Shown piece by piece: positions 1 to 64,000 of a DNA stretch of 64,000 nt. Where the stretch lies: assembly GCA_947493005.1 (NCBI GenBank), contig CANLOY010000006.1, positions 62,001 to 126,000 on the forward strand, written 5' to 3'. Each line of letters begins with the position of its first letter. Position 1 is the first letter of the stretch. The stretch is from an uncultured Roseivirga sp. GTDB taxonomy: Bacteria; Bacteroidota; Bacteroidia; Cytophagales; Cyclobacteriaceae. Made by a program: the position numbers and the translations under genes. The notes beneath the pieces are model-generated. The model was not told the origin of the DNA and made no database searches. It worked only from the letters and a program-made list of their open reading frames with translations.

Positions 1-1087
1 CTTGCGCGTAACGTTGTTCTATCATACCCCTTGCCTTTGCTTTCATACCCTCATACAGCCCTTGGTCATTAAGCAATCTCAAAATAGCCTCAACCAATGC
101 TTCCTTGTCTTTCGAAGGTATAATGAGTCCATTGACCTCATCATCGATAATTTCATTGCATCCATTAATATCTGTCACAATGCAAGGTAAACCCAAAGCT
201 CCTGCCTGCATCGGCACATTAGGAAACCCCTCTCTGTAACTAGGAAACACCAGAAAGTCCGAAGCAATTAAATATGGTCTTACATCATTCTGAAAACCGA
301 CCCATTTAATATTATCATTGTTGTGAATTTCCTCTACAACAAGTTTGTCCAAAGGATCTAAGTCTTCTTCCATTGGCCCCACGAGAAGGAGTTTAAGTGA
401 GGGAATATCCTTCATTCCTTTAACTAGCTCATTTATTCCTTTATCACCAGTTACTCTTCCTACAAAGACCGCAACCTTATCATGAGGTGTAATGCCTAGC
501 TCATTTCTGATTTTTATAGCTAAGGCCTGTAAGTCATCGCTTTTGTTGAAAAAATCGGTATTGATGCCATTACTACTTCCATTGCCTATGACTTTCATCT
601 TATCAGGTCTACTATAGAAATCATTCTCAATGAAAGCTTTCATAGCAAAAGAGTTTGGATAAATCTTAGTTGCGAAACTATAAACCATTTTTTCAACTAA
701 GACCAGCACCTTTCTTTTGACTCCGTTTGTTTCCATCAAAGGTAGTCCTGCTACAGTGTGTAATCTTATTGGCACTCTAGCCAAATATGCTGATATCATT
801 CCTATTAAGCCTGCCTTAGGTGTATGTGAGTGAACAATATGAGGTCGTTCCTCCCTAATAAGCCTGTAAAGCTTGTAAATGCAGTATAAATCCTGAAAAG
901 GTGTAATTTTCCGAGAGAGTGGAATAGCTCTGTGCCTTACCTGTTCTTCATTTTTGAAATCAGCGATTTCAGGTCCATTTGCTGAAACAGCAACCACATC
1001 ATACCCTATTGAAGAAAAGTGTTTAAGCTGCCCCCTGAGCAGGTATCTTAGTGAGAGTGGAATTGTTGTAATTCTTAGCAGCTTCAA
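1..1087 (-). CDS. GT4-family glycosyltransferase, 3' end outside window
   Basis: About 362 residues are visible and the gene runs off the left edge. It reads as a GT-B, GT4-family retaining glycosyltransferase acting at the cytoplasmic membrane on a lipid-linked glycan. Supporting motifs are VHSHTPKAGLIG in the N-terminal domain, VGRVTGDKG at the start of the donor domain, and REGFPNVPMQAGALGLP. The last has Gln where the classical EX7E motif has its second Glu, a variant also present in the GT4 protein at 3379-4488. No ATG precedes the conserved start. The TTG at 1087-1085 gives MKLLRITTIPLSLRYLL, a typical N-terminus for this family, so I choose it. This start overlaps the upstream polymerase gene by 65 bp in another frame, which fits the tight packing of the cluster. 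Donor and acceptor are unknown. Confidence 0.85.
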   Translation of the reverse strand, partial: MKLLRITTIPLSLRYLLRGQLKHFSSIGYDVVAVSANGPEIADFKNEEQVRHRAIPLSRKITPFQDLYCIYKLYRLIREERPHIVHSHTPKAGLIGMISAYLARVPIRLHTVAGLPLMETNGVKRKVLVLVEKMVYSFATKIYPNSFAMKAFIENDFYSRPDKMKVIGNGSSNGINTDFFNKSDDLQALAIKIRNELGITPHDKVAVFVGRVTGDKGINELVKGMKDIPSLKLLLVGPMEEDLDPLDKLVVEEIHNNDNIKWVGFQNDVRPYLIASDFLVFPSYREGFPNVPMQAGALGLPCIVTDINGCNEIIDDEVNGLIIPSKDKEALVEAILRLLNDQGLYEGMKAKARGMIEQRYAQ

Positions 1088-2267
1088 GTCTTCGTTTTCG
1101 TTTTGCAAATTTCTGTTTAAATATCTCCATTCTGATAATAGGAAACATTATCAAGGCTACCCAAAAAATTGTAAACCTCAGTCCCATATGAGTTAACCCA
1201 TAAGCAAAAAGCGGTAGTGAATAGATTACATAGTACCATGGCAACCTTTTAAACAAAGCCAGGACAAACATGGCAAACATAATTGTGCCTGGAATTCCAT
1301 AACAGAAGATTATTGTCCCTATAGAGGAGTGCATTTCATGCCCTTCTATAAATGTATCGAAGCGATTATAAGCTCCTTCTCCTGCTCCGAACACCAGATA
1401 ATAAGGGTGGTTAGAAATTCTATCATACCCCCTATATTCCCATTCTGTAATTTGATCGGGTCTATCAGCTTCATTTTGTTCTCTTTTTTCAAGGTTTGCC
1501 TGAAAAGTCTGACCAAACTCAGTATTTATAAATGCAAAATAGCCAAGCCCTCCCACAACCACTAAAGCAAATATATTCCTCATCGAGATCACCCCATTCG
1601 CAATTAAGTAAACACCAAAAAGGATAATCATTGCTCCTAAAGCAGCCTTTGATACACTAATGGCAGCTAGATAAGTAAACAGGAAAAAGCTTGCATAAAT
1701 AATCAGCTTAGGAATTTTGAGCATCGTTTCCGAAACCAAAACAATTGCCAATCCACAAAGAGAATAATATCCTAACTGATTGGGATTGGTAAAAAACAAA
1801 GATCCCCTTACTCCTTCTCCCCCTGTAGAAAAGACTGTAGAAAGACCTATCTGTAAAACCGCTGCTAATACACAGGAATATATTGTTGTATACAGAAAGG
1901 CTCTTCCGTATTGTTTATAAAGCCCCAAAGCAAAAACCATTACCACTAAATTGAAGTAATAGAATGCACTCATAATATACCAAGGCAGTCCTTTATTAGG
2001 CTGCCCTAATAGAGCAATAGATACTACAAAATTTACAATTGTAAGGTATATACAGAATCTTAAAAATTTATGGTAAACACCTTTACTATCATCAAACAAA
2101 TCTAGTCCTCTTGAAAGCAGATAAAAAGCCACGGCAATTGCTATAAAAAGGTCAGAAGGTTGGATACTACCAGCGGGAAAAAAATAGAATGGAAAGGACA
2201 TCAAATAAATAGCCCAAGCTTTAAGCCAGCCTTTAGCTCCGATGGTATGTTTGATAATGTCAAACAT
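1023..2267 (-). CDS. O-antigen ligase / Wzy-like polysaccharide polymerase
   Basis: A 414-residue polytopic membrane protein with about ten hydrophobic segments and a large polar loop near residues 260-330 that contains the YRGYDRISNHPYY stretch and a GHEMHSS motif. Such a periplasmic loop is typical of the O-antigen ligase/Wzy superfamily, which polymerises undecaprenyl-linked repeat units or ligates them to an acceptor. Sequence alone does not separate polymerase (Wzy) from ligase (WaaL). The presence of Wza and Wzc in the same cluster favours polymerase. The start overlaps the stop of the upstream gene by one base. The C-terminus is basic (KRKRR) and presumably cytoplasmic. Confidence 0.75.
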   Translation of the reverse strand: MFDIIKHTIGAKGWLKAWAIYLMSFPFYFFPAGSIQPSDLFIAIAVAFYLLSRGLDLFDDSKGVYHKFLRFCIYLTIVNFVVSIALLGQPNKGLPWYIMSAFYYFNLVVMVFALGLYKQYGRAFLYTTIYSCVLAAVLQIGLSTVFSTGGEGVRGSLFFTNPNQLGYYSLCGLAIVLVSETMLKIPKLIIYASFFLFTYLAAISVSKAALGAMIILFGVYLIANGVISMRNIFALVVVGGLGYFAFINTEFGQTFQANLEKREQNEADRPDQITEWEYRGYDRISNHPYYLVFGAGEGAYNRFDTFIEGHEMHSSIGTIIFCYGIPGTIMFAMFVLALFKRLPWYYVIYSLPLFAYGLTHMGLRFTIFWVALIMFPIIRMEIFKQKFAKRKRRLEAAKNYNNSTLTKIPAQGAA

Positions 2268-3382
2268 TAATCCTGAATTTGTTGATATATTCTTTCGCTA
2301 CTTTCCCCAACATCAATATGTTCATGAAAATACGTTAAATCGATTGAATCTTCAAAAAGAGTATCCAACTCAAAAGTACCGGTTAAAGGTATTTTTATAA
2401 CATCAGGATCATCTGTATAATCAAACACATATCCATATTCTGGAATTTCCATTTGTCCAAATCTCCTTTTTGCCCCAAGAAGCTCCAAACCAACTGTCGA
2501 TGCCATAACAACACCTGCACTAACGTCAGAAATTGCCTCCATTATACTGTCCGGTGCTTGTTCAAACGAGTCAAGATACTTTTCTGCAATGCTTAAATAC
2601 TCATGTACGTCTTCCCTGGGATGAGATTTAATACTCACTGCTACTTTATTATTATTTAAATAACTCGCCCCTCTTTTGACAAAGCTTTCAAACAGGTTAA
2701 GTTTTTCTGCTTTTGTACAAAACCCCTGATCATCAATTGGGTTGGTAAAAATGCCGAGTCTTTTTCCACTTACTCTCTCCTTTCCCATTCTCTCAAAAGA
2801 ATTCAAGAACATATCGAAACGAGGTGAACCTGACACAACAACCTTTGTATCCTTGCCTGCAACCTCCTTGAAGTGAGTTGCTGAACGTTTCCCCCACGCA
2901 AAAACCTTTGAAGCACCATTACCTCCATATTTCACTTCTGTTTCATTAGGCAACGGAAACCGGATTCCCTCCTGAATCAGATAGAATGAGATACCTTTTC
3001 TTTTTAAGAAATTGGAAATTTTGTCTCCTGGAAAGGCAGCATCATTCATTAGAATAACCTTATCTACACCCTTAATAGCCGTTTTAATAAATGGTTTGAT
3101 CTTTAGGAACCAAAAAAGATTCCTCACTAGAGCTCTAATGCTGGAGTCACTCTTGCCAAGACTTTGCTTTCCCGAACTTGGTTTTAACTGTTTCGGCAAT
3201 TCTGAAAACTTAACAAAATCCAGTTCTTCCTTCTTAAAGACATCAGTTGGACTTGGCATTCTGCGAAGCTCACATAAAGATATATATCTTACCTGATTAC
3301 CAGCTTGTTTAGCAAGTTTGGCTACCTCAAGCGTGAGCTCCAAATGGTGGTTTGGGTTTGTTATTAGAATTGCCAGTTTCAT
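2267..3382 (-). CDS. Putative GT-B-fold glycosyl/glycerophosphotransferase-like protein
   Basis: 371 residues, soluble. The layout suggests a two-domain GT-B protein. The N-terminal half opens with a Rossmann-like strand (MKLAILITNPNHH) and the C-terminal half carries the segments VFAWGKRSATHF, VVSGSPRFDMF, SIKSHPRED and STVGLELLGA. The order 'name/wake-up segment, SGSPRxD, KxHPR, S-T-x-G-x-E' recalls the CDP-glycerol glycerophosphotransferase and KpsS/LipB-like capsule families, but I cannot place it in one family with certainty. It sits between a GT4 gene (4-bp overlap upstream) and the polymerase (1-bp overlap downstream), so a role in assembling the repeat unit is likely. The donor is unknown. 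Confidence 0.6.
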   Translation of the reverse strand: MKLAILITNPNHHLELTLEVAKLAKQAGNQVRYISLCELRRMPSPTDVFKKEELDFVKFSELPKQLKPSSGKQSLGKSDSSIRALVRNLFWFLKIKPFIKTAIKGVDKVILMNDAAFPGDKISNFLKRKGISFYLIQEGIRFPLPNETEVKYGGNGASKVFAWGKRSATHFKEVAGKDTKVVVSGSPRFDMFLNSFERMGKERVSGKRLGIFTNPIDDQGFCTKAEKLNLFESFVKRGASYLNNNKVAVSIKSHPREDVHEYLSIAEKYLDSFEQAPDSIMEAISDVSAGVVMASTVGLELLGAKRRFGQMEIPEYGYVFDYTDDPDVIKIPLTGTFELDTLFEDSIDLTYFHEHIDVGESSERIYQQIQD

Positions 3383-4488
3383 GTCTCTAAAAACTGAAAA
3401 TAAGAATCCACTCCTTCTTTCTCTTTAAATCGACTAACGGCAGTTGGGGCGTTTGAACTAAAACTCTGCCTCAGTTGCTCATCATTAAGAAGCTTCTCGA
3501 TTGCCCTAGCAAGGTCTTCAGAGTTTTCCGGATCTACCAAAAAACCATTTTTCCCACTCTCTATCAACTCATTAGGCCCTGTTGGACAATCCGTTGACAC
3601 ACATGCTACACCACATGCCATTGCTTGTACAAGTACTCCGGGCATTCCTTCATGTCTTGAACTCAAAACATAGACGTCACTCGACTTCATATACTTAAAA
3701 GGGTTCTTATCGAACCCACCGAAATTCACATTTTCAAAAATCCCAAGGTCTCTTGCCTTTTCTTTATAATGATTCTCTAAAGGTCCTTTCCCCAAAATGA
3801 AAAGGCCAATATTTGCTTTTCTATTCAATACACCTTTAAATGCATTAAGCATTGTATCATAATCCTTTTGCCACTCAAATCGACCAATAGCCAGGACTAT
3901 TTTATCGAATTTTTGAAAAAACTCATTATCCAGTTCTTCTTCCTTACCTTCTAATAAATCACTATTAATTATGGGATTATTGACTACAATGGTTTTGTTC
4001 TTTGAGGTACCCAAAATCTGAACACACTCTTCTGCTACTCCTTTGGAAACTGCTGTTATCCAAGTTGCTTTTTCATAAAGAAACTTCTTTATGCCAAGCA
4101 TCAGCCTTCTTTTCAACTTATTCTTCTTTGGAGGAAATAGAATATTACGTTCAGAAACTACAGATACTCCCTTAAATCCCGAAAGCCATATGGCTAGCAT
4201 CATGGGCATTGAAGCACCACCACAAGTTGAATAAATCACATCATACTTCGAGGAGATTATCGCTCTTCTAAGAGGTAGCCACATACTCCAAAGACTATTA
4301 GCTTTTAAGTCAATCAGTTTCACGTCCTCTGGTAAATCGGCCAAAAATTCTCCTTCAGCCTTCATCAAGGCGAGATCACAGTCGTAGACAGATCGGTCAA
4401 AACCTTTTAATAGATTTAGTGTTACCCTATCTGCCCCTCCATAGCCAAGCGTGGGTCTTACAAATAATATTTTCTTCAAAGGTGACAT
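3379..4488 (-). CDS. GT4-family glycosyltransferase
   Basis: 369 residues, standard length for GT4. The N-terminal acceptor domain has the glycine-rich GYGGADRVTLNLLKGF segment. The donor domain begins with AIGRFEWQKDYDTML and contains SSRHEGMPGVLVQAMACG, then DCPTGPNELI and NGFLVDPE, which line the nucleotide-sugar pocket in this family. It is a cytoplasmic or membrane-associated retaining sugar transferase that adds one residue of the repeat unit. It follows the HAD phosphatase gene by four bases, so it may use the product of the adjacent CMP/SDR cassette, although GT4 enzymes normally use NDP- rather than CMP-sugars. Acceptor and sugar cannot be read from the sequence. Confidence 0.88.
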   Translation of the reverse strand: MSPLKKILFVRPTLGYGGADRVTLNLLKGFDRSVYDCDLALMKAEGEFLADLPEDVKLIDLKANSLWSMWLPLRRAIISSKYDVIYSTCGGASMPMMLAIWLSGFKGVSVVSERNILFPPKKNKLKRRLMLGIKKFLYEKATWITAVSKGVAEECVQILGTSKNKTIVVNNPIINSDLLEGKEEELDNEFFQKFDKIVLAIGRFEWQKDYDTMLNAFKGVLNRKANIGLFILGKGPLENHYKEKARDLGIFENVNFGGFDKNPFKYMKSSDVYVLSSRHEGMPGVLVQAMACGVACVSTDCPTGPNELIESGKNGFLVDPENSEDLARAIEKLLNDEQLRQSFSSNAPTAVSRFKEKEGVDSYFQFLET

Positions 4489-4492
4489 GAAT

Positions 4493-5155
4493 TCAAACTA
4501 GTACAGAAAAGTCAGTCGTTCCATAAGTATAGCTAACTCCTTCCCAATATTCCTTCATCTCATCAGTCAATCGAGCATAAAAATCAACATTGGTAGCTTC
4601 TGCGGCTTTATGATCAGTACTGGCATCTCCAAAAAAAAGACACTGTTCAGGCTTATATGATTCTCTTATTTGAATACCCTTTACTATTGCTTCTTTGGTT
4701 TTAGGGCTACCGTGTACCTCTTGAAAGAAGTTTGCCAATCCTCTTTCCTTAACAATTTCCACCAACTCGATTTCTGGTGTTCCAGATGCCACTACACAAT
4801 ATTTACCAGCACCTACCAATTGTTGGATCAATGATTCAAACCCTTTGACAAAGGGAGCTGCAATAACTTTTTGCTTAACTAATTCCGAGAATTGACTCCC
4901 TAAGTCCTGCCCCATTTCTGCGGTATAGTTTTGGTTGAGTAAGTTTTCTGCAATCCATTTAAACTTCTCAAATCTCGAAATACCCTGATTTTCCAAATGG
5001 TGTCTTTTTATTTCTTCTGAAATCCCCTTCCCATCATAGAGCTCAACAAAAGCCTCTGTCTTTATATTCCCAGATTCCAGAACTACTCCATCAAAATCAA
5101 AAAAAAAGCACTGATAAGTATTTAAGTCTTCAAAAGAAGGTGTTTTGATTATCAT
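4493..5155 (-). CDS. HAD-superfamily phosphatase (beta-phosphoglucomutase-like subclass)
   Basis: 220 residues. HAD motif I is FFDFDGVVLES near residues 18-28, motif II is VASGTPE near 122-128, and motif IV is LFFGDASTDHKAA near 173-185, with a helical cap between motifs I and II. This is the GpH/PGMB type of soluble phosphatase. The substrate is probably a phosphorylated intermediate of the neighbouring cassette (SDR epimerase, D-2-hydroxyacid dehydrogenase, cytidylyltransferase), by analogy with the phosphatases that precede CMP activation in nonulosonate and Kdo pathways. That role is inference. It lies 24 bp downstream of the SDR gene and 4 bp before the GT4 gene. Confidence 0.8.
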   Translation of the reverse strand: MIIKTPSFEDLNTYQCFFFDFDGVVLESGNIKTEAFVELYDGKGISEEIKRHHLENQGISRFEKFKWIAENLLNQNYTAEMGQDLGSQFSELVKQKVIAAPFVKGFESLIQQLVGAGKYCVVASGTPEIELVEIVKERGLANFFQEVHGSPKTKEAIVKGIQIRESYKPEQCLFFGDASTDHKAAEATNVDFYARLTDEMKEYWEGVSYTYGTTDFSVLV

Positions 5156-5179
5156 ATTGAAAACCGATTAAAAACGGTA

Positions 5180-6061
5180 TTAATCGTTATTAGCGTTAAT
5201 TTCTTCTATAATTTCTATCAAGCCCTGGCCCATATCTACATACTCATTAGAAACCAGTTTATGACCAACTTTGGGAGTATATGCATATGGAGTAATATTA
5301 TAGTGACCATTTCCTTTACCCTCATCTCCTAAGAACCTTACTTCCACCTCTTTATTCAGGATTTCTCCAAACATTTTATAAAGGTCAGAGATCTGAAGTC
5401 GATCATTACCAGTCAAAACGTAATGCTTGTTAGCGTATTCAGGTGCGAGAATGGAGGCACTCAATCTAGCAGCATCATAGACATGTATGTAATCTCGCTG
5501 ATCGCTTGACCTACCACTATGCTCCATAGTATTTTGATCCATAAATGTTTTAAGCAACCTAAAAACACCATTTGCCATATCTGTCCTTGGGCCATACAAA
5601 CTCCCATATCTTAATATAGTATATTCCAGTCCATAGCTTTTAAAGAACTCTTCTACATAATTCTCGCAAGCTTGCTTACTACATCTATAGAAGCTCCCTT
5701 CCCTGCTATACACATAAACAGTAGAGCCAAAAACAAAACGTTTGACCTTATTTATTCTTGCTGCCTCAAGCATATTAACTGTTCCCTGAATGTTAATTGA
5801 AACAGTATCTAAGGGGCGTGTTTTTGCGGCATTCAAATCGGCTAATGCGGCAAGGTGATATACATAGTCAAATCCAGCAAGCTGTTCCACCAGTTGACCT
5901 GCATTTCGCATATCTCCTAACACGAACCTCTGATCCTCTCTTAGGTGAGGAGGTTCTATAATATCTAAAATAGTAACCTCATGACCTTCATTGGAAAGTG
6001 CATCTGCAATATGGCTTCCGAGAAACCCTGCTCCGCCTGTCACCAATACTTTTGAACTCAT
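5180..6061 (-). CDS. NAD-dependent epimerase/dehydratase (extended SDR)
   Basis: 293 residues. Extended short-chain dehydrogenase with the NAD-binding TGGAGFLGSHI motif at residues 8-18, the YHLAALAD segment near 67, and the active-site Tyr-x3-Lys in FYRCSKQAC (around residues 122-130). SSDQRDYIHVYD around residue 185 is the usual substrate-domain motif of nucleotide-sugar 4-epimerases and reductases. It resembles UDP-glucose 4-epimerase-like enzymes but is short, and nothing in it fixes the sugar. It overlaps the upstream dehydrogenase gene by 4 bp, so the two are probably translationally coupled and act in the same pathway. Confidence 0.85.
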   Translation of the reverse strand: MSSKVLVTGGAGFLGSHIADALSNEGHEVTILDIIEPPHLREDQRFVLGDMRNAGQLVEQLAGFDYVYHLAALADLNAAKTRPLDTVSINIQGTVNMLEAARINKVKRFVFGSTVYVYSREGSFYRCSKQACENYVEEFFKSYGLEYTILRYGSLYGPRTDMANGVFRLLKTFMDQNTMEHSGRSSDQRDYIHVYDAARLSASILAPEYANKHYVLTGNDRLQISDLYKMFGEILNKEVEVRFLGDEGKGNGHYNITPYAYTPKVGHKLVSNEYVDMGQGLIEIIEEINANND

Positions 6062-6984
6062 TTTTTAAAGAAGTTAATAACGTTTTGTGCTGCCTCCATC
6101 TCCATCTTAATTCGTACTTCGCTTGCGTACGAGCCTATATGGGGAGTTAACGTGCAATTTTCTAATTGACATAAGTTACCTGAATAAGGCTCATTTTCAA
6201 AAGTATCCAGATAAGCTGAAGCACTGTTATTAGTCTGAAGGAAATTAAATAAGGCCCCTTCGTCAATCAACCCACCCCTTGATGCATTCACGATCAACAA
6301 GTTTGATCTGGACCTACTCAAAAAATCACCATTGATTAAATGCCTTGCATCTTGTGAGAACGGAATATGCAATGTAACTATATCCGACTTAGCAGCAATA
6401 TTCTCCAAAGACACATATTCTACATTGTACAATGAAGCAAATTTTTCATCCTTTAAAAGATCGTAAGCCATTACACTTACACCAAAGGGTTGTAATAATT
6501 CAACCAACCTTTTACCCACCTTACCAAGACCTATGATGCCAATCGATTTACCCGTAAGTAAGGTACCCATAGGCTTTTTCCATACTCCTTTGGTCATATT
6601 GGCATGTGATGGGGCAATACTTCTCAGGCATGAAAGTATCCCTCCCAGGGTCAATTCTGCAACGCCATCTACATGAGCACTTGGTGTATTCTCAACGGTA
6701 ACATTAAGTTTTTTAGCTGCCTCGAAATCTACACTATCCATACCTGCTCCTAATCGACACAAGTATTTCAAAGTACTTGCTGAAGAGAGAACTTCTTCAT
6801 TTAATTTCTCAGTTCCTGCAATCATACCATCAAAGCCGGGCATAAGTTCTTTTGATTCCTCAACAGTCAACTTGCGACCGTAAGGGTTTAATACTACTTC
6901 AAAGCCAGCTTCATGAAGCATCTCCAATGGTTTGGGAGCTACTTTTCCAAACGAGGAGCTTGTAATAATTACTTTATATGACAT
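6058..6984 (-). CDS. D-2-hydroxyacid dehydrogenase (phosphoglycerate dehydrogenase-like)
   Basis: 308 residues, the length of a single-unit D-2-hydroxyacid dehydrogenase without an ACT domain. The NAD-binding motif is GIIGLGKVGKRL (about 148-159). The catalytic triad is present: Arg in NASRGG (about 234), Glu in FENEPY (about 263), His in TPHIGS (about 282). It interconverts a 2-keto acid and a D-2-hydroxy acid. It is unlikely to be the serine-pathway enzyme because a serB-serA fusion lies at 43505-45409. In this position it probably makes or oxidises an acid substituent or a glyceric-acid-type building block for the polysaccharide. The substrate is unknown. Confidence 0.85.
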   Translation of the reverse strand: MSYKVIITSSSFGKVAPKPLEMLHEAGFEVVLNPYGRKLTVEESKELMPGFDGMIAGTEKLNEEVLSSASTLKYLCRLGAGMDSVDFEAAKKLNVTVENTPSAHVDGVAELTLGGILSCLRSIAPSHANMTKGVWKKPMGTLLTGKSIGIIGLGKVGKRLVELLQPFGVSVMAYDLLKDEKFASLYNVEYVSLENIAAKSDIVTLHIPFSQDARHLINGDFLSRSRSNLLIVNASRGGLIDEGALFNFLQTNNSASAYLDTFENEPYSGNLCQLENCTLTPHIGSYASEVRIKMEMEAAQNVINFFKK

Positions 6985-7012
6985 TTAGTTGAACCAAAAT
7001 AGATTTAGTTAA

Positions 7013-7783
7013 TTATTTAAAAACGTATCCACATTCATTATCGGCCTTCATCCTTACTGACCTATCTGGGTACTCCCATTCGGAATTCTTTCTTCCAATG
7101 TACACCAAATCGCAAGCAAACCTATTAAAAGGAAAATACCTGGTTGTCAATGGGTTAATTCTTTTAAACCTATTAACCAATGGAGCTGACCATAAAAAAC
7201 AGTCCAACGCATCAAAACCAGCTCTCTTAGCATACCATTTGAATGAATCTGGAGTAAAGAAGCTTATGTGATCTCCGTGCTCATCATAAATTGGACGTAA
7301 AAACCCAGTTCTGTTAAACCATTTATATATTGGCCTTGAAGAAGTTTCAAGAACTAAAATCCCATCATCTTTAAGTAAGTTGTACATTTTCCTTAAAAAA
7401 GTATGAGGAGATTCAACATGCTCAATAGTAGCTATAGAGAACACCATATCTACTTTTGGAAGATCACTTAAATCATCATCCAAAATATTCCGTTTATACA
7501 CATTTAAGCCCATTGCATTCGCGAACTGAACATGTTCACCTGAAATCTCAAGACCATATGAATTGGCACCAAAGTATCTCAAGTAGTGCCCATAACCTGA
7601 GGCAGCATCACATACAGTTCTGCTACTATCATAATACTTGGTTAACAAACTCTTAAATAACAAATCTCTAGGTCTAGACTCTGTGAAATGAAAATCCAGC
7701 ACTTTATTAATCTTGTCTTCTTCCCAGTCTACTAGTTTGTTTCTTAAATTCTCTTTATCTATACTATTTGTTGCTTGATTCAT
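7013..7783 (-). CDS. Class I SAM-dependent methyltransferase
   Basis: 256 residues. The SAM-binding region reads VCDAASGYGHYLRYFG (motif I, about 56-71), followed by an acidic residue in YGLEIS, then VFSIATIEHVESPHTFLR (about 109-126), the post-motif region of Methyltransf_11/23-type enzymes. The C-terminal part contains HGDHISFFTPDSF, a segment common in methyltransferases of sugar clusters. It overlaps the cytidylyltransferase gene by 4 bp. It probably adds an O-methyl (or N- or C-methyl) group to a sugar or acid of the repeat unit. The acceptor is not predictable. Confidence 0.85.
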   Translation of the reverse strand: MNQATNSIDKENLRNKLVDWEEDKINKVLDFHFTESRPRDLLFKSLLTKYYDSSRTVCDAASGYGHYLRYFGANSYGLEISGEHVQFANAMGLNVYKRNILDDDLSDLPKVDMVFSIATIEHVESPHTFLRKMYNLLKDDGILVLETSSRPIYKWFNRTGFLRPIYDEHGDHISFFTPDSFKWYAKRAGFDALDCFLWSAPLVNRFKRINPLTTRYFPFNRFACDLVYIGRKNSEWEYPDRSVRMKADNECGYVFK

Positions 7784-8529
7784 AGTCCTTCTTTTGAGCT
7801 CTTTTTAAGTATCTCTTTTATTTTGTCCAATCCCTCTAACCACCATTCGCTTATTCCTACATCGAAAAATGTATGGATGTCACGGCCTGTTACCCATGTT
7901 CTTAGTATTGGAGCGCTATTTTTGCCCATCCACCACCAAGGGTTTGGCCCATCGTGTGATTGAACAGTGTATTTTCTAAATGCCCAAACACCTTGATCGT
8001 AGTAATATGCCTTCTTATAGGATTGCCGTTCCGTAGAAACATTCCTTTCAACATTTCCATAAGGTCTTAACAGGCCATCATCACTAATTTCCATGGCGCG
8101 AAACGGATGATCATCCTGAGCTTCCCAAACGGTCATGCAAGAATCTAATTCTTTTTCATCATCCAGTTTTTGTAAACATTTGTCGATTATAGAGCCATCT
8201 ACGTATACGGTATTCCCTAATAATAATACCACGTTTTCGAGGTTCTCATATCGTTCGTCTACCCATTCTACTGCATGTTTGATTACATCTCCATGATTTA
8301 TATTATCTCCACCAAGTTCATCGGGTCTTGGAATAACAATTGCATCATGCTTCTCTGCAGCTTTGGCAATTCCCTCTCCATCGGTAGAAACAAAAACCTT
8401 ATCAATTTTAACAGCATCCTTCGATGCCCTTATAGGGTAATAAATTAGCGGCTTACCTTTAACCTCAAGTATATTCTTGTTAAGAATTGACTTACTACCC
8501 GCTCTGGCAGTGATAATAGCTACATTCAT
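7780..8529 (-). CDS. Acylneuraminate cytidylyltransferase-like nucleotidyltransferase
   Basis: 249 residues, in the family that transfers CMP from CTP to nonulosonic acids and related substrates. The nucleotide loop ITARAGSKSILNKNI at residues 6-20 differs from the usual ARGGSKGIPRKNI. KPLIYYPI and VFVSTDGEGIA follow as expected. The C-terminal half is unusual in containing a PNPWWWMG stretch. This is the second CMP-transferase of the cluster. pseF at 28628-29350 serves pseudaminic acid, so this one should act on something else. The neighbours (methyltransferase, 2-hydroxyacid dehydrogenase, SDR, HAD phosphatase) are not a known nonulosonate set. It overlaps the SGNH gene upstream by 4 bp. 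Confidence 0.8.
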   Translation of the reverse strand: MNVAIITARAGSKSILNKNILEVKGKPLIYYPIRASKDAVKIDKVFVSTDGEGIAKAAEKHDAIVIPRPDELGGDNINHGDVIKHAVEWVDERYENLENVVLLLGNTVYVDGSIIDKCLQKLDDEKELDSCMTVWEAQDDHPFRAMEISDDGLLRPYGNVERNVSTERQSYKKAYYYDQGVWAFRKYTVQSHDGPNPWWWMGKNSAPILRTWVTGRDIHTFFDVGISEWWLEGLDKIKEILKKSSKEGL

Positions 8530-9491
8530 CTTGTGTTTCCCTCTATAAATTCTTTTATTTCCTTTGAAAATCGCAGGGTGTAAGCCTGAATTCCTTTATT
8601 ATTCAAGTGCCCTCTATCTTTGAAATTATCTATTTTAAGGCTTATGTCTTTTGGCGATTTAATATAATCTGATTCAAGTTTATTTACTTCTACTTCTATT
8701 TTTGATTCTGACATTTCTTTATCTGATACTTCATCAAGGTTTAAAAAAATAGGTGAGGAAAATGTCGCCAATTGTATATTCCGTAAGCTACAAAACCTCA
8801 CAATTTGATTTAGGTATTCTAAATCTTCAATGGCAAAAGTCGATGCAATTTTCGCTGAACCAGTATTTCCAAAGACTTCATCATGGGTCAGTGCCACCCC
8901 ACCCTTGTTAACATTAAAAAAATCTAAATTACTCTTACCCTTAAATCTATTTTTGAGACTCAGACGAATAGATTGCATGTTGTATTTTAATAAATACAAT
9001 GCTCTTAAATGTTCAAACAAAATCCCTTCTTTTCCATTTATTTGCTTTGTTAACTCATCTTCTAAACTTGGTACTTGGTCTTGTGACAAGTAATCAAATG
9101 GATGAAAAGGGGTACTTAATGACGCTTTTGAATTCAATGAGCTGGCATCTATTACCAAAAACAAATACTTGACTGAGTTACCATTTTTCAAAAACCGAGT
9201 TAAGGTTAATAAGTTATCCAAGTATCCAGATCCATCTGCACCAATATTGACTCCTTTGAGTTCTAATAAAGAGTCGAGAAAATTCATATCAAAAGCCCCA
9301 TGTGCCCGGCTTGAACCTAAAACTGCATAATCAAATTGAGTTCCTTTAATTCTGTCTACCCATTGCCTTTTATTTTTAGGATCCACTAAATACCCGCTAT
9401 CTCGAGATACATTGAAAAACTTATGGAACGCTCCTACACTCAGTAAAATGAGTAAATGAACTAATCCAACATAACTCAAGAATTTCTTCAT
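8526..9491 (-). CDS. Membrane-anchored SGNH-like protein, partner of MBOAT (pair 1)
   Basis: 321 residues. One N-terminal hydrophobic segment (about residues 5-22) is followed by an extracytoplasmic domain. LGSSRAHGAFD near residue 60 supplies the Ser of block I and DRGHLNNKG near 293 supplies the Asp-x2-His-like C-terminal block of SGNH/GDSL or DltD/AlgX-type proteins. In systems such as AlgI-AlgJ/X, DltB-DltD and PatA-PatB the MBOAT passes an acyl group across the membrane and the SGNH partner transfers it to a polymer. The gene directly follows the MBOAT gene with a 1-bp overlap, so an O-acyltransferase role on the surface glycan is inferred. Confidence 0.75.
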   Translation of the reverse strand: MKKFLSYVGLVHLLILLSVGAFHKFFNVSRDSGYLVDPKNKRQWVDRIKGTQFDYAVLGSSRAHGAFDMNFLDSLLELKGVNIGADGSGYLDNLLTLTRFLKNGNSVKYLFLVIDASSLNSKASLSTPFHPFDYLSQDQVPSLEDELTKQINGKEGILFEHLRALYLLKYNMQSIRLSLKNRFKGKSNLDFFNVNKGGVALTHDEVFGNTGSAKIASTFAIEDLEYLNQIVRFCSLRNIQLATFSSPIFLNLDEVSDKEMSESKIEVEVNKLESDYIKSPKDISLKIDNFKDRGHLNNKGIQAYTLRFSKEIKEFIEGNTR

Positions 9492-10924
9492 TAGAACTGA
9501 AAATATATAAACTCCAAAGGATTACCAAAGACTCCAAACCAAACAATATGGGGTATTACGATAATCAAAAAGAGAAGCCCTTTACCCCTAGTCCATTTGT
9601 AAAACCTTATCGAATCATTCTTCAACAACCAGTCAAAAAACAACAGTACAACAACCAGATATATCGTTATTAAATGTTTGAACTCCAAAAAGCCCAAAGT
9701 AATCTCTGATGAGGAAATACGCTTAATTATTTCTAGCGCCTGTGTGACAGAATCAGCTCTAAAAAAAATCCAAGCTAAAGATACTAAACCAAAAGTTAAA
9801 AGCATTTTTGGAATGGAAAGAAAACCTTCTTTGCTCCAGAATGCCGAAAGCTCATGGGTATTTTTTCTATTACGATTAGTAAGTAATAAAGGCAAAAAGA
9901 AAAGTGCATGTAATGCCCCCCATACAACAAAAGTCCAATTTGCACCGTGCCAAAACCCGCTTACCAAGAAAACAATTACCGTATTACGAACTGAAATAAA
10001 CCTACCGAACCTACTTCCTCCTAAGGGTATATATAAGTAATCTCTAAACCAGGTTGACAACGATATATGCCATCTTCTCCAGAACTCTGCGATATCTCTT
10101 GAAAAATAAGGTGTTCTGAAGTTGACCATAAGCTTTATACCAAAGAGGCGTGAAACTCCAATAGCAATATCAGAATAGCCAGAAAAGTCACCATATATTT
10201 GAAATGCAAAAAGAATCACAGCAAAGATTATTTCCAGGCTACCAAAGGAATGATAACCTGCAAAGACTTCGTTTACAATTAAAGCGCAGTTATCAGCAAT
10301 TACGATTTTCTTAAAAAAACCCCATACAATAAGTTGCACTGCTCCAAATGATTGTTTCTCGTCAAATGATCTAGTCTTTTGAAACTGGGGTAACAGATTG
10401 CTGGCTCTTTCAATCGGCCCGGCAACCAACTGCGGAAAAAAGCTCACGAAAGCAAAGAATTTTACAGGATCTCTTTCGGCCTTAATTTTGCCCTTATAAA
10501 TGTCAATCGTGTAACTGAGCGTTTGAAAAGTATAAAAGCTAATACCGACTGGCAGGATAATATCCAAAGTAAAATCATCCAATACAATCCCTAAGGTTTG
10601 AAACGCTTGCTGTAGAGAATCAGCAAAGAAATTGTAATACTTGAAAAAGCCTAAGAGCCCTAAGTTTATTGTAAGACTCAACCACAATAAGTGTTTTCTC
10701 TTTTTTTCTTCGCCTCCTTTATCAATAAGTTTCCCTACTGTAAAATCAACAAATGAACTAAAAGCAATTAGGAAAAGAAAACGCCAATCCCACCATCCAT
10801 AGAAAAAATAGCTAGCCAATAATAGAACCCAGTTCTGCCCTGAAAGTGATCTCTTAAAAACAAACCAGTAGAGACCGAAAACGGTAATAAAGAAAAAATA
10901 AAATTCTATAGAGTTAAATAACAT
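9491..10924 (-). CDS. MBOAT-family O-acyltransferase, AlgI-like (pair 1)
   Basis: 477 residues, polytopic (about ten membrane segments). Conserved features of the AlgI/DltB branch are present: SYFFYGWWDWRFL near residue 40, LPVGISFYTFQ near 128, QLVAGPIERAS near 163, EFWRRWHISLSTWFRDY near 285, and the catalytic His in SGFWHGANWTF near 323. The protein moves an acyl group from a cytoplasmic donor to the periplasmic side. It is followed by an SGNH partner and preceded by a second MBOAT/SGNH pair of similar design, with which it shares long near-identical motifs. The protein ends in FIYFQF, as does its paralogue. Confidence 0.92.
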   Translation of the reverse strand: MLFNSIEFYFFFITVFGLYWFVFKRSLSGQNWVLLLASYFFYGWWDWRFLFLIAFSSFVDFTVGKLIDKGGEEKKRKHLLWLSLTINLGLLGFFKYYNFFADSLQQAFQTLGIVLDDFTLDIILPVGISFYTFQTLSYTIDIYKGKIKAERDPVKFFAFVSFFPQLVAGPIERASNLLPQFQKTRSFDEKQSFGAVQLIVWGFFKKIVIADNCALIVNEVFAGYHSFGSLEIIFAVILFAFQIYGDFSGYSDIAIGVSRLFGIKLMVNFRTPYFSRDIAEFWRRWHISLSTWFRDYLYIPLGGSRFGRFISVRNTVIVFLVSGFWHGANWTFVVWGALHALFFLPLLLTNRNRKNTHELSAFWSKEGFLSIPKMLLTFGLVSLAWIFFRADSVTQALEIIKRISSSEITLGFLEFKHLITIYLVVVLLFFDWLLKNDSIRFYKWTRGKGLLFLIIVIPHIVWFGVFGNPLEFIYFQF

Positions 10925-10927
10925 TGT

Positions 10928-11860
10928 TTACCTCTTGCCATTTATTGACTGAATGTAACTAGCTAAATCTTTCGAAAACCTAGGCACCTCACCATTCCAC
11001 AAATGATTACCATCGACCGTCTGATAGTTACCACTCAGGTTAATCAAATTAATATAAGGTATTCCCTTCTCCTCACTGATTTTAGTAATTAAATCATCAA
11101 AGTCGTATTGTAACTTATTTTCCAATGCATACATTTCTTTAGTCACTGGAATTCGAACTAAAAAGACCTTACCATATTCCTTGCAGTAATCGATGATCTC
11201 ATTTAGATAGTTTAAGCGATAATCTGATACTTCACTATCTACAAACCGAGGTCTTTGACTATACAATTCAAGCACTTCTTTTGCTCTTTTAGTATAGTTT
11301 TTTATCAAATAGTTTGTGTCAAACGGAATAACATATCTCCCAAAGTCATTAACATACCTATCTCTGTCTGCAAACAATCGAGACAGATGTACTTTCTCTT
11401 TCAATAAGTATTTAATGTTTGGCCTAAAATAAGACCATTGGGATGTATAAGAAGCAAGATATTCTTTATTAACTCTTTCCTCCGCGGAACCCTCAGATTT
11501 CACTTCTCTAATAGACCAGGGGTCTACTGATATTATTGTAACTCTAGATGAATCGTATGCAGTCCATTCTGTAAACGCTTTGAGAGCTTCAAAATAGGAT
11601 TTCTCAAAAGAGGACTGTTTCATAGTAAAACTGAAGTTATAAAAATCCTCACCCACAACGTTATTCAGTATGCTCGGTTCAATGCCTTGAGCAGCACGAG
11701 AAGTCCCTAATACAATAGAACCATTATGATGCCTAGTAAAACGTCTATAAAATGCATCAACGTAAGGTTCATTTTTCAAAGCCCCGTAAGCATAAATTGA
11801 AATGATCACCAGAGAACATATCAACAAATAGACTAAACTCTTTACTAGAAATTTTCTCAT
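10928..11860 (-). CDS. Membrane-anchored SGNH-like protein, partner of MBOAT (pair 2)
   Basis: 310 residues with an N-terminal membrane anchor (about 8-25) and an extracytoplasmic domain. VLGTSRAAQGIEP near residue 53 corresponds to the Ser block and VDGNHLWNGE near 285 to the Asp/His block of SGNH-type acyltransferases. It overlaps the MBOAT gene upstream by 1 bp and ends 3 bp before pair 1. It differs considerably from the pair 1 partner, which suggests that the two pairs act on different positions or sugars. The function as acyl transferase to the glycan is inferred from pairing with MBOAT. Confidence 0.72.
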   Translation of the reverse strand: MRKFLVKSLVYLLICSLVIISIYAYGALKNEPYVDAFYRRFTRHHNGSIVLGTSRAAQGIEPSILNNVVGEDFYNFSFTMKQSSFEKSYFEALKAFTEWTAYDSSRVTIISVDPWSIREVKSEGSAEERVNKEYLASYTSQWSYFRPNIKYLLKEKVHLSRLFADRDRYVNDFGRYVIPFDTNYLIKNYTKRAKEVLELYSQRPRFVDSEVSDYRLNYLNEIIDYCKEYGKVFLVRIPVTKEMYALENKLQYDFDDLITKISEEKGIPYINLINLSGNYQTVDGNHLWNGEVPRFSKDLASYIQSINGKR

Positions 11861-13284
11861 TAAAATTGAAAGTAGATAAACTGTGCTCCTTGATTTTCGA
11901 AGAAAGAATTAAAAATCAATACACCACAAATAAGATAAAAGAGCCATCTAAAACTGACTAAAATCTTTGGTACACCTCGCATAATAAAATATTCTACCCC
12001 TAAAAGGAGTAAAATGTATGCTGGATTTTTCTTTCCAATGACAATTTCTGAATTAGAAACATTAGAAAAATCTGCTATACTGGATATATAGTTAACAGCA
12101 TCAGACATTGATTCTGCTCTGAAAAACACCCATGCCAAATTGACCAAACCAAATGTAAATAGCACTTGAAAAATAGACTTAAAAGAAGGTAACCAATTTC
12201 CTTCTAGAATTAAGTCGTCTACATGGTTGCGGTTTGTATTACCTAAAAAGGACGGTATAAAAAATAGTGCATGAATTAAACCCCATACTATAAATGTCCA
12301 ATTAGCCCCATGCCAAAACCCGCTTACAATGAAAATAACAAATACATTTCGGATGCCTTTTGCTTTACCTAACCTAGACCCTCCAAGAGGTATATACACA
12401 TAATCCCTAAACCAAGTCGAAAGTGAAATATGCCACCTTCTCCAAAATTCACCTATACTCCTAGAAAAGTAAGGCATCTTAAAGTTGACCATCAATTCAA
12501 ACCCAAGGAACTTAGCTACACCTCTAGCAATATCCGAATAGCCACTAAAATCTCCATATATCTGAAAAGCAAAAAGTACAGCTCCCAATATCAAAACTGA
12601 GCTCGAATGAGATTCGTAGTTAGAGAATATCTCATTTACAATAGGAGCCAAAGAATCAGCTATGACAACCTTTTTAAACAAACCCCATAATATGAGCCTT
12701 GCTCCATCCACTGCCTGTTTATAAGAAAAAACTCTTTTATTGAGCATTTGAGGAAGCAAGTTGGAAGCTCTTTCAATAGGCCCTGCAACTAATTGCGGAA
12801 AGAATGAAACGAATGAAGCAAAGGCTAAAAGATCTCTTGTCGGTTCTAGTTTATTTTTATAAATATCCAATGTATAGGACATGGTTTGAAACGTATAAAA
12901 ACTAATACCTACTGGCAATACTATGCTCAATGTCCAAGCATCCATTTCGTATCCCATTTGAGAAAATGCCGATACCCAGGAATCAATAAAGAAGTTATAA
13001 TATTTGAAAAAGCCCAATAATCCAAGGTTAAATGAAACACTAAGCCACATCCACCTTCTCTTAATTTTTGGAGCCGTGCTTGCATATAGCTTTTGCCCTA
13101 CCCAAAAATCGAGGAGTGTACTTATGATAATCAGAGATAAAAATCGCCAGTCCCACCAGCCATAGAACAAATAACTTGCAACCAGAACTAAGGCATTCTG
13201 TAATTGCAGCCTTTTATTCAGTAACCAATATAAAGCAAAAGTTATTGGTAAGAAGAGTAGAAATTCAGTCGAATTAAATAGCAT
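11860..13284 (-). CDS. MBOAT-family O-acyltransferase, AlgI-like (pair 2)
   Basis: 474 residues, polytopic and collinear with the MBOAT at 9491-10924: SYLFYGWWDWRFLSL near residue 40, LPVGISFYTFQ near 128, QLVAGPIERASNLLPQM near 163, EFWRRWHISLSTWFRDY near 283, and the catalytic His in SGFWHGANWTF near 325. The C-terminus is again FIYFQF. The two copies are clearly paralogues but diverge in loops and in the C-terminal third, so the duplication is not recent. It is expected to export an acyl group (often acetyl) for transfer by the SGNH partner encoded immediately downstream. Confidence 0.92.
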   Translation of the reverse strand: MLFNSTEFLLFLPITFALYWLLNKRLQLQNALVLVASYLFYGWWDWRFLSLIIISTLLDFWVGQKLYASTAPKIKRRWMWLSVSFNLGLLGFFKYYNFFIDSWVSAFSQMGYEMDAWTLSIVLPVGISFYTFQTMSYTLDIYKNKLEPTRDLLAFASFVSFFPQLVAGPIERASNLLPQMLNKRVFSYKQAVDGARLILWGLFKKVVIADSLAPIVNEIFSNYESHSSSVLILGAVLFAFQIYGDFSGYSDIARGVAKFLGFELMVNFKMPYFSRSIGEFWRRWHISLSTWFRDYVYIPLGGSRLGKAKGIRNVFVIFIVSGFWHGANWTFIVWGLIHALFFIPSFLGNTNRNHVDDLILEGNWLPSFKSIFQVLFTFGLVNLAWVFFRAESMSDAVNYISSIADFSNVSNSEIVIGKKNPAYILLLLGVEYFIMRGVPKILVSFRWLFYLICGVLIFNSFFENQGAQFIYFQF

Positions 13285-13342
13285 AGACTCTTAAGGCAAT
13301 GACCAGACCCTTGATTTAAAGTAAGAAATAGATTTCATAAAC

Positions 13343-14515
13343 TCAGCCCTGGCTTGATTTATAAAACTCAATTATATGTTCAGCTCTTTTATGCCAAGAG
13401 TACTTCTTATCAATCTCGGATTTTGAGTTACTTCCTAATTCCAATCTTTTTACTTCATCAGACACTAAATCATTGATTTTTTCAAACCAATGATCCTCGT
13501 CAGTTGCACAACATAACACACAGTTATGCCCATCCAAGAGCACTTCTCTCAATACAGGTAAATCTGAAGCCACAATAGCTTTTCCGGATTCCATATATTC
13601 AAATACCTTCAAAGGAGACATATACTTAGCCGTATTCTTACCGCTTCTCAAGGTCACATTTTGTTGATATGGAGCCAAAAGTATATCACACTTCCTACGC
13701 GCTATAGAAGCTTCTTTTGGAGATACAAACCCATGAAAGAATACATTTGGGAATTCTTCACTCTCATTCATACCAACCTTGGCCAATTCTTTTTTTCTCC
13801 CTCCAATAATATGAAAATCAAGATGTAAAAGTCTTTTAGAGAGGGATAAAATAAGTTCAATACCCCGGCCTCGAGATATTGTCCCTACATATCCTAGTTG
13901 AATCCTTTTTTCATCTGAAGCCGGCCATGAATATGAGTTGATTTCTTGATCAGAAAATTGCTGTATTGTAGCGCCATCATGAGCGACCAATATTTTATCT
14001 GCTGCAATCAGTTTTGATTGACTTAACAGCATTCTCTTCAAGGCATCACTTATTACAACAACTCCTACTAAGTTGGGAGATTCAAGAAGCTTATTGAAAA
14101 TGGTCAGTTGCTTATCATTAAGAGCACTAACAGGATCATGAGTCTCAAAACAAACTTTATACCCATTCTTAGCTAATAAATAGCAACCATAAAGCGACCT
14201 CCCAAAAATCAGATCAGGCTTATTTTTTTTTATAGCCATAAGCATTTTTCTGGCATGCCACCATAATCTAAGCTTAGGAATTTTTAATGAAGTCAACTTG
14301 ATATCAAAGTCTCCCACCCCATACCAATTTCTTATAGCCTCTATGTCAGAACTACCTCCTTTTAAACCAAATAGTTCTACTTTATTATTGAGTTCTTTGA
14401 ATGCATTGCACATATGCATTACGTGAACACTATTGGCTCTTTTTGATGGGATTAACGAATCGGAAAGGTATACAACTTTGATATTCGTCGAGTTTAGTGT
14501 TAAAGAGCTAATCAT
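13343..14515 (-). CDS. GT4-family glycosyltransferase
   Basis: 390 residues. The N-terminal domain begins IKVVYLSDSLIPSKRANSVH, a common opening in GT4 enzymes of this class (Lys/Arg, then HVMHMC). The donor domain begins near residue 200 with QLGYVGTISRGRGIELI. PLKVFEYMESGKAIVASD near 310 is the sugar-nucleotide binding segment. The enzyme probably works on the cytoplasmic face, adding one sugar of the repeat unit. A 58-bp gap separates it from the downstream MBOAT gene; no promoter or terminator is evident there. Sugar and linkage cannot be assigned. Confidence 0.88.
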   Translation of the reverse strand: MISSLTLNSTNIKVVYLSDSLIPSKRANSVHVMHMCNAFKELNNKVELFGLKGGSSDIEAIRNWYGVGDFDIKLTSLKIPKLRLWWHARKMLMAIKKNKPDLIFGRSLYGCYLLAKNGYKVCFETHDPVSALNDKQLTIFNKLLESPNLVGVVVISDALKRMLLSQSKLIAADKILVAHDGATIQQFSDQEINSYSWPASDEKRIQLGYVGTISRGRGIELILSLSKRLLHLDFHIIGGRKKELAKVGMNESEEFPNVFFHGFVSPKEASIARRKCDILLAPYQQNVTLRSGKNTAKYMSPLKVFEYMESGKAIVASDLPVLREVLLDGHNCVLCCATDEDHWFEKINDLVSDEVKRLELGSNSKSEIDKKYSWHKRAEHIIEFYKSSQG

Positions 14516-14527
14516 GATATTAAATCG

Positions 14528-15460
14528 CTACCTATATCTAATTACCATTAACGCTCTTTCGGCATCTTCTCCTTGAGGGAGTCCTCTATGAATACCACTT
14601 TGATCTGTCACCACCATAGTACCGCTCTTAGCAAGAATGGGGATTATAGATTTAACTGGAACCAAAGGAGCTTCAGTATCATTGTGTGCATAATTAGCAG
14701 AAATAAGTTTATTGAGCTTTCTATAAGGCCCATCCATATGGGTTCCTTTGACATAACAATAAGGTCCATAGCTAAGATCTGTTGCATCCAATGTATAAAT
14801 GAATGCTTTCAAGTTATTTCTGAAATCGTCATAATGAAATCCGCCTCTACTCTTAGTTCCTTTGTTGAAATAAAGGTTTATATTCGAAAGAGAAAGAGGT
14901 GTTTCTCGATTGGAGATAATCGACATTAAACCGTCATTCTCTGCAATTTCTTTCAAGTTCAATGAAGCTATATCAGAGAGTTTATCATAATTAAACACAT
15001 CTACCATTCCAAAATCTTCATCTTGCCTAACACATGCTACAGGCTTTCCATAATTAACAAAATCAGAATAGGTCTTTAATCTCACCTCCTTAGACTGAAC
15101 TACTAAGGAGTCGTCTTCATAAAAGCCTGCCTTACCTGAAAACTCATTAACTTTTGAGAAAAGTACTTCATTAGCCTTTTGTACACAAGCAACAGTTGCT
15201 TCATCAAGGAAATTAGGAACTATAAATATTCCTTCTCTCTTGAGCAACTCGGCAGCCTTCTTCAGGTTTTCTTGAGAATCAAGATTATTGACTGTAACTG
15301 GAGATAGCCTTGAGTGTATTTCTTCTACTGTGAGTTTCATTACATGCTCAAGGTGATCATCATAAATACTAGTCAGATCTTTAGAGGATATTTTACCTTC
15401 CTTTTTCTTTGCATTTGCTCTTCCAATTCGGATTTCAATATTGCCCAGTTTAAACTTCAT
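14528..15460 (-). CDS. Phytanoyl-CoA dioxygenase (PhyH)-family Fe(II)/2-oxoglutarate oxygenase
   Basis: 310 residues. The facial triad typical of PhyH enzymes is visible: His-x-Asp in GGFHYDDFRN near residue 206 and the distal His in DQSGIHRGLP near 290, followed by the 2-oxoglutarate-binding Arg in the RALMVIRYR C-terminus. FIYTLDATDLSYGPYCYVKG lies between them, the usual beta-strand that precedes the distal His. Family members hydroxylate or otherwise oxidise small molecules and sugars. In a glycan cluster it may hydroxylate a sugar substituent or an acyl group. It lies between the GT4 gene and the formyltransferase-like fusion gene. The substrate is unknown. Confidence 0.82.
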   Translation of the reverse strand: MKFKLGNIEIRIGRANAKKKEGKISSKDLTSIYDDHLEHVMKLTVEEIHSRLSPVTVNNLDSQENLKKAAELLKREGIFIVPNFLDEATVACVQKANEVLFSKVNEFSGKAGFYEDDSLVVQSKEVRLKTYSDFVNYGKPVACVRQDEDFGMVDVFNYDKLSDIASLNLKEIAENDGLMSIISNRETPLSLSNINLYFNKGTKSRGGFHYDDFRNNLKAFIYTLDATDLSYGPYCYVKGTHMDGPYRKLNKLISANYAHNDTEAPLVPVKSIIPILAKSGTMVVTDQSGIHRGLPQGEDAERALMVIRYR

Positions 15461-15485
15461 TACTTTAAATATTTTGGAATAGGTT

Positions 15486-17150
15486 CTACCTTCTTCTTTT
15501 AATTAATGCATCAATTATTGTCAATTTACCACTACTATTTAAAGTGTGAGTAGAAATTAAATCTTTATCCCAATTAGGGTAAATTGATTGGATAGATCTT
15601 TCATCAAAACTCTCTTCATCCATTTTAACAATTTCCCTAAGGCACATTGCTCTACCATAATGCCCTGAATTGTCTTGAGCGGGTCTGAACAATCTACCTT
15701 TATGCATAAACAAGTTTCCTGCTGGTCTAGCAAACTTCACATCAGTGATTATTGGGTTTAGGGGGTGAGAAGTCCAAGAACCTTCCAAAAGGTCATCAGA
15801 GTAAAAGAGAAATAACTCATCTAGTGTGGTAGCTCCAGGAACTTCTTTGATATTAGTGAATAGCCAGTATTTCTTATCATGCTTAAAAACGGTTGCATCA
15901 GAAGCTACAACATCTTTCATAATTGTACGATGATGCTCCCATTTACTCGGGAAGTCAACACACTTATATAAATCAATTGATCCATTCTCATTTGATTCAG
16001 GTATCATATAATACTCTCCATCTTCCTCAATAATGAATGGGTATGATAAATGATAATCTGTTTCTAATACTTTTTGGGGTTGTGTATACTCCCCTCTATC
16101 ATTCATTTCTATTACGGATATAAAACCCTTCTTACGACCTGCTAATAAAAGTTCTTCTATAAAGATATAGTACTTACCATCCTTCTCAACAATAAATGGG
16201 TCTGCCCAAATCCTGTCTTTAGGAGGCATCATTCTTTTGAACCTAAAAAAAGAGCTTGAGATATTTTCTTTCTTTTTTAACTCAAAGAGCAGTATCCATT
16301 GCTTAAAGAAAAATCGCTTTTCAATTTTAGCACGTATTCTCGCTTTGTAGCTTTTAACAAAGATTGGCCACATCTCTTTATTTGTAGGCATCTTATACAA
16401 GCGATTGTAATAGTAAGATGGGGCGGAATTTTGCCTTTCAAGCTGCTCAAAGAATTCCGTTTCCCCCAGTCTGTGAAGCTCCTCAATCTTTCTGGGTAGC
16501 ATACTACTTGATTTCCAATAAAGTGTATTTCGATTTCTAAGAATACTAAGGCTATTTGTTTGAATTGTTGATTCGGCTAAAGTAACACCTCCATCTAAAT
16601 CTTCGGTTAAAATCTGTAAAAGAGCTCCTGTCTCTAACCATCCCTCAATGGATTCCCAAGTGGCAGCCGGCCCTCCTCTATTAACCTTGTTATCACCATG
16701 ATGATAAGACCAGACTCCATACTTTGCAACGTTTAGAATGTCTCCTCTGAGAATTCTGAAGCCCATTCGAATCAATATATCAAGTTCATAAGCCTTTATC
16801 TGATCAATATCTTTGTCTAAGACTCTATCACTAAATTTCGTAGTCTTGGGCGAAACAATGAGTTCTGGACAATCAATAATATCCCAAAGCCCTTTAGGTT
16901 CCAATGCATTTGGTTTTGGCCTAAATCTTCTCTGGTCAAGCTTCCTGAAAATCCTGAATAAGCGTTGATCTGGGTATTTTAAAAGACTCTTCTTGAAACT
17001 TAATTTCTCTTCTGAGGGAGCATCTTTTTTTATGACTAAAACAATTTCAGTGTTCGAAGAATTCTGAATTCGTTCTAACATTTTATAGGACCAAGCTGGT
17101 ATGCTGTCACCTTGTACAAGAAGTCCTATTCTGATTTTCCTGTCAAACAT
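15486..17150 (-). CDS. Fusion: formyltransferase-like domain + GINT1-like beta-propeller domain
   Basis: 554 residues in two parts. Residues 1 to about 260 resemble a methionyl-tRNA/sugar formyltransferase fold: a Rossmann-like start RIGLLVQGDSIPAW, then LIRMGFRILRGDIL, GVWSYHHGDNKVNRGGPA and TEDLDGGVTLAES, where H and D match the catalytic His/Asp positions. From about residue 290 the protein shows repeated blades (IWADPFIVEKDGKYYIF, LSYPFIIEEDGEYYMIPE, VASDATVFKHDKKYWLF), the pattern of the N-terminal propeller of glucosamine inositolphosphorylceramide transferase-like proteins and GH43-like folds. The fold calls are from pattern reading. The role may be in N-formylation or recognition of a glycan. 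It overlaps the upstream GT4 gene by 8 bp. Confidence 0.65.
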   Translation of the reverse strand: MFDRKIRIGLLVQGDSIPAWSYKMLERIQNSSNTEIVLVIKKDAPSEEKLSFKKSLLKYPDQRLFRIFRKLDQRRFRPKPNALEPKGLWDIIDCPELIVSPKTTKFSDRVLDKDIDQIKAYELDILIRMGFRILRGDILNVAKYGVWSYHHGDNKVNRGGPAATWESIEGWLETGALLQILTEDLDGGVTLAESTIQTNSLSILRNRNTLYWKSSSMLPRKIEELHRLGETEFFEQLERQNSAPSYYYNRLYKMPTNKEMWPIFVKSYKARIRAKIEKRFFFKQWILLFELKKKENISSSFFRFKRMMPPKDRIWADPFIVEKDGKYYIFIEELLLAGRKKGFISVIEMNDRGEYTQPQKVLETDYHLSYPFIIEEDGEYYMIPESNENGSIDLYKCVDFPSKWEHHRTIMKDVVASDATVFKHDKKYWLFTNIKEVPGATTLDELFLFYSDDLLEGSWTSHPLNPIITDVKFARPAGNLFMHKGRLFRPAQDNSGHYGRAMCLREIVKMDEESFDERSIQSIYPNWDKDLISTHTLNSSGKLTIIDALIKRRR

Positions 17151-18252
17151 TGCTCTTAACCGTAGACTCTCGAATAATTTCCTCCAAAAATGACTCTATT
17201 CTCTCAGTCAAACATTCGGGAGTGAAATACCTATGAGAAAAATGAAGTGCTTTTTCAGACATTGCTTTTCTAACCTCAGGCTTACTAACCATTTTATCCA
17301 AATCGATACACATCTGTGAAAACTCTTTCGATACAAAGCCTAGTTTTTCTTTTTCAATAAGACCGTCTGGATCATGATCCAATGTTATAGTAGGACATCC
17401 TTGGAGCCAAGCTTGAATAAAATTGTTACCAAAACCTTCTGGCTTACAAGTATGGACTAAACACATGGCTTCAGATAAGACTCCATTAACAAATTCAGGT
17501 GATTGCTTACCTAAGAAGTGAAAATTTTCAGCCTCCTCAGCTTTTGAAATAGTGTATCTGTAGGGAATTTCTTCTTGTATATCCCCTATCATAATAAAAT
17601 CAAGATTTGAGTTTCTTTCACAAAATTTCTCAGCAAGTTTAACAAATATTTCAGGCCTTTTGATAGCTTTCAGATTTGCTACCCACAGTACGAATGGCTT
17701 AGGCCAAGAAAAGGTTTCTTTTGATAAACTAGCAGCATTCCATATCGTGGCTTGTTTCTTTACAGGCAAAATATTTAAATACTGGCTATTTAATACAGTT
17801 ACCGCATCAACTTTTTTTATGTAATGGTATGCTATTGCACTACTCATCATGTGCTTTAGATAATACAATACTTTCCTGAAGGCATTCATACCTTTCTTTT
17901 GAGCATATGCGAAACGTTGTGTGTCTCTTTTGCTAGATACTGCAAAAACTAATGGAATATTAAACCCTTGCTTAACTTTTATAATGTTTGGAAAATTCCT
18001 TTTATTATATCTCCAATAGATGACATCAGGTCTGTGTTTTTTGAAAAAAAATCGAATCTGCTCGACATCGAGAAGATTTAAAGGTTCTACAGGGTAATTA
18101 ACACCTATATACTTTGTCAATTTATTTTTTCCTACTGACGCATAAATTACTTCATGACCTTTTCGAAGCAGGCCTTGAGCAATTAAATCACATTGCATTT
18201 CACTTCCACCTAGTGAGTCAAGAATGTGGGCATTGACAATGGCTACCTTCAT
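17143..18252 (-). CDS. GT4-family glycosyltransferase
   Basis: 369 residues. VNAHILDSLGGSEMQCDLIA in the N-terminal domain is the GGSE/GGxE acceptor motif of GT4 enzymes. The donor domain starts near residue 180 (PFVLWVANLKAIKRPEIFV) and has CKPEGFGNNFIQAWLQG near 270, in which Glu of the EX7E motif is kept and the second position is again replaced, here by residues of IQAW. It is a cytoplasmic sugar transferase of the cluster. The gene begins 28 bp after the GT42-like gene and overlaps the following fusion gene by 8 bp. Confidence 0.87.
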   Translation of the reverse strand: MKVAIVNAHILDSLGGSEMQCDLIAQGLLRKGHEVIYASVGKNKLTKYIGVNYPVEPLNLLDVEQIRFFFKKHRPDVIYWRYNKRNFPNIIKVKQGFNIPLVFAVSSKRDTQRFAYAQKKGMNAFRKVLYYLKHMMSSAIAYHYIKKVDAVTVLNSQYLNILPVKKQATIWNAASLSKETFSWPKPFVLWVANLKAIKRPEIFVKLAEKFCERNSNLDFIMIGDIQEEIPYRYTISKAEEAENFHFLGKQSPEFVNGVLSEAMCLVHTCKPEGFGNNFIQAWLQGCPTITLDHDPDGLIEKEKLGFVSKEFSQMCIDLDKMVSKPEVRKAMSEKALHFSHRYFTPECLTERIESFLEEIIRESTVKSNV

Positions 18253-18279
18253 ATAAAACTATTTTCCCTCATAACTCTG

Positions 18280-19206
18280 TTACATTTTAAAAAGTGGCAA
18301 CCTGGGATAAAGAATAGTTCCATCATTTATAACTGATATTTCAACTCCTGACTTCTTCCTCATCCAATCACTCAAATGATAAACATATTCCGGGACAGTG
18401 TTTTTTGAAAACCTCTCTTCAGTAAATAATTCAAAGCCAATGGGTTCATTGGCTTGTTTTACCTCCAGCCTATATTTCTCATATACTTCTTTGTATTGCG
18501 GTGCGTCCCAAAAATGGTCAAACCCCCCTTTCATATCCATACCACAAAGTACTATTTTTTTATAGCCAAGTTGATAGGCTAAAACTATTAACAACGCCAT
18601 CGAACTACGCAATTTTGGGATAAACTTTGTGAGCTTACCAAAAGGCATAAGATCAAGTAAATCTAAATATTCCAGTACCAAATCTATATCCGTTTCAACC
18701 ATCATGTGAAGCGGGTATTCATTTAGAAAATAAACTTCGTTCTGCTTTAAGAGCTCTACTCTTTTATCATTAAGATCAACTTTATTATTGGCTATAGCAC
18801 TTCCTCTAAGAATAAATGGCACATGTTTAAGTGATTCATGCCTATCAGCCAATATATCGAGGGTCATGTCTAGAATTTCATCGCCCTCTGGAAACTGGAA
18901 CATATAATAAGTCGGTATAAAATCATTAATGAACCAATAGTTGAACCCAATGGAATCACACTCACCGATCTCCTTCCACATTTCATCTGAGATTTGATTA
19001 ATGCTTGGACCACTTCCCAAGAGAAATATTGTATCTGACTTTTTGTGGTTCAAAATATCATCTTGAATAACCTTCCCATGCCATGAATTGACTGATTTGA
19101 TATTGTTATGATACATATTCACCATCTCTGAAATAGTAAAATTGAAAACTTTATCTTCTCTTGGAGGGCTAATATTTAGAAGTCGTTTTACGAGTTGTTT
19201 AATCAT
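18280..19206 (-). CDS. GT42-like / DUF115-like protein, possible nonulosonate transferase
   Basis: 308 residues. FLLGSGPSINQIS near residue 60 resembles the nucleotide-binding GNGPSL motif of CMP-sialic acid:glycan sialyltransferases of family GT42 (CstI/CstII) and of the related DUF115/MptE-like proteins. SSMALLIVLAYQLGYKKIVLCGMDM near 200-225 (two adjoining segments) matches the second conserved block, in which CstII has a similar helix-strand ending in a Gly-x-Asp. DHFWD follows. The gene sits in a cluster that makes a CMP-nonulosonate, so transfer of pseudaminic acid is an attractive role. DUF115 proteins also occur in flagellin glycosylation with Pse (Maf-like). The distinction is not settled by the sequence. 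Confidence 0.55.
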   Translation of the reverse strand: MIKQLVKRLLNISPPREDKVFNFTISEMVNMYHNNIKSVNSWHGKVIQDDILNHKKSDTIFLLGSGPSINQISDEMWKEIGECDSIGFNYWFINDFIPTYYMFQFPEGDEILDMTLDILADRHESLKHVPFILRGSAIANNKVDLNDKRVELLKQNEVYFLNEYPLHMMVETDIDLVLEYLDLLDLMPFGKLTKFIPKLRSSMALLIVLAYQLGYKKIVLCGMDMKGGFDHFWDAPQYKEVYEKYRLEVKQANEPIGFELFTEERFSKNTVPEYVYHLSDWMRKKSGVEISVINDGTILYPRLPLFKM

Positions 19207-19223
19207 AAATTACAAATAGATTA

Positions 19224-21020
19224 TTACAGTTTTTGAAGGGAAACCATCTTACTAAATCCAGAATTATTTGCCAATAACTCATCATAGGTCCCTTTAGCAA
19301 CAATTTGTCCATTATCCAACAATACCACAATATCCGATGTCCTTATTGTAGATAATCTATGCGCAACCATTATTATGGTATAATTTCCTTTTAATGACTC
19401 TATACTTTCTTTGATTTCTATTTCGGTTGCAGAATCCAATGCAGACGTTGCCTCATCTAGTATTAAAATATCAACCTCTTTAAACAATTCTCTTGCAATT
19501 GATATTCGTTGCTTTTGTCCTCCGCTAAGGTTAATTCCATTATTCCCGATCTCTGTTTGTTCTTTGAGCTCAAGGCTATTGATAAAATTCTCTAAGGATG
19601 CGCTTTTTATAGCACGCTCAAACCTACCTATATTTTCTTCATTAGGTTCTGCCCAGAGCGTCACATTATTAAAAACTGTATCCGTAAAAATAGCAGCATC
19701 CTGAGTAATATAGCCAATTCGTTTTCTGTAAGTTTCAATGTTATAGTCTGTAATGCTCTTTCCATTTATCAGAACATCACCTTCAGTAGGTTTAAATAGT
19801 CCTGCAATGAGATTCGCGGCTGTCGTTTTTCCACTCCCACTTTCACCAACAAATGCAACGGTTTTATTTTTACCTATTTTAAGATTAATGTCTCTTAAAA
19901 CTGGATCTCCTCCATAACCGAAGCTTAAATTTACCATCTCTATTTCTTCCTCTAATCCAGCAAAAATTTCTTCGCCATCTGCTTCTTTATTTTTCTTTAA
20001 TCCCTTCAAGAAATCACTCATATTCTCTAGTGACCCTGAAGTTTCAAGAAAATGGTTCCAATTGGTTTGAAGTACTACTAAGCTACCTAATGCTCTATAG
20101 AAGAAAAGTAGACTGAGAATTATGCCTGACATTTCTTGCCCAAAGTACTCAACCTGAACAATGATTATGATCACTACAACCGTAACGATAAGCGGTTCTC
20201 TACTTGCCTTTAATATGGCATTATAGAAACCCACTTTTATTAAGTCCTTCTTAATTCTGTCCACACTTCTTTTAAGCTTATCTCCGTAAAGTCGAGACTG
20301 CCCCGTTGCTTTTAAATACTTGAAAAACAGTACCATTTGAATGATGATCCCTTCAAAGGCATTTGCTTCCTTAGTATAGGACCGAGATAGTTTCTTTGTT
20401 CGGTTATAAATGACCTTAAAAATCACGTTTGTCAAACCTCCACCAATTCCTACAAAAAGTGTAAATTCAGGATTTGCATTAAAGGCAAAGAAGCCATAAA
20501 TAAGGATCAATGCTCCCGATTGAATGGTAGCTGCAAATGAATAGAATGCAGTATTCACACGACCAGTTTCACCAGTGAGCGTATTTTGAATCCTACCTGC
20601 ATCTGAAGTTACAAAAGTGGTGTAGTCATATGACGTCAAACCGTCAATACCCATATAACGTATATGCTGCATAAAATACTGCTGTACAGTGACTCTATAC
20701 AAGGTCTCAAAAAACCTAGCTATCCCTTTAAGTATAAAGAAGATCAGCATGACGACCAATATGGTTATGACACTGACACCTATTCCTGATGATTCAAGGT
20801 AATCAATTAAGAACCCAAGATTACCCAAGTTTTCTGCAGACGCTTCTTCATTACTTACTGTCTCTAATAATGGCAAGAACATCGCTAGACCAAAACCATC
20901 AAAAACTCCTACCACTAGACTAAAAGCGACTACAAAAAAGAGTCTGTACTTCAAGTGGTGATAGAAATAAGAAAAATAAGGGAGTTTCTTTCTAATTCCA
21001 GTCTTAAGAATATTCTTCAC
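19224..21020 (-). CDS. ABC transporter, fused permease-ATPase (MsbA/PglK-type exporter)
   Basis: 598 residues. An N-terminal six-helix transmembrane domain (to about 330) is followed by an ATPase domain with Walker A GESGSGKTTAANL near 390, signature NLSGGQKQRISIA near 495, Walker B ILILDEATSALDS near 518 and the H-loop VAHRLSTIR near 550. Half-transporters of this type work as homodimers and flip lipid-linked sugars or lipid A. In the middle of a glycan cluster that shows no Wzx in the visible part, it is the best candidate for moving the undecaprenyl-linked repeat unit or a lipid-linked sugar, as PglK does. That assignment is inference. Confidence 0.9.
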   Translation of the reverse strand: MKNILKTGIRKKLPYFSYFYHHLKYRLFFVVAFSLVVGVFDGFGLAMFLPLLETVSNEEASAENLGNLGFLIDYLESSGIGVSVITILVVMLIFFILKGIARFFETLYRVTVQQYFMQHIRYMGIDGLTSYDYTTFVTSDAGRIQNTLTGETGRVNTAFYSFAATIQSGALILIYGFFAFNANPEFTLFVGIGGGLTNVIFKVIYNRTKKLSRSYTKEANAFEGIIIQMVLFFKYLKATGQSRLYGDKLKRSVDRIKKDLIKVGFYNAILKASREPLIVTVVVIIIIVQVEYFGQEMSGIILSLLFFYRALGSLVVLQTNWNHFLETSGSLENMSDFLKGLKKNKEADGEEIFAGLEEEIEMVNLSFGYGGDPVLRDINLKIGKNKTVAFVGESGSGKTTAANLIAGLFKPTEGDVLINGKSITDYNIETYRKRIGYITQDAAIFTDTVFNNVTLWAEPNEENIGRFERAIKSASLENFINSLELKEQTEIGNNGINLSGGQKQRISIARELFKEVDILILDEATSALDSATEIEIKESIESLKGNYTIIMVAHRLSTIRTSDIVVLLDNGQIVAKGTYDELLANNSGFSKMVSLQKL

Positions 21021-21038
21021 TAATTAATGTTTAATAGA

Positions 21039-22292
21039 TTATGAATGGTAACCTCTTCCAATCAGAATGTAACCATTCTTTTTATCAGTGCTTTCTCCTG
21101 GCCCAGTAATTTTGAAATCGGAAAATGATTCAATTTGATCTAGAGCCATATCATTGTCTCCTGATGTGATCAGTTTTTCAATAAAATCATCTTTTAATTC
21201 CCACTCCCAATCTTCATTTTTCACCCAGACATCTAAGTTTCGATGTTGATCCATTAAATAGCGAAAGGCAGATTTAGAAATCCCAATCCAATCCAGAAAC
21301 ATTTCCAAGTTATCTGGTTCTTTGACTACATATTTTTTCACCATATCAACACCTTGTTCTCGAGTCATTCTTCTCAAACGAATCTCACGAGAGGCATGAT
21401 CTGTCACTTTACCGTAACCCCATTTCAGGTACTTGATATAGTCATGTACATCTGAATAATTATAGCAATCCACATCATTATAGGTATCAAAAGTACGTGT
21501 CTGCTCTTCGGTCTTGTAAGCATACATTTTGATCATTTCTTCATGTTGCGCCTTACTATCCCATCGCATATAATTATTAAGGTATATACCTCTTACCCCT
21601 ACACGTTCAATTTCTTTATCGTCTGGATATTGATACTGAACAATATCTTCTTTAGAAATACCATCAAATTCATTAACAAGATCTTCTGCTTCAACGCCCA
21701 TTAAATCATGCTCTTTGCGATACTTTCGAGTCATCTCCACCTCATCAAGGTGTGAAAACATTCCTACTTGATCGATTCCTTGATGAGCACCCCAAACAAT
21801 CAAGGGAATCTTGAACTTTACAGCCATTTGAACTGGGTACACAGTTTGTCCTGCTAAACAATGCCAATACATACTGCCTATTTTTCGAATAGTGGCTCTC
21901 GTGACTCTCTTAACGGTTTCTGGTTTAACCGTTAGTGTCATAATATCGCAATCAAATTTGATCCTTAAGTTGGCAAGATTCCTAACACCTTCAGCTGTAT
22001 TATAATGTTTGTTATAGGTAACCAAAAGGGGGTTCATACCATAGACATTTTTGATTGTATGAACAATGAAATAAGAATCTCGCGCTCCACTTACAGGTAT
22101 AATACAGTCATAATTATTCTGAGAAGTATTCTTATAACTCTCTAAAATTGACTTCAACTTATTTGCTCTTGGAAACCAATCTATAGTATCTTTCTCTTCG
22201 TGCACTCGACAGCCACTACAGATTCCTTTATCATCGAAAACCAAATTGAGTGGATGATTTTCAGGATATAAGCACCTCTTGCAGTATCTCAT
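21039..22292 (-). CDS. N-acetyl sugar amidotransferase, PseA/WbpG family (copy with altered PP-loop)
   Basis: 417 residues. N-terminal zinc-type cysteines are present in RYCKRCLYP and CSGCRVHE (about residues 3-31). The adenylation P-loop near residue 69 reads PVSGARDSYF instead of SGGKDS. The family uses ammonia from a HisH-like glutaminase, relayed through a HisF-like barrel, to turn an N-acetyl group into an acetamidino group (WbpG on UDP-sugars, PseA on CMP-Pse). The length is about 40 residues above its paralogue at 23781-24911, with an extra C-terminal segment. It overlaps the hisF-like gene by 4 bp. Its altered loop suggests a changed substrate or mechanism; it could also be non-catalytic. 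Confidence 0.8.
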   Translation of the reverse strand: MRYCKRCLYPENHPLNLVFDDKGICSGCRVHEEKDTIDWFPRANKLKSILESYKNTSQNNYDCIIPVSGARDSYFIVHTIKNVYGMNPLLVTYNKHYNTAEGVRNLANLRIKFDCDIMTLTVKPETVKRVTRATIRKIGSMYWHCLAGQTVYPVQMAVKFKIPLIVWGAHQGIDQVGMFSHLDEVEMTRKYRKEHDLMGVEAEDLVNEFDGISKEDIVQYQYPDDKEIERVGVRGIYLNNYMRWDSKAQHEEMIKMYAYKTEEQTRTFDTYNDVDCYNYSDVHDYIKYLKWGYGKVTDHASREIRLRRMTREQGVDMVKKYVVKEPDNLEMFLDWIGISKSAFRYLMDQHRNLDVWVKNEDWEWELKDDFIEKLITSGDNDMALDQIESFSDFKITGPGESTDKKNGYILIGRGYHS

Positions 22293-23155
22293 ATTTCTTC
22301 CTTTTCTATTTTAATAAATAACATGTCTTCTAACACTTTGTCAGCCTTTTTCAACAAGCGTCCGTCTTTATCAAAATCATTTTCATTGTAATCTGCATGT
22401 GTTTCTAGCCTAACGTCTAAAGTTTTGACGATATGGGCCTTTGTGGTATTCACACTGTGTTCCGTAAAGTGGAAAAAATTTGCCGCAGATGCTGCCCTCA
22501 CCTCGGTCTGCCCTAGAACATTTACAAAATCGGTAGCGTTCTTTGCACCCCCAGCAGCTATTACTGGTACCGTCACTCCTTCACATACTGAATTAATAAG
22601 TTCCAAATCATACCCTTTGTACGAGCCATCTCTATCAACAGAGTTAATAAGAATTTCCCCCGCTCCTAGCCTCTCCATAGAAACCGCGAATTTTGCAGGG
22701 CTGAAATCTAGAGTTTTCTTTTCTAAATAATCATATACCTTATATCCAGCCGGAGTATGTAACGCATCAATAGAAACGACCACACACTGATTGCCAAATA
22801 CACTTGCCGCCTTCGAAATTAATTCAGGGTTCTGAATAGCTGCTTGGTTAAAGGATACTTTATCGGCTCCACAATGCATAAGTTCCCGAATATGCTCTAT
22901 TGAGCGAATTCCTCCGCCAACTGTCAGAGGCACGTATGATTTAGCAGAAGCTTGCTTAACCATATCATAATCAGGCATACAACCTCCTTTGCTTGCCGTA
23001 ATATCTAACAAAACAATTTCATCGATACCCCAACTATTTAGGAATTCAAGTGCTATTGGCGGTTTACCTACTGGTAAATAGCGATTGAAATTAATACTTT
23101 GCACTACAATCCCATCCCTGACCACTACAGTGGCTGCAATTCTTTTCTTAAGCAT
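22289..23155 (-). CDS. HisF-like ammonia-channel subunit of sugar amidotransferase (WbpI/Cj1314-like)
   Basis: 288 residues, TIM barrel. Conserved HisF segments are DEIVLLDITAS near 46, PLTVGGGIRS near 77, CGADKVSFNQAA near 93, VVVSIDA near 127 and GAGEILINSVDRDG near 165. By manual alignment with the histidine-pathway enzyme (AKRIIACLDVKDG), the catalytic Asp11 is Val here (KRIAATVVVRDG), while the Asp of VVVSIDA is kept. Loss of this acid fits a barrel that channels ammonia but no longer cyclises PRFAR. Together with the flanking HisH-like and PseA/WbpG-type genes this points to amidino-sugar synthesis rather than histidine synthesis. A roughly 35-residue C-terminal extension exceeds normal HisF length. 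Confidence 0.88.
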   Translation of the reverse strand: MLKKRIAATVVVRDGIVVQSINFNRYLPVGKPPIALEFLNSWGIDEIVLLDITASKGGCMPDYDMVKQASAKSYVPLTVGGGIRSIEHIRELMHCGADKVSFNQAAIQNPELISKAASVFGNQCVVVSIDALHTPAGYKVYDYLEKKTLDFSPAKFAVSMERLGAGEILINSVDRDGSYKGYDLELINSVCEGVTVPVIAAGGAKNATDFVNVLGQTEVRAASAANFFHFTEHSVNTTKAHIVKTLDVRLETHADYNENDFDKDGRLLKKADKVLEDMLFIKIEKEEI

Positions 23156-23157
23156 AG

Positions 23158-23784
23158 TTATAGCGCATTGAAAAAGCTTCTAAATAATTTAAGTCCACTA
23201 GTTTGGCTCTTTTCTGGATGAAATTGAACACCAAATACATTGTCCTTTTGAACTGCCGCAATTACATTGATATCATAATCGCAGTGTGCCACGACATGTT
23301 CTTTACTTTCTGGATTAAAGAAATAGCTATGGTCAAAGTAGAAATTTGCACCCTTTTCATTCTTCCTAAACAATGAGCACTCCTCTTTATAATTCACATT
23401 GTTCCACCCAACATGAGGCACTGCATATTCAGGTTTCAATTCAAGTTTTTCGACTCTTCCACCGATCCAATTGAGTCCTTTATGCACTCCTTTCTCCATT
23501 GATTCGGTTGCCATCAATTGCATACCTACACAAATACCCAAGATTGGTTTGTTATTGGCCAATACTTGTTCATTTAAAAGTGGAATAAGGTTTCTAGATT
23601 TCAGGTTGTTCATAGCCTCTTCAAAAGCTCCAACACCGGGTAAAATCAAGACATCAGCTTCTTCAATAACTCTAAAGTCATCCGAAACCTCTAGCTTCTT
23701 GTATCCCAAAAACTTGATAGCATTACCAACTGAATAGGTATTTCCGACACCATAGTCAATTATAACAATGTTTGGTTGTTTCAT
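23158..23784 (-). CDS. HisH-like glutamine amidotransferase subunit (WbpH/Cj1315-like)
   Basis: 208 residues, class I glutaminase. The oxyanion segment LPGVGAFEEAM near 49 precedes the nucleophile Cys in ILGICVGMQLM near 83. The His and Glu of the triad are in VQFHPEKSQ near 187. The enzyme releases ammonia from glutamine and feeds it to the HisF-like barrel encoded 2 bp downstream. Gene order (amidotransferase, HisH, HisF, amidotransferase) is that of PseA/WbpG systems and not of a his operon, since no other histidine genes are nearby. It overlaps the upstream amidotransferase gene by 4 bp. Confidence 0.9.
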   Translation of the reverse strand: MKQPNIVIIDYGVGNTYSVGNAIKFLGYKKLEVSDDFRVIEEADVLILPGVGAFEEAMNNLKSRNLIPLLNEQVLANNKPILGICVGMQLMATESMEKGVHKGLNWIGGRVEKLELKPEYAVPHVGWNNVNYKEECSLFRKNEKGANFYFDHSYFFNPESKEHVVAHCDYDINVIAAVQKDNVFGVQFHPEKSQTSGLKLFRSFFNAL

Positions 23785-24911
23785 AAACCTACTCCTACTT
23801 CAAATTTTGGATAGTATTCTCCTGGCTTTTCTTTATGAAACAAATCAGTATTAACTGATTTATCTACTTGTTGCCAAAACTCTTCGACCGTTATTCCAAT
23901 ATATTTACTAAAACTCTCAATGTACTTTGGAGAACAAGAACCATCATATTTTTTGAGTAGTGCAATCCCTTCGTCTCTTGTCATTCTACCATTTCTTATA
24001 TCCTCATTGACATAATCAGATACACGACCAAATCCGAACTTCAGATATTTGATCATTTGATTGAATGTAACCCAATCTTCATCCAAAGAAGTAATACCAT
24101 GAGGATCGCCAATTTCCCATGGTTTTTCGGTTCTTATATCAAGTCCGCGAAGTGCTGCATAGTTACCATTATCAATCAATGACCAATCTTTCCAGAAATA
24201 ACCTAAAAAGGTAATTCTCAGGTTAGCATCATCCATGTCCTTTTCAGAAGGGTAATGATATTGCAATATCTCTTCCTTTCTAATCTCTTCACTAATCAGC
24301 CAGGTAATATCCCCGCCACCTAGTGTATTCATTTTCCGTAGGTTATTGCCATCACTACCATCCTTACCCATGACGTTTAAGTCTCCTAATTGCAATGCGG
24401 TATTCTCTCCCCACCAAATCAAAGGAATTTGATAAGCAATTGCCAAACGAGGCACACTACTAAATAAAGCTAGTTCTGTCGACTTGCACCAATTGGTAAA
24501 CTCAAAGAATGCTTGACGCATGAGTTTACGCCAGACTTGAGGTGCCGGATTAATGGATATACAATCAAAGCCATGCTCAATCATGTTCGAAACATTATCC
24601 ACTCCTCTTTGTGTCACTTGTTCTGGAGGGTAGCCAAGTGAAACCAATAATGGATTCATTTTAAGTACTTCTTTTACAAAAATGGCTTGACGTGTACTGT
24701 CCTTCCCTCCACTTACACCAATAATACAATCATAGCCTGAATGATTATTTTTCTTACCAAACTCAACTATGCCATCTAATTGCGCTCTTCTAGCATCCCA
24801 ATCAACAGTTTTGAGGCTTTCGTGGTAATTACAGGCAGGACAAATCCCATTCTCATCGAAACGAGTACCTGGACGCGTGTCCGTTTGCAAACACTTTTTA
24901 CAGTATTTCAT
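23781..24911 (-). CDS. N-acetyl sugar amidotransferase, PseA/WbpG family (canonical PP-loop)
   Basis: 376 residues, the normal length of the family. Cysteines in KYCKKCLQ and CPACNYHE (residues 3-28) form the N-terminal metal site. The ATP pyrophosphatase loop IGVSGGKDSTRQ near residue 66 is intact. WWGENTALQLGD near 160 is typical of WbpG/PseA proteins. It is expected to activate the acetamido oxygen by adenylation and replace it by ammonia, giving an acetamidino sugar. Whether the substrate is CMP-Pse (PseA) or a UDP-3-acetamido sugar (WbpG) is open: Pse genes are nearby, and so is a Gfo/DegT/GNAT set that could make a 3-amino sugar. It overlaps its neighbours by 1 and 4 bp. Confidence 0.88.
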   Translation of the reverse strand: MKYCKKCLQTDTRPGTRFDENGICPACNYHESLKTVDWDARRAQLDGIVEFGKKNNHSGYDCIIGVSGGKDSTRQAIFVKEVLKMNPLLVSLGYPPEQVTQRGVDNVSNMIEHGFDCISINPAPQVWRKLMRQAFFEFTNWCKSTELALFSSVPRLAIAYQIPLIWWGENTALQLGDLNVMGKDGSDGNNLRKMNTLGGGDITWLISEEIRKEEILQYHYPSEKDMDDANLRITFLGYFWKDWSLIDNGNYAALRGLDIRTEKPWEIGDPHGITSLDEDWVTFNQMIKYLKFGFGRVSDYVNEDIRNGRMTRDEGIALLKKYDGSCSPKYIESFSKYIGITVEEFWQQVDKSVNTDLFHKEKPGEYYPKFEVGVGL

Positions 24912-25453
24912 TATTTTTTCAATATTCCGTATTCCATGATATCGTGATAAACACCATTATTATAAATAGCTTCTTTTCGAATACCTTCTTCGTTCATTCC
25001 TAGTTTCTTTGCCAGTTTTTGCATACCAAGGTTTTCAGAGGAAGTACCACAATAGATTCGATGCAAATTCAAAGTATTAAAGCCATGCTTTATTATCAAG
25101 TTACCTGCCTCAAGCATTACTCCTTTCCCCCAAAAGCTTTTTTCTCCCAGTAAAAATGCAATTTCAGCATTACGGTCCACCCAGTTAATAGCTTGTAGGC
25201 TGATGTTACCAATGTGCATACCACTTTCTTTGTCTACAATTGCCAATATTATTGCACTTCTAGATTGTTGACTACTCTCTACAAATGCTTTGAGCATTGG
25301 TATTGTCATTGGAAACCTGCCATGAGAATTGTACTGAACAATTTCAGCATCATTCAACCAAAAGCTATAATTACCCAACACATCTGTCTCCATGAGAGGC
25401 CTTAGACAGATTGAATTTCCTTCCAGGAAAATATCCTTTCTTATTTCACTCAT
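24911..25453 (-). CDS. GNAT-family N-acetyltransferase (RimJ/RimL-like)
   Basis: 180 residues. A single GNAT domain of the Acetyltransf_3 type: ICLRPLMETDVLGNYSFWLND at the N-terminus (strand and helix), HIGNISLQAINW near 85, the acetyl-CoA loop EKSFWGKGVMLEAG near 115, then LNLHRIYCGTSSENLGMQKL near 137 and LGMNEEGIRKEA. It probably acetylates an amino group on a nucleotide-linked amino sugar made by the DegT aminotransferase in this segment. The N-acyl group would then be the target of the adjacent amidotransferase. It overlaps both neighbours (4 bp and 1 bp). Confidence 0.82.
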   Translation of the reverse strand: MSEIRKDIFLEGNSICLRPLMETDVLGNYSFWLNDAEIVQYNSHGRFPMTIPMLKAFVESSQQSRSAIILAIVDKESGMHIGNISLQAINWVDRNAEIAFLLGEKSFWGKGVMLEAGNLIIKHGFNTLNLHRIYCGTSSENLGMQKLAKKLGMNEEGIRKEAIYNNGVYHDIMEYGILKK

Positions 25454-26394
25454 AGGGATTTGATTTCGGAGAGAAGTTCTAAATCATCTACCACTTTACC
25501 AATATTTGTTCCTCTTAGGGGATCGTTATTTACTGGTTTGCAAAAATATCGTAATACTGGTTTACCCATGGCTTCGGCCTCAATCAGAAAGTTAGAAAAC
25601 ATACCAATTACAACATCAGCGTAATGAATCAATTCATTGACTTTAGCCCTGTTTTGATTTAGGACTATGTTATCAGTAATAGTTGGTTCTAAAAGAGCCA
25701 AGTTTTGATTAGGATGCAGCGTTAAAACAAAATTCAGTTTGTCTAATTCAGAATCCAATGCGCTCAACAATCCGGCTGTAGTTTCTACTTCATCAAAGCC
25801 AAATACTTGGCCAGCATTATCTACATTGGACAAGGGTTCTGGGGCATATACTACTAGTTTCTTGGAATAATCTAGGTCGAGTTTATCGTATAGTTCATCT
25901 CTGGAAGTATTAGGCTTCCAATGATTCAAAAAGTTATGATAAAAATTCCCAGTAACTAATAGATTACTATAGGAATCAAGACCGCATTCTCTGGCTAACC
26001 TTAAAGCCTTCTGGTCAATTAAAGCAATCTCGCTCGGGTAAATTTCTTTCCCATCCGACTCGAAACGGTCTTTGAAACGTGTATAATGATCGATAAATGC
26101 AATGCTTCGAATTCCTTGGTTATTCGACTCATTTATGAAGTCTAATTCAATTTTAGATGTGTAGGAAGTTCCGGTAAAAAGATAGTCAGGTTTAAACTCA
26201 TTGAATATTGTAATTACTTCTTCGGCAGAACATTCTTTAACCTCCAGGCCAAAATCCTCAAAGAATGAATATGATCTATCACTTACAATTAGAAATTCTT
26301 CAATTTGATTAATCTGAACATAAGCCAATATTGCCTTAGCTCCCCCTGGGTCACTGAATACAAACAAGCCTTTACCTGATAAGCCATCAAGCAT
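25450..26394 (-). CDS. Uncharacterised GT-B-like protein, candidate PseG substitute or glycosyltransferase
   Basis: 314 residues. I do not recognise a named family. It has an N-terminal Rossmann-like start (GLFVFSDPGGAKAILAY), a middle segment IRSIAFIDHYTRFKDRF, VTGNFYHNFL near 160, VLTLHPNQNL near 225 and DVVIGMFSNFLIEAEAMG near 262-280, a pattern like the C-terminal nucleotide site of UDP-GlcNAc 2-epimerase, MurG or PseG-type GT-B folds. PseG, the UDP-sugar hydrolase required between PseH and PseI, is missing from the cluster, and PseG is itself a GT-B relative. This protein could fill that step or could be a glycosyltransferase. Overlaps the GNAT gene by 4 bp. Confidence 0.5.
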   Translation of the reverse strand: MLDGLSGKGLFVFSDPGGAKAILAYVQINQIEEFLIVSDRSYSFFEDFGLEVKECSAEEVITIFNEFKPDYLFTGTSYTSKIELDFINESNNQGIRSIAFIDHYTRFKDRFESDGKEIYPSEIALIDQKALRLARECGLDSYSNLLVTGNFYHNFLNHWKPNTSRDELYDKLDLDYSKKLVVYAPEPLSNVDNAGQVFGFDEVETTAGLLSALDSELDKLNFVLTLHPNQNLALLEPTITDNIVLNQNRAKVNELIHYADVVIGMFSNFLIEAEAMGKPVLRYFCKPVNNDPLRGTNIGKVVDDLELLSEIKSL

Positions 26395-26395
26395 A

Positions 26396-27685
26396 CTATC
26401 TTAATTCTTCTACGTTCAATGCCACCTTATTGAATGCTTCTATTACGTCAGCAATATCCTTGTCAGACATACCCGGACGCATATATTCATGTGTAACTAA
26501 TTCATGGAAATGGAGCTTTTCAACATTAGGGCAAATCCCTTTACTGTAGTCAACTTCCCCCTTGTATTTCTCACAATTAAAGGAGCAATGAGTAGCTCGT
26601 TGTTGATATAATGGTTGGAGGTACAATGGTTTCACGTAACCTGCCCCTATAAGTGGAGTATCCTCTCTTAATACTGCGGAAGGAATTTCGGCCTTAAGCG
26701 CATTAACAAATGTATTTCTGTCAACACCTATTTTTTCTTGATCAAACCGAAGTGCTTGAACATAAAAAACATGTTTACTTCCCTCTTCTATAACGGGTGT
26801 TTGAATTCCTTCAATCTTACTTAACGCAGTTTCTAACTTTGCAGCGTTACCTATCCTCTGATCAATCAGCCCAGGTAGTTTTTTCAACTGTTGAATACCT
26901 ACTGCGGCTTCCATCTCAGTCATCCTGAAATTGAACCCATGAGAATTAAAAACATTCTCAACCCCCTTTGGTTCGACAATATTCTCTCCATGATTTCTAA
27001 TCAAATATATCCTTTCGGCTAGCTCGTCATTATTAGTTGTAAGTACTCCTCCCTCACCTGTATGGATATGTTTATGATAATTCAGGCTGAATATTCCAAT
27101 GTCTCCTATAGTACCTACTTCCTGATCTTTATAGCTAGCCAATGGCGCCTGTGCACAATCTTCAATCACGCAGAGATTATGTTTTTTTGCAATCCGCATG
27201 ATCTCATCCATTTTTGCAGGGTTACCAAAAATATGAACTACCAATATAGCTTTGGTTCTTGGTGTTATACAGCGTTCAATACTCTCTGGGCAAAGCCCAA
27301 AGTTGTTGTCATCAACATCTGCAAACACAGGTACTGCTCCATATATGATTGGTGCTAATGCACTTGCACTCATTGTATAAGCCGAAACTATTACTTCATC
27401 TCCGGCCTGTATACCACAAGCTCCAATTGCAGAGAATAGCCCTGAAGTATTTGAGTTTACCGAGATAGCATATTTACAATTAAAAGCTGAGGCCCAATCA
27501 CTTTCAAACTGCTGGACTGTTGGACCTCCATAGAAATCTTTATGCCATGCTCCTAGAAATTGAGACAAATTACCACTATCCAAAACCTTCATTACAGCCT
27601 CTTTCTCCTCTGACCCTATAGTATTGTATGCTGGAAATAGTTCTGTTCTTACTGGCGTACCTCCTTTAATAGCTAGTTTAGGCAT
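26396..27685 (-). CDS. DegT/DnrJ/EryC1/StrS-family aminotransferase
   Basis: 429 residues, longer than the usual 370-390. PLP-binding features are VSVNSNTSGLFSAIGA near 78, VIEDCAQAPLASY near 173, and the Schiff-base Lys in LNYHKHIHTGEGG near 203. The C-terminus carries CSFNCEKYKG and GICPNVEKLHFHEL, an insertion seen in the longer DegT enzymes. It is a sugar aminotransferase acting on a keto-sugar nucleotide. The Gfo/Idh/MocA gene immediately upstream (2-bp gap) could supply the keto-sugar, as WbpB/WlbA does for WbpE/WlbC. It is distinct from pseC at 33528-34721. The exact position of amination (C3 suggested by context) is inference. Confidence 0.87.
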   Translation of the reverse strand: MPKLAIKGGTPVRTELFPAYNTIGSEEKEAVMKVLDSGNLSQFLGAWHKDFYGGPTVQQFESDWASAFNCKYAISVNSNTSGLFSAIGACGIQAGDEVIVSAYTMSASALAPIIYGAVPVFADVDDNNFGLCPESIERCITPRTKAILVVHIFGNPAKMDEIMRIAKKHNLCVIEDCAQAPLASYKDQEVGTIGDIGIFSLNYHKHIHTGEGGVLTTNNDELAERIYLIRNHGENIVEPKGVENVFNSHGFNFRMTEMEAAVGIQQLKKLPGLIDQRIGNAAKLETALSKIEGIQTPVIEEGSKHVFYVQALRFDQEKIGVDRNTFVNALKAEIPSAVLREDTPLIGAGYVKPLYLQPLYQQRATHCSFNCEKYKGEVDYSKGICPNVEKLHFHELVTHEYMRPGMSDKDIADVIEAFNKVALNVEELR

Positions 27686-27687
27686 AG

Positions 27688-28638
27688 TTAGTGCTTAATA
27701 AAATTCAACATTTGCAAATTTAATCGAACTGCTTCTTCAAAATTATCGTCAACTACTTTTTCTGCTAGTATGTTATGAGCCAATTCGGCTACAGGTTCCA
27801 TATAGTTTCTGAGACAGTTCTCTTTGGATTGATGTTCTAGAGGTTTCAATGGTTTGAAGTAAACACCTTCTTTATCAGCTTTAGACACCTCAATTATATT
27901 TCCAGCTTCCTTTAAATGAATTCTATGATATTCGAAGAAAATATCAACTTCAAAGTGCGAAAACTTAACATTTGATATGCCTAAAACATCTACGTTCACA
28001 CCGTCCCAATTAGCACGAAGAGACATGGTTGGATCGTTTGGAAAAGCATCAAACACATGATTGGATGTTTCAACATTTTCCAATTCCATTTCAGCACCTA
28101 AAAGGTATTGAACTAAATCTAGTGCATGCCCTGCATTATTAACAAAGCCTCTTTGATATCGGATAGACAGATTTGTCAAAGGCTCTGTTTTGAGGACTTC
28201 CTGGATGTATAATTTCAAGTCAATATAGCAAGGAAGGAACCTCCGTATATAATTTACCACTACCCTTGTATCCGACAATTGATATTTAGCTTGAAGTGAT
28301 TTTAAATCTTCCAACTCAGAAGCCACTGGCTTTTCACAAACGACTAATTTTACCTTGGCTTCAAATGCCTTGATCAAAAGTTCTGTATGCGTTGTAGTAG
28401 GTGTACAAATACTAATACAGTCGAATTCTGATAATTCTATCTCTTCTAAATTGGTCAAAAATGAAGCTTCATATTGATTCGCGACTTTTTCTGCAAGTGT
28501 AGAATCTAAATCAAAAAAGGTAGGAGTAAATTTGGGGTGTAGGAAAAAGGCTTTTGCATGCGTTTGAACAAATCCATTATCGAAGTCATAGCCTGCTCCA
28601 ATATTACCACATCCAATGATCAATATTTTATAGCTCAC
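27688..28638 (-). CDS. Gfo/Idh/MocA-family oxidoreductase
   Basis: 316 residues. The N-terminal Rossmann fold has LIIGCGNIGAGYDFD at 6-20 and CEKPVASELEDL near 100, the signature Glu-Lys-Pro of the family. YIRRFLPCYIDLKLYI near 130 opens the substrate domain. Members oxidise or reduce a sugar or sugar-nucleotide hydroxyl with NAD(P). Pairing with the DegT gene downstream suggests making a keto-sugar for transamination, possibly at C3. It overlaps pseF by 11 bp. A second Gfo protein of this cluster is at 31419-32489 and is not closely similar. Confidence 0.85.
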   Translation of the reverse strand: MSYKILIIGCGNIGAGYDFDNGFVQTHAKAFFLHPKFTPTFFDLDSTLAEKVANQYEASFLTNLEEIELSEFDCISICTPTTTHTELLIKAFEAKVKLVVCEKPVASELEDLKSLQAKYQLSDTRVVVNYIRRFLPCYIDLKLYIQEVLKTEPLTNLSIRYQRGFVNNAGHALDLVQYLLGAEMELENVETSNHVFDAFPNDPTMSLRANWDGVNVDVLGISNVKFSHFEVDIFFEYHRIHLKEAGNIIEVSKADKEGVYFKPLKPLEHQSKENCLRNYMEPVAELAHNILAEKVVDDNFEEAVRLNLQMLNFIKH

Positions 28639-29350
28639 TCGCTTTGTTTTTCTCTAACAAAAAAGTGTATTTAATCTCAGCTACCTTCCAGTCCTCTTCA
28701 TTATCAATATCCTGTACTTCACTCTCTGGCATCTCAATTGGTAAAGTGAAATCAGTAAACATCTTGGCATCTTTCAAAAAGTCTTCAGTTTTCAAAAAGT
28801 AGAATTGACCACTATCATGAAAGGTTGGAGTTAAGTCCTGAGACCTGCTATTCATATGCTCAGGCCAATTCATCTCAACTCTTTCATTTTCAATCTTAAA
28901 TGAACGCTGAATTGGAAATCCAAACCTTACTATTGGCACGACTGATTTAGCACCTGATTCAGAAAGTAATTTATAAGCTTCTGAAAGTTTCACGGAAGTC
29001 ACAAAAGGTGCGGTTGGGTATAAACAACAGAAATATTTAAAAGATTTACCTTCATTTAGGTACTGTTCAAGTACCTCGTTTAATACGTCAGCGGTGGTTG
29101 AATAATCATCAGATGTTTTTGCAGATCTTTTAAATGGAACAATGGCTCCTGCCTTTTTTGCGATTTCGGCAATTTCATCATCATCTGTAGAAACCATAAC
29201 TTCATCAAAGCAACCAGCATTTAAAGCAGCCTCTATTGAGTAGTTTATAATAGGTTTCCCAAGAAATTCTTTAATGTTCTTGCGCGGAATCCTCTTACTT
29301 CCTCCTCTGGCAGTAATAATAGCCAAACAGCCTTTCATTTCTTTGATCAT
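28628..29350 (-). CDS. pseF: Pseudaminic acid cytidylyltransferase
   Basis: 240 residues, the normal length. The CTP loop IITARGGSKRIPRKNIKEF is at 10-28, KPIINYSIEAAL follows, then MVSTDDDEIAEIA near 52 and CLYPTAPFVTS near 107. It catalyses CTP + Pse5Ac7Ac giving CMP-Pse in the cytoplasm. The assignment to PseF rather than NeuA/LegF rests on the adjacent pseI (4-bp overlap) and the pseB and pseC genes upstream. A second Met at residue 5 is an alternative start, but the first overlaps the pseI stop in the ATGA arrangement typical of this operon. Confidence 0.88.
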   Translation of the reverse strand: MIKEMKGCLAIITARGGSKRIPRKNIKEFLGKPIINYSIEAALNAGCFDEVMVSTDDDEIAEIAKKAGAIVPFKRSAKTSDDYSTTADVLNEVLEQYLNEGKSFKYFCCLYPTAPFVTSVKLSEAYKLLSESGAKSVVPIVRFGFPIQRSFKIENERVEMNWPEHMNSRSQDLTPTFHDSGQFYFLKTEDFLKDAKMFTDFTLPIEMPESEVQDIDNEEDWKVAEIKYTFLLEKNKASEL

Positions 29351-30384
29351 TTTATGTGATCTAAACTCAGCGGTGTACCTGAACTTAAGTCTAGGTTTAC
29401 CTCTTTACCAATTAATTCTTTTAAATGTTTGGGATGCAATCCAAAACCAGGCCTTATGCTTCTCACATTTGCCTCTGTAATTGTCTCCCCTCTTTTGATG
29501 TCTTCCACTACATATAAAGATCGGCTAAAATCTTTCCCTTTAAGTTGTTTCTCTGTCAATGAGTAGTTAACCTTTCCAATAGCCTTCTCAGTTTCTCTGA
29601 CTACTTTAACCATCTCTGCAAACTCTTTCTCATTTAAAGAGAATGAGGCATCTGGTCCTCCAACAGATCTGTCAAGAATAAAATGCTTCTCAATAATTTT
29701 CGCGCCAAAACAAGTTGCAACAACAGGTACTGTTGTCCCCATAGTGTGATCACTCAGACCAGAAATGATGTCAAATCGATCTTTGAAATCTCTCACCATA
29801 CTCATGTTCGCTTCTTCTACAGGGGCTGGATAACTTGAAGTACATTTTAACAATGCCAAATCATTGTTCCCCATTCTCCTGCATGCATCCAATGCGAGTT
29901 CTATGTCTTCCATTTCAGCTATGCCAGTAGACAATATCACAGGTTTACCCTTAGAAGCAATGTATTCAATGAGTGGTATATCAGTTATTTCGAAAGAAGC
30001 TACTTTGTAAGCAGGTGTTTCAAGGCTTTCCAGCAAATCAACTCCGGGACGGTCAAATGGTGATGAAAAACACACAAGCCCCTCTTTTCTTGCTGTATCG
30101 AACAAAGCTTCATGCCATTCATATGGTGTTTGTGCTTGCTGATAAAGTTTATAAAGGTTCTGTCCTTCCCAGATAGTGCCTTTAATAATAAAGTCTTCCT
30201 CATCACTATCTATTGTAATACTATCCGCAGTATAAGTTTGAAGTTTTATAGCATCAGCTCCGGCTCTTTTAGCAGCCCTGATTGTCTCTAGAGCAGTTTC
30301 AAGACTGCCATTATGATTTGCCGAGAGTTCAGCAATAATGAATACCGGAGAGTCTAAATTAATATCGTAATGCCCTATCTTCAT
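29347..30384 (-). CDS. pseI: Pseudaminic acid synthase
   Basis: 345 residues, the normal length of NeuB-family synthases. The N-terminal TIM barrel has FIIAELSANHNGSLETAL near 15-32, ADAIKLQTYTADSI near 42 and FSSPFDRPGVDLLE near 102, with KPVILSTGIAEMEDI near 147 and KCTSSYPAP near 178. The C-terminal SAF/antifreeze-like domain is from about 285 (YVVEDIKRGETI). It condenses PEP with 2,4-diacetamido-2,4,6-trideoxy-L-altrose to give pseudaminic acid. AELSANHNGS is characteristic of PseI rather than sialic acid NeuB. It overlaps both the GNAT gene and pseF by 4 bp. Confidence 0.93.
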   Translation of the reverse strand: MKIGHYDINLDSPVFIIAELSANHNGSLETALETIRAAKRAGADAIKLQTYTADSITIDSDEEDFIIKGTIWEGQNLYKLYQQAQTPYEWHEALFDTARKEGLVCFSSPFDRPGVDLLESLETPAYKVASFEITDIPLIEYIASKGKPVILSTGIAEMEDIELALDACRRMGNNDLALLKCTSSYPAPVEEANMSMVRDFKDRFDIISGLSDHTMGTTVPVVATCFGAKIIEKHFILDRSVGGPDASFSLNEKEFAEMVKVVRETEKAIGKVNYSLTEKQLKGKDFSRSLYVVEDIKRGETITEANVRSIRPGFGLHPKHLKELIGKEVNLDLSSGTPLSLDHIK

Positions 30385-31406
30385 AGTATATCTTTCTCAA
30401 ATAGTATCAATCCACTTTCTTGTTGATCAATACGCTGAAAATTCAATTTTTCAAAAACTTTAACTGAGGCAATGTTTTGTTCAAACACTTCGCCTTGAAT
30501 ACTAATAGCCAATTTATGCTCTTTACAAAACTCTATACCTCTTTCCAACAACGCTATTCCTAGGCCCATTCCGTGAACGCAAGGATCAAGTAAATAACTA
30601 ATCTTGCCAATTTTACTTTGAACGTCTAGTCTAAATGAACCAATCGCTTGAAGACCTCTACAAACAATTAGGTAAGTACAATTCGAATCATCTAGTTTTT
30701 TACGAAACCACTGAGAATGTTCTTCCAATGTGATCTCACTTTGACTAATTGCGAATTGTCTTATCATTTTATTCTTAGCCCATTGAAACGTTAATTCTAA
30801 ATCGGTTTCAGTTGCTTTTTTTAATGTCAAATACGGATTGTATTTGGCATGAATAAGCACATCTACATAACTATTATCAAATAAGACATGTGACTTCAAT
30901 TGAGCCTCTTTTTTAAACCCTCTTGAGTTGAGAGCTCGATAAAGACGGGGTCTCAAATCAAATGCGTAAGTAAAAATTTTATTAAACCCTAACTGACCAA
31001 ATGCTACCTCTTCAATTAGTTCTAAATATTGGCTCCAATGTATTTCAAAGTCCAATTTCTCCAATGAAGTATTCATTAGAAAGGAGATTTCGGCATGTTT
31101 GTCTTTCCAATTAAGGTGCACTAAACCTCCATAGCCAATGCATATATCGTCTTTCAAATATGAAAACAACAATTGATTAGGTTCGCTTTCATCAAAAAGC
31201 TTTGGTATTACATTATCGAAGTATTGATCTTGCTCTTCTTTAGATAGTGGTTTGGATTGTCTTAAATGATATATCTGATCATTCCTCCATTGCATAATTT
31301 GATATCTATCCTCATACCTGATTGGTACGATAGAGTACGCTCCTTGAATAAATACTTGCTTCTCTATTGCTTTATAAATACGCTGAACTGACACAGATTT
31401 ACTCAT
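30381..31406 (-). CDS. Two-domain GNAT acetyltransferase, candidate PseH
   Basis: 341 residues made of two GNAT-like halves. Residues about 20-190 start YSIVPIRYEDRYQIMQWRND and contain IGYGGLVHLNW and NSRGFKKEAQL. Residues about 195-341 start LTLKKATETDLELTFQWAKN, with the acetyl-CoA loop CVHGMGLGIALLERGIEF near 280 and FEQNIASVKVFEKLNF near 312. The second half resembles the GNAT domain fused to PseG in many bacteria. PseH acetylates the C4 amine made by PseC, and the position between pseC and pseI supports that. What the other half does is unknown: a second acylation or a degenerate domain. No PseG-type GT-B segment is present in this polypeptide. Confidence 0.7.
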   Translation of the reverse strand: MSKSVSVQRIYKAIEKQVFIQGAYSIVPIRYEDRYQIMQWRNDQIYHLRQSKPLSKEEQDQYFDNVIPKLFDESEPNQLLFSYLKDDICIGYGGLVHLNWKDKHAEISFLMNTSLEKLDFEIHWSQYLELIEEVAFGQLGFNKIFTYAFDLRPRLYRALNSRGFKKEAQLKSHVLFDNSYVDVLIHAKYNPYLTLKKATETDLELTFQWAKNKMIRQFAISQSEITLEEHSQWFRKKLDDSNCTYLIVCRGLQAIGSFRLDVQSKIGKISYLLDPCVHGMGLGIALLERGIEFCKEHKLAISIQGEVFEQNIASVKVFEKLNFQRIDQQESGLILFEKDIL

Positions 31407-31418
31407 AAAAGACTATTG

Positions 31419-32489
31419 CTAAGCATAGTGATTACCACTTCGTCCAGTCACAACCATTTCTTCTGGAACTTCTGAAGGGTTAACCCTTTTCCCACCATTA
31501 AGTGAAGAGTGAACTAGTCCATTGAGCATAGTCATTCCAACTGTAATTTCTTCCTTCGAGATAGGAGAAGTACCTACTCCTTTACTTACCGCTAACAACT
31601 CTCTAAAAACGGTTACAGTTGCACTCTCCGTAGGAGCTTCTAATTTGATTTGCTCAGTCTTGCCTAAGTAACCAGAAGATGTTGTGTTTTGAATATCGAC
31701 AAAGGCTCCATCTGAATAGATAGTAATAATGGCCTTTTCACATATCAATCGGGTATTCAATCCTATTCCCTTATTTATTGATGCACTCACTCCGTTTGAA
31801 AATTCGAAATAACCATTATTCACCAATGGGTCATTATCAATAAAACCTGCATCCTTTGGCTCATATCCATTTATAAAAGTGCAATTGCCTTGAATCAGCG
31901 TTAAGTCTGTCGAGCCTGCAAAAAACAGGATCAAATCAACAGAATGAGGATGAGTCCAATAGAGATTAGAATGCCCATTCTCAACTACTATTTCGACAAG
32001 TCTACCAAACTTCTCTGAAGCTATTAATTTCTTTACTTCACGATACCTCTTATGATATCTTCTATTGACACCATAGCCCAATGTAACACCAGCTTCCGAA
32101 GCAATCATCAATGAACGTTTACAATCGGCTATAGACCGACTAATTGGTTTTTCGAAATAGATAACTTTGGCATAATTTCTTACTGCCTCAACAATTAAAT
32201 CTGTTCTCCCCTCTGATCTGGTAGCAATGCATAAAAACTCGGGCTGAATTTCATTTATAAGCTTGTGTGCGTCTGTAAAAAGAAACTCAACTGAATGTTC
32301 TTCTCCTAAGGTTTTCAACCTTGTCTTATCAAGATCACAAATTGCTTCTAACTTTAGTTCTTCTAGTTCCTTTATACACTCCAAGTGTCCTAGTGGAAGC
32401 CAACCATCAGCAATTAGTCCTTCTAAACGACTTGAAGGACCAGCGCCCATTCTACCAAGGCCTATTACAGCTGCTCTCAATTTTTCCAT
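31419..32489 (-). CDS. Gfo/Idh/MocA-family oxidoreductase (paired with MDR protein)
   Basis: 356 residues. Rossmann motif AVIGLGRMGAGPSSR at 7-21, EAICDLDKTRL near 48, YFEKPISRSIADCKR near 112 and YGVNRRYHKRYREV near 140. It is a sugar-type NAD(P) oxidoreductase. Its gene overlaps that of the MDR protein upstream by 13 bp. The same two domains occur fused in 'bi-domain oxidoreductases' of other glycan clusters, so the two proteins probably work together. The position within the pse genes (between pseC and the GNAT) suggests the pair acts on a Pse precursor or on a companion sugar. The reaction is unknown. Confidence 0.82.
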   Translation of the reverse strand: MEKLRAAVIGLGRMGAGPSSRLEGLIADGWLPLGHLECIKELEELKLEAICDLDKTRLKTLGEEHSVEFLFTDAHKLINEIQPEFLCIATRSEGRTDLIVEAVRNYAKVIYFEKPISRSIADCKRSLMIASEAGVTLGYGVNRRYHKRYREVKKLIASEKFGRLVEIVVENGHSNLYWTHPHSVDLILFFAGSTDLTLIQGNCTFINGYEPKDAGFIDNDPLVNNGYFEFSNGVSASINKGIGLNTRLICEKAIITIYSDGAFVDIQNTTSSGYLGKTEQIKLEAPTESATVTVFRELLAVSKGVGTSPISKEEITVGMTMLNGLVHSSLNGGKRVNPSEVPEEMVVTGRSGNHYA

Positions 32490-33493
32490 GATATTAATGT
32501 AGAAAGCATGTAATGCTCTCGTGAAGAATACTTCACATATTGTGAGTCAAGTTCCGTGTAATGAATTGAGTCAGTGATAATATTTTCGCTATCCAATTTA
32601 TTCCTTAGAATTAAATCTATAATGTATTCCAGATTTCGTTTTACGTTAAACCTCTGTTCATAAGGTTCAAGCCCAATTTCATTAATATTACAAAGCGCTT
32701 TTATACTCAACTGTTTGTCATAGACATATTTAGGGTCTAAAGGGTTAAAATCTGGGTTCTCCTGACCTCTCCCTGGAAATCCCATATTGACTATAGTACC
32801 TCCTCTATTTGCTAATTGTAAAGCAAATAACCAATCCGACCACAAATTAGACGTGTTAATAACAATGTCTAATCCTACTTGTGCAGTTTTGTCAATGACA
32901 TAGTCTAATGCATTGGAAGATTTCTGGAAAACCTGAACTCCTTTATTTCCCATTTTAGCTTCGAGCTCTTTAATATTAGAGAACAGAAACGTTTTTGCAC
33001 CACTTAACTCACTCATAATTGCACTGGTATAGCCTAGGGTTCCCCCTCCAATTATACCAATATTATGACCTTGTTTGGCATCAGCTGTAATGAGTGCATG
33101 ATAACCCAAATGATATAAATATGCTGGTGTTAATTCTTTCGCATTCTCGGAAGGAACTTTCAAGTAAAAATCAGATTCTTTAAACCTTAAATGCGTTCTA
33201 TGCGAATGAAAAGTAAGTACCATATCTCCTTTGGACAAGGAAGTAACTCGCTTTCCCGTATGAATTATCTCTGAAACATTACAATAACCCATGAGTCTTG
33301 GGTAAATCTTTCCTGGTCTCAATGGTGACATACCCACATAAGCTGCATATTCTGTACCTGGGCTAACGGCAGAATAACATGTTTTTGCAATTACTTCATC
33401 TTCTTCCAGCTCGTATAACGATAGGAATTCAGATTTTAAGATCAAATCTCTTGGACCCTGTAAATAATATACTTTAGAGGTAATTTGAGTCAT
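32477..33493 (-). CDS. MDR-family (zinc-type alcohol dehydrogenase-like) oxidoreductase
   Basis: 338 residues. TCYSAVSPGTEYAAYVG near 38-54 is the catalytic-domain motif of the MDR proteins found in polysaccharide clusters. NIGIIGGGTLGYTSAIM near 150 is the nucleotide-binding loop, and GGTIVNMGFPGRGQE near 238 closes the cofactor domain. The four-Cys structural zinc lobe of classical alcohol dehydrogenases is not visible. It lies 34 bp downstream of pseC and overlaps the Gfo gene. It probably oxidises or reduces a sugar hydroxyl or keto group together with the Gfo protein. Confidence 0.8.
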   Translation of the reverse strand: MTQITSKVYYLQGPRDLILKSEFLSLYELEEDEVIAKTCYSAVSPGTEYAAYVGMSPLRPGKIYPRLMGYCNVSEIIHTGKRVTSLSKGDMVLTFHSHRTHLRFKESDFYLKVPSENAKELTPAYLYHLGYHALITADAKQGHNIGIIGGGTLGYTSAIMSELSGAKTFLFSNIKELEAKMGNKGVQVFQKSSNALDYVIDKTAQVGLDIVINTSNLWSDWLFALQLANRGGTIVNMGFPGRGQENPDFNPLDPKYVYDKQLSIKALCNINEIGLEPYEQRFNVKRNLEYIIDLILRNKLDSENIITDSIHYTELDSQYVKYSSREHYMLSTLISWKN

Positions 33494-33527
33494 TTTGGAA
33501 TGTTAAATTGCTATACAAGCTCTTTAA

Positions 33528-34721
33528 TTAGTTACTCGTATAAAAATCAATAACTCTGTTAATTACAAAGTCTTGTTCATCATTTGTCAATGTAGGGTAC
33601 ATAGGTAAACTCAAGCAATGTTTGTAATAATTCTCTGCATTTGGTAAATCGCCTTCCTTCCATCCTAACTGTCTGTAATAAGGCATAAGATGACAAGGTA
33701 TATAGTGTATTTGAGCATAGATGGAATGAGAGCGAAGATAATTGTACAACCCCAATCGATCCTCAACCTCAATGACATACAAATGATAAGCATGTCCATC
33801 GATAATACCAGACTGTCCTTTTATAAAGGTCTTACCCTGAAAAGCTTCAAAATAATTCTGTGCGATCTCTTTCCTCCTAATTAAACCATCTTGTGCTCTT
33901 TCGAGTTGACTTTCTCCAAGAGCCGCCTGAAAATCAGTTAACCTATAGTTGTACCCTAATTCTTGCATTTCCATGTACCATCCTGGGTAAGTTTTCGCAC
34001 CAGGTTCGCCACACGCAAAATCGGGAGTGTTTAAGTATCGGTCATCATTTTTAAGAATACCATGTGTCCTTAACAGTAAAATTTTATTGAACAATTCTTC
34101 ATCGTTGGTGGTAATCATCCCCCCCTCTCCAGCCGCTATATGCTTCACCGGGTGAAAAGAAAATATGGATAAGTCAGCGTACTGACTATTACCACATAGT
34201 TGCTTTGTTCCATTTAAATCCATAAACCATCCACCAGGGGCATGACAAGAATCTTCGATTATCCAGAGGTCAAATTCTTTAGCTAGGTCACGAAAACCTT
34301 CAAGATCGCAAGCTCTACCAGTAAAATCTACTGGAATTACTCCGCTGTAAGTTCCTCTGGGAGCTTCCTCAAGTAGCCCGCGTACATGGTTTAAATCTAA
34401 CAAGTAGGTCTCTGGATCAATATCAGCAAAGACGACCTCACCACCGCAGTACCTTATACAATTTGCAGAAGCTGCAAAAGTGATAGGAGTAGTAATTACT
34501 TTATCGCCTGGCTTTACACCAAAGGCAATAGTACTTAGATGAAGTGCTGCAGTTCCATTAGATACCGCAATTGCATATTTTGACCCTACATATTGAGAAA
34601 ATGCCTTTTCAAAAGAAGCAATTCGAGGTCCTTGAGTTAAATAATCCGACTTTAGTACATCAATTACTTTTTCTATATCTCTATCTGAAATACTTTGTCT
34701 ACCGTAAGGAATTGGATTCAT
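33528..34721 (-). CDS. pseC: UDP-4-amino-4,6-dideoxy-N-acetyl-beta-L-altrosamine transaminase
   Basis: 397 residues. PYGRQSISDRDIEKVIDVLK at the N-terminus, LTQGPRIASFEKAF, AVSNGTAALHLSTIAFG near 60 and TPITFAASANCIRYCGG near 82 are characteristic of PseC. The PLP Lys is in FSFHPVKHIAAGEGG near 193. It transfers an amino group from glutamate to C4 of the keto-sugar made by PseB in the second step of pseudaminic acid synthesis. The gene follows pseB by 3 bp. Assignment is by motif and context; length is normal. Confidence 0.93.
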   Translation of the reverse strand: MNPIPYGRQSISDRDIEKVIDVLKSDYLTQGPRIASFEKAFSQYVGSKYAIAVSNGTAALHLSTIAFGVKPGDKVITTPITFAASANCIRYCGGEVVFADIDPETYLLDLNHVRGLLEEAPRGTYSGVIPVDFTGRACDLEGFRDLAKEFDLWIIEDSCHAPGGWFMDLNGTKQLCGNSQYADLSIFSFHPVKHIAAGEGGMITTNDEELFNKILLLRTHGILKNDDRYLNTPDFACGEPGAKTYPGWYMEMQELGYNYRLTDFQAALGESQLERAQDGLIRRKEIAQNYFEAFQGKTFIKGQSGIIDGHAYHLYVIEVEDRLGLYNYLRSHSIYAQIHYIPCHLMPYYRQLGWKEGDLPNAENYYKHCLSLPMYPTLTNDEQDFVINRVIDFYTSN

Positions 34722-34724
34722 TAA

Positions 34725-35741
34725 TTAGATATTAAAATCAGAATCTACATGATCTTTGATCAGCACCCGTAAAGATTCTACACTTTCCCACACTGTGTTA
34801 CTACCAGAATTATATGCAAAACCCTCCTCTACTTTTTTGGCATCAAATGCACAAACAAACTCATCTAAATCCCAAGCAGGAACTGTTGGTAAAATCACGT
34901 AGTATTTACCTAGGTCATAGGTGTTAAATGAATCTGAAGAAGAAATCATTTCTTCATGAATTTTTTCACCCGGGCGTATTCCTATGACTTTTTTATCACA
35001 CTCAGGACCAATAGCATTGGCCACATCCATAATCTTATATGATGGGATTTTTGGCACAAACAATTCCCCCCCCCAAGCGCTTTCCAAAGCATGCATTACC
35101 ATATCTACCCCTCCTTCCAAGGTGATGTTAAATCTTGTCATTTCTGCATTGGTGATGGGTAAAACTCCTTCCTTCCGCTTCTTGATGAAGAACGGAATTA
35201 CTGAACCATTAGACCCCATAACGTTGCCGTAACGAACAACAGAAAAGCGAATCGGATTCCAGCCTTTTATATTGTTCGCTGATATAAAAAGTTTGTCTGA
35301 AGTCAGTTTTGTAGCTCCATATAAATTTATCGGAGCGCAGGCCTTATCGGTAGATAGTGCTACAACTCTTTCAACATTAGTTTCGATTGCTGCATTAATT
35401 ACGTTCTGTCCACCGTCCACATTTGTTCTAATGCATTCTTCAGGATTATACTCAGCAATATGAACATGTTTCATAGCTGCAGCATGTATTACATAATCTA
35501 CCTTTTGAAAAGCTCTTTTTAAACGATCGAGATCACGAACATCTCCAATAAAAAAACGTATCTGCGGATAATCACTATGCGGAAATTCTTGCGCCATTTG
35601 GAACTGTTTCTGTTCATCTCTCGAAAAGATTATCAGCCTCTTAACTTCTGGGTAGTTATTGAGAATAAATTTTGTTAATGCTTTACCCAACGACCCAGTC
35701 CCACCTGTAATCAATATTGATTTATCAGTATAAATACTCAT
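34725..35741 (-). CDS. pseB: UDP-N-acetylglucosamine 4,6-dehydratase (inverting)
   Basis: 338 residues, short SDR dehydratase without membrane helices. ILITGGTGSLGKALTKFI at 10-27 binds NADP. FIGDVRDLDRLKRAF near 61, HAAAMKHVHIAEYNP near 85, ALSTDKACAPINLYGATKLT near 128 (Tyr-x3-Lys at its end) and YGNVMGSNGSVIPFF near 170 are hallmarks of PseB/FlaA1. It converts UDP-GlcNAc to the 4-keto-6-deoxy-L-altro sugar, the first step to pseudaminic acid. It overlaps the wzc stop by 4 bp and precedes pseC. Confidence 0.93.
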   Translation of the reverse strand: MSIYTDKSILITGGTGSLGKALTKFILNNYPEVKRLIIFSRDEQKQFQMAQEFPHSDYPQIRFFIGDVRDLDRLKRAFQKVDYVIHAAAMKHVHIAEYNPEECIRTNVDGGQNVINAAIETNVERVVALSTDKACAPINLYGATKLTSDKLFISANNIKGWNPIRFSVVRYGNVMGSNGSVIPFFIKKRKEGVLPITNAEMTRFNITLEGGVDMVMHALESAWGGELFVPKIPSYKIMDVANAIGPECDKKVIGIRPGEKIHEEMISSSDSFNTYDLGKYYVILPTVPAWDLDEFVCAFDAKKVEEGFAYNSGSNTVWESVESLRVLIKDHVDSDFNI

Positions 35742-38158
35742 CTATTTTTTCTTTTGAAGAATCGTCCTAATCCTTTAGATACGTTTTCATCTTCTTCATA
35801 GTATCCACCCCCATAACTGCTTCCATAACCGTAACCATAGCCGTAACCATAACCATAGCCATAGCCATAATTATAACCATAGCCATAACCAGTTCTTGCT
35901 TTAAAATCATTTAAAATCAAAGCAGAGTTATTCAAGGCACCATTCTTAACATGGTCATTTAAAGGCTTTAAAGAATCAAGGGAGGTATAAAGATGTCTGA
36001 CAACATAGAGGTTCATGTCTGAATACTTTGTCAAACGAAAAGCGTCAGATACCAGCCCTATTGGAGGAGAATCAATTATAACATGCTCATAATTCTCTTT
36101 TAAATAAACAAATAATTTATCCAACTTCTCAGAAAGAATTAATTCACCTGGATTTGGAGGTACAGGGCCTGCCAGTGCTACATCCAAATTTTCATACTCA
36201 GTTTTGACAATAACCTCTTCCATTTCAACAAAACCTCCAAGATAATTCGTAATCCCTAAATCATTTGTCAAACCTAAGTCATCAAAGAGTTTAGGCTTTC
36301 TAAGGTCAAGTCCAACTAATACCGTCTTTTTTCCACCCATAGCAATGATAGAGGCTAAGTTAATGGAGCAAAATGATTTACCTTCACCTGATACTCCTGA
36401 TGTCAACAAAACTGTTTGGAGTTTATCTTTTTTCTGAAAATAACTAAGGTTTGTTCGTAATGATCTGAAAGTTTCAGCAATAGAGGACTTTGGTTTCTCT
36501 ATTGCCGCCAGGTTTGAAGTTAATTGACTATGTCCTATAACTCCTAAAATAGGAACATTGGTAAGTCTTTCAATTTGACCTCTGGTCTCTACTTTTCCGT
36601 AAGTCAACTCTCTAATAACCAAAAACAACAACGGAAACAGAAAACCTGCGGTTCCACCAATCATATAGTTCAATTTATGGTTAGGACTAATGGGTTTTTT
36701 AGGCGGTTTTGGTGTATCCACCAACTCAGAATTAGCAACATTAGATGCTTTGACAAGTGATGCCTCTGACCTTCTCTGAAGTAAGAACTCGTATAGCCCT
36801 TTTATAATATTATATTGTCTCTCAATTCCTAAATACTCTCTTTCAATGGAAGGATAGGTACTAAACTCTTTTTGAGTTACTTTGATTTCATCCAAAATCA
36901 ACTCTTTTTCATCAGCCAATTCTGCAATTTTGAAATCGATGGTATTGACAAGGATATTTTTCTGCGACTGAATCTGATTCTTTATATTTTTCACTAAATC
37001 ATTTCTTTCACCCAATGACAAGTTTATTTCCGAAAGCTCAAGATTCAATTCCGAAATTGTATTTATCGTACTATTCAAGTACGTATCATCTAACCCTAAA
37101 ACCGCAGGCAAAACCATCTCTGACAGATTGTCATCATCAATCAATCTTTGTTTACTCTCATCTAAAAAGCCAGATTGTTGCTCAATTTGCTTCACTCTAA
37201 AATCAAGTTCATTTATCCTATTAAGTAATGAAGAAGCCTTTGCGCTAATATCTATAAAACGTTTCTCAATTCTATAATCAGAACGTTGCTTACCGAGATA
37301 CTCTAGTGTATCCTCCAAGTTATTCATCTGTCCATTAATAAAATCAAGACTTTTTTCTGCCTTTATATTTTTTCTATCCAATTCCTTGGATTGATATGCA
37401 TCAATCAGTGACCTTAGGTAATCTACGCCTTTCTGAGGAACGCTCGTAGTTACACTAATGGCTGCCATTGTAGTAAATGCATCTGCATAAGTAACATTCA
37501 AACTCCCATGTAATTCAGACATCAATGAATTGATGGAGTTTAAACGGATTATGTATTCTCTTCCCGATAGATTTGCATTTGTTTTAAAGCTCAGAATAAA
37601 TTCAAATCTTGAATCCTTTATCAATTCACCAGGGGAATACATCTTGGGGTTTTCACCAAAATCATCTTCACTAAACAATACAGAAAACATCCCTCCTTCA
37701 AAAAACTTAACCACTAAATCCTTATCTATCAATCTAGGGTACTTTGAAGTATTTATGAACTGAACTTCGAAGGGAAGAGTTTTATATTCTTCAATGACCT
37801 TAATCCTTCCTTTTGTGAAATAAGAAACTTTAAACTCAGGCTTGTTGATTGCTTCCTGGCTAAGGTTGGTTGATCTTAGTATTTCTAATTCATTAAGAAA
37901 ATTAGCACCAAAATTAAACCCTAGTCCTTCGATAATACTAGGATCAATATCCTTGTTTCTCTCAGGGATCAATAGTGTTGCATTAACTCGGTATATCTCA
38001 GTTGTATACCTATGATAGACGTAAACCAGAAGAACAGCTATAAACCCTGACAAAATCAAAATCGGCCATATCCTGGAGTATTTAAATATTAGTTCCTTAA
38101 TGTTTATGGAGTTCTTCGAACTACTACCTTCCTCCAATAAGTCTTCTAAACTGTCCAT
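35738..38158 (-). CDS. wzc: Wzc-type polysaccharide co-polymerase and BY-kinase
   Basis: 806 residues. The N-terminal Wzz region has a membrane helix near 32-48, followed by a long periplasmic coiled coil and a second helix near 500-520 (GGTAGFLFPLLFLVI). The cytoplasmic tyrosine kinase domain carries Walker A TSGVSGEGKSFCSIN near 590, Walker A' LVGLDLRKPKLFD near 615 and Walker B HVIIDSPPIGLVSD near 700. The C-terminal tail has 14 Tyr, most in Gly-Tyr steps (DNA 35824-35891), then YYEEDE and a basic end. The protein controls chain length and export with Wza by phosphorylation of the tail tyrosines. Overlaps wza by one base. Confidence 0.93.
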   Translation of the reverse strand: MDSLEDLLEEGSSSKNSINIKELIFKYSRIWPILILSGFIAVLLVYVYHRYTTEIYRVNATLLIPERNKDIDPSIIEGLGFNFGANFLNELEILRSTNLSQEAINKPEFKVSYFTKGRIKVIEEYKTLPFEVQFINTSKYPRLIDKDLVVKFFEGGMFSVLFSEDDFGENPKMYSPGELIKDSRFEFILSFKTNANLSGREYIIRLNSINSLMSELHGSLNVTYADAFTTMAAISVTTSVPQKGVDYLRSLIDAYQSKELDRKNIKAEKSLDFINGQMNNLEDTLEYLGKQRSDYRIEKRFIDISAKASSLLNRINELDFRVKQIEQQSGFLDESKQRLIDDDNLSEMVLPAVLGLDDTYLNSTINTISELNLELSEINLSLGERNDLVKNIKNQIQSQKNILVNTIDFKIAELADEKELILDEIKVTQKEFSTYPSIEREYLGIERQYNIIKGLYEFLLQRRSEASLVKASNVANSELVDTPKPPKKPISPNHKLNYMIGGTAGFLFPLLFLVIRELTYGKVETRGQIERLTNVPILGVIGHSQLTSNLAAIEKPKSSIAETFRSLRTNLSYFQKKDKLQTVLLTSGVSGEGKSFCSINLASIIAMGGKKTVLVGLDLRKPKLFDDLGLTNDLGITNYLGGFVEMEEVIVKTEYENLDVALAGPVPPNPGELILSEKLDKLFVYLKENYEHVIIDSPPIGLVSDAFRLTKYSDMNLYVVRHLYTSLDSLKPLNDHVKNGALNNSALILNDFKARTGYGYGYNYGYGYGYGYGYGYGYGSSYGGGYYEEDENVSKGLGRFFKRKNR
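35824..35891 (-). repeat. Hexanucleotide tandem repeat coding for the Gly-Tyr tail of Wzc
   Basis: Roughly eleven degenerate copies of GGYTAY (plus strand RTARCC, such as ATAACC and ATAGCC) in frame, encoding alternating Gly and Tyr with one Asn-Tyr. Both GGT/GGC and TAT/TAC codons occur, so the array is older than a simple recent expansion, but hexamer repeats of this kind can gain or lose units without a frameshift. Confidence 0.9.
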
Positions 38159-39003
38159 TATCGATTAATTAAACTGATTAAGAAAATTCCTCCAGAAAGT
38201 ATTGCAATAACTGCCGAAAGTTGAGAGAGAAAATTATCTCCTGCACCAATCTCTCTAAGCTTAAGAGGGGGGGCATAAATAATATCTCCTGGCTTAATAA
38301 AGAAGAACTCACTCTTTATTAAGTTCCTCTTAGTCACGTCAACTTCATGTAACCGATATCCTCCTTCATATTTTCTTATGATCATTATTCTCTCTCTATC
38401 GGCCTGAATGCTTAGATCTCCAGATGCAGCAATAGCCTGAAGAATATTTGCCTCACTACCTGAAATAACTCTTTCGCCTGTACCAATCTCTCCTATTGTG
38501 GTGAAGCGAATACCTGCCAAACTTACATTAATAGAAATGTCTTTAATATCTTTATCCTTTCTGATTTTTTCTTCTAACAGAACCTTTAATTGAGCAGTAG
38601 AAATTCCCGATACAGGAATAGGTTCCAATGTATTAATATTAAGATTTCCACTATTATCAATTATAAAATTCTGTCCTGGAGTTATTCCATTACCTGCCCC
38701 TTGTCTTTGTTGATTGTTTAACGATTGCTGCACTTCAATATCAGCAGTAGTTTGCCTGAATGGCTCAATGGCCTTTTCAACATTTGAAAAGAAGGTTATT
38801 GAAATAATATCTCTAGGTTGTAAATAGTATTCTTCTCTAGGAGGAGTAATTAAGGTATCAAGACCTAGTTCTGCTAGGTCATCCTTATTTTGTAGATAAA
38901 CTACCTTTTCATTAGGGATACAGCTACTGGCAAGAATCAATACCACCACCAGTGCCAAAAAGGGCTTTAAAACAGATGTTTTTTTCTTGTTCTTCTCGCT
39001 CAT
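38158..39003 (-). CDS. wza: Wza-type outer-membrane polysaccharide export lipoprotein
   Basis: 281 residues. An N-terminal signal segment ends in a lipobox (LILASSC, Cys about residue 28). The polysaccharide export (Poly_export) domain starts at REEYYLQPRDIISITFFSN near 54, with LNINTLEPIPVSG near 122 and SLB-type segments IRFTTIGEIGTGERVISG near 168. A C-terminal hydrophobic stretch (VIAILSGGIFLISLI) would be the membrane helix. It forms the outer-membrane channel working with Wzc. Overlaps kdsA by 4 bp and wzc by 1 bp. Confidence 0.92.
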   Translation of the reverse strand: MSEKNKKKTSVLKPFLALVVVLILASSCIPNEKVVYLQNKDDLAELGLDTLITPPREEYYLQPRDIISITFFSNVEKAIEPFRQTTADIEVQQSLNNQQRQGAGNGITPGQNFIIDNSGNLNINTLEPIPVSGISTAQLKVLLEEKIRKDKDIKDISINVSLAGIRFTTIGEIGTGERVISGSEANILQAIAASGDLSIQADRERIMIIRKYEGGYRLHEVDVTKRNLIKSEFFFIKPGDIIYAPPLKLREIGAGDNFLSQLSAVIAILSGGIFLISLINR

Positions 39004-39845
39004 TCGAGTTCGTTCTTTGCTTCTTGTCCAAGTTCAAAAGCTTGCTTGCACATGGTTAAAAAATCATTCATTTTATGTAGTGGAATCATATTTGGCCCAT
39101 CACTCAATGCATTTGCAGGATCTGGATGTGTTTCAATAAAGTAGCCATCTACTCCCACCGCGCCAGCTGCTCTTGCCAAGTAAGGTGCAAACTGTTTCTG
39201 CCCACCAGAACTACCTCCAGCTCCACCAGGTTGCTGAACACTATGTGTTACGTCAAAAACCACTGGAGCATATTGCCTCATAGTTGGCAGGGATCTCATA
39301 TCTACAACCAGATTGTGATAGCCAAAAGAAACACCTCTTTCAGTAAGACAAGCTTTATCGTTGCCAGTTGACTTCACCTTATCAACAGCATATTGCATGT
39401 CTTCCGGTGCCATAAACTGCCCTCTTTTAATCTTAACTGTTTTGCCTGTTTTACCTGCTGCTACCAAAAGGTCTGTTTGTCTACATAAATATGCTGGAAT
39501 TTGCAATGCTTGCGCCACGTCACTCACAGGTTTAGCCTGATCAGGCTCGTGAATGTCGGTGACAATGGGCAGGTGAAATTCGCTTTTAATCTTGTCTAGT
39601 ACGCTCAAACCTTCATTCAACCCTACTCCTCTAAATGAATTTACGGAAGTTCTGTTGGCTTTGTCAAACGATGCTTTAAATATATACTGAATATCCAGTC
39701 GTTCACAAGTTTCTTTCAACGTTTCAGCCACTCGCGCACATACGTCATAACTTTCAACAGCACAAGGACCTGAGAACAGCACCATTTTACCTTTGCCTAA
39801 TGCTATTTCATCCGTAATCTGAAACCCTTCTTTAAATATCTTCAT
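39000..39845 (-). CDS. kdsA: 3-deoxy-8-phosphooctulonate synthase (Kdo-8-P synthase)
   Basis: 281 residues, normal length. LFSGPCAVESYDVCARVAE near 24-42, FKASFDKANRTSVNSFRG near 57 and VFDVTHSVQQPGGAGG near 197 are signature segments of KdsA; KRGQFMAPEDM near 138 is also typical. It condenses PEP with D-arabinose-5-phosphate. Together with KdsC it gives free Kdo for lipid A-core, or possibly for a capsule linker in view of its place at the head of the export cluster. No kdsB or kdsD is seen in the window. It overlaps kdsC by 14 bp. Confidence 0.95.
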   Translation of the reverse strand: MKIFKEGFQITDEIALGKGKMVLFSGPCAVESYDVCARVAETLKETCERLDIQYIFKASFDKANRTSVNSFRGVGLNEGLSVLDKIKSEFHLPIVTDIHEPDQAKPVSDVAQALQIPAYLCRQTDLLVAAGKTGKTVKIKRGQFMAPEDMQYAVDKVKSTGNDKACLTERGVSFGYHNLVVDMRSLPTMRQYAPVVFDVTHSVQQPGGAGGSSGGQKQFAPYLARAAGAVGVDGYFIETHPDPANALSDGPNMIPLHKMNDFLTMCKQAFELGQEAKNELE

Positions 39846-40380
39846 TCTTGCTCAACGATTTAACAATTTCATGATAATACCCTTTACTCACTAATACCAG
39901 ATCTGCCAGGTCTCTCAGCACACCATATCCTCCTTGCTTAACAGAAACGTAATCCACCTTTTCCTTTACAGCTTCATGTCCATCTGCTGGGGTACAACTT
40001 AAGCCACACCTAACCAGCACAGGAAGATCATTAATATCATCACCGACATATGCTACCTCAGATGCCTTCAGGTTAAAGGAGTCCAGTGCCAAGCGAAACT
40101 TTTCAAGTTTGTCTTCTACACCATGGTAGTGAAAATCAATCTTAAGTTCATTACATCTGTTACGCACCACCTGTGAATCTCTTCCTGTAATAACCCCTGT
40201 GAGGATATTATATTTCCTTAAATATTTGATGATTTGACCGTCCTTCACATTAAAGCGCTTGTACTCCATTCCATTGTTATCATAAACAATACCTCCATCG
40301 GTGAGCACTCCATCAACATCGAAAATGATGGCTTTGATTTTTTTTGCCTTTTCTAAGATTTCAGGCGATGTGTTCTTCAT
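39832..40380 (-). CDS. kdsC: 3-deoxy-D-manno-octulosonate 8-phosphate phosphatase
   Basis: 182 residues from the ATG at 40380 (MKNTSPEILEKAKK). HAD motif I is IIFDVDGVLTDGG near 17-29, ITGRDS near 58 is motif II, and YVGDDINDLPVL near 107 is motif IV; there is no cap domain, as in tetrameric KdsC. It hydrolyses Kdo-8-phosphate made by KdsA. An in-frame extension to 40431 is possible but would contain the promoter-like element at 40394-40426, so the shorter start is preferred. This is the first gene of the 40-kb minus-strand cluster. Confidence 0.92.
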   Translation of the reverse strand: MKNTSPEILEKAKKIKAIIFDVDGVLTDGGIVYDNNGMEYKRFNVKDGQIIKYLRKYNILTGVITGRDSQVVRNRCNELKIDFHYHGVEDKLEKFRLALDSFNLKASEVAYVGDDINDLPVLVRCGLSCTPADGHEAVKEKVDYVSVKQGGYGVLRDLADLVLVSKGYYHEIVKSLSKNEDI

Positions 40381-40393
40381 ACTGTGATTTAAA

Positions 40394-40426
40394 CAAAAGT
40401 AAAAGGAAAATCGAGTTTGACCCAAT
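40394..40426 (-). promoter_or_regulatory. Bacteroidota-type promoter of the polysaccharide cluster
   Basis: On the minus strand the -7 element TACTTTTG (40401-40394) matches TAnnTTTG exactly. ATTG (40426-40423, 3 of 4 to TTTG) stands 21 bp upstream. The kdsC ATG follows 13 bp after the -7 box, leaving a leader of only a few bases. No other promoter of this quality was noticed further down the cluster. Confidence 0.6.
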
Positions 40427-40596
40427 TCCAATTAACAATTGAGAAACTGTATTTAGCCACAAACTCTAAAGTATACCTTTTGAAATTATTATATTAACCT
40501 GAGTTCGGGATAAAAAAGAACGAAATATCGGAAAAACTAACTTCGCTTTGAGTCTAAGAGCAGTTCTTCTGCCATTTCATAAAACAGGGAATTTAG

Positions 40597-40655
40597 ATTC
40601 CGGATATTTTTCTTCATGCTAAAAAAGTTATGAAGAGTAATTCCGGAATGACGGT
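40597..40655. repeat. REP-like palindromic element, copy A
   Basis: Imperfect inverted repeat: ATTCCGGATATTTTTCTTCAT-like arm at 40597-40617 (written here only to show the pairing ends ATTCCGGA and TCTTCAT) with ATGAAGA (40630-40636) and ATTCCGGAAT (40640-40649), followed by GACGG. The end TTCCGGAATGACG is shared, with one mismatch, with copy B at 45463-45539. Confidence 0.55.
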
Positions 40656-40734
40656 TCAGAGAGTATCTATGAGGTTACTCGAAAGCCTTTTATCGAACTC
40701 AGATTATTTTAATAAAACTCCGACCTGAAATTGT

Positions 40735-43149
40735 ATGAAGCAGATCAAACTCGTTACTTCTCTATTGTTGACATTTGGTATCTTTTATGGGCTCAACACC
40801 AAGCTTGGTTCTATTCCACCTATCGGAAAATTCCTGAACCCATCTTCAGGTATCTGGCAAAACGAAAAGTCAGACAATGACCATGTCCCTATTGAGATAC
40901 CTGGCCTAACATCTCCTGTAAATGTTCATTATGATGAACATCTGATCCCTCACATCTTTGCGCAGAACGATCTTGATTTGTATCGTGCTCAAGGGTACAT
41001 AACAGCTCAACACAGACTTTGGCAAATGGAGTTTCAAACTCATGCTTCTGCAGGGAGATTATCTGAAGTAGTCGGAGATGTAGCTTTAGACTTTGATCAA
41101 GGACAGAGAAGAAAAGGAATGGTTTTCGGTGCAGAAAACTCATTAAAGTCCATGCAAGAAATTCCAGGGCTAACAGAGAAACTAGAAGCCTACAGAGACG
41201 GTGTTAATAGTTTCATACAAACTTTATCTCCAAAAGATTACCCTGTAGAATACAAATTACTGGATTATGAACCTGAGCTATGGACATTGAAGAAAACAGC
41301 ACTTCTATTAATGTACATGACGGATATGCTTGCTGGTGGTGATTCTGATTTAGAGTACACAAACTTCTTAAAGAAATATGGTAAAGAGCGGTTTGATCTA
41401 TTATTTCCTGACTTCTTTGATGTGAACGATCCTGTTATTCCTGCCACAAGAGACTGGAGTGACTGGGCAATTGACCAACCTGAAGTTCCAAAAGACAGTG
41501 CACCGTTGGATTTCATGGCCAACTTATTACCAAAGCCTGACCCTGATAATGGAAGTAACAATTGGGCTGTGGGGCCAGACAAGTCCTATTCAGGAAACCC
41601 AATTCTGGCTAATGACCCCCACTTAGGACTTAACCTCCCATCCATTTGGTATGCTATGCAACTTGCTACTCCTGAGAAGAATACCTTCGGGGTTACACTA
41701 CCTGGAGCAGCAGGGATTGTTATTGGTTTCAACAATGATATCTCATGGGGAGTAACAAATGCCACTCGCGATGTAAAAGATTGGTATAAGATTACCTTTA
41801 AAGAAGAAACCAAAAACGAGTACCTGTATAATGGAAACTGGAATGCTACCCAGAAAAAGATAGAAGAGATCAAAATAAGAGGTGGCAAGACTTACTACGA
41901 CACCGTGGTTTACACGCATCATGGTCCTGTTACTTATGATGCGAGCTTCAAAGGAAATGGACAAAAAACAGGGTATGCCATGAAATGGGCTGGCCACCTT
42001 GGCGGCAATAACCAACAAACGCTTTTTGAGTTGAACCGGGCTAAAAACTATGAAGACTACGAAAAGGCTTTAGTCCACTTTACAGCCCCGGCTCAGAACT
42101 TTATTTTCTCTTCCAGAGAAGGAGATATTGCGCTCTGGATTCAGGGACAATTCCCTAATAAGTGGGAAGGTCAGGGTAAATTCTTACTTGATGGAAGTAA
42201 CCCCAAACATGACTGGCAAGGCTTTATTCCTCAGGGGCACAATGCACACGTAAAAAACCCTGAAAGAGGATTTGTGAGTTCAGCCAATCAACACCCTGTG
42301 GATGCTTCTTATCCATATTACGTTTTTAACGATGGTTATGAAGCGTACAGAAACAGGGTTATAAATGACTTCTTTAGGTCAAAAGAAAAGTTCAACATTC
42401 AGGATTTCAAAGATCTTCATAACAACAATTATAACCTTAAAGCTGCAGAGTTACTTCCTCACATGTTGGAGACTATGGATATTACTCAATTATCTGCTTC
42501 TGAAGAAGAGGTTTTGAATGAGATCAAGATCTGGGACTATAATAATGACATTGAAAAGATTGGTCCCACAATATGGGAAAGATGGTGGATTAGGGTTCGT
42601 AATCTGGTTTGGGACGAAATAGCGGAAGACACACTTGATATGGACTATCCTTTCGCCTATCAAACTATATACCTTTTAAAAAACCATCCTGAAAACAAGT
42701 TTATGGATATTCAAGAAACTGAGAGGGTAGAAACTGCTTCAGACTTGTTTCTTCTCAGCTTTAAAGCAGCAGTAGAAGATATTCAGAGTAGAGAAAATGA
42801 AAACCGAGGTAACACATGGGGGGAGTATAAATCTACATATGTTGGTCATCTGCTTCAGGCTCTGCCAGCCTTTTCAAGATTCAACCTGCCAATTGGCGGA
42901 AATCGAGGGATTGTTAACGCGACAAGTAAAAACCATGGCCCTTCGTGGCGAATGATTGTTGAGATGTCAGACCCTCCCAAAGCCCTGGGCGTATACCCTG
43001 GCGGGCAGTCTGGTAACCCCGGAAGCAAGTATTATGACAATTTTGTAGATACCTGGGCTGCGGGTGAATACCTGGATATACTTTTCATGCAAAATGAAGA
43101 GCAAAACGATCGCATTATTTTCTCACAAACCATAAAACCAAAACAATGA
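40735..43149 (+). CDS. Penicillin acylase-family Ntn hydrolase
   Basis: 804 residues. An N-terminal hydrophobic segment (about 5-22) is a signal peptide or anchor. The alpha chain contains AQNDLDLYRAQGYITAQHRL near 75-95. The autocatalytic nucleophile is Ser274 in DNGSNNWAVGP, followed by GNPILANDPHLGL, the classical start of the beta chain. WGVTNATRDVKDWY near 340 and GGQSGNPGSKYYDNF near 760 are further family segments. The enzyme is a periplasmic amidase of the penicillin/cephalosporin/AHL acylase family. The natural substrate is unknown (penicillins, N-acyl homoserine lactones or N-acyl amino acids). It overlaps the following small membrane protein gene by 4 bp. Confidence 0.92.
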   Translation: MKQIKLVTSLLLTFGIFYGLNTKLGSIPPIGKFLNPSSGIWQNEKSDNDHVPIEIPGLTSPVNVHYDEHLIPHIFAQNDLDLYRAQGYITAQHRLWQMEFQTHASAGRLSEVVGDVALDFDQGQRRKGMVFGAENSLKSMQEIPGLTEKLEAYRDGVNSFIQTLSPKDYPVEYKLLDYEPELWTLKKTALLLMYMTDMLAGGDSDLEYTNFLKKYGKERFDLLFPDFFDVNDPVIPATRDWSDWAIDQPEVPKDSAPLDFMANLLPKPDPDNGSNNWAVGPDKSYSGNPILANDPHLGLNLPSIWYAMQLATPEKNTFGVTLPGAAGIVIGFNNDISWGVTNATRDVKDWYKITFKEETKNEYLYNGNWNATQKKIEEIKIRGGKTYYDTVVYTHHGPVTYDASFKGNGQKTGYAMKWAGHLGGNNQQTLFELNRAKNYEDYEKALVHFTAPAQNFIFSSREGDIALWIQGQFPNKWEGQGKFLLDGSNPKHDWQGFIPQGHNAHVKNPERGFVSSANQHPVDASYPYYVFNDGYEAYRNRVINDFFRSKEKFNIQDFKDLHNNNYNLKAAELLPHMLETMDITQLSASEEEVLNEIKIWDYNNDIEKIGPTIWERWWIRVRNLVWDEIAEDTLDMDYPFAYQTIYLLKNHPENKFMDIQETERVETASDLFLLSFKAAVEDIQSRENENRGNTWGEYKSTYVGHLLQALPAFSRFNLPIGGNRGIVNATSKNHGPSWRMIVEMSDPPKALGVYPGGQSGNPGSKYYDNFVDTWAAGEYLDILFMQNEEQNDRIIFSQTIKPKQ

Positions 43150-43508
43150 AACAGTTTGTAACTAACTTCATTCTCACCCTGATACTGGCACTATTATTTT
43201 CATTGTTTCTTCCATGGTGGTCGGTTATGGTTGCTGCTTTCATTTCTGGTGCAATCGTTCGCTTGAAAAATGTGTCTGCTTTCTTTGTTCCCTTCTTAGC
43301 AATCGCCTTATTTTGGAGTGTATTCGCTTGGCTGTTGAGCAGTGCAAACGACTTCATTCTTGCTAAAAAAATAGCAGTGCTTTTACCCCTTGGAGGTAAT
43401 GCCCTATTGCTGATTTTAGTAACAGGTGTTGTTGGTGGACTGGCAGCAGGGTTTGCCGGACTTTTCGGTAACCAATGCCGAGCTGCAATTAGCAGAAACG
43501 ATAAATGA
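43146..43508 (+). CDS. Small membrane protein of unknown function
   Basis: 120 residues with three or four hydrophobic segments (about 5-35, 45-68, 75-110), basic at the N-terminus and rich in Gly/Ala near the C-terminus (GVVGGLAAGFAGLFG). I recognise no family. It overlaps the acylase gene upstream by 4 bp and the serB-serA fusion downstream by 4 bp, so the three are probably co-transcribed. An opposite-strand ORF of 165 codons covers the same DNA but lacks any coding character. Confidence 0.75.
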   Translation: MKQFVTNFILTLILALLFSLFLPWWSVMVAAFISGAIVRLKNVSAFFVPFLAIALFWSVFAWLLSSANDFILAKKIAVLLPLGGNALLLILVTGVVGGLAAGFAGLFGNQCRAAISRNDK

Positions 43509-45409
43509 GCCTGACTATATCTAAAGAAGAGTATTTTGTAATAGACTTTGACAGTACCTTCACAAAAGTAGAAGCACTCGATATTCTTGGAGAAATATCT
43601 CTTGCAAATCACCCTGAAAAAGAAAGCCGTCTTGAGCTTATCCAGGAAGTGACTAACAAAGGCATGGCCGGTGAAATGTCTCTTCGGGAATCTTTAGAAG
43701 CTCGAATTGATATTTTAGATGCCAACCAATCTCACCTTAAAGACCTTGTAGATCAATTAAGCAAGCAGGTTTCCAAATCCATCAGCAGAAACGAATCTTT
43801 CTTTAAAGCCAATGCAACCAACACATTTATTGTATCCAATGGCTTTAAGGAATTTATAGTACCAGTTGTTACAAAGTTTGGGGTAAAAGCAGAGCACGTT
43901 TTTGCCAATGATTTTGTTTTCGATACCGAAGGAAAAATCGTAGACTTTAACCGTGAAAACGTACTCTCGTCTAATGGTGGCAAAGTAAAGCAAATTGAAG
44001 AGCTTAGCCTTCAGGGTAACATTCATATGATTGGTGACGGCTACACTGATTACGAGGTGCGTAAGGCAGGAATTGCAAATACTTTTTATGCTTATACTGA
44101 AAATATTGAAAGAGACAGTGTGAAAGCAAATGCCGATCACATTGCTCCTAGTTTTGACGAAATACTTTTCCATAAAAAAATGAGTGGAGCCCTATCCTAT
44201 CCTAAGAACAGAATTAAAATGCTTTTGCTGGAAAATGTTCACCCAAAAGCTTATGACAAACTAAAAGAAGATGGCTTTGATGTAGAAAGCTATCCTGCCG
44301 GCCTCGATGAAGACGAACTTTCAGAAAAGATCAAAGGGATAAGGGTGCTGGGTATAAGGTCGAAAACTCAGGTAACCGCAAAAGTTTTAGAACATGCAGA
44401 TAAGCTAATGGCCATTGGTGCTTTTTGTATTGGCACTAATCAAATTGACCTTGATGCTGCGCTTAACAAGGGAGTTGCCGTGTTTAATGCACCATATAGC
44501 AATACACGTTCAGTGGTAGAGCTGGCTATTGCCGAAATCATTATGTTAATGCGTGGAATTCCAGACAAATCTACTGATATGCATTCTGGTAAATGGTCAA
44601 AAACAGCCAGTAACAGCTTTGAAATCAGAGGAAAAAAACTGGGAATCATAGGCTACGGCAATATTGGCGCACAACTATCTGTATTGGCCGAAAATCTGGG
44701 CATGCAGGTTTACTATTTCGATATTGAGGAAAGACTTGCTTTGGGAAATGCCACTAAGTGTAGTTCTATGCATGAGTTATTGGCACTTGCCGATGTAGTT
44801 TCGCTTCATGTTGATGGCAGACCTGACAATAAGAATATTTTCAGAAAAGAGCACTTTGATCAAATGAAAGATGGTGCTGTTTTTCTGAACCTCGCACGCG
44901 GCCCTGTGGTTGAAATTTCTGCCCTTAAGCAGGCTATAGAAAGTGGAAAAATACGCGGTACTGGAGTAGATGTATTTCCTGAAGAGCCTAAAAGCAACAA
45001 TGACCCTTTTGAATCCGAGCTGAAAGGACTGCCCAATACCATATTGACACCCCATATTGGTGGTAGTACACAAGAGGCACAGGAAAATATTGGTGATTTT
45101 GTCCCTGGTAAAATCATGGATTATATCAATACTGGAAACACCACTCTGAGTGTAAACTTTCCTAACCTTACTTTACCTCCATTGCAAAATGCACACAGGC
45201 TTATTCATATTCATGAAAATAAACCAGGTGTATTGGCTAAAATCAACAATGTTCTAGCAGAGCATGAGGCAAACATTGTTGGACAATACCTGAAAACCAA
45301 TGAAACCATTGGCTATGTAATTACCGATATCGACAAGAAGTATGGAAAGGAATTGACCAAAGCGCTTAAGAAAATTGAACACACTATTAAGTTCCGAGTG
45401 CTCTACTAG
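43505..45409 (+). CDS. Fused phosphoserine phosphatase - D-3-phosphoglycerate dehydrogenase
   Basis: 634 residues. Residues 1 to about 215 are a HAD domain: FVIDFDSTFTKVEALD near 11 (the DxDST motif of SerB), IVSNGF near 110 and HMIGDGYTDYEVRKAG near 175. From about 235 a complete phosphoglycerate dehydrogenase follows: GIIGYGNIGAQLSVLAE near 378, catalytic Arg in LARGPVVE, Glu in FPEEPK and His in TPHIGGST, then a C-terminal ACT domain from about 555 (HIHENKPGVLAKINNVL). The fused protein would perform steps 1 and 3 of serine synthesis. The missing step 2 may be the class V aminotransferase at 51382-52464. Overlaps the small membrane gene by 4 bp. Confidence 0.9.
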   Translation: MSLTISKEEYFVIDFDSTFTKVEALDILGEISLANHPEKESRLELIQEVTNKGMAGEMSLRESLEARIDILDANQSHLKDLVDQLSKQVSKSISRNESFFKANATNTFIVSNGFKEFIVPVVTKFGVKAEHVFANDFVFDTEGKIVDFNRENVLSSNGGKVKQIEELSLQGNIHMIGDGYTDYEVRKAGIANTFYAYTENIERDSVKANADHIAPSFDEILFHKKMSGALSYPKNRIKMLLLENVHPKAYDKLKEDGFDVESYPAGLDEDELSEKIKGIRVLGIRSKTQVTAKVLEHADKLMAIGAFCIGTNQIDLDAALNKGVAVFNAPYSNTRSVVELAIAEIIMLMRGIPDKSTDMHSGKWSKTASNSFEIRGKKLGIIGYGNIGAQLSVLAENLGMQVYYFDIEERLALGNATKCSSMHELLALADVVSLHVDGRPDNKNIFRKEHFDQMKDGAVFLNLARGPVVEISALKQAIESGKIRGTGVDVFPEEPKSNNDPFESELKGLPNTILTPHIGGSTQEAQENIGDFVPGKIMDYINTGNTTLSVNFPNLTLPPLQNAHRLIHIHENKPGVLAKINNVLAEHEANIVGQYLKTNETIGYVITDIDKKYGKELTKALKKIEHTIKFRVLY

Positions 45410-45462
45410 TTAACATAAATTAAGGATAGGTTTCTAAAAAGAACTGAAACCATATCGCCATT

Positions 45463-45539
45463 CGTCATTCAGAATTGATTGGATACCGGATAAAACTGTC
45501 TTTATCTTTGAATGTAAGGACAGTTTTTCCGGCATGACG
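45463..45539. repeat. REP-like palindromic element, copy B
   Basis: Outer arms CGTCAT (45463-45468) and ATGACG (45534-45539) enclose inner arms CCGGATAAAACTGTC (45486-45500) and GACAGTTTTTCCGG (45519-45532), which pair with one bulged base. The end TTCCGGCATGACG matches copy A. The spacer 45410-45663 holds no ORF. The hairpin could also act as terminator of the serB-serA transcript, although no T-run follows it. Confidence 0.6.
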
Positions 45540-45609
45540 TCCTTACTTATCCTACACTCATGCCAATAACTCCGCTGAAAAACAGATTATAGTGGTTTGA
45601 ATAAATCAC

Positions 45610-45641
45610 TTTGTGTTCGAAGTTGAAATGTGCTAGTTTCT
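45610..45641 (+). promoter_or_regulatory. Possible promoter of the amidohydrolase gene
   Basis: TTTG at 45610-45613 is followed after 20 bp by TAGTTTCT at 45634-45641, a partial match to TAnnTTTG. The ATG at 45664 lies 22 bp further on. Confidence 0.4.
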
Positions 45642-45663
45642 AGCTCAATTCAAACTACAATCT

Positions 45664-47391
45664 ATGAATAGCGTTTTCAAAAGACTAGTCGTACTTCTTA
45701 CGATTATCTGCTTTGTATCCATTCAATCATGTACCCCTAAAGATGGTCCTGATACCGTTTTCATTAATGGGTCGGTTTATACCGTCAACCAGAACAATGC
45801 TGTAGTGCAGGCTGTAGCAGTAAAAGATGGAATGATCACAGCTGTTGGTACCACAGAAGAAATATCAAAGCTAAAAGGTAAAAAAACCAAAGTTGTAGAC
45901 CTGAATGGCAAAACAATGACTCCTGGCTTTATCGAGTCTCATGCTCACCTTATGGGAATCGGCTACAACAAACTTGAGCTGGATTTGATGTATGTTAAAT
46001 CTTATGATGAGCTGGTTGAAAAAGTGGCAGAAGCAGTAGAAAAGGCCGAACCCGGCCAATGGATTACCGGCCGAGGCTGGCATCAGGACAAATGGATTAA
46101 AGTACCAGAAAATGCTGTCAATGGGTTTCAAACACATGAAAAAGTGAGTGCTGTCAGTCCCGACAATCCAGTATACTTAAGACATGCCAGTGGACATGCT
46201 TCCTTTGCTAATGCCAAAGCGATGGAACTTGCAGGAGTAAACAGGCTCAGTATTGAAAGTCTCTCCGGAGAAGTTGAAGGAGGAGAAATAATAAAAGACA
46301 AATTGGGCAATCCAACAGGTATTTTCACCGAAAGAGCATCAGCATTGATTGGCAAACTTGTTCCTGCAGAAACTGAAGAACGAGCCGAGCAAGCACTGGA
46401 AATGGCGATACAGGAATTACTCGAAAAAGGTATTACCAGTTTTCATGACGCAGGTTCCGGACAAGCATTTATAGATAGACTTCAACGTTTTAAAGAACAG
46501 GGAAAACTAAAAATAAGGCAGTATGTAATGCTGACAGGCAGATCTCCAGAGCTTTTAGAGCAATGGTATGAAAAGGGGCCAATGATTGACCCAGACCATA
46601 TGATCACTGTCAGATCGATTAAGCTTCATTGCGATGGTGCTTTAGGTCCAAGGGGTGCATGGCTATTGGAGGAGTATACTGATCGTCACGATCATTTTGG
46701 GCACGAAACACTGCCTATGCAAGTAGTAAGTGAAGTGTCAGAAAAGGCTTTGGCTTCTGGTTTTCAGGTTTGTTCACATGCTATTGGAGACAGGGCGAAT
46801 AGAGAAGTACTTGATCGTTATGAAGCTGCTTTCAAAAAGTTTCCGGACATTAACTCTAAAGATGTAAGGTTTAGAATAGAACATGCACAACACCTCAATG
46901 TAAATGATATTCCGCGTTTTGGCGAAATGGGTATTGTAGCCGCAATGCAAGCTGTCCATATGAGTTCAGATAGGCCATGGGCTATTGATCGTTTAGGAAA
47001 AGACCGAATTGAAGAGGGTGCTTATGTATGGCAAAAGCTATTGCAATCGGGAGCCAAAATAATTAATGGTACGGATGCTCCTGTAGAACCTGTTGACCCT
47101 CTCCCATCCTTTTTTGCATCCGTTGCCAGAAAAACACTCAAAGGGCTTCCTGAAGGTGGTTATGAAACTGACCAGTCAATGTCGAGAGATGAAGCCTTGA
47201 GGTCTTTTACTCTGGATGCTGCATTCGGAGAGTTTGATGAAGACTTTAAAGGTTCCATCGAAGTAGGCAAAGCTGCTGATTTCACAGTATTCGACAAAAA
47301 CATAATGACTATCCCTGAAATGGAGATTCTCAATACTAAAGTCGCTATGACCATAATTAATGGTGAGGTTTTGTATCAAGCTAAAAACTAG
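45664..47391 (+). CDS. Amidohydrolase family 3 lipoprotein (YtcJ-like)
   Basis: 575 residues. A type II signal peptide with lipobox FVSIQSC (Cys near residue 23) places it in the cell envelope. The metal-dependent hydrolase barrel shows the His-x-His motif in FIESHAHLMG near 96, SIKLHCDGALGPRGAWL near 319, VCSHAIGDRANREVLD near 370, RFRIEHAQHL near 402 and the metal-binding Asp in INGTDAPVEPVDP near 468. YtcJ/NfdA-type enzymes hydrolyse N-formyl or other amide bonds. The substrate here is unknown. The gene stands alone, with a REP-like hairpin before it and a terminator after it. Confidence 0.88.
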   Translation: MNSVFKRLVVLLTIICFVSIQSCTPKDGPDTVFINGSVYTVNQNNAVVQAVAVKDGMITAVGTTEEISKLKGKKTKVVDLNGKTMTPGFIESHAHLMGIGYNKLELDLMYVKSYDELVEKVAEAVEKAEPGQWITGRGWHQDKWIKVPENAVNGFQTHEKVSAVSPDNPVYLRHASGHASFANAKAMELAGVNRLSIESLSGEVEGGEIIKDKLGNPTGIFTERASALIGKLVPAETEERAEQALEMAIQELLEKGITSFHDAGSGQAFIDRLQRFKEQGKLKIRQYVMLTGRSPELLEQWYEKGPMIDPDHMITVRSIKLHCDGALGPRGAWLLEEYTDRHDHFGHETLPMQVVSEVSEKALASGFQVCSHAIGDRANREVLDRYEAAFKKFPDINSKDVRFRIEHAQHLNVNDIPRFGEMGIVAAMQAVHMSSDRPWAIDRLGKDRIEEGAYVWQKLLQSGAKIINGTDAPVEPVDPLPSFFASVARKTLKGLPEGGYETDQSMSRDEALRSFTLDAAFGEFDEDFKGSIEVGKAADFTVFDKNIMTIPEMEILNTKVAMTIINGEVLYQAKN

Positions 47392-47411
47392 ACATTAGAA
47401 AAGCATCGATG

Positions 47412-47446
47412 AAAAAGCTTGGGCATAAATGTTCAAGCTTTTTTTA
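47412..47446 (+). terminator. Rho-independent terminator after the amidohydrolase gene
   Basis: Stem AAAAAGCTTG (47412-47421) with CAAGCTTTTT (47434-47443), loop of 12 bases, followed by further T residues. It lies 20 bp after the stop codon. Confidence 0.85.
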
Positions 47447-47482
47447 TTGATCATACATTGCATATCAATTCTCTAGTCTGTT

Positions 47483-47490
47483 ATCTTGAG
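47483..47490 (+). promoter_or_regulatory. Possible -7 element before the kinase-aminotransferase gene
   Basis: TATCTTGA at 47483-47490 matches TAnnTTTG at 6 of 8 positions, with ATTG at 47457-47460 about 22 bp upstream. Its position just before the ATG at 47507 argues against translation from the TTG at 47486, which lies inside it. Confidence 0.35.
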
Positions 47491-47506
47491 CCAGTTCTTT
47501 TTAAAC

Positions 47507-49768
47507 ATGCTAGAAAAACAGCTCAACCAATATTACGGCTTAACTAATTGCTCCTTCACCAAGATGGAAGGGTACATAAGTCTCAATTATAAAGTTAAAT
47601 GCGACCAAGGTGTTTACGTCCTTAAAGTATACGATAACACGGATCATAATTATCAGGAAATTATGGCCGAGACCAGTATGGTCGATGCGCTTCCTCATTT
47701 AAATGATTCTCAGGTTTCCAGCCCTGTACCTAACCTTAACAAAGAGATTGTTACTAAAAGCAAAGAGGACAATAAGCTATATCGTTTACTCTCCTATGTT
47801 GAAGGCACTTTTCTGGCCGATATTCAGCACACACCTGAGTTATTCTATTCTCTAGGTCGTTTTATGGGAGAAATCAACAAATCACTTTCTGATTTTCGTA
47901 ACGCTGGAATTGAGAGCAGAAAACTGGACTGGGATTTGCAAAACTTCAGTACACTTCGCCCTTTAATCAACCACATCAAAAACCCTGATGAGAGAAAGTT
48001 AGTGCAATACTTTTTCATTCAGTGGGACCAACACGTTTACCCGAAGCTTGGAGTGTTAAGAAAGTCCATTATACACAACGATGCCAACGACTGGAATATA
48101 CTTACTACCGACAATGAAGTTACCGGAATCATAGATTTTGGGGATTCAGTTTATACGCCTATTATCAATGAATTAGCAATAACCATTACCTACGCAGTTT
48201 TTGGAAAAGAATATCCACTTCAGTGGGCTTCCTACATTATTGAAGGTTACCATCAAACATACCCAATAGAGCAATCCGAACTTGATATTCTTTACTATCT
48301 GATTGCTGCAAGGCTGGTTACAAGCGTGTGCAAATCAGCTTTAGAAAAAGTAAATCAACCTGACAATGAGTACATCACAATCAGTGAAAAACCTGCCTGG
48401 GACTTGTTGAAAAAATGGATCAGGATTAATCCTATACTTGCCAAACAGCAGTTCTACCAAGCAGCTGGTTTTCAGCTAGAGTCTACAAAACTTGTTGATC
48501 AGACAATCATAAAAAGAAGGGCTTCACTGGGCACAAACCTTTCAATAAGCTACCAAAACCCCATTTATATGGAAAGTGCCGCTTTCCAATATATGTTCGA
48601 TAAGTATGGCGATACTTATCTGGATGCGTATAACAATATTCCACATGTTGGCCATCAGCACCCTGTGGTGGTAGAAGCTGCTCAAAGACAGATCAGTAGG
48701 CTGAATACCAATACACGATATGTATATGATTCTCTTCATGAATATGCAGAGCAACTATTAGAACACTTTCCTTCACCTTTGAGTAAAGTATTCCTCGTTA
48801 ACTCAGGAAGTGCCGCCAGTGATCTGGCTGTGAGACTGGCTCAGAACTATACCTCCAGGCAGGCAATGGTGGTAATGGAGCACGGTTATCATGGAAATAC
48901 CCGAATGGGAATTGATATTAGCCATTACAAGTACACTAGTAAGGGAGGTAAAGGAAAGAACGACCATATCATTGAAGCTCGCATACCCGACACCTACAGG
49001 GGAGAATACAAAAGCAATGAAGAGTCACCAGGGCTTTCTTATGCCAAAGCACTCATTGAACAACTTAATAACTGCGATCAGGAGATAGCTGGCTTTATTA
49101 GCGAACCAATTGTAGGCTGTGGTGGTCAAGTACCTCTGGCTCCAGGCTATCTAAAAGAAGTTTATCAGTACATCAGACAGAAAGGTGGTGTTTGTATCAG
49201 TGATGAAGTTCAAACTGGCTTTGGAAGACTTGGCCAATATTTCTGGGGGTATGAAATGCAAAACGTAATACCCGACATAGTTGTATTGGGCAAACCGATT
49301 GCCAATGGTCACCCAATGGGAGCCGTTGTAACTACTCAGGCCATTGCCGATGCATTTGATAATGGAATGGAATTTTTCAGTTCATTCGGTGGCAACCCTG
49401 TTTCTTGCGAAATCGGAAAAGCGGTGCTCTCGGTTATTAATGAGGAAGGCTTACAGAAAAATGCTGAAGAAGTTGGCAACTATCAAATGAAAGTGCTTGA
49501 ATCGTTAAAACGTGAATTCCCTGTAATAGGTGATGTACGTGGATCAGGGTTGTTCATAGGAATAGAGTTTGTTAAGGATGATCAGATGACTCCTAATACA
49601 GAACTTGCAAACCTGATTAAAAATGAGTTCCGAAACAGACACATATTAATAAGTACTGATGGACCTTTTGATTCAGTGATTAAGTCTAAACCCCCACTCT
49701 GCTTTTCTAAAGAAAATGTGGATCAGGTTATAGAAGAGATGGCCGATATTCTCAGAGGACATACTTAA
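47507..49768 (+). CDS. Fusion: APH-type kinase + class III aminotransferase / phospho-lyase
   Basis: 753 residues from the ATG at 47507; a TTG at 47486 would add seven residues. Residues to about 310 form an aminoglycoside phosphotransferase-like kinase with SIIHNDANDWNIL near 188 (catalytic Asp) and GIIDFGDSVYTP near 212 (metal-binding Asp). From about 340 a class III PLP enzyme follows: LVNSGSAASDLAVRLAQN near 430, ISDEVQTGFGRLGQYFWG near 565, and the PLP Lys in VVLGKPIANGHPMG near 600. The architecture parallels hydroxylysine kinase plus ethanolamine-phosphate or phosphohydroxylysine phospho-lyase: phosphorylate an amino alcohol, then eliminate phosphate. The actual substrate is unknown. 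Confidence 0.87.
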   Translation: MLEKQLNQYYGLTNCSFTKMEGYISLNYKVKCDQGVYVLKVYDNTDHNYQEIMAETSMVDALPHLNDSQVSSPVPNLNKEIVTKSKEDNKLYRLLSYVEGTFLADIQHTPELFYSLGRFMGEINKSLSDFRNAGIESRKLDWDLQNFSTLRPLINHIKNPDERKLVQYFFIQWDQHVYPKLGVLRKSIIHNDANDWNILTTDNEVTGIIDFGDSVYTPIINELAITITYAVFGKEYPLQWASYIIEGYHQTYPIEQSELDILYYLIAARLVTSVCKSALEKVNQPDNEYITISEKPAWDLLKKWIRINPILAKQQFYQAAGFQLESTKLVDQTIIKRRASLGTNLSISYQNPIYMESAAFQYMFDKYGDTYLDAYNNIPHVGHQHPVVVEAAQRQISRLNTNTRYVYDSLHEYAEQLLEHFPSPLSKVFLVNSGSAASDLAVRLAQNYTSRQAMVVMEHGYHGNTRMGIDISHYKYTSKGGKGKNDHIIEARIPDTYRGEYKSNEESPGLSYAKALIEQLNNCDQEIAGFISEPIVGCGGQVPLAPGYLKEVYQYIRQKGGVCISDEVQTGFGRLGQYFWGYEMQNVIPDIVVLGKPIANGHPMGAVVTTQAIADAFDNGMEFFSSFGGNPVSCEIGKAVLSVINEEGLQKNAEEVGNYQMKVLESLKREFPVIGDVRGSGLFIGIEFVKDDQMTPNTELANLIKNEFRNRHILISTDGPFDSVIKSKPPLCFSKENVDQVIEEMADILRGHT

Positions 49769-49769
49769 C

Positions 49770-49800
49770 AAAAAAAGCCTCGCAAAAAGCGAGGCTATAT
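49770..49800 (+). terminator. Rho-independent terminator after the fusion gene
   Basis: Perfect stem GCCTCGC (49777-49783) and GCGAGGC (49789-49795) around AAAAA, flanked by an A-run on the left and a TATATAATTAT stretch on the right. It begins 8 bp after the stop codon. Confidence 0.8.
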
Positions 49801-49802
49801 AA

Positions 49803-49945
49803 TTATCCCATTCCGAGCCCAAAGGTATATCGAACCTCTATAAAAGACAAGATTTGGGCTATCCTTTAGACTCGCAACAGTCCACTGTTATCCTTTTCCG
49901 AAGAACGAGGCCATAATACAAGATTATGGTGAGGCCTTGTTTTGA
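49803..49945 (+). ncRNA. Structured intergenic segment, candidate small RNA or leader
   Basis: Three paired elements in 140 bp: AGCCCAAA (49816-49823) with TTTGGGCT (49853-49860), enclosing AGGT/ACCT; a palindrome AACAGT-CC-ACTGTT (49876-49889); and AGGCCATAAT (49908-49917) with ATTAT...GGCCT (49923-49937), followed by TTGTTTTG, which looks like a terminator for the plus strand. TTATCC-n2-TTCCGA occurs twice (49803-49816 and 49888-49901). No ORF was seen. The family, if any, is not recognised. The remaining 49946-50195 contains AT-rich DNA only. Confidence 0.4.
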
Positions 49946-50195
49946 GAGGGATTCACCCGGTATTTGAGTTATAATTGTAAAGTTCGAAAACTAGTCTAAG
50001 CTCAAATGGGAAATCTTTATCAATACTTATAACTACATACAAACATAACAGGTGTTTGGTTTCAAATAACAGTTTTATTGAGAATTTATTGTTACTTATT
50101 CTCTACCGAAAGCGTCTTATGGAGTGAATACAATTATCGGTATTTGACATATAATTTCTTAGCTTGCACACTTTACAGGATACTCACAACTCGAT

Positions 50196-51389
50196 TTGAC
50201 TATATCAACTGACAAAATTCTTACGCGAGATTACACCTTGCACTTCACCTCTTATTTCCTGATGGCTTCGGCCTTTTATTTTTTGCTTCCTACCCTCCCA
50301 ACCTATGCGGAAGTAGCACTGGGAGCAAAAAAGAATCAGATTGGATACATAGTTGGCGTATATGCTGCCTCTGCCCTACTCATCAGGCCTTTTTGTGGCT
50401 ATGTTCTGGATGCCTACGGCCGAAGGGCGGTTTACTTAATTGCACTTGCTCTGTTTACCGTATTGATGTGGCTTTACCATTATTCATCAACCTTCTTTGT
50501 TCTTCTGGTAATCAGGGTTTTTCATGGATTCACCTGGGGGATAATAACCACGGGAGGGAGTACCATTGCTGCCGACCTTATTCCAGAAAAAAGAAGAGCT
50601 GAAGGTATAGGTTATTTCGGCCTTGCCATGACTTTTGCTATTGCATTGGCTCCATTTTCGGGAGATCAGATTATGGGGCAAAACAATTTCTTCAATCTTT
50701 TCACTATCTCTTTTGGTTTTGCAGTAGCTGCTCTTATCCTGGCATTAATGGTCAAAGTACCCAATATCAGAACAGGAGAAACCAAAATAGGAATATCCAA
50801 GATGTTTGATAAACGTGTGAACAGGATTGCTGTTGTCATGTTCACAGGGGCTTTTCCATATGCGGCCATTTTCTCTTTTATATTGCTGTACAGCGAAGAG
50901 CTTTCAATTGAACAAGGTTCTCTTTTCTTTATTTTTATGGCCATTGGTGTTGCAATAGTTCGATTAATAGTGGGTAGAATTATGGATAGAAAAGGCCCTT
51001 CTATGCTCGTTTTCATTGGTCTTGCTGTTACTATTGTGGGGCTTATCTGGTTTAGTTATGTAGACAGTTTCTGGCCCTTTATGATCGTTGGTATCTTAGT
51101 AGGTATGGGTAATGGTATCATTATGCCTACCATACAAACCATGGCGATTAACATGGTTCCTCTAGAGCGAAGAGGTGCAGCCAACGCCACTTTCTTCTCT
51201 GCTGTAGATCTGGGTATTGCAGCTGGGTCTATATCACTTGGCTACATTGCAGAATATTATGGAATGGCCAATATGTTTTTCGTTTCAGGTGTCATACTTT
51301 TGTTCCCATTAGCTTACTTTTTCTTTTTTGTGAGAAAGCACTATGAGAAACACGTTGCCATATTGAAAGAAAACAATGTAGATGCCTAA
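50196..51389 (+). CDS. Major facilitator superfamily transporter
   Basis: 397 residues, twelve hydrophobic segments. The MFS signature between helices 2 and 3 reads RPFCGYVLDAYGRRAVYLIA near 65-84, and its repeat in the second half is VGRIMDRKGPSMLVFIGL near 262. LIPEKRRAEGIGYFGLAM near 128 and PLERRGAANATFFSAVDLG near 325 are the conserved cytoplasmic loops. It resembles the drug/sugar efflux branch. The start is a TTG (MTISTDKILTRDY); the next Met is at residue 22, inside the first helix, so TTG is preferred. It overlaps the aminotransferase gene by 8 bp, which links the two in one transcript. The substrate is unknown. Confidence 0.87.
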   Translation: MTISTDKILTRDYTLHFTSYFLMASAFYFLLPTLPTYAEVALGAKKNQIGYIVGVYAASALLIRPFCGYVLDAYGRRAVYLIALALFTVLMWLYHYSSTFFVLLVIRVFHGFTWGIITTGGSTIAADLIPEKRRAEGIGYFGLAMTFAIALAPFSGDQIMGQNNFFNLFTISFGFAVAALILALMVKVPNIRTGETKIGISKMFDKRVNRIAVVMFTGAFPYAAIFSFILLYSEELSIEQGSLFFIFMAIGVAIVRLIVGRIMDRKGPSMLVFIGLAVTIVGLIWFSYVDSFWPFMIVGILVGMGNGIIMPTIQTMAINMVPLERRGAANATFFSAVDLGIAAGSISLGYIAEYYGMANMFFVSGVILLFPLAYFFFFVRKHYEKHVAILKENNVDA

Positions 51390-52464
51390 AAAAATATTCT
51401 TTACTCCAGGCCCCTCCGCTCTCTACTTCACTGTTGAAGAACACATAAAGCAAGCCATGAGGGAACAGGTGATGGAAATTAATCACCGAAGTAGTCAGGC
51501 TGAAGCCTACTTCCACAGTTCAACTGAAAACCTGAAGGCTTTAATGAATATTCCTTCAGATTATCAGGTCTTCTTTTTGAGTTCAGCTACTGAGATATGG
51601 GAGAGACAATTACAAAACCTTGTGATTGAAAACTCTTTCCATTATTGCATGGGAGCGTTTTCAAACAGGTTTTATGATTTCTCAAAAAAGTGGGGTTTTA
51701 ATGCAGACAAAGTAGAAGCCGAGTTTGGCCATATGCCCGACACTAACCCTGATCTTATACCAGAAGAAACAGAATTAATTACGTTGGCACTCAACGAAAC
51801 CAGTACTGGAGTTTCCTTTCCCATAGAAGACATTCTCAAAATCAGGAAGGCACACCCCAATAAGCTTATCGCTGTAGATGGTGTTTCTGCACTCCCGATT
51901 ATTGATCTGGATTTTTCAATTATTGATAGTGTTTACTTCTCTGTCCAAAAGTGTTTTGGTTTACCAGCAGGTCTCGGTGTGTGGGTAGTAAGCCCCAGAG
52001 CAATAGCTAAGGCTGAAAAAAAATTATCTTTAGGACACTCCATTGGGGCTTATCAGGCAATTCCAAACTTGCTGAAAAACGCCAGTAAGGGACAAACCAC
52101 ATTCACAGCAAATGTTCTGAACATTTACTTACTATCAAAAGTCAGTGCAGATATGTTGGAGAAAGGCATTGAAGTAATCAGACGTGAGGCCGACTACAAA
52201 GCAGCACTATTGAACCATCTGGTCGACTCTCACGCCAAGCTTTCTCATTTTGTAAGCGAAAGAACACTTAGGTCTAAAACCGTGACAGTAGCTAATACTG
52301 ATACTGACTCATTACCAATAATTAATAAACTAGCCAATATGGGGTTTGTAATAGGTAGTGGTTATGGAGCTTACAAGAGTAAGCAAATTAGAATTGCTTC
52401 ATTTCCTACTCATTCCAAAGAACAAATGGAGCTGCTTACAGATGTAATCAATAGTCACATCTAA
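51382..52464 (+). CDS. Class V aminotransferase, SerC-like
   Basis: 360 residues. FFTPGPSALYFTVEEHI at the N-terminus, MEINHRSSQAEAYFHSS near 31, LALNETSTGVSFPIED near 132, IAVDGVSALPIIDLDFS near 158 and the PLP Lys in FSVQKCFGLPAGLGVW near 191 identify an alanine-glyoxylate/phosphoserine aminotransferase-type enzyme. Phosphoserine aminotransferase is plausible because the window also carries fused SerB-SerA, and the HRS segment after the N-terminal GPS is common in SerC. The N-terminus differs from the usual SerC start (FSAGPS), so the assignment is not certain. It overlaps the MFS gene by 8 bp. Confidence 0.75.
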   Translation: MPKKIFFTPGPSALYFTVEEHIKQAMREQVMEINHRSSQAEAYFHSSTENLKALMNIPSDYQVFFLSSATEIWERQLQNLVIENSFHYCMGAFSNRFYDFSKKWGFNADKVEAEFGHMPDTNPDLIPEETELITLALNETSTGVSFPIEDILKIRKAHPNKLIAVDGVSALPIIDLDFSIIDSVYFSVQKCFGLPAGLGVWVVSPRAIAKAEKKLSLGHSIGAYQAIPNLLKNASKGQTTFTANVLNIYLLSKVSADMLEKGIEVIRREADYKAALLNHLVDSHAKLSHFVSERTLRSKTVTVANTDTDSLPIINKLANMGFVIGSGYGAYKSKQIRIASFPTHSKEQMELLTDVINSHI

Positions 52465-52541
52465 TTTTAAATTCTTTGTGGATTAAGTTCTTGATTTCAC
52501 TATTTTCAAGGGATAGTCATCTACATACTATCAATAAAAAC

Positions 52542-52549
52542 TAACTTTG
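52542..52549 (+). promoter_or_regulatory. -7 promoter element of the universal stress protein gene
   Basis: TAACTTTG fits TAnnTTTG exactly and stands 18 bp before the ATG at 52568. No clear TTTG was found 19-21 bp upstream. Confidence 0.45.
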
Positions 52550-52567
52550 TAGCGAACTTTTTTCAAT

Positions 52568-53488
52568 ATGCCTTCAAGAGAAAGAATAATCGTTTTGATG
52601 GATAATTCAGATTTGGATAAAACACTTCTGAAGTATCTGGAAGTAATTGCCACTACCAACGAAACCAAGGAAATCCATCTCCTGAATAGCATTAGTGTAA
52701 TGAAGATTCCTGAAGATGTGCTGAAGGAATTTCCGGAAATCAAAGAAAAGTCAATCTCAGAACGCAAAGATCATATTGAAAGCTTAGTAAGGGAGGTACT
52801 TCCTGAAAACCTGGTGAAGGTTAGTACGGTTCATATAAAAGAAGGAGCTCCTTCCAAAGCTATCCTAAAATTTGTTGAGGCCCATAATATAGACCTGATC
52901 ATAATGGGCAGGCATAAGAGCTTTGTTGGAGGTGGTGTATTATCCAACAGACTGGCTCGAAGAGCTGCTTGTTCACTCTTTATCATTCCAGAAGGTGCAG
53001 AACCCAATACTGGGTTATTGCATGTTCCTTGTGACTTTTCCCCTTTTTCACGCATTGCTATGGAAGAAGCAATCAGAGTTGCACGGAAATATAAAGGAGT
53101 AAAAATTATCTGTCAGAATGTATACACAGTTCCTGGTGGATATCATTACTCAGGAAAGACTTACGAAGAGTTTGCCGAGGTAATGCGAAACAATGCGGAA
53201 AAGAACTACAAGAAATTCATGTCTGAAATCGATCATGCGGGCATCAATCTTGAGGTAGTTTATTCACTAGACACGAATGATAACCCTGTGACAGACATTA
53301 TAGATTTTGCACACGAGAATAATCCGGGAGCCATCTTCATAGGTGTTAAAGGAAGGACTTCTACAGCAGCACTATTCATAGGTAGCCGCGCAGAACAACT
53401 CATTCAATACAACAATGACATTCCTATGATGGTTGTACGACCTAAAGGAAAAAACGCAGGTATCCTGGACTTGATAAGAGAAATATAG
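52568..53488 (+). CDS. Universal stress protein with two UspA domains
   Basis: 306 residues. The first domain (1 to about 140) starts RIIVLMDNSDLDKTLLKYLE and ends LIIMGRHKSFVGGGVLSNRL, CSLFIIPEG. The second (about 150-295) starts GLLHVPCDFSPFSRIAMEEA and ends IFIGVKGRTSTAALFIGSRAEQ, with the G-x2-G-x9-G(S) type of ATP-binding loop, then PMMVVRP. Cytoplasmic stress or energy-limitation protein; the precise role is unknown. It is monocistronic, with its own -7 element and a hairpin shared with the convergent gene. Confidence 0.9.
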   Translation: MPSRERIIVLMDNSDLDKTLLKYLEVIATTNETKEIHLLNSISVMKIPEDVLKEFPEIKEKSISERKDHIESLVREVLPENLVKVSTVHIKEGAPSKAILKFVEAHNIDLIIMGRHKSFVGGGVLSNRLARRAACSLFIIPEGAEPNTGLLHVPCDFSPFSRIAMEEAIRVARKYKGVKIICQNVYTVPGGYHYSGKTYEEFAEVMRNNAEKNYKKFMSEIDHAGINLEVVYSLDTNDNPVTDIIDFAHENNPGAIFIGVKGRTSTAALFIGSRAEQLIQYNNDIPMMVVRPKGKNAGILDLIREI

Positions 53489-53494
53489 GACACT

Positions 53495-53518
53495 GTCCTT
53501 TACATGGTAGCAAAGGAC
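53495..53518. terminator. Hairpin between convergent genes
   Basis: GTCCTTT (53495-53501) pairs with AAAGGAC (53512-53518) around a 10-base loop, directly between the stop codons of two convergent genes. No long T-run follows on either strand, so termination would be weak. Confidence 0.5.
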
Positions 53519-53928
53519 TATTTGCCTCTTAATCGCTTGTCCTCTTTTTCAACCCAAGTCAATAACGTTTTTGTCTCCTCATCAGTAAGTTTCATCTTAG
53601 GCCTTCTCTCTATCGCTTTTTTGGGAGGCATTTTTCCATCTTCCAGTACTTCATAGAGCTCATTGATTAAGTCTTTTTGTTCTTCTGTATTCATTTCAGG
53701 AACATCGCTCCATTGCAGTTTTTTTCTTGCCTTCTCGTTTCTCGCTTTTGGGTTATGACACCCCATACACTTATTTTCAATGATCTCTTTTACCTCGCCC
53801 TTAATTTCAATACCATCGTTGGTATAGTCGTTTTCGTTTTTATCAGAAATACTTCCGGTTTTTAAAGCAAAAGCACTTCCTATCAGGGTTACGAAAACTA
53901 ATAATGTAATCACCTTTATATGGTCCAT
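53518..53928 (-). CDS. Haem-binding domain protein with CxxCH, exported
   Basis: 136 residues from the ATG at 53928, which begins MDHIKVITLLVFVTLIGSAFA, a signal peptide. The single haem-attachment motif CMGCH lies near residue 62, in IIENKCMGCHNPKARN. GKMPPKK near 103 and LTDEETKTLLTWVEKED near 117 fit the 'haem-binding domain' proteins of Bacteroidota, which are found with cytochrome or Planctomycete-type C modules. It probably is a periplasmic electron carrier or haem-binding protein. A longer frame reaches 54060 but would run through the terminator at 54020-54055, so the shorter start is chosen. Confidence 0.82.
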   Translation of the reverse strand: MDHIKVITLLVFVTLIGSAFALKTGSISDKNENDYTNDGIEIKGEVKEIIENKCMGCHNPKARNEKARKKLQWSDVPEMNTEEQKDLINELYEVLEDGKMPPKKAIERRPKMKLTDEETKTLLTWVEKEDKRLRGK

Positions 53929-54019
53929 AATAACTTTTAAGATTTGATGTTCAGATAATTTAGTTAATTCTATTCCTTCTTTGATTACTGTTTTCATGGA
54001 TGGTTTAGCCAGAAAGGCA

Positions 54020-54055
54020 TAAAAAAAGCAAGACACTAAACTGTACCTTGCTTTT
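54020..54055 (-). terminator. Rho-independent terminator after the LolA-like gene
   Basis: Read on the minus strand, AAAAGCAAG (54055-54047) pairs with CTTGCTTTT (54032-54024) and is followed by a T-run to 54021. It lies about 80 bp after the stop codon of the minus-strand gene ending at 54134. Confidence 0.8.
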
Positions 54056-54133
54056 CTCATCTTTTCAGGAAATTAATCCTATCGGTAAACCCCTCCGACT
54101 TTACTCGAGATATAAAAGACCTTACATCTAATT

Positions 54134-54838
54134 TTAATTACCCTTATAAGCAAAGGTATCGTCACCTACTTCCACATTATTTTCAATCTCTGAAATTGAA
54201 AGGCTCTGGAAAGTTTGACCTCCTACTTTTACAACAATCTTTCTTGCAGCTTTCACTCCATCAATTTCTTTAAAGTCACTGTAATGAGAAACCATAGTTT
54301 GTCCATTAGCAACTGTCTCTGAAGCCACTTTCATGTAATTTGACTTATCAATGTAAACAGTTTCTTCTTTACCTTCTTTTGTAACTACTTTAATCTTGTA
54401 GCATGCAACACCCTCTATATCTCCTTCACCATCGTAAGTAATAGTTGTCCCTCTCTTTTTGTGGTCAATTAAATCATTCAAAAACTGGAATTCTTTCATC
54501 CCCTTTGCCTGGGCTTCAGGTAATGGTGTTGGAGTAGTAATACCTTGTGGAGGGCTCACTGCCCATGCCGTCTGGCCATCAAATGCCTGAACTATTTTCA
54601 TTCCCTGAAAATTCAATTCCACTCGTTGGCGATTTTTGTTATCAGAAATAATGAATCCCGGAAGATCCATTCCCTGCATATTCATTGAAATAGTCAATTT
54701 GGTACTTTTAATTGCTTTCCAGGCTTTTGCTCCACCAATAGCTTTAACGTATTTAGCAGCAATTTCATCTGCACTTTGAGCTTGCGCAGCGCTAATAGTA
54801 ACTAGTGCTACAAAGAGCATACTGAATATTTTCTTCAT
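54134..54838 (-). CDS. LolA/LppX-like outer-membrane lipoprotein-sorting family protein
   Basis: 234 residues from the ATG at 54838; the start MKKIFSMLFVALVTISAAQAQ is a type I signal peptide, and the longer frame to 54955 lacks coding character. The mature part (SADEIAAKYVKAIGGAKAW, then LTISMNMQGMDLPGFI, VQAFDGQTAWAVSP, KIKVVTKEGKEETVYIDKS and YSDFKEIDGVKAARKIVV) has the half-barrel strand pattern of LolA-like proteins common in Bacteroidota. It probably binds lipid or lipoprotein in the periplasm. It lies 136 bp after the MarR gene and ends before a terminator. Confidence 0.8.
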   Translation of the reverse strand: MKKIFSMLFVALVTISAAQAQSADEIAAKYVKAIGGAKAWKAIKSTKLTISMNMQGMDLPGFIISDNKNRQRVELNFQGMKIVQAFDGQTAWAVSPPQGITTPTPLPEAQAKGMKEFQFLNDLIDHKKRGTTITYDGEGDIEGVACYKIKVVTKEGKEETVYIDKSNYMKVASETVANGQTMVSHYSDFKEIDGVKAARKIVVKVGGQTFQSLSISEIENNVEVGDDTFAYKGN

Positions 54839-54974
54839 GAGTTTTTGGTTTGTTTCGGATAAAGAAACTCCAAAATGAGCATTGATATAGACAATAAAGG
54901 TTCTTCGGTTTTTGAAACTGATAAGCTGCAATATTTCAGCCTGGGTGTCAGGCAAAATCCATCAAGGTTTTAGT

Positions 54975-55430
54975 TTAAGCTTCTCTGAGTTTATCAAGAC
55001 AGGCATTCATCTCTTCTGCCTCCTCTTCACCCAGCACTTTAAGCCTATCTACCCATAGGTTCAGTTGATTATCTACTTCATCCAAAACAGCTAAGCCTCT
55101 TTCTGAAATCATTACATCCTTCGCCCTTCTATCCGTCTTACAGGTGGTTCTTACAACAAATCCTTTGCTTTCCAATCTATCAACAATCCGGGAAGCATTG
55201 GACATCCTGTCCAGCATTCTATCAATAATAGTATTTACGGTACAAGCTTCCGGGTATTGTCCTCTGAGTATTCTAAGCACATTGTATTGAGGCCCCGTTA
55301 AATCATATGGTTTAAACACCTTACTCTGTTGATCAATCAACCAACCATTGGTAAACATGATGTTTACGACCAGTTTTTCATAAACACTCTTAAATTTCTT
55401 TTGCTGTTTGATATCTTCTTCAATGCCCAT
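54975..55430 (-). CDS. MarR-family transcriptional regulator
   Basis: 151 residues. Winged-helix layout: dimerisation helix (IMFTNGWLIDQQSKVFKPYD), GPQYNVLRILRGQYPEACTV near 46, recognition helix MLDRMSNASRIVDRLESKG near 71-89, wing RTTCKTDRRAKDVMISERG near 91, and a long C-terminal helix. The regulator probably controls itself and the LolA-like gene downstream in response to an unknown ligand. A palindromic TTGA-n6-TCAA sits 32 bp before its start. Confidence 0.9.
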   Translation of the reverse strand: MGIEEDIKQQKKFKSVYEKLVVNIMFTNGWLIDQQSKVFKPYDLTGPQYNVLRILRGQYPEACTVNTIIDRMLDRMSNASRIVDRLESKGFVVRTTCKTDRRAKDVMISERGLAVLDEVDNQLNLWVDRLKVLGEEEAEEMNACLDKLREA

Positions 55431-55461
55431 AGACCTGTTCGTTTGTACCGAAATTAACTAT

Positions 55462-55475
55462 TTGATATAATTCAA
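55462..55475. promoter_or_regulatory. Candidate MarR operator
   Basis: TTGATATAATTCAA: TTGA and TCAA half-sites separated by six A/T bases, 32 bp before the marR start. The form resembles operators of MarR/SlyA proteins. Inference only. Confidence 0.35.
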
Positions 55476-55589
55476 CCTTTATGAAAAACGTGTGAGTAGA
55501 CAATAATTGGGTGAATGGTTATATTTAATTACTCTACGGTTAAACTATTTGAAAAAGATAGCATCTAAACGTGAGAAAGATTCAATTCA

Positions 55590-56129
55590 TTGGAAGATAA
55601 AGAAATCCTACAAGCCTTTAAGGTGTCATCTGATAAAGGTTTTGCCTTTAAAAAACTGGTACAGGAGTACCAGGAGAGAATTTATTGGCACATAAGGAAA
55701 ATAGTTATTTCACATGATGATGCCGATGATGTGGTACAGGAAACTTTTATTAAGGTTTATAAAAATCTCGATTCTTTTCGAGAAGCCTCTCAGCTTTTCA
55801 CATGGATATATCGCATTGCTACCAACGAAGCACTTAATCACCTCAAGAAAAAGCAAAGAAAACAAGCCATTTCCATAAATGATGTTTATCAGGAACTGGA
55901 AAACCACTTAACTCAGGGAGTTCAAATTGATGGCGATGAAATACAAATCAAATTGCAAAAAGCATTATTGAAACTACCCGAAAAGCAAAGATTAGTTTTC
56001 AATATGCGTTATTTCGATGATTTAAAATATGATGATATTGCAGAAATAACCGGTACGAGCGTAGGAGCACTAAAAGCTAGTTACCACCTGGCAGTAAAGA
56101 AAATAGAGGAGTATTTAGAAAGTAATTAA
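55590..56129 (+). CDS. ECF-type RNA polymerase sigma factor
   Basis: 179 residues, with a TTG start (MEDKEILQAFK); no in-frame ATG fits. Region 2 has FAFKKLVQEYQERIYWHIRK and DDADDVVQETFIKVYKNL, then FTWIYRIATNEALNHLKKKQR near 72. Region 4 has LLKLPEKQRLVFNMRYFDDLKYDDIAEI (in two adjoining segments) near 128 and GTSVGALKASYHLAVKKI. It would direct transcription of an envelope or stress regulon. The next gene, 32 bp downstream, encodes a one-helix membrane protein that is the likely anti-sigma factor. Confidence 0.9.
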   Translation: MEDKEILQAFKVSSDKGFAFKKLVQEYQERIYWHIRKIVISHDDADDVVQETFIKVYKNLDSFREASQLFTWIYRIATNEALNHLKKKQRKQAISINDVYQELENHLTQGVQIDGDEIQIKLQKALLKLPEKQRLVFNMRYFDDLKYDDIAEITGTSVGALKASYHLAVKKIEEYLESN

Positions 56130-56161
56130 ACCCTTTGATAGTTTGACGGTCAAATTAAAGC

Positions 56162-56710
56162 ATGAAGAATAGCAATCACGATAGTAATTCACTGAATGAC
56201 AAAAGGTTGAGAAAACATCCTTTTACTGTAGAGGATAACTATTTCAATGAATTGACTGATAATATTATGAATGCGGTCGATGCTGAAGAAAGTGATTTGA
56301 AATACAATCTTCATTTAAGAAAGTCTCCCTTCACAACTCCCAATGGATATTTTGAGCAGCTCAGCAATAAGATTGAAGGTGCCATTAAACAAGAGCCTAA
56401 GTCAATACCACTTTATCAGCAAACATGGGTTAGACTAGCATCTGTTGCAGCTTCTGCAATCATCTTAGCTACACTCTACTTTACTTTACCTAAAACAGGA
56501 GTTAACAATGTAAATCTTGATGGCTTTTCAGATGAAGCCATTATTGAATTTCTGGAAAGTGAAAACGCATTGGTTGACGAATTACTGGTAAACCTTGATG
56601 AAATAGATAGCATCCTTGATGTGATTTATGAAGATGAGACCGGTGTTTTTGTAGACGCAATTCAGGAAAACCCTGAATTAGAATATGATTTTGAATACTT
56701 TGAATACTAA
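56162..56710 (+). CDS. Probable anti-sigma factor, single-pass membrane protein
   Basis: 182 residues. A cytoplasmic N-terminal part (to about 95) holds two copies of a motif: RLRKHPFTVEDNYFNEL near 14-30 and LRKSPFTTPNGYFEQL near 50-65, each followed by an amphipathic helix. One membrane helix follows near 97-113 (LASVAASAIILATLYF). The C-terminal part is acidic and faces the periplasm. No ZAS/CxxC zinc motif is seen, so assignment as anti-sigma rests on position after the sigma gene and on topology. The 'K-x-PF-x-P-x-GYF' motif is common in Bacteroidota proteins encoded beside ECF sigma factors. Confidence 0.65.
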   Translation: MKNSNHDSNSLNDKRLRKHPFTVEDNYFNELTDNIMNAVDAEESDLKYNLHLRKSPFTTPNGYFEQLSNKIEGAIKQEPKSIPLYQQTWVRLASVAASAIILATLYFTLPKTGVNNVNLDGFSDEAIIEFLESENALVDELLVNLDEIDSILDVIYEDETGVFVDAIQENPELEYDFEYFEY

Positions 56711-56714
56711 TGAT

Positions 56715-57209
56715 ATGAAAACCATATATGTTGGCCTGATCATGTTGATGTTTACCACTATAGGGTTTGCGCAAGATGGAAATGGTTCCAGAAGAGGATA
56801 TGATAGAGAAAAGATGGAAGCCGCAAGGATTGCCTTTCTTACGAACCGCTTAGAACTGGACAGTGAAACTGCCAAAGTTTTCTGGCCCATCTTTACTGAA
56901 TACGAAAAAGAAAAGGGAGTGCTCTTCAAAAAATATAATGCTCAAAAGAGAGCACTTTATTCCGATAGAACAAAAGCATTATCTGATGAAAACGCAGATA
57001 AGATGCTCGATATTTATCTGGGGCAAAAACAAGCCTCTTTAGACCTTGAAAAAAAGTATCTGAATAGATTCAAAGAAGTACTTACTCACAAACAGGTTTG
57101 GATGGTTATAAGGTTTGACTCTGATTTCAGAAGGTCAATCATGCAGCGAATAGGTAGAGAAAGAAGGCAAAGAGGTAAGGAAGAAAAACAAAATACCGAT
57201 GGCAATTAA
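56715..57209 (+). CDS. Small exported protein, Spy/sensor-like
   Basis: 164 residues from the ATG at 56715, four bases after the preceding stop. MKTIYVGLIMLMFTTIGFAQ is a signal peptide. The mature protein is highly charged and helical: MEAARIAFLTNRLELDSETA near 35, VFWPIFTEYEKEKGVLF near 58, and LEKKYLNRFKEVLTHKQVW near 115. This resembles the periplasmic Spy/CpxP/RsxS-like helical proteins that come with ECF sigma/anti-sigma pairs in Bacteroidota. Its likely place is the periplasm, in sensing or chaperone function. The longer frame to 56685 lies inside the preceding gene and was not used. Confidence 0.72.
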   Translation: MKTIYVGLIMLMFTTIGFAQDGNGSRRGYDREKMEAARIAFLTNRLELDSETAKVFWPIFTEYEKEKGVLFKKYNAQKRALYSDRTKALSDENADKMLDIYLGQKQASLDLEKKYLNRFKEVLTHKQVWMVIRFDSDFRRSIMQRIGRERRQRGKEEKQNTDGN

Positions 57210-57248
57210 ACATCCAATGAAGTAGTTTATCGAAAATCATTAAAACTT

Positions 57249-57278
57249 AAAACCTGTCTAACCAGACAGGTTTTTTAT
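57249..57278 (+). terminator. Rho-independent terminator after the sigma operon
   Basis: Stem AACCTGTCT (57251-57259) with AGACAGGTT (57264-57272), four-base loop, then TTTTTT at 57271-57276. Confidence 0.88.
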
Positions 57279-57287
57279 TATTATCCG

Positions 57288-57317
57288 TTTGCTGGCAATT
57301 CGCTTTGATGTAATTTG
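57288..57317 (+). promoter_or_regulatory. Promoter of xseA
   Basis: TTTG (57288-57291), spacer of 19 bp, then TAATTTG (57311-57317), close to the TAnnTTTG consensus but one base shorter. The ATG at 57322 is only 4 bp further, so the transcript would be leaderless or start between the ATGs at 57322 and 57331. Confidence 0.5.
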
Positions 57318-57321
57318 CATC

Positions 57322-58549
57322 ATGCCTCAAATGACCCTGTTTGAACTAAATAACCTGATAAAATCTCGGCTGGAATCCACCTTGGCACCCAGCTATTGGG
57401 TAGTTAGCGAAATCAGCGAGTTGAAGCTAAACCAGAAAGGTCATTGTTACATGGAGTTAGTTGAAAAAGAAAACAACTTCATTCAGGCCAAAATGAGAGC
57501 AAATATATGGTCCTACACTTACCGTTCTCTAAGTAGTAAATTCACTGAGGCTACAGGAACTACTCTAAAGCCTGGAATAAAAGTACTTTTCAATGTAAGT
57601 ATCAATTTCCACGAAGTGTATGGAATGAGTCTAACGGTTAATGAAATAGATCCTAATTACACCATAGGCGAACGGTCAAAGTTACGTGAAGAGACAATCA
57701 AACGGCTACATGAAGAAGGATTAATAGAAAGGAACAAGCAATTATCATTACCTGCTGTTCCGCAGAATATTGCCATTATCAGTTCCAAAACAGCAGCTGG
57801 TTATGAAGATTTTATCGATCAACTAAATACCAATCCAAGGGGCTACCATTTTAACACCACACTGTTTCCTGCTTTGATGCAGGGTAATGAAGCAGTAATG
57901 TCCATCAGAAAGGCTTTGAAAGAAATTCACGAGGATGATAGTCATTTCGATACAATAGTTTTAATCAGAGGAGGTGGAGCACAAGCCGATCTTGATTGTT
58001 TCGATACCTTTGAATTAGCAAGGGCAATTGCTCTCTTCCCCTACCCTGTTATCTCTGGAATCGGACATGAGAAAGATCAGACTGTTGTTGATTTTGTGAC
58101 CCATACCAGCTTAAAAACACCTACTGCTGTGGCCGAATTTCTTATTTCGGGAATGGAACGCTTTGATGATTTACTTCATGAGTATATGTACAGGATTGAA
58201 AAGGTATATGAACAGAAGATTGCCATTGAAAATCAACGCTTGTTACATCTCAAACATAATGTTGAACATCTTGCTGTTCAGATTTTAAAAAAACAAGAAC
58301 ACCAACTCAAGGAAAAATCTATTACCTTCAATTATGCAGTCAAAAGATTTCTTGAAAGACAGAAATCACAATTAAGCACACTAGAGAAAGAAATTACATT
58401 AATCAATCCTGAAACCATTTTCAAGAGGGGATACTCTATCACTTTAAAAAATGGAAAATCAGTGATGAATCAAAAAATTAAAGTTGGCGATCTTCTGGAA
58501 ACACGAACTCAGAATAAACGCCTTGAAAGTCAAGTAACAGCAATTGACC

Positions 58550-58557
<8 letters not shown>
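57322..58557 (+). CDS. xseA: Exodeoxyribonuclease VII large subunit
   Basis: 411 residues from the ATG at 57322; a second in-frame ATG is at 57331, and a TTG at 57289 would place the start inside the promoter. MTLFELNNLIKSRLES opens the OB-fold domain (to about 110). The catalytic region carries IAIISSKTAAGYEDF near 150, LFPALMQGNEAV near 182, LIRGGGAQADLDCFDTFELA near 212-232 and SGIGHEKDQTVVDFVTHTSL near 245. A long coiled coil follows. With XseB it forms the ssDNA-specific exonuclease VII. It overlaps xseB by 8 bp. Confidence 0.95.
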
Positions 58558-60799
<2,242 letters not shown>

Positions 60800-60800
<1 letters not shown>

Positions 60801-61315
60801 TGTCTGTTTTAGGAAAGAAAATACTTGGCCTACTCAACAACCCTTCAAAACGCAACAAAAAGGGCTCTCCTACTATTGTACCCTTTGAAGAGTCTAAAAA
60901 TCTAGGTATTCTATATACTTGGTCAGATAATAAGAAGGAAAGTGCTCTGACAGAATTTATCTCATCATTAGGAGAAGATAAAATGGTTGATGTACTTTGT
61001 TTTAACCCAACCAAAACTCCCGTATCCAGCGCATATCCAATTATAGATATTTCCTCCCTTTCTAACCTGGGGAAGTTAAATTCTGATATTGCTCAAAAGT
61101 TTATTGAAACATCTTTCGATTACATTTTTCATTTTGACTTTGAAATGAATGAAGTGGTCAAGAGCATTTTAGTTCAAACTAAAGCTAAGTGTCGTGTAGG
61201 ACTCCATTCCAATGAAGGGGCTAGGTATTATGAGTTGATGATTGGTATAAATAAAAGTGCAGGGATTAGTAATTTTGCCGAACAAATGGCAAAGTACGTT
61301 AAGGCAATCAGATAA
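60800..61315 (+). CDS. Conserved protein of unknown function (DUF6913-like)
   Basis: 171 residues, no signal or membrane segment. LGILYTWSDNKKESALTEF near 34 and DYIFHFDFEMNEVVKSIL near 110, with KCRVGLHSNEGARYYELMI near 132, are the recognisable parts. I associate it with DUF6913, a small family of Bacteroidota typically encoded beside dapA, but cannot verify this here. It overlaps ligA and dapA by one base each. No function is known to me. Confidence 0.75.
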
Positions 61316-62184
61316 TGGAAGATTTAAAGGGTACCGGAGTGGCCTTAGTGACCCCACTCCAAGAAGATGGTTCTGTAGATTTCAATGGGCTGAAAAGACT
61401 TTTAGAGTTTACTGCTGAGGGTGTTGATTACTTTGTGGTGCTTGGTACCACTGGTGAGTCTGCTACTATGAGTGCTCAGGAAAAATCTAAGATTCTCAGA
61501 TTTGTAATTAACAACAACTCCAAAAATCTTCCTGTAGTTTATGGTATCGGAGGTAACAATACATTTCAAGTAGCCAAAGAGATTGAAGAAGCTGACTTAA
61601 CTGGTGTTAAGGCAATCCTTTCTGTCAGTCCCTATTACAATAAACCTAGTCAGGAAGGCATCAAAGCTCATTATGAATACCTGGCAGACAAATCTCCTGT
61701 TCCAATCATTCTTTATAATGTACCGGGAAGAACTATGTCTAACATCTCAGCAGAAACGACCATAGCCCTGTCCAAACACGAGAACATTATTGGAATCAAA
61801 GAAGCATCCGGAGACCTAGGTCAATGTCAGGAAATTATTCAAGGCATGAATGATGACTTTTTCCTTACATCAGGTGATGACTTAATCACTTCTGAACTGG
61901 TAAAAATGGGTGGCATAGGAGTAATTTCTGTTTTAGCCAATGGTTTCCCGATTGAATTCAGCAAAGTTGCTAGTTTGGCTCTTGAAGGGAACTTTAGTGA
62001 TGCTAAAGAAAAATCGAACTCTTTTGAAGTCATTAACCCACTAATGTATCAGGAAAGCAACCCCGTAGGCATCAAAGAAGTGTTGCGTCAAAGGGGAGTT
62101 TGTGGAGCTCAGGTACGTCTACCACTACTACCTCCATCTGATGAGTTAAGTGCAGAAATCACTTCGGCTCTTAAGGAACTATAG
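61315..62184 (+). CDS. dapA: 4-hydroxy-tetrahydrodipicolinate synthase
   Basis: 289 residues. GVALVTPLQEDGSVDFNGL near 7, LGTTGESATMSAQEKSKIL near 42-60 (Thr and Glu of the active site), VSPYYNKPSQEG near 103, ILYNVPGRTMSNIS near 131 (catalytic Tyr) and IIGIKEASGDLGQC near 157, where Lys is the Schiff-base residue. It condenses pyruvate with aspartate semialdehyde in lysine and diaminopimelate synthesis. The gene closes the xseA-dapA run and is followed by a bidirectional terminator. Confidence 0.96.
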   Translation: MEDLKGTGVALVTPLQEDGSVDFNGLKRLLEFTAEGVDYFVVLGTTGESATMSAQEKSKILRFVINNNSKNLPVVYGIGGNNTFQVAKEIEEADLTGVKAILSVSPYYNKPSQEGIKAHYEYLADKSPVPIILYNVPGRTMSNISAETTIALSKHENIIGIKEASGDLGQCQEIIQGMNDDFFLTSGDDLITSELVKMGGIGVISVLANGFPIEFSKVASLALEGNFSDAKEKSNSFEVINPLMYQESNPVGIKEVLRQRGVCGAQVRLPLLPPSDELSAEITSALKEL

Positions 62185-62209
62185 CTCAAGACGAGCATAT
62201 TGAGACAAA

Positions 62210-62238
62210 AAAAGGCCAATCTTATGATTGGCCTAATT
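62210..62238. terminator. Bidirectional terminator between dapA and the Hc1-like gene
   Basis: Perfect stem AGGCCAATC (62213-62221) and GATTGGCCT (62226-62234), loop TTAT, with AAAAAAA on the left (T-run for the minus strand) and AATTTATT on the right. Confidence 0.85.
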
Positions 62239-62255
62239 TATTGAATTTTAAATTC

Positions 62256-62429
62256 TTAGCTGTTTTTGATGTTCTGAACATCAACTCTAATGTCTTGAGC
62301 TAAATTCTTAAGTTCTTGCATTCCTTTTCTCACTCTAGTTCCAGCAGCTTGGTTGCCTTTGTCATAGAACTTCTCGAAATCTCCTTCTAAAGAATCTACT
62401 AAGTTTTTCACTTCGCTAAATTTACTCAT
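62256..62429 (-). CDS. Histone H1-like (Hc1-type) small DNA-associated protein
   Basis: 57 residues, read directly from the minus strand because it is very short: it begins MSKFSEVKNLVDSLEGD and continues EKFYDKGNQAAGTRVRKGMQ, ending VQNIKNS. This AAGTRVRKxMQxLKxLAQ pattern is that of the short Bacteroidota 'histone H1-like' proteins related to the Chlamydia Hc1 N-terminal part. The function is presumed to be nucleoid association; it lacks the long Lys-rich tail of Hc1. The gene has its own promoter-like element at 62474-62504 and a terminator. Confidence 0.88.
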   Translation of the reverse strand: MSKFSEVKNLVDSLEGDFEKFYDKGNQAAGTRVRKGMQELKNLAQDIRVDVQNIKNS

Positions 62430-62473
62430 ATTTATCGTGTTTTAAGGTTGTTGATAATAATGTCTAACTCGAA

Positions 62474-62504
62474 GCAATATAAAGCAAAATGTTCTATTGT
62501 CAAC
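62474..62504 (-). promoter_or_regulatory. Promoter of the Hc1-like gene
   Basis: Minus strand: GTTG (62504-62501), 19-bp spacer, TATATTGC (62481-62474), 6 of 8 to TAnnTTTG. It gives a leader of about 40 bases before the ATG at 62429. Confidence 0.4.
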
Positions 62505-62527
62505 AGTGAAGGCACTTTTTTTTGATT

Positions 62528-63778
62528 TTACTCATCAAAAGCCAGTGCTAATTCACCTTTTTTGTATTCTTCGCTTGTCAACTTCCCTTTTATAGCCTCA
62601 AATGCTGCAATAGTTTCTTCGACATCTGCAATAGAGTGCGCTGCAGTAGGAATCAACCTTAAAATGATAGTTCCCTTCGGTACAACCGGATAAATTACAA
62701 CAGAACAGAAAATATTGAAGTTCTCCCTTAAATCTTTACTAAGTGCCGCAGCCTCTCCTACCGTACCGTTTAATATTACAGGCGTTACTGGAGACTGTGT
62801 GGTCCCAATATTGAAACCTTTCTCCTTTAATCCATTCTGCAAAGCATTTACAATGGTCCACAGTTTATTCTTATGCTCTGGGTTGTCTCTTAGCATCTGA
62901 AGTCGCTTCAATCCGCCAATCACAAATGGCATAGGAAGAGACTTGGCAAAAATCTGAGATCTCAGGTTATACTTTAAGAACTTGATAATCTCTTTGTCAC
63001 CAGCTACAAAGGCTCCAATAGCAGCCATTGACTTAGCAAATGTAGAGAAGTAAATATCGATATCGTCTTGACAATCTAGTTCTTCTCCTGCTCCAGCACC
63101 TGTAGCGCCAACAGTACCAAACCCATGAGCGTCATCCACAAATAATCTGAACTCAAACTTTTCTTTAAGCGCAGCAATCTCTTTGAGTTTACCGAGGTTT
63201 CCAGACATTCCGAAAACTCCTTCAGTAATCACAAGAATCCCCCCACCTGTTTCTTCTGTCAGTTTAGTAGCTCTCTCAAGCTGCTTTTCAAGGTTTTCAA
63301 TGTCGTTATGAGGAAAGACAAAACGTTTTCCCATATGCAGTCTAACACCATCAATAATACAAGCATGCGATTCTGCATCATAAACAATCACATCCTTACG
63401 ATCAACAACTGCATCTATAATAGAAAGCACTCCCTGATATCCGTAATTCAACAATAAACCAGCGTCTTTGCTTACAAAATCTGCTAGTTCCTGTTCTAAT
63501 TGCTCATGGTACTTAGTATTTCCTGACATCATTCTGGCTCCCATTGGGTATGCCATACCCCACTCTGCAGCTGCTTCCGCATCTACCTTTCTAACTTCCG
63601 GGTGATTCCCAAGTCCTAAATAGTTATTCAGACTCCATGTCAACACTTCATTTCCCATGAACTTCATTCTAGGTGCAATCTCACCTTCCAGCTTAGGGAA
63701 CATAAAATATCCTTCAGACACATCCGAGTGTTTTCCCAGTGGGCCTTGATTAGTCAGTAGCTTTTCAAATAAATCCAA
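62528..63778 (-). CDS. Alpha-oxoamine synthase, serine palmitoyltransferase-like
   Basis: 416 residues from the TTG at 63778 (MDLFEKLLTNQGPLGKHSD), where homologues begin; the open frame to 63871 would run through the promoter at 63829-63860. Conserved features are WSLNNYLGLGNHPEVRK near 50, GARMMSGNTKYHEQLE near 80, YDAESHACIIDGVRLHMG near 130, FVDDAHGFGTVGATG near 212 and the PLP Lys in STFAKSMAAIGAF near 247. The family condenses an amino acid with an acyl-CoA. Enzymes of this length in Bacteroidota are serine palmitoyltransferases starting sphingolipid synthesis. The close relatives KBL and BioF are less likely by the N-terminus. Confidence 0.85.
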   Translation of the reverse strand: MDLFEKLLTNQGPLGKHSDVSEGYFMFPKLEGEIAPRMKFMGNEVLTWSLNNYLGLGNHPEVRKVDAEAAAEWGMAYPMGARMMSGNTKYHEQLEQELADFVSKDAGLLLNYGYQGVLSIIDAVVDRKDVIVYDAESHACIIDGVRLHMGKRFVFPHNDIENLEKQLERATKLTEETGGGILVITEGVFGMSGNLGKLKEIAALKEKFEFRLFVDDAHGFGTVGATGAGAGEELDCQDDIDIYFSTFAKSMAAIGAFVAGDKEIIKFLKYNLRSQIFAKSLPMPFVIGGLKRLQMLRDNPEHKNKLWTIVNALQNGLKEKGFNIGTTQSPVTPVILNGTVGEAAALSKDLRENFNIFCSVVIYPVVPKGTIILRLIPTAAHSIADVEETIAAFEAIKGKLTSEEYKKGELALAFDE

Positions 63779-63828
63779 CGTCTTCTGTCTTTTTAATTTA
63801 ATTGATCTAGACTCGCTAAAACAAGATG

Positions 63829-63860
63829 CAAAGGTAACACTATAAAGACCATTTATCAAA
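63829..63860 (-). promoter_or_regulatory. Strong Bacteroidota-type promoter of the SPT-like gene
   Basis: Minus strand: TTTG (63860-63857), 20-bp spacer, TACCTTTG (63836-63829), both exact matches to the Bacteroidota consensus. It is the best promoter match in the window. Confidence 0.8.
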
Positions 63861-63940
63861 AATAAGAGCACATATAACAGATTGATTGGTTCTCATTTTG
63901 ATTATTATTAATTAGCATTGCGAGCTTAATACTAATGAAT

Positions 63941-64000
63941 ATGTCATCTAAGAAGATTCAAAAAATCTTGATTGCCAACCGAGGAGAAATAGCCATTCGT
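63941..64000 (+). CDS. Biotin carboxylase (AccC/PccA-type), 5' end only
   Basis: Only the first 20 codons are inside the window. The stretch KILIANRGEIAIR is the conserved N-terminal beta-strand and phosphate loop of biotin carboxylases (acetyl-, propionyl- or pyruvate carboxylase). It starts at the ATG 63941 or at 63935, two codons earlier. Which carboxylase it is cannot be told from this fragment. Confidence 0.85.
   Translation, partial: MSSKKIQKILIANRGEIAIR

Follow-up and report, generated by a model that had tools for sequence, protein, structure and literature searches.

Which acid is activated with CMP by the gene cluster at positions 4493-8529, in a stretch of DNA that carries its own PseF (28628-29350, 306.8 bits) and PseI (516.5 bits), both placed elsewhere? 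The stretch, here called the window, comprises 64,000 nt from an uncultured Roseivirga sp. (GTDB lineage Bacteria; Bacteroidota; Bacteroidia; Cytophagales; Cyclobacteriaceae; assembly GCA_947493005.1, contig CANLOY010000006.1, 62,001-126,000 of the forward strand). The cluster holds five open reading frames, all on the minus strand, in the order cytidylyltransferase (CTPT, 7780-8529), SAM methyltransferase (7013-7783), D-2-hydroxyacid dehydrogenase (2HADH, 6058-6984), extended SDR (5180-6061) and HAD-IA phosphatase (HAD, 4493-5155). Pfam agrees with the five families named in a preliminary description of this DNA, matching CTP_transf_3 (PF02348, 57.9 bits against a gathering score of 22.6), Methyltransf_23 (PF13489), 2-Hacid_dh with 2-Hacid_dh_C (PF02826, 159 bits), Epimerase (PF01370, 150 bits) and Hydrolase/HAD_2 (PF00702/PF13419), respectively. 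That the genes have overlapping ends, as was also stated, is only partly exact: the CTPT and methyltransferase genes overlap by 4 bases, as do those for 2HADH and SDR, whereas gaps of 28 and 24 bases separate methyltransferase from 2HADH and SDR from HAD. With slightly more conviction than doubt, we propose that CTPT, 2HADH, SDR and HAD together make a CMP-activated six-carbon 2-ulosonic acid by oxidising hexose-6-phosphate and not by PEP condensation.

First, the CTPT is no orthologue of PseF or KdsB, in agreement with the earlier view of a second CMP-activation cassette. It scores 99.8 bits on the curated PseF model (TIGR03584), below the cut-off of 205.7, and 26 to 38 bits on the five KdsB models that it matched, whose cut-offs range from 155 to 281. 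The opposing possibility, a close pseF/neuA orthologue, thus falls for PseF; NeuA is connected to the CTPT by distant PDB sequence matches only (best 84 bits, 6ifd), and no NeuA model matched it in the curated-model scan. The CTPT shares a sequence superfamily with the CMP-ulosonate synthetases PseF, NeuA and KdsB, and in an alignment of nine sequences K18, N19, R68, R144 and D217 are common to it and the window PseF, but PseF has YPTAP at the position of the CTPT's LLGNT. This stretch is nearly fixed, as are DDHPxR, RQxY, DQGxW, PWWWMG and GRDxH, with each named position conserved in at least 45 of 48 aligned members. With motifs of its own, and with dehydrogenases instead of a NeuB/KdsA synthase as constant neighbours, the CTPT is, to judge from its sequence, a separate family in the PseF/NeuA/KdsB superfamily, present in about ten phyla.

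Second, the genes CTPT-2HADH-SDR-HAD form a recurrent unit, and their clustering exceeds chance. The comparison covers 54 loci, namely the window, L016, L020 and L022-L073 minus L066 (29% identity); L013, L014 and L015 are repeats of L025, L027 and L031, the distant relatives L017-L019 and L021 stand outside the count, and L065 ends at a contig end without a CTPT call. Within 9 kb of the CTPT, and on its strand throughout, 2HADH occurs in 41 loci, SDR in 38 (36 of them above 140 bits) and HAD in 33, and all four genes lie together in 30 of the 54, from six phyla as judged by the titles of the records and the labels on the tree. Absences carry little weight in the several loci that lie on short contigs, among them the aldolase loci L058, L064 and L070; MAGs and single-cell assemblies make up many of the genomes, and the loci share ancestry. 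L053 has CTPT, 2HADH and HAD, with no SDR found within 9 kb. An apparent Gfo/Idh substitute for 2HADH in Neolewinella (L015/L031) was rejected, as a same-strand 2HADH lies 7.6 kb from the CTPT. At a single locus, L062, HAD and 2HADH are fused in one open frame, and in many loci the unit goes on beyond position 4493, with two glycosyltransferase genes and one for a membrane protein. No NeuB-type synthase was found inside the module in the 54 loci; PseI-like genes occur within 9 kb in nine, none adjoining the CTPT in the locus maps. A tblastn search of plasmids gave 48 records, all below 60% identity. A literature search, mostly at abstract level, with passages of PMC10433991, PMC3210612, PMC13171606, PMC6388019 and PMC11766843, yielded no paper recognisable as a description of this module; the terms sought did not occur in PMC3149649.

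The five-gene block of the preliminary description recurs in other genomes without its methyltransferase. In the sister loci L023-L026 the CTPT and 2HADH genes overlap directly, and we rejected the methyltransferase as a pathway member because it is missing at this junction. Its position is taken by an unrelated opposite-strand gene in L022 and by an MBOAT gene and another gene in L027, and tblastn over 61 sequences gave only weak matches outside the window (at most 28% identity and 47 bits). The gene is thus a local insertion, the O-methylated acid-bearing group suggested earlier is not borne out, and methylation would be at best a local extra.

Third, the module enzymes keep residues of catalytic type. 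Invariant in 2HADH (alignment of 22) are R236, E265 and H282, which we take to be the catalytic Arg, Glu and His, and G152, G154 and D175, presumably the NAD site; invariant in HAD (alignment of 19) are D20, D22, S124, K154, D177 and D181, presumably the DxD nucleophile motif, the Ser/Thr, the Lys and the acidic motif; and invariant in SDR (alignment of 30) are Y125, K129, S113 and D33. In the scheme that we propose, the SDR would act as a hexose-6-phosphate 1-dehydrogenase, oxidising C1 with NAD to give a lactone, which a 6-phosphogluconolactonase, encoded either within the module or at another place in the genome, would open to a 6-phospho-aldonate. 2HADH, as a 6-phospho-aldonate 2-dehydrogenase, would then oxidise C2 to give a 2-keto acid, HAD would take the phosphate off this 2-keto-aldonate-6-phosphate to leave a hex-2-ulosonate with O6 free for a pyranose ring, and the CTPT, a putative CMP-hex-2-ulosonate synthetase, would join the anomeric C2 hydroxyl to CMP, before a linked GT-B transferase probably adds the sugar to a surface glycan. 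The families, the catalytic-type residues, the conservation of the module, the link to lactonase and the HAD::2HADH fusion are established; the substrates, the order of the steps and above all the first step we infer, with, for example, 2-ketogluconic acid or an isomer as the product. That a 2-keto or 2-hydroxy acid is dephosphorylated and then activated with CMP, as the first description had it, appears the most likely course. The bolder claim, that CMP-hex-2-ulosonate is a new class of CMP-sugar made in many phyla by straight oxidation of hexose phosphate, with the SDR as a new hexose-6-phosphate dehydrogenase, we hold tentatively, with a confidence that falls a little short of even.

The best clue, which suggests the substrate class, is the link to 6-phosphogluconolactonase. 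Outside the window, nine of the 54 loci carry a lactonase gene within the module, in five arrangements. On the lactonase model TIGR01198 (cut-off 124.45 bits), the two copies scanned individually score 134.9 and 154.8 bits; six of the nine exceed the cut-off (G395, G678, G679, G681, G683 and G684) and three fall below it (G677, 115.4; G695, 99.8; and G694, 68.5, which is within the range of NagB-like matches), and G39, G40, D69, E70, R71, D138 and H140 are invariant in all nine. On a tree of 53 rows the lactonase needs as few as two label changes, counted with unlabelled rows excluded, and we therefore claim separate arrangements and not a number of origins.

Moreover, glucose-6-phosphate dehydrogenase (Zwf) had no match in any of the nine genomes with an in-module lactonase, as opposed to 13 of 17 other module genomes tested (Fisher p 0.0005; 0.001 without two small single-cell genomes); its absence is weak evidence in G694 and G695, which measure only 1.4 and 1.7 Mb. 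These counts are from samples of the module genomes (26 for Zwf, 27 each for lactonase and 6PGD). Among 145 genomes from the order of the window genome, seemingly a subset of a 291-genome set to judge by its listed members, 41 have both Zwf and a lactonase over the cut-off, and 54 have sub-cut-off lactonase matches only. A lactonase over the cut-off without Zwf occurs in just two, G000 and G132, which are this sample's known carriers of the module, as against 0 of 101 other Zwf-less genomes (p 0.0002). Likewise, 11 of 14 Zwf-less module genomes have a lactonase over the cut-off. In the window genome neither Zwf nor 6PGD gave a match, and no zwf lies in the 7 kb surrounding its lactonase (204 bits); among the 27 module genomes, 6PGD gave a full match in G695 and partial ones in G679 and G683. 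A TIGR01198-family lactonase had no match in two of the 27 (G689 and G690). A PF10282 lactonase occurs in G689, not in G690 or G693, and the window genome also has a PF10282 protein (339.6 bits), so that another lactonase could serve there.

The oxidation of hexose-6-phosphate by the SDR is the weakest step of the scheme, as this protein resembles nucleotide-sugar epimerases. Its nearest relatives in sequence and fold are UDP-sugar 4-epimerases, and it keeps an R189-type RDY motif; Foldseek returned UDP-sugar epimerases and lends the first step no support. The match to the model of Azf, an SDR-type glucose-6-phosphate dehydrogenase, is meaningless (37.5 of 400 bits), since the window PseB scores higher (45.4). 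An unlikely but serious alternative therefore keeps CMP-hex-2-ulosonate as the product, makes the SDR an epimerase or dehydratase whose substrate is either the CMP-sugar or an intermediate late in the pathway, and has the lactone come from another dehydrogenase. Against it, the SDR has a shortened loop before the catalytic Tyr in all four alignments shown and, compared with the epimerase 4zrm, the only alignment to reach that region, lacks the C-terminal RxGD stretch, which we take to bind the nucleotide diphosphate in UDP-sugar epimerases; moreover, no module enzyme would be left to make the lactone in Zwf-less genomes. A 4-deoxy variant would have a counterpart in the E. coli K3 antigen, for which a title cited in the reference list of PMC10433991 reports a 4-deoxy-2-hexulosonic acid.

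A different route is suggested by five of the 54 loci, in which an HpaI-type aldolase (the L047 copy was scanned) lies within 2 kb of the CTPT in place of SDR and HAD, and where no module SDR, HAD or lactonase was found, so that two routes to 2-keto acids seem to meet at the CTPT. Two of these loci, L037 and L047, have a 2HADH, to which the hexose-oxidation scheme gives no role there, and such an aldolase also stands beside the distant relatives L017 and L018 (L018 as read from sequence). It is nevertheless improbable that the CTPT activates a KDG-like 2-keto-3-deoxy acid, made by aldolase or dehydratase, in all loci, with the oxidising enzymes modifying the acid, since no aldolase of the HpaI cluster occurs in the SDR/HAD loci, and lactonase and HAD would be left unexplained. 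An ordinary nonulosonate or Kdo cytidylyltransferase among genes for unrelated sugars is very improbable: the common superfamily would fit, as would the PseI-like synthases that several loci have at distances of about 3.5 to 10 kb from the CTPT, but the PseF and KdsB scores, the separate motifs, the neighbours constant in six phyla and the window's own PseF and PseI argue against it. Equally remote is a pathway, near the view of the preliminary description, in which 2HADH, whose best curated model is phosphoglycerate dehydrogenase (206.9 of 454 bits), and HAD act on 3-phosphoglycerate and a glycerate-like acid is activated and O-methylated, as lactonase and SDR get no role, sister loci have no methyltransferase and, to our knowledge, activation in the CTP_transf_3 superfamily falls on anomeric hydroxyls.

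The oxidation scheme that we favour would share features with two known systems. Nonulosonate and Kdo pathways consist of NeuB, PseI or KdsA, a phosphatase and a cytidylyltransferase, and all characterised CMP-ulosonates that we know of (Neu5Ac, Pse, Leg, Kdn and Kdo) start with a PEP-dependent synthase. Similarly, the proposed 2-keto sugar acid would be dephosphorylated, activated with CMP and given to a transferase, but the recurrent module lacks a PEP-dependent synthase, and the carbon skeleton would pass unchanged from the hexose phosphate. The lactone, the lactonase and the chemistry of 2-keto-6-phosphogluconate would recall the start of the oxidative pentose phosphate pathway (Zwf and 6-phosphogluconolactonase) and 2-ketogluconate metabolism (KguD and GhrB), except that Zwf was not found together with an in-module lactonase, and the flow would be towards a glycan and not catabolism. 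If the scheme is true, a dehydrogenase route adds a six-carbon class of CMP-ulosonates that bypasses the usual carbon-joining enzyme, the module becomes a marker by which hexulosonic acids of surface glycans can be predicted from genomes, and the orphan 6-phosphogluconolactonase of some bacteria without a Zwf to feed it is explained. It would also be a candidate route to sugars like that of the K3 antigen, a capsular hexulosonic acid resembling the proposed product, whose locus was undetermined in 2023 according to passages of PMC10433991; blastn of the L043 module against 20,395 E. coli records gave no match at the DNA level, where protein relatives are still possible.

Finally, the genes downstream of the HAD bear on the probable fate of the sugar. 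Homologues of the GT4 glycosyltransferase (3379-4488, minus strand; PF00534) lie within 9 kb of the CTPT in 20 of 54 loci above 480 bits and in 25 above 40 bits, and those of the GT-B transferase (2267-3382, minus strand; GT-B fold by prediction), our candidate CMP-sugar transferase, in 18. The latter weakly resembles CMP-ulosonate transferases: at E≤1e-3, 13 of 17 family members match BFO_1060_trans, 13 TIGR04396 and one a Kdo transferase model, and the EG and HP motifs are present in 17 and 13 of the 17, respectively. Its link to KpsC is weak (E 0.23), and Foldseek gave a general GT-B answer with UDP-GlcNAc 2-epimerases as best matches. The link of this family to the L016 transferase is likewise weak (hhalign probability 5.6%). 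The probable multi-pass membrane protein (1023-2267, minus strand), inferred from sequence and without a Pfam match, is perhaps the polymerase of the cluster, and its homologues occur in 14 of the 54 loci.

The five genes reported for this part of the window were confirmed on the minus strand by open reading frame positions and in family by domain matches: a cytidylyltransferase (CTPT; 7780-8529), a methyltransferase (7013-7783), a 2-hydroxyacid dehydrogenase (2HADH; 6058-6984), a short-chain dehydrogenase/reductase (SDR; 5180-6061) and a HAD phosphatase (4493-5155). The overlapping ends ascribed to them hold for CTPT/methyltransferase and 2HADH/SDR (4 bases each), whereas 28 and 24 bases separate the genes at the other two junctions. 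The parent assembly is 4.88 Mb, and the closest relatives of the CTPT are found in Roseivirga and kin (Bacteroidota).

By its sequence, CTPT is a family of its own. The window protein matches CTP_transf_3 and scores 26-38 bits against KdsB models and 99.8 bits against the PseF model, below the cut-off of 205.7, which argues against a close pseF orthologue, the case that the preliminary description had set against its own reading. Moreover, the stretches that are near-fixed among 48 aligned members (LLGNT, DDHPxR, RQxY, DQGxW, PWWWMG and GRDxH) differ from PseF. The window's PseF, PseI, PseC and PseB all exceed their cut-offs and lie elsewhere, among pseudaminic acid genes at 28628-35741, where a 341-aa protein (30381-31406) contains a PseH-like domain (78.6 of 93.1 bits) in its C-terminal half and none of the scanned genes was named PseG. 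CTPT is rare: the order yields 3/291 genomes at E<=1e-30 and the phylum 8/395 at E<=1e-22, three of these eight, the window genome included, being at least 49% identical. Five aligned homologues, used as the query against GTDB contigs, yielded 45 loci, one of which (L066) holds a distant relative only. The labels of the CTPT tree span ten phyla, many of the genomes being MAGs: Bacteroidota, Myxococcota, Planctomycetota, Chloroflexota, Acidobacteriota, Pseudomonadota, Elusimicrobiota, Lentisphaerota, Nitrososphaerota and Tectimicrobiota. Seven IMG/VR 'viral' contigs (L067-L073) also encode the family, two of them (L067, L068) with SDR and 2HADH nearby.

Profile searches over the reading frames up to 9 kb from CTPT, carried out on 54 loci, revealed a recurrent module, of which our literature searches found no description. 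2HADH occurs in 41, SDR in 38 (36 above 140 bits) and HAD in 33 loci, always on the CTPT strand, and all four genes occur together in 30; the GT4 glycosyltransferase (3379-4488) is present in 25 (20 above 480 bits) and a linked GT-B transferase (2267-3382) in 18. The methyltransferase, originally counted in the cassette, does not belong to what recurs, as CTPT and 2HADH overlap directly in L023-L026. This junction is open to insertions: the methyltransferase in the window (7000-7800), an unrelated opposite-strand gene in L022 (10747-11667), and an MBOAT gene plus one more in L027. If HAD and 2HADH catalyze linked steps, their fusion in a single 536-aa open frame, seen in one single-cell genome (L062), would be expected. 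In locus L020 (3103-8338), a divergent CTPT (28%) is accompanied by clear module SDR, 2HADH and HAD and by an FkbM-type methyltransferase.

In addition, nine of the 54 loci (L016, L028, L029, L030, L032, L034, L036, L061 and L062) carry a 6-phosphogluconolactonase-type gene inside the module, six over the curated cut-off. The gene may separate HAD from GT4 or from another transferase, lie upstream of CTPT, follow HAD, or precede the HAD::2HADH fusion, five arrangements in all. Given three PF01182 genes per genome, a figure taken from the module carrier G000, chance would account for about 0.6 such cases; the Poisson probability of at least nine (~2e-8) is overstated owing to kinship among loci.

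Among 26 module genomes tested, 13 lack a match to glucose-6-phosphate dehydrogenase (Zwf; PF02781), including all nine with an in-module lactonase, while Zwf is present in 13 of the 17 others (p 0.0005; 0.001 leaving out two small single-cell genomes). The window genome has no Zwf match, nor was zwf found in the 7 kb around its lactonase gene. Three Roseivirga genomes that give no Zwf match (L078, L079, L080) have the lactonase gene grouped with a gluconokinase-like and an MscS-like gene, named from sequence by eye. In a control set of 145 genomes of the order (at least 95% complete), Zwf occurs in 42, a lactonase over cut-off in 43 and both in 41. Only G000 and G132, both module carriers, have such a lactonase without Zwf; G241, the third carrier listed for the order, is not among the listed genomes of this sample. 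The remaining 101 Zwf-less genomes have no lactonase over cut-off, and 54 of the 145 have weaker matches only (at most 85 bits among the matches listed). The Zwf-less module genomes number 14: a lactonase exceeds the cut-off in 11 and matches more weakly in three, and 11 lack a 6PGD match. This distribution suggests that the lactonase follows the module, so in Zwf-less genomes the lactone should come from another enzyme.

We believe that these enzymes (two dehydrogenases, lactonase, phosphatase and CMP-transferase) fit a single pathway, in which SDR would oxidize a hexose-6-phosphate to the lactone, the lactonase would open it to the aldonate, 2HADH would form the 2-keto-aldonate, HAD would release the hex-2-ulosonate and CTPT would yield CMP-hex-2-ulosonate. 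The first step falls to SDR by elimination. Its nearest relatives are UDP-sugar 4-epimerases, which speaks against this role; in favour of it, SDR has a shortened loop ahead of the catalytic Tyr and lacks the C-terminal RxGD stretch of 4zrm, showing a GHYxxTPYAYTPK consensus in that region. Alignments place Asp at D175 of 2HADH and D33 of SDR, which we take to be NAD-type cofactor positions. The window genome also encodes a PF10282 lactonase-family protein, so the pathway lactonase there need not be the TIGR01198 one.

Five loci (L037, L047, L058, L064 and L070) instead carry an HpaI/GarL-type aldolase gene near CTPT, the L047 copy having been domain-scanned. The substrates of this enzyme type are 2-keto-3-deoxy acids. 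Within 9 kb in these loci, of which L058, L064 and L070 are cut short, neither HAD nor lactonase nor module SDR was found; the best SDR match is 36 bits (L047). With the aldolase in their place, two distinct 2-keto acid routes seem to converge on one cytidylyltransferase, although this does not explain why 2HADH persists in two of the five. Distant CTPT relatives in L017 and L018 also adjoin HpaI-type aldolases (the former scanned, the latter by eye), together with a 4-hydroxy-2-oxovalerate-aldolase-like protein (113 bits) and a GAPDH-like protein, respectively.

For the linked transferase (2267-3382), structure prediction gives a GT-B fold (mean pLDDT 87.5). Its family of 17 matches the BFO_1060 and TIGR04396 models weakly (13 members each) and a Kdo transferase model in one member; the top PDB sequence match is KpsC (E 0.23). 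Bacterial sialyltransferases carry D/E-D/E-G and HP motifs, according to a passage of PMC6388019, whereas this family has QEG at the first motif, with EG in 17/17 and HP in 13/17 members. The motif likeness is partial, and the comparison as a whole is suggestive only.

A title among the references of PMC10433991 places 4-deoxy-2-hexulosonic acid in the E. coli K3 antigen, and a passage of that paper describes the genetic determination of K3 as still pending; the word 'hexulosonic' is absent from the main text of a 2026 paper on capsule typing in E. coli (PMC13171606). Elsewhere in the window, an SGNH/AlgX-like protein paired with an MBOAT acyltransferase occurs twice in tandem at 8526-13284 (MBOAT match at 9491-10924; the rest by eye), and a 554-aa protein (15486-17150) carries a GINT1_N domain (136.9 bits) behind an N-terminal half that, by eye, is formyltransferase-like.
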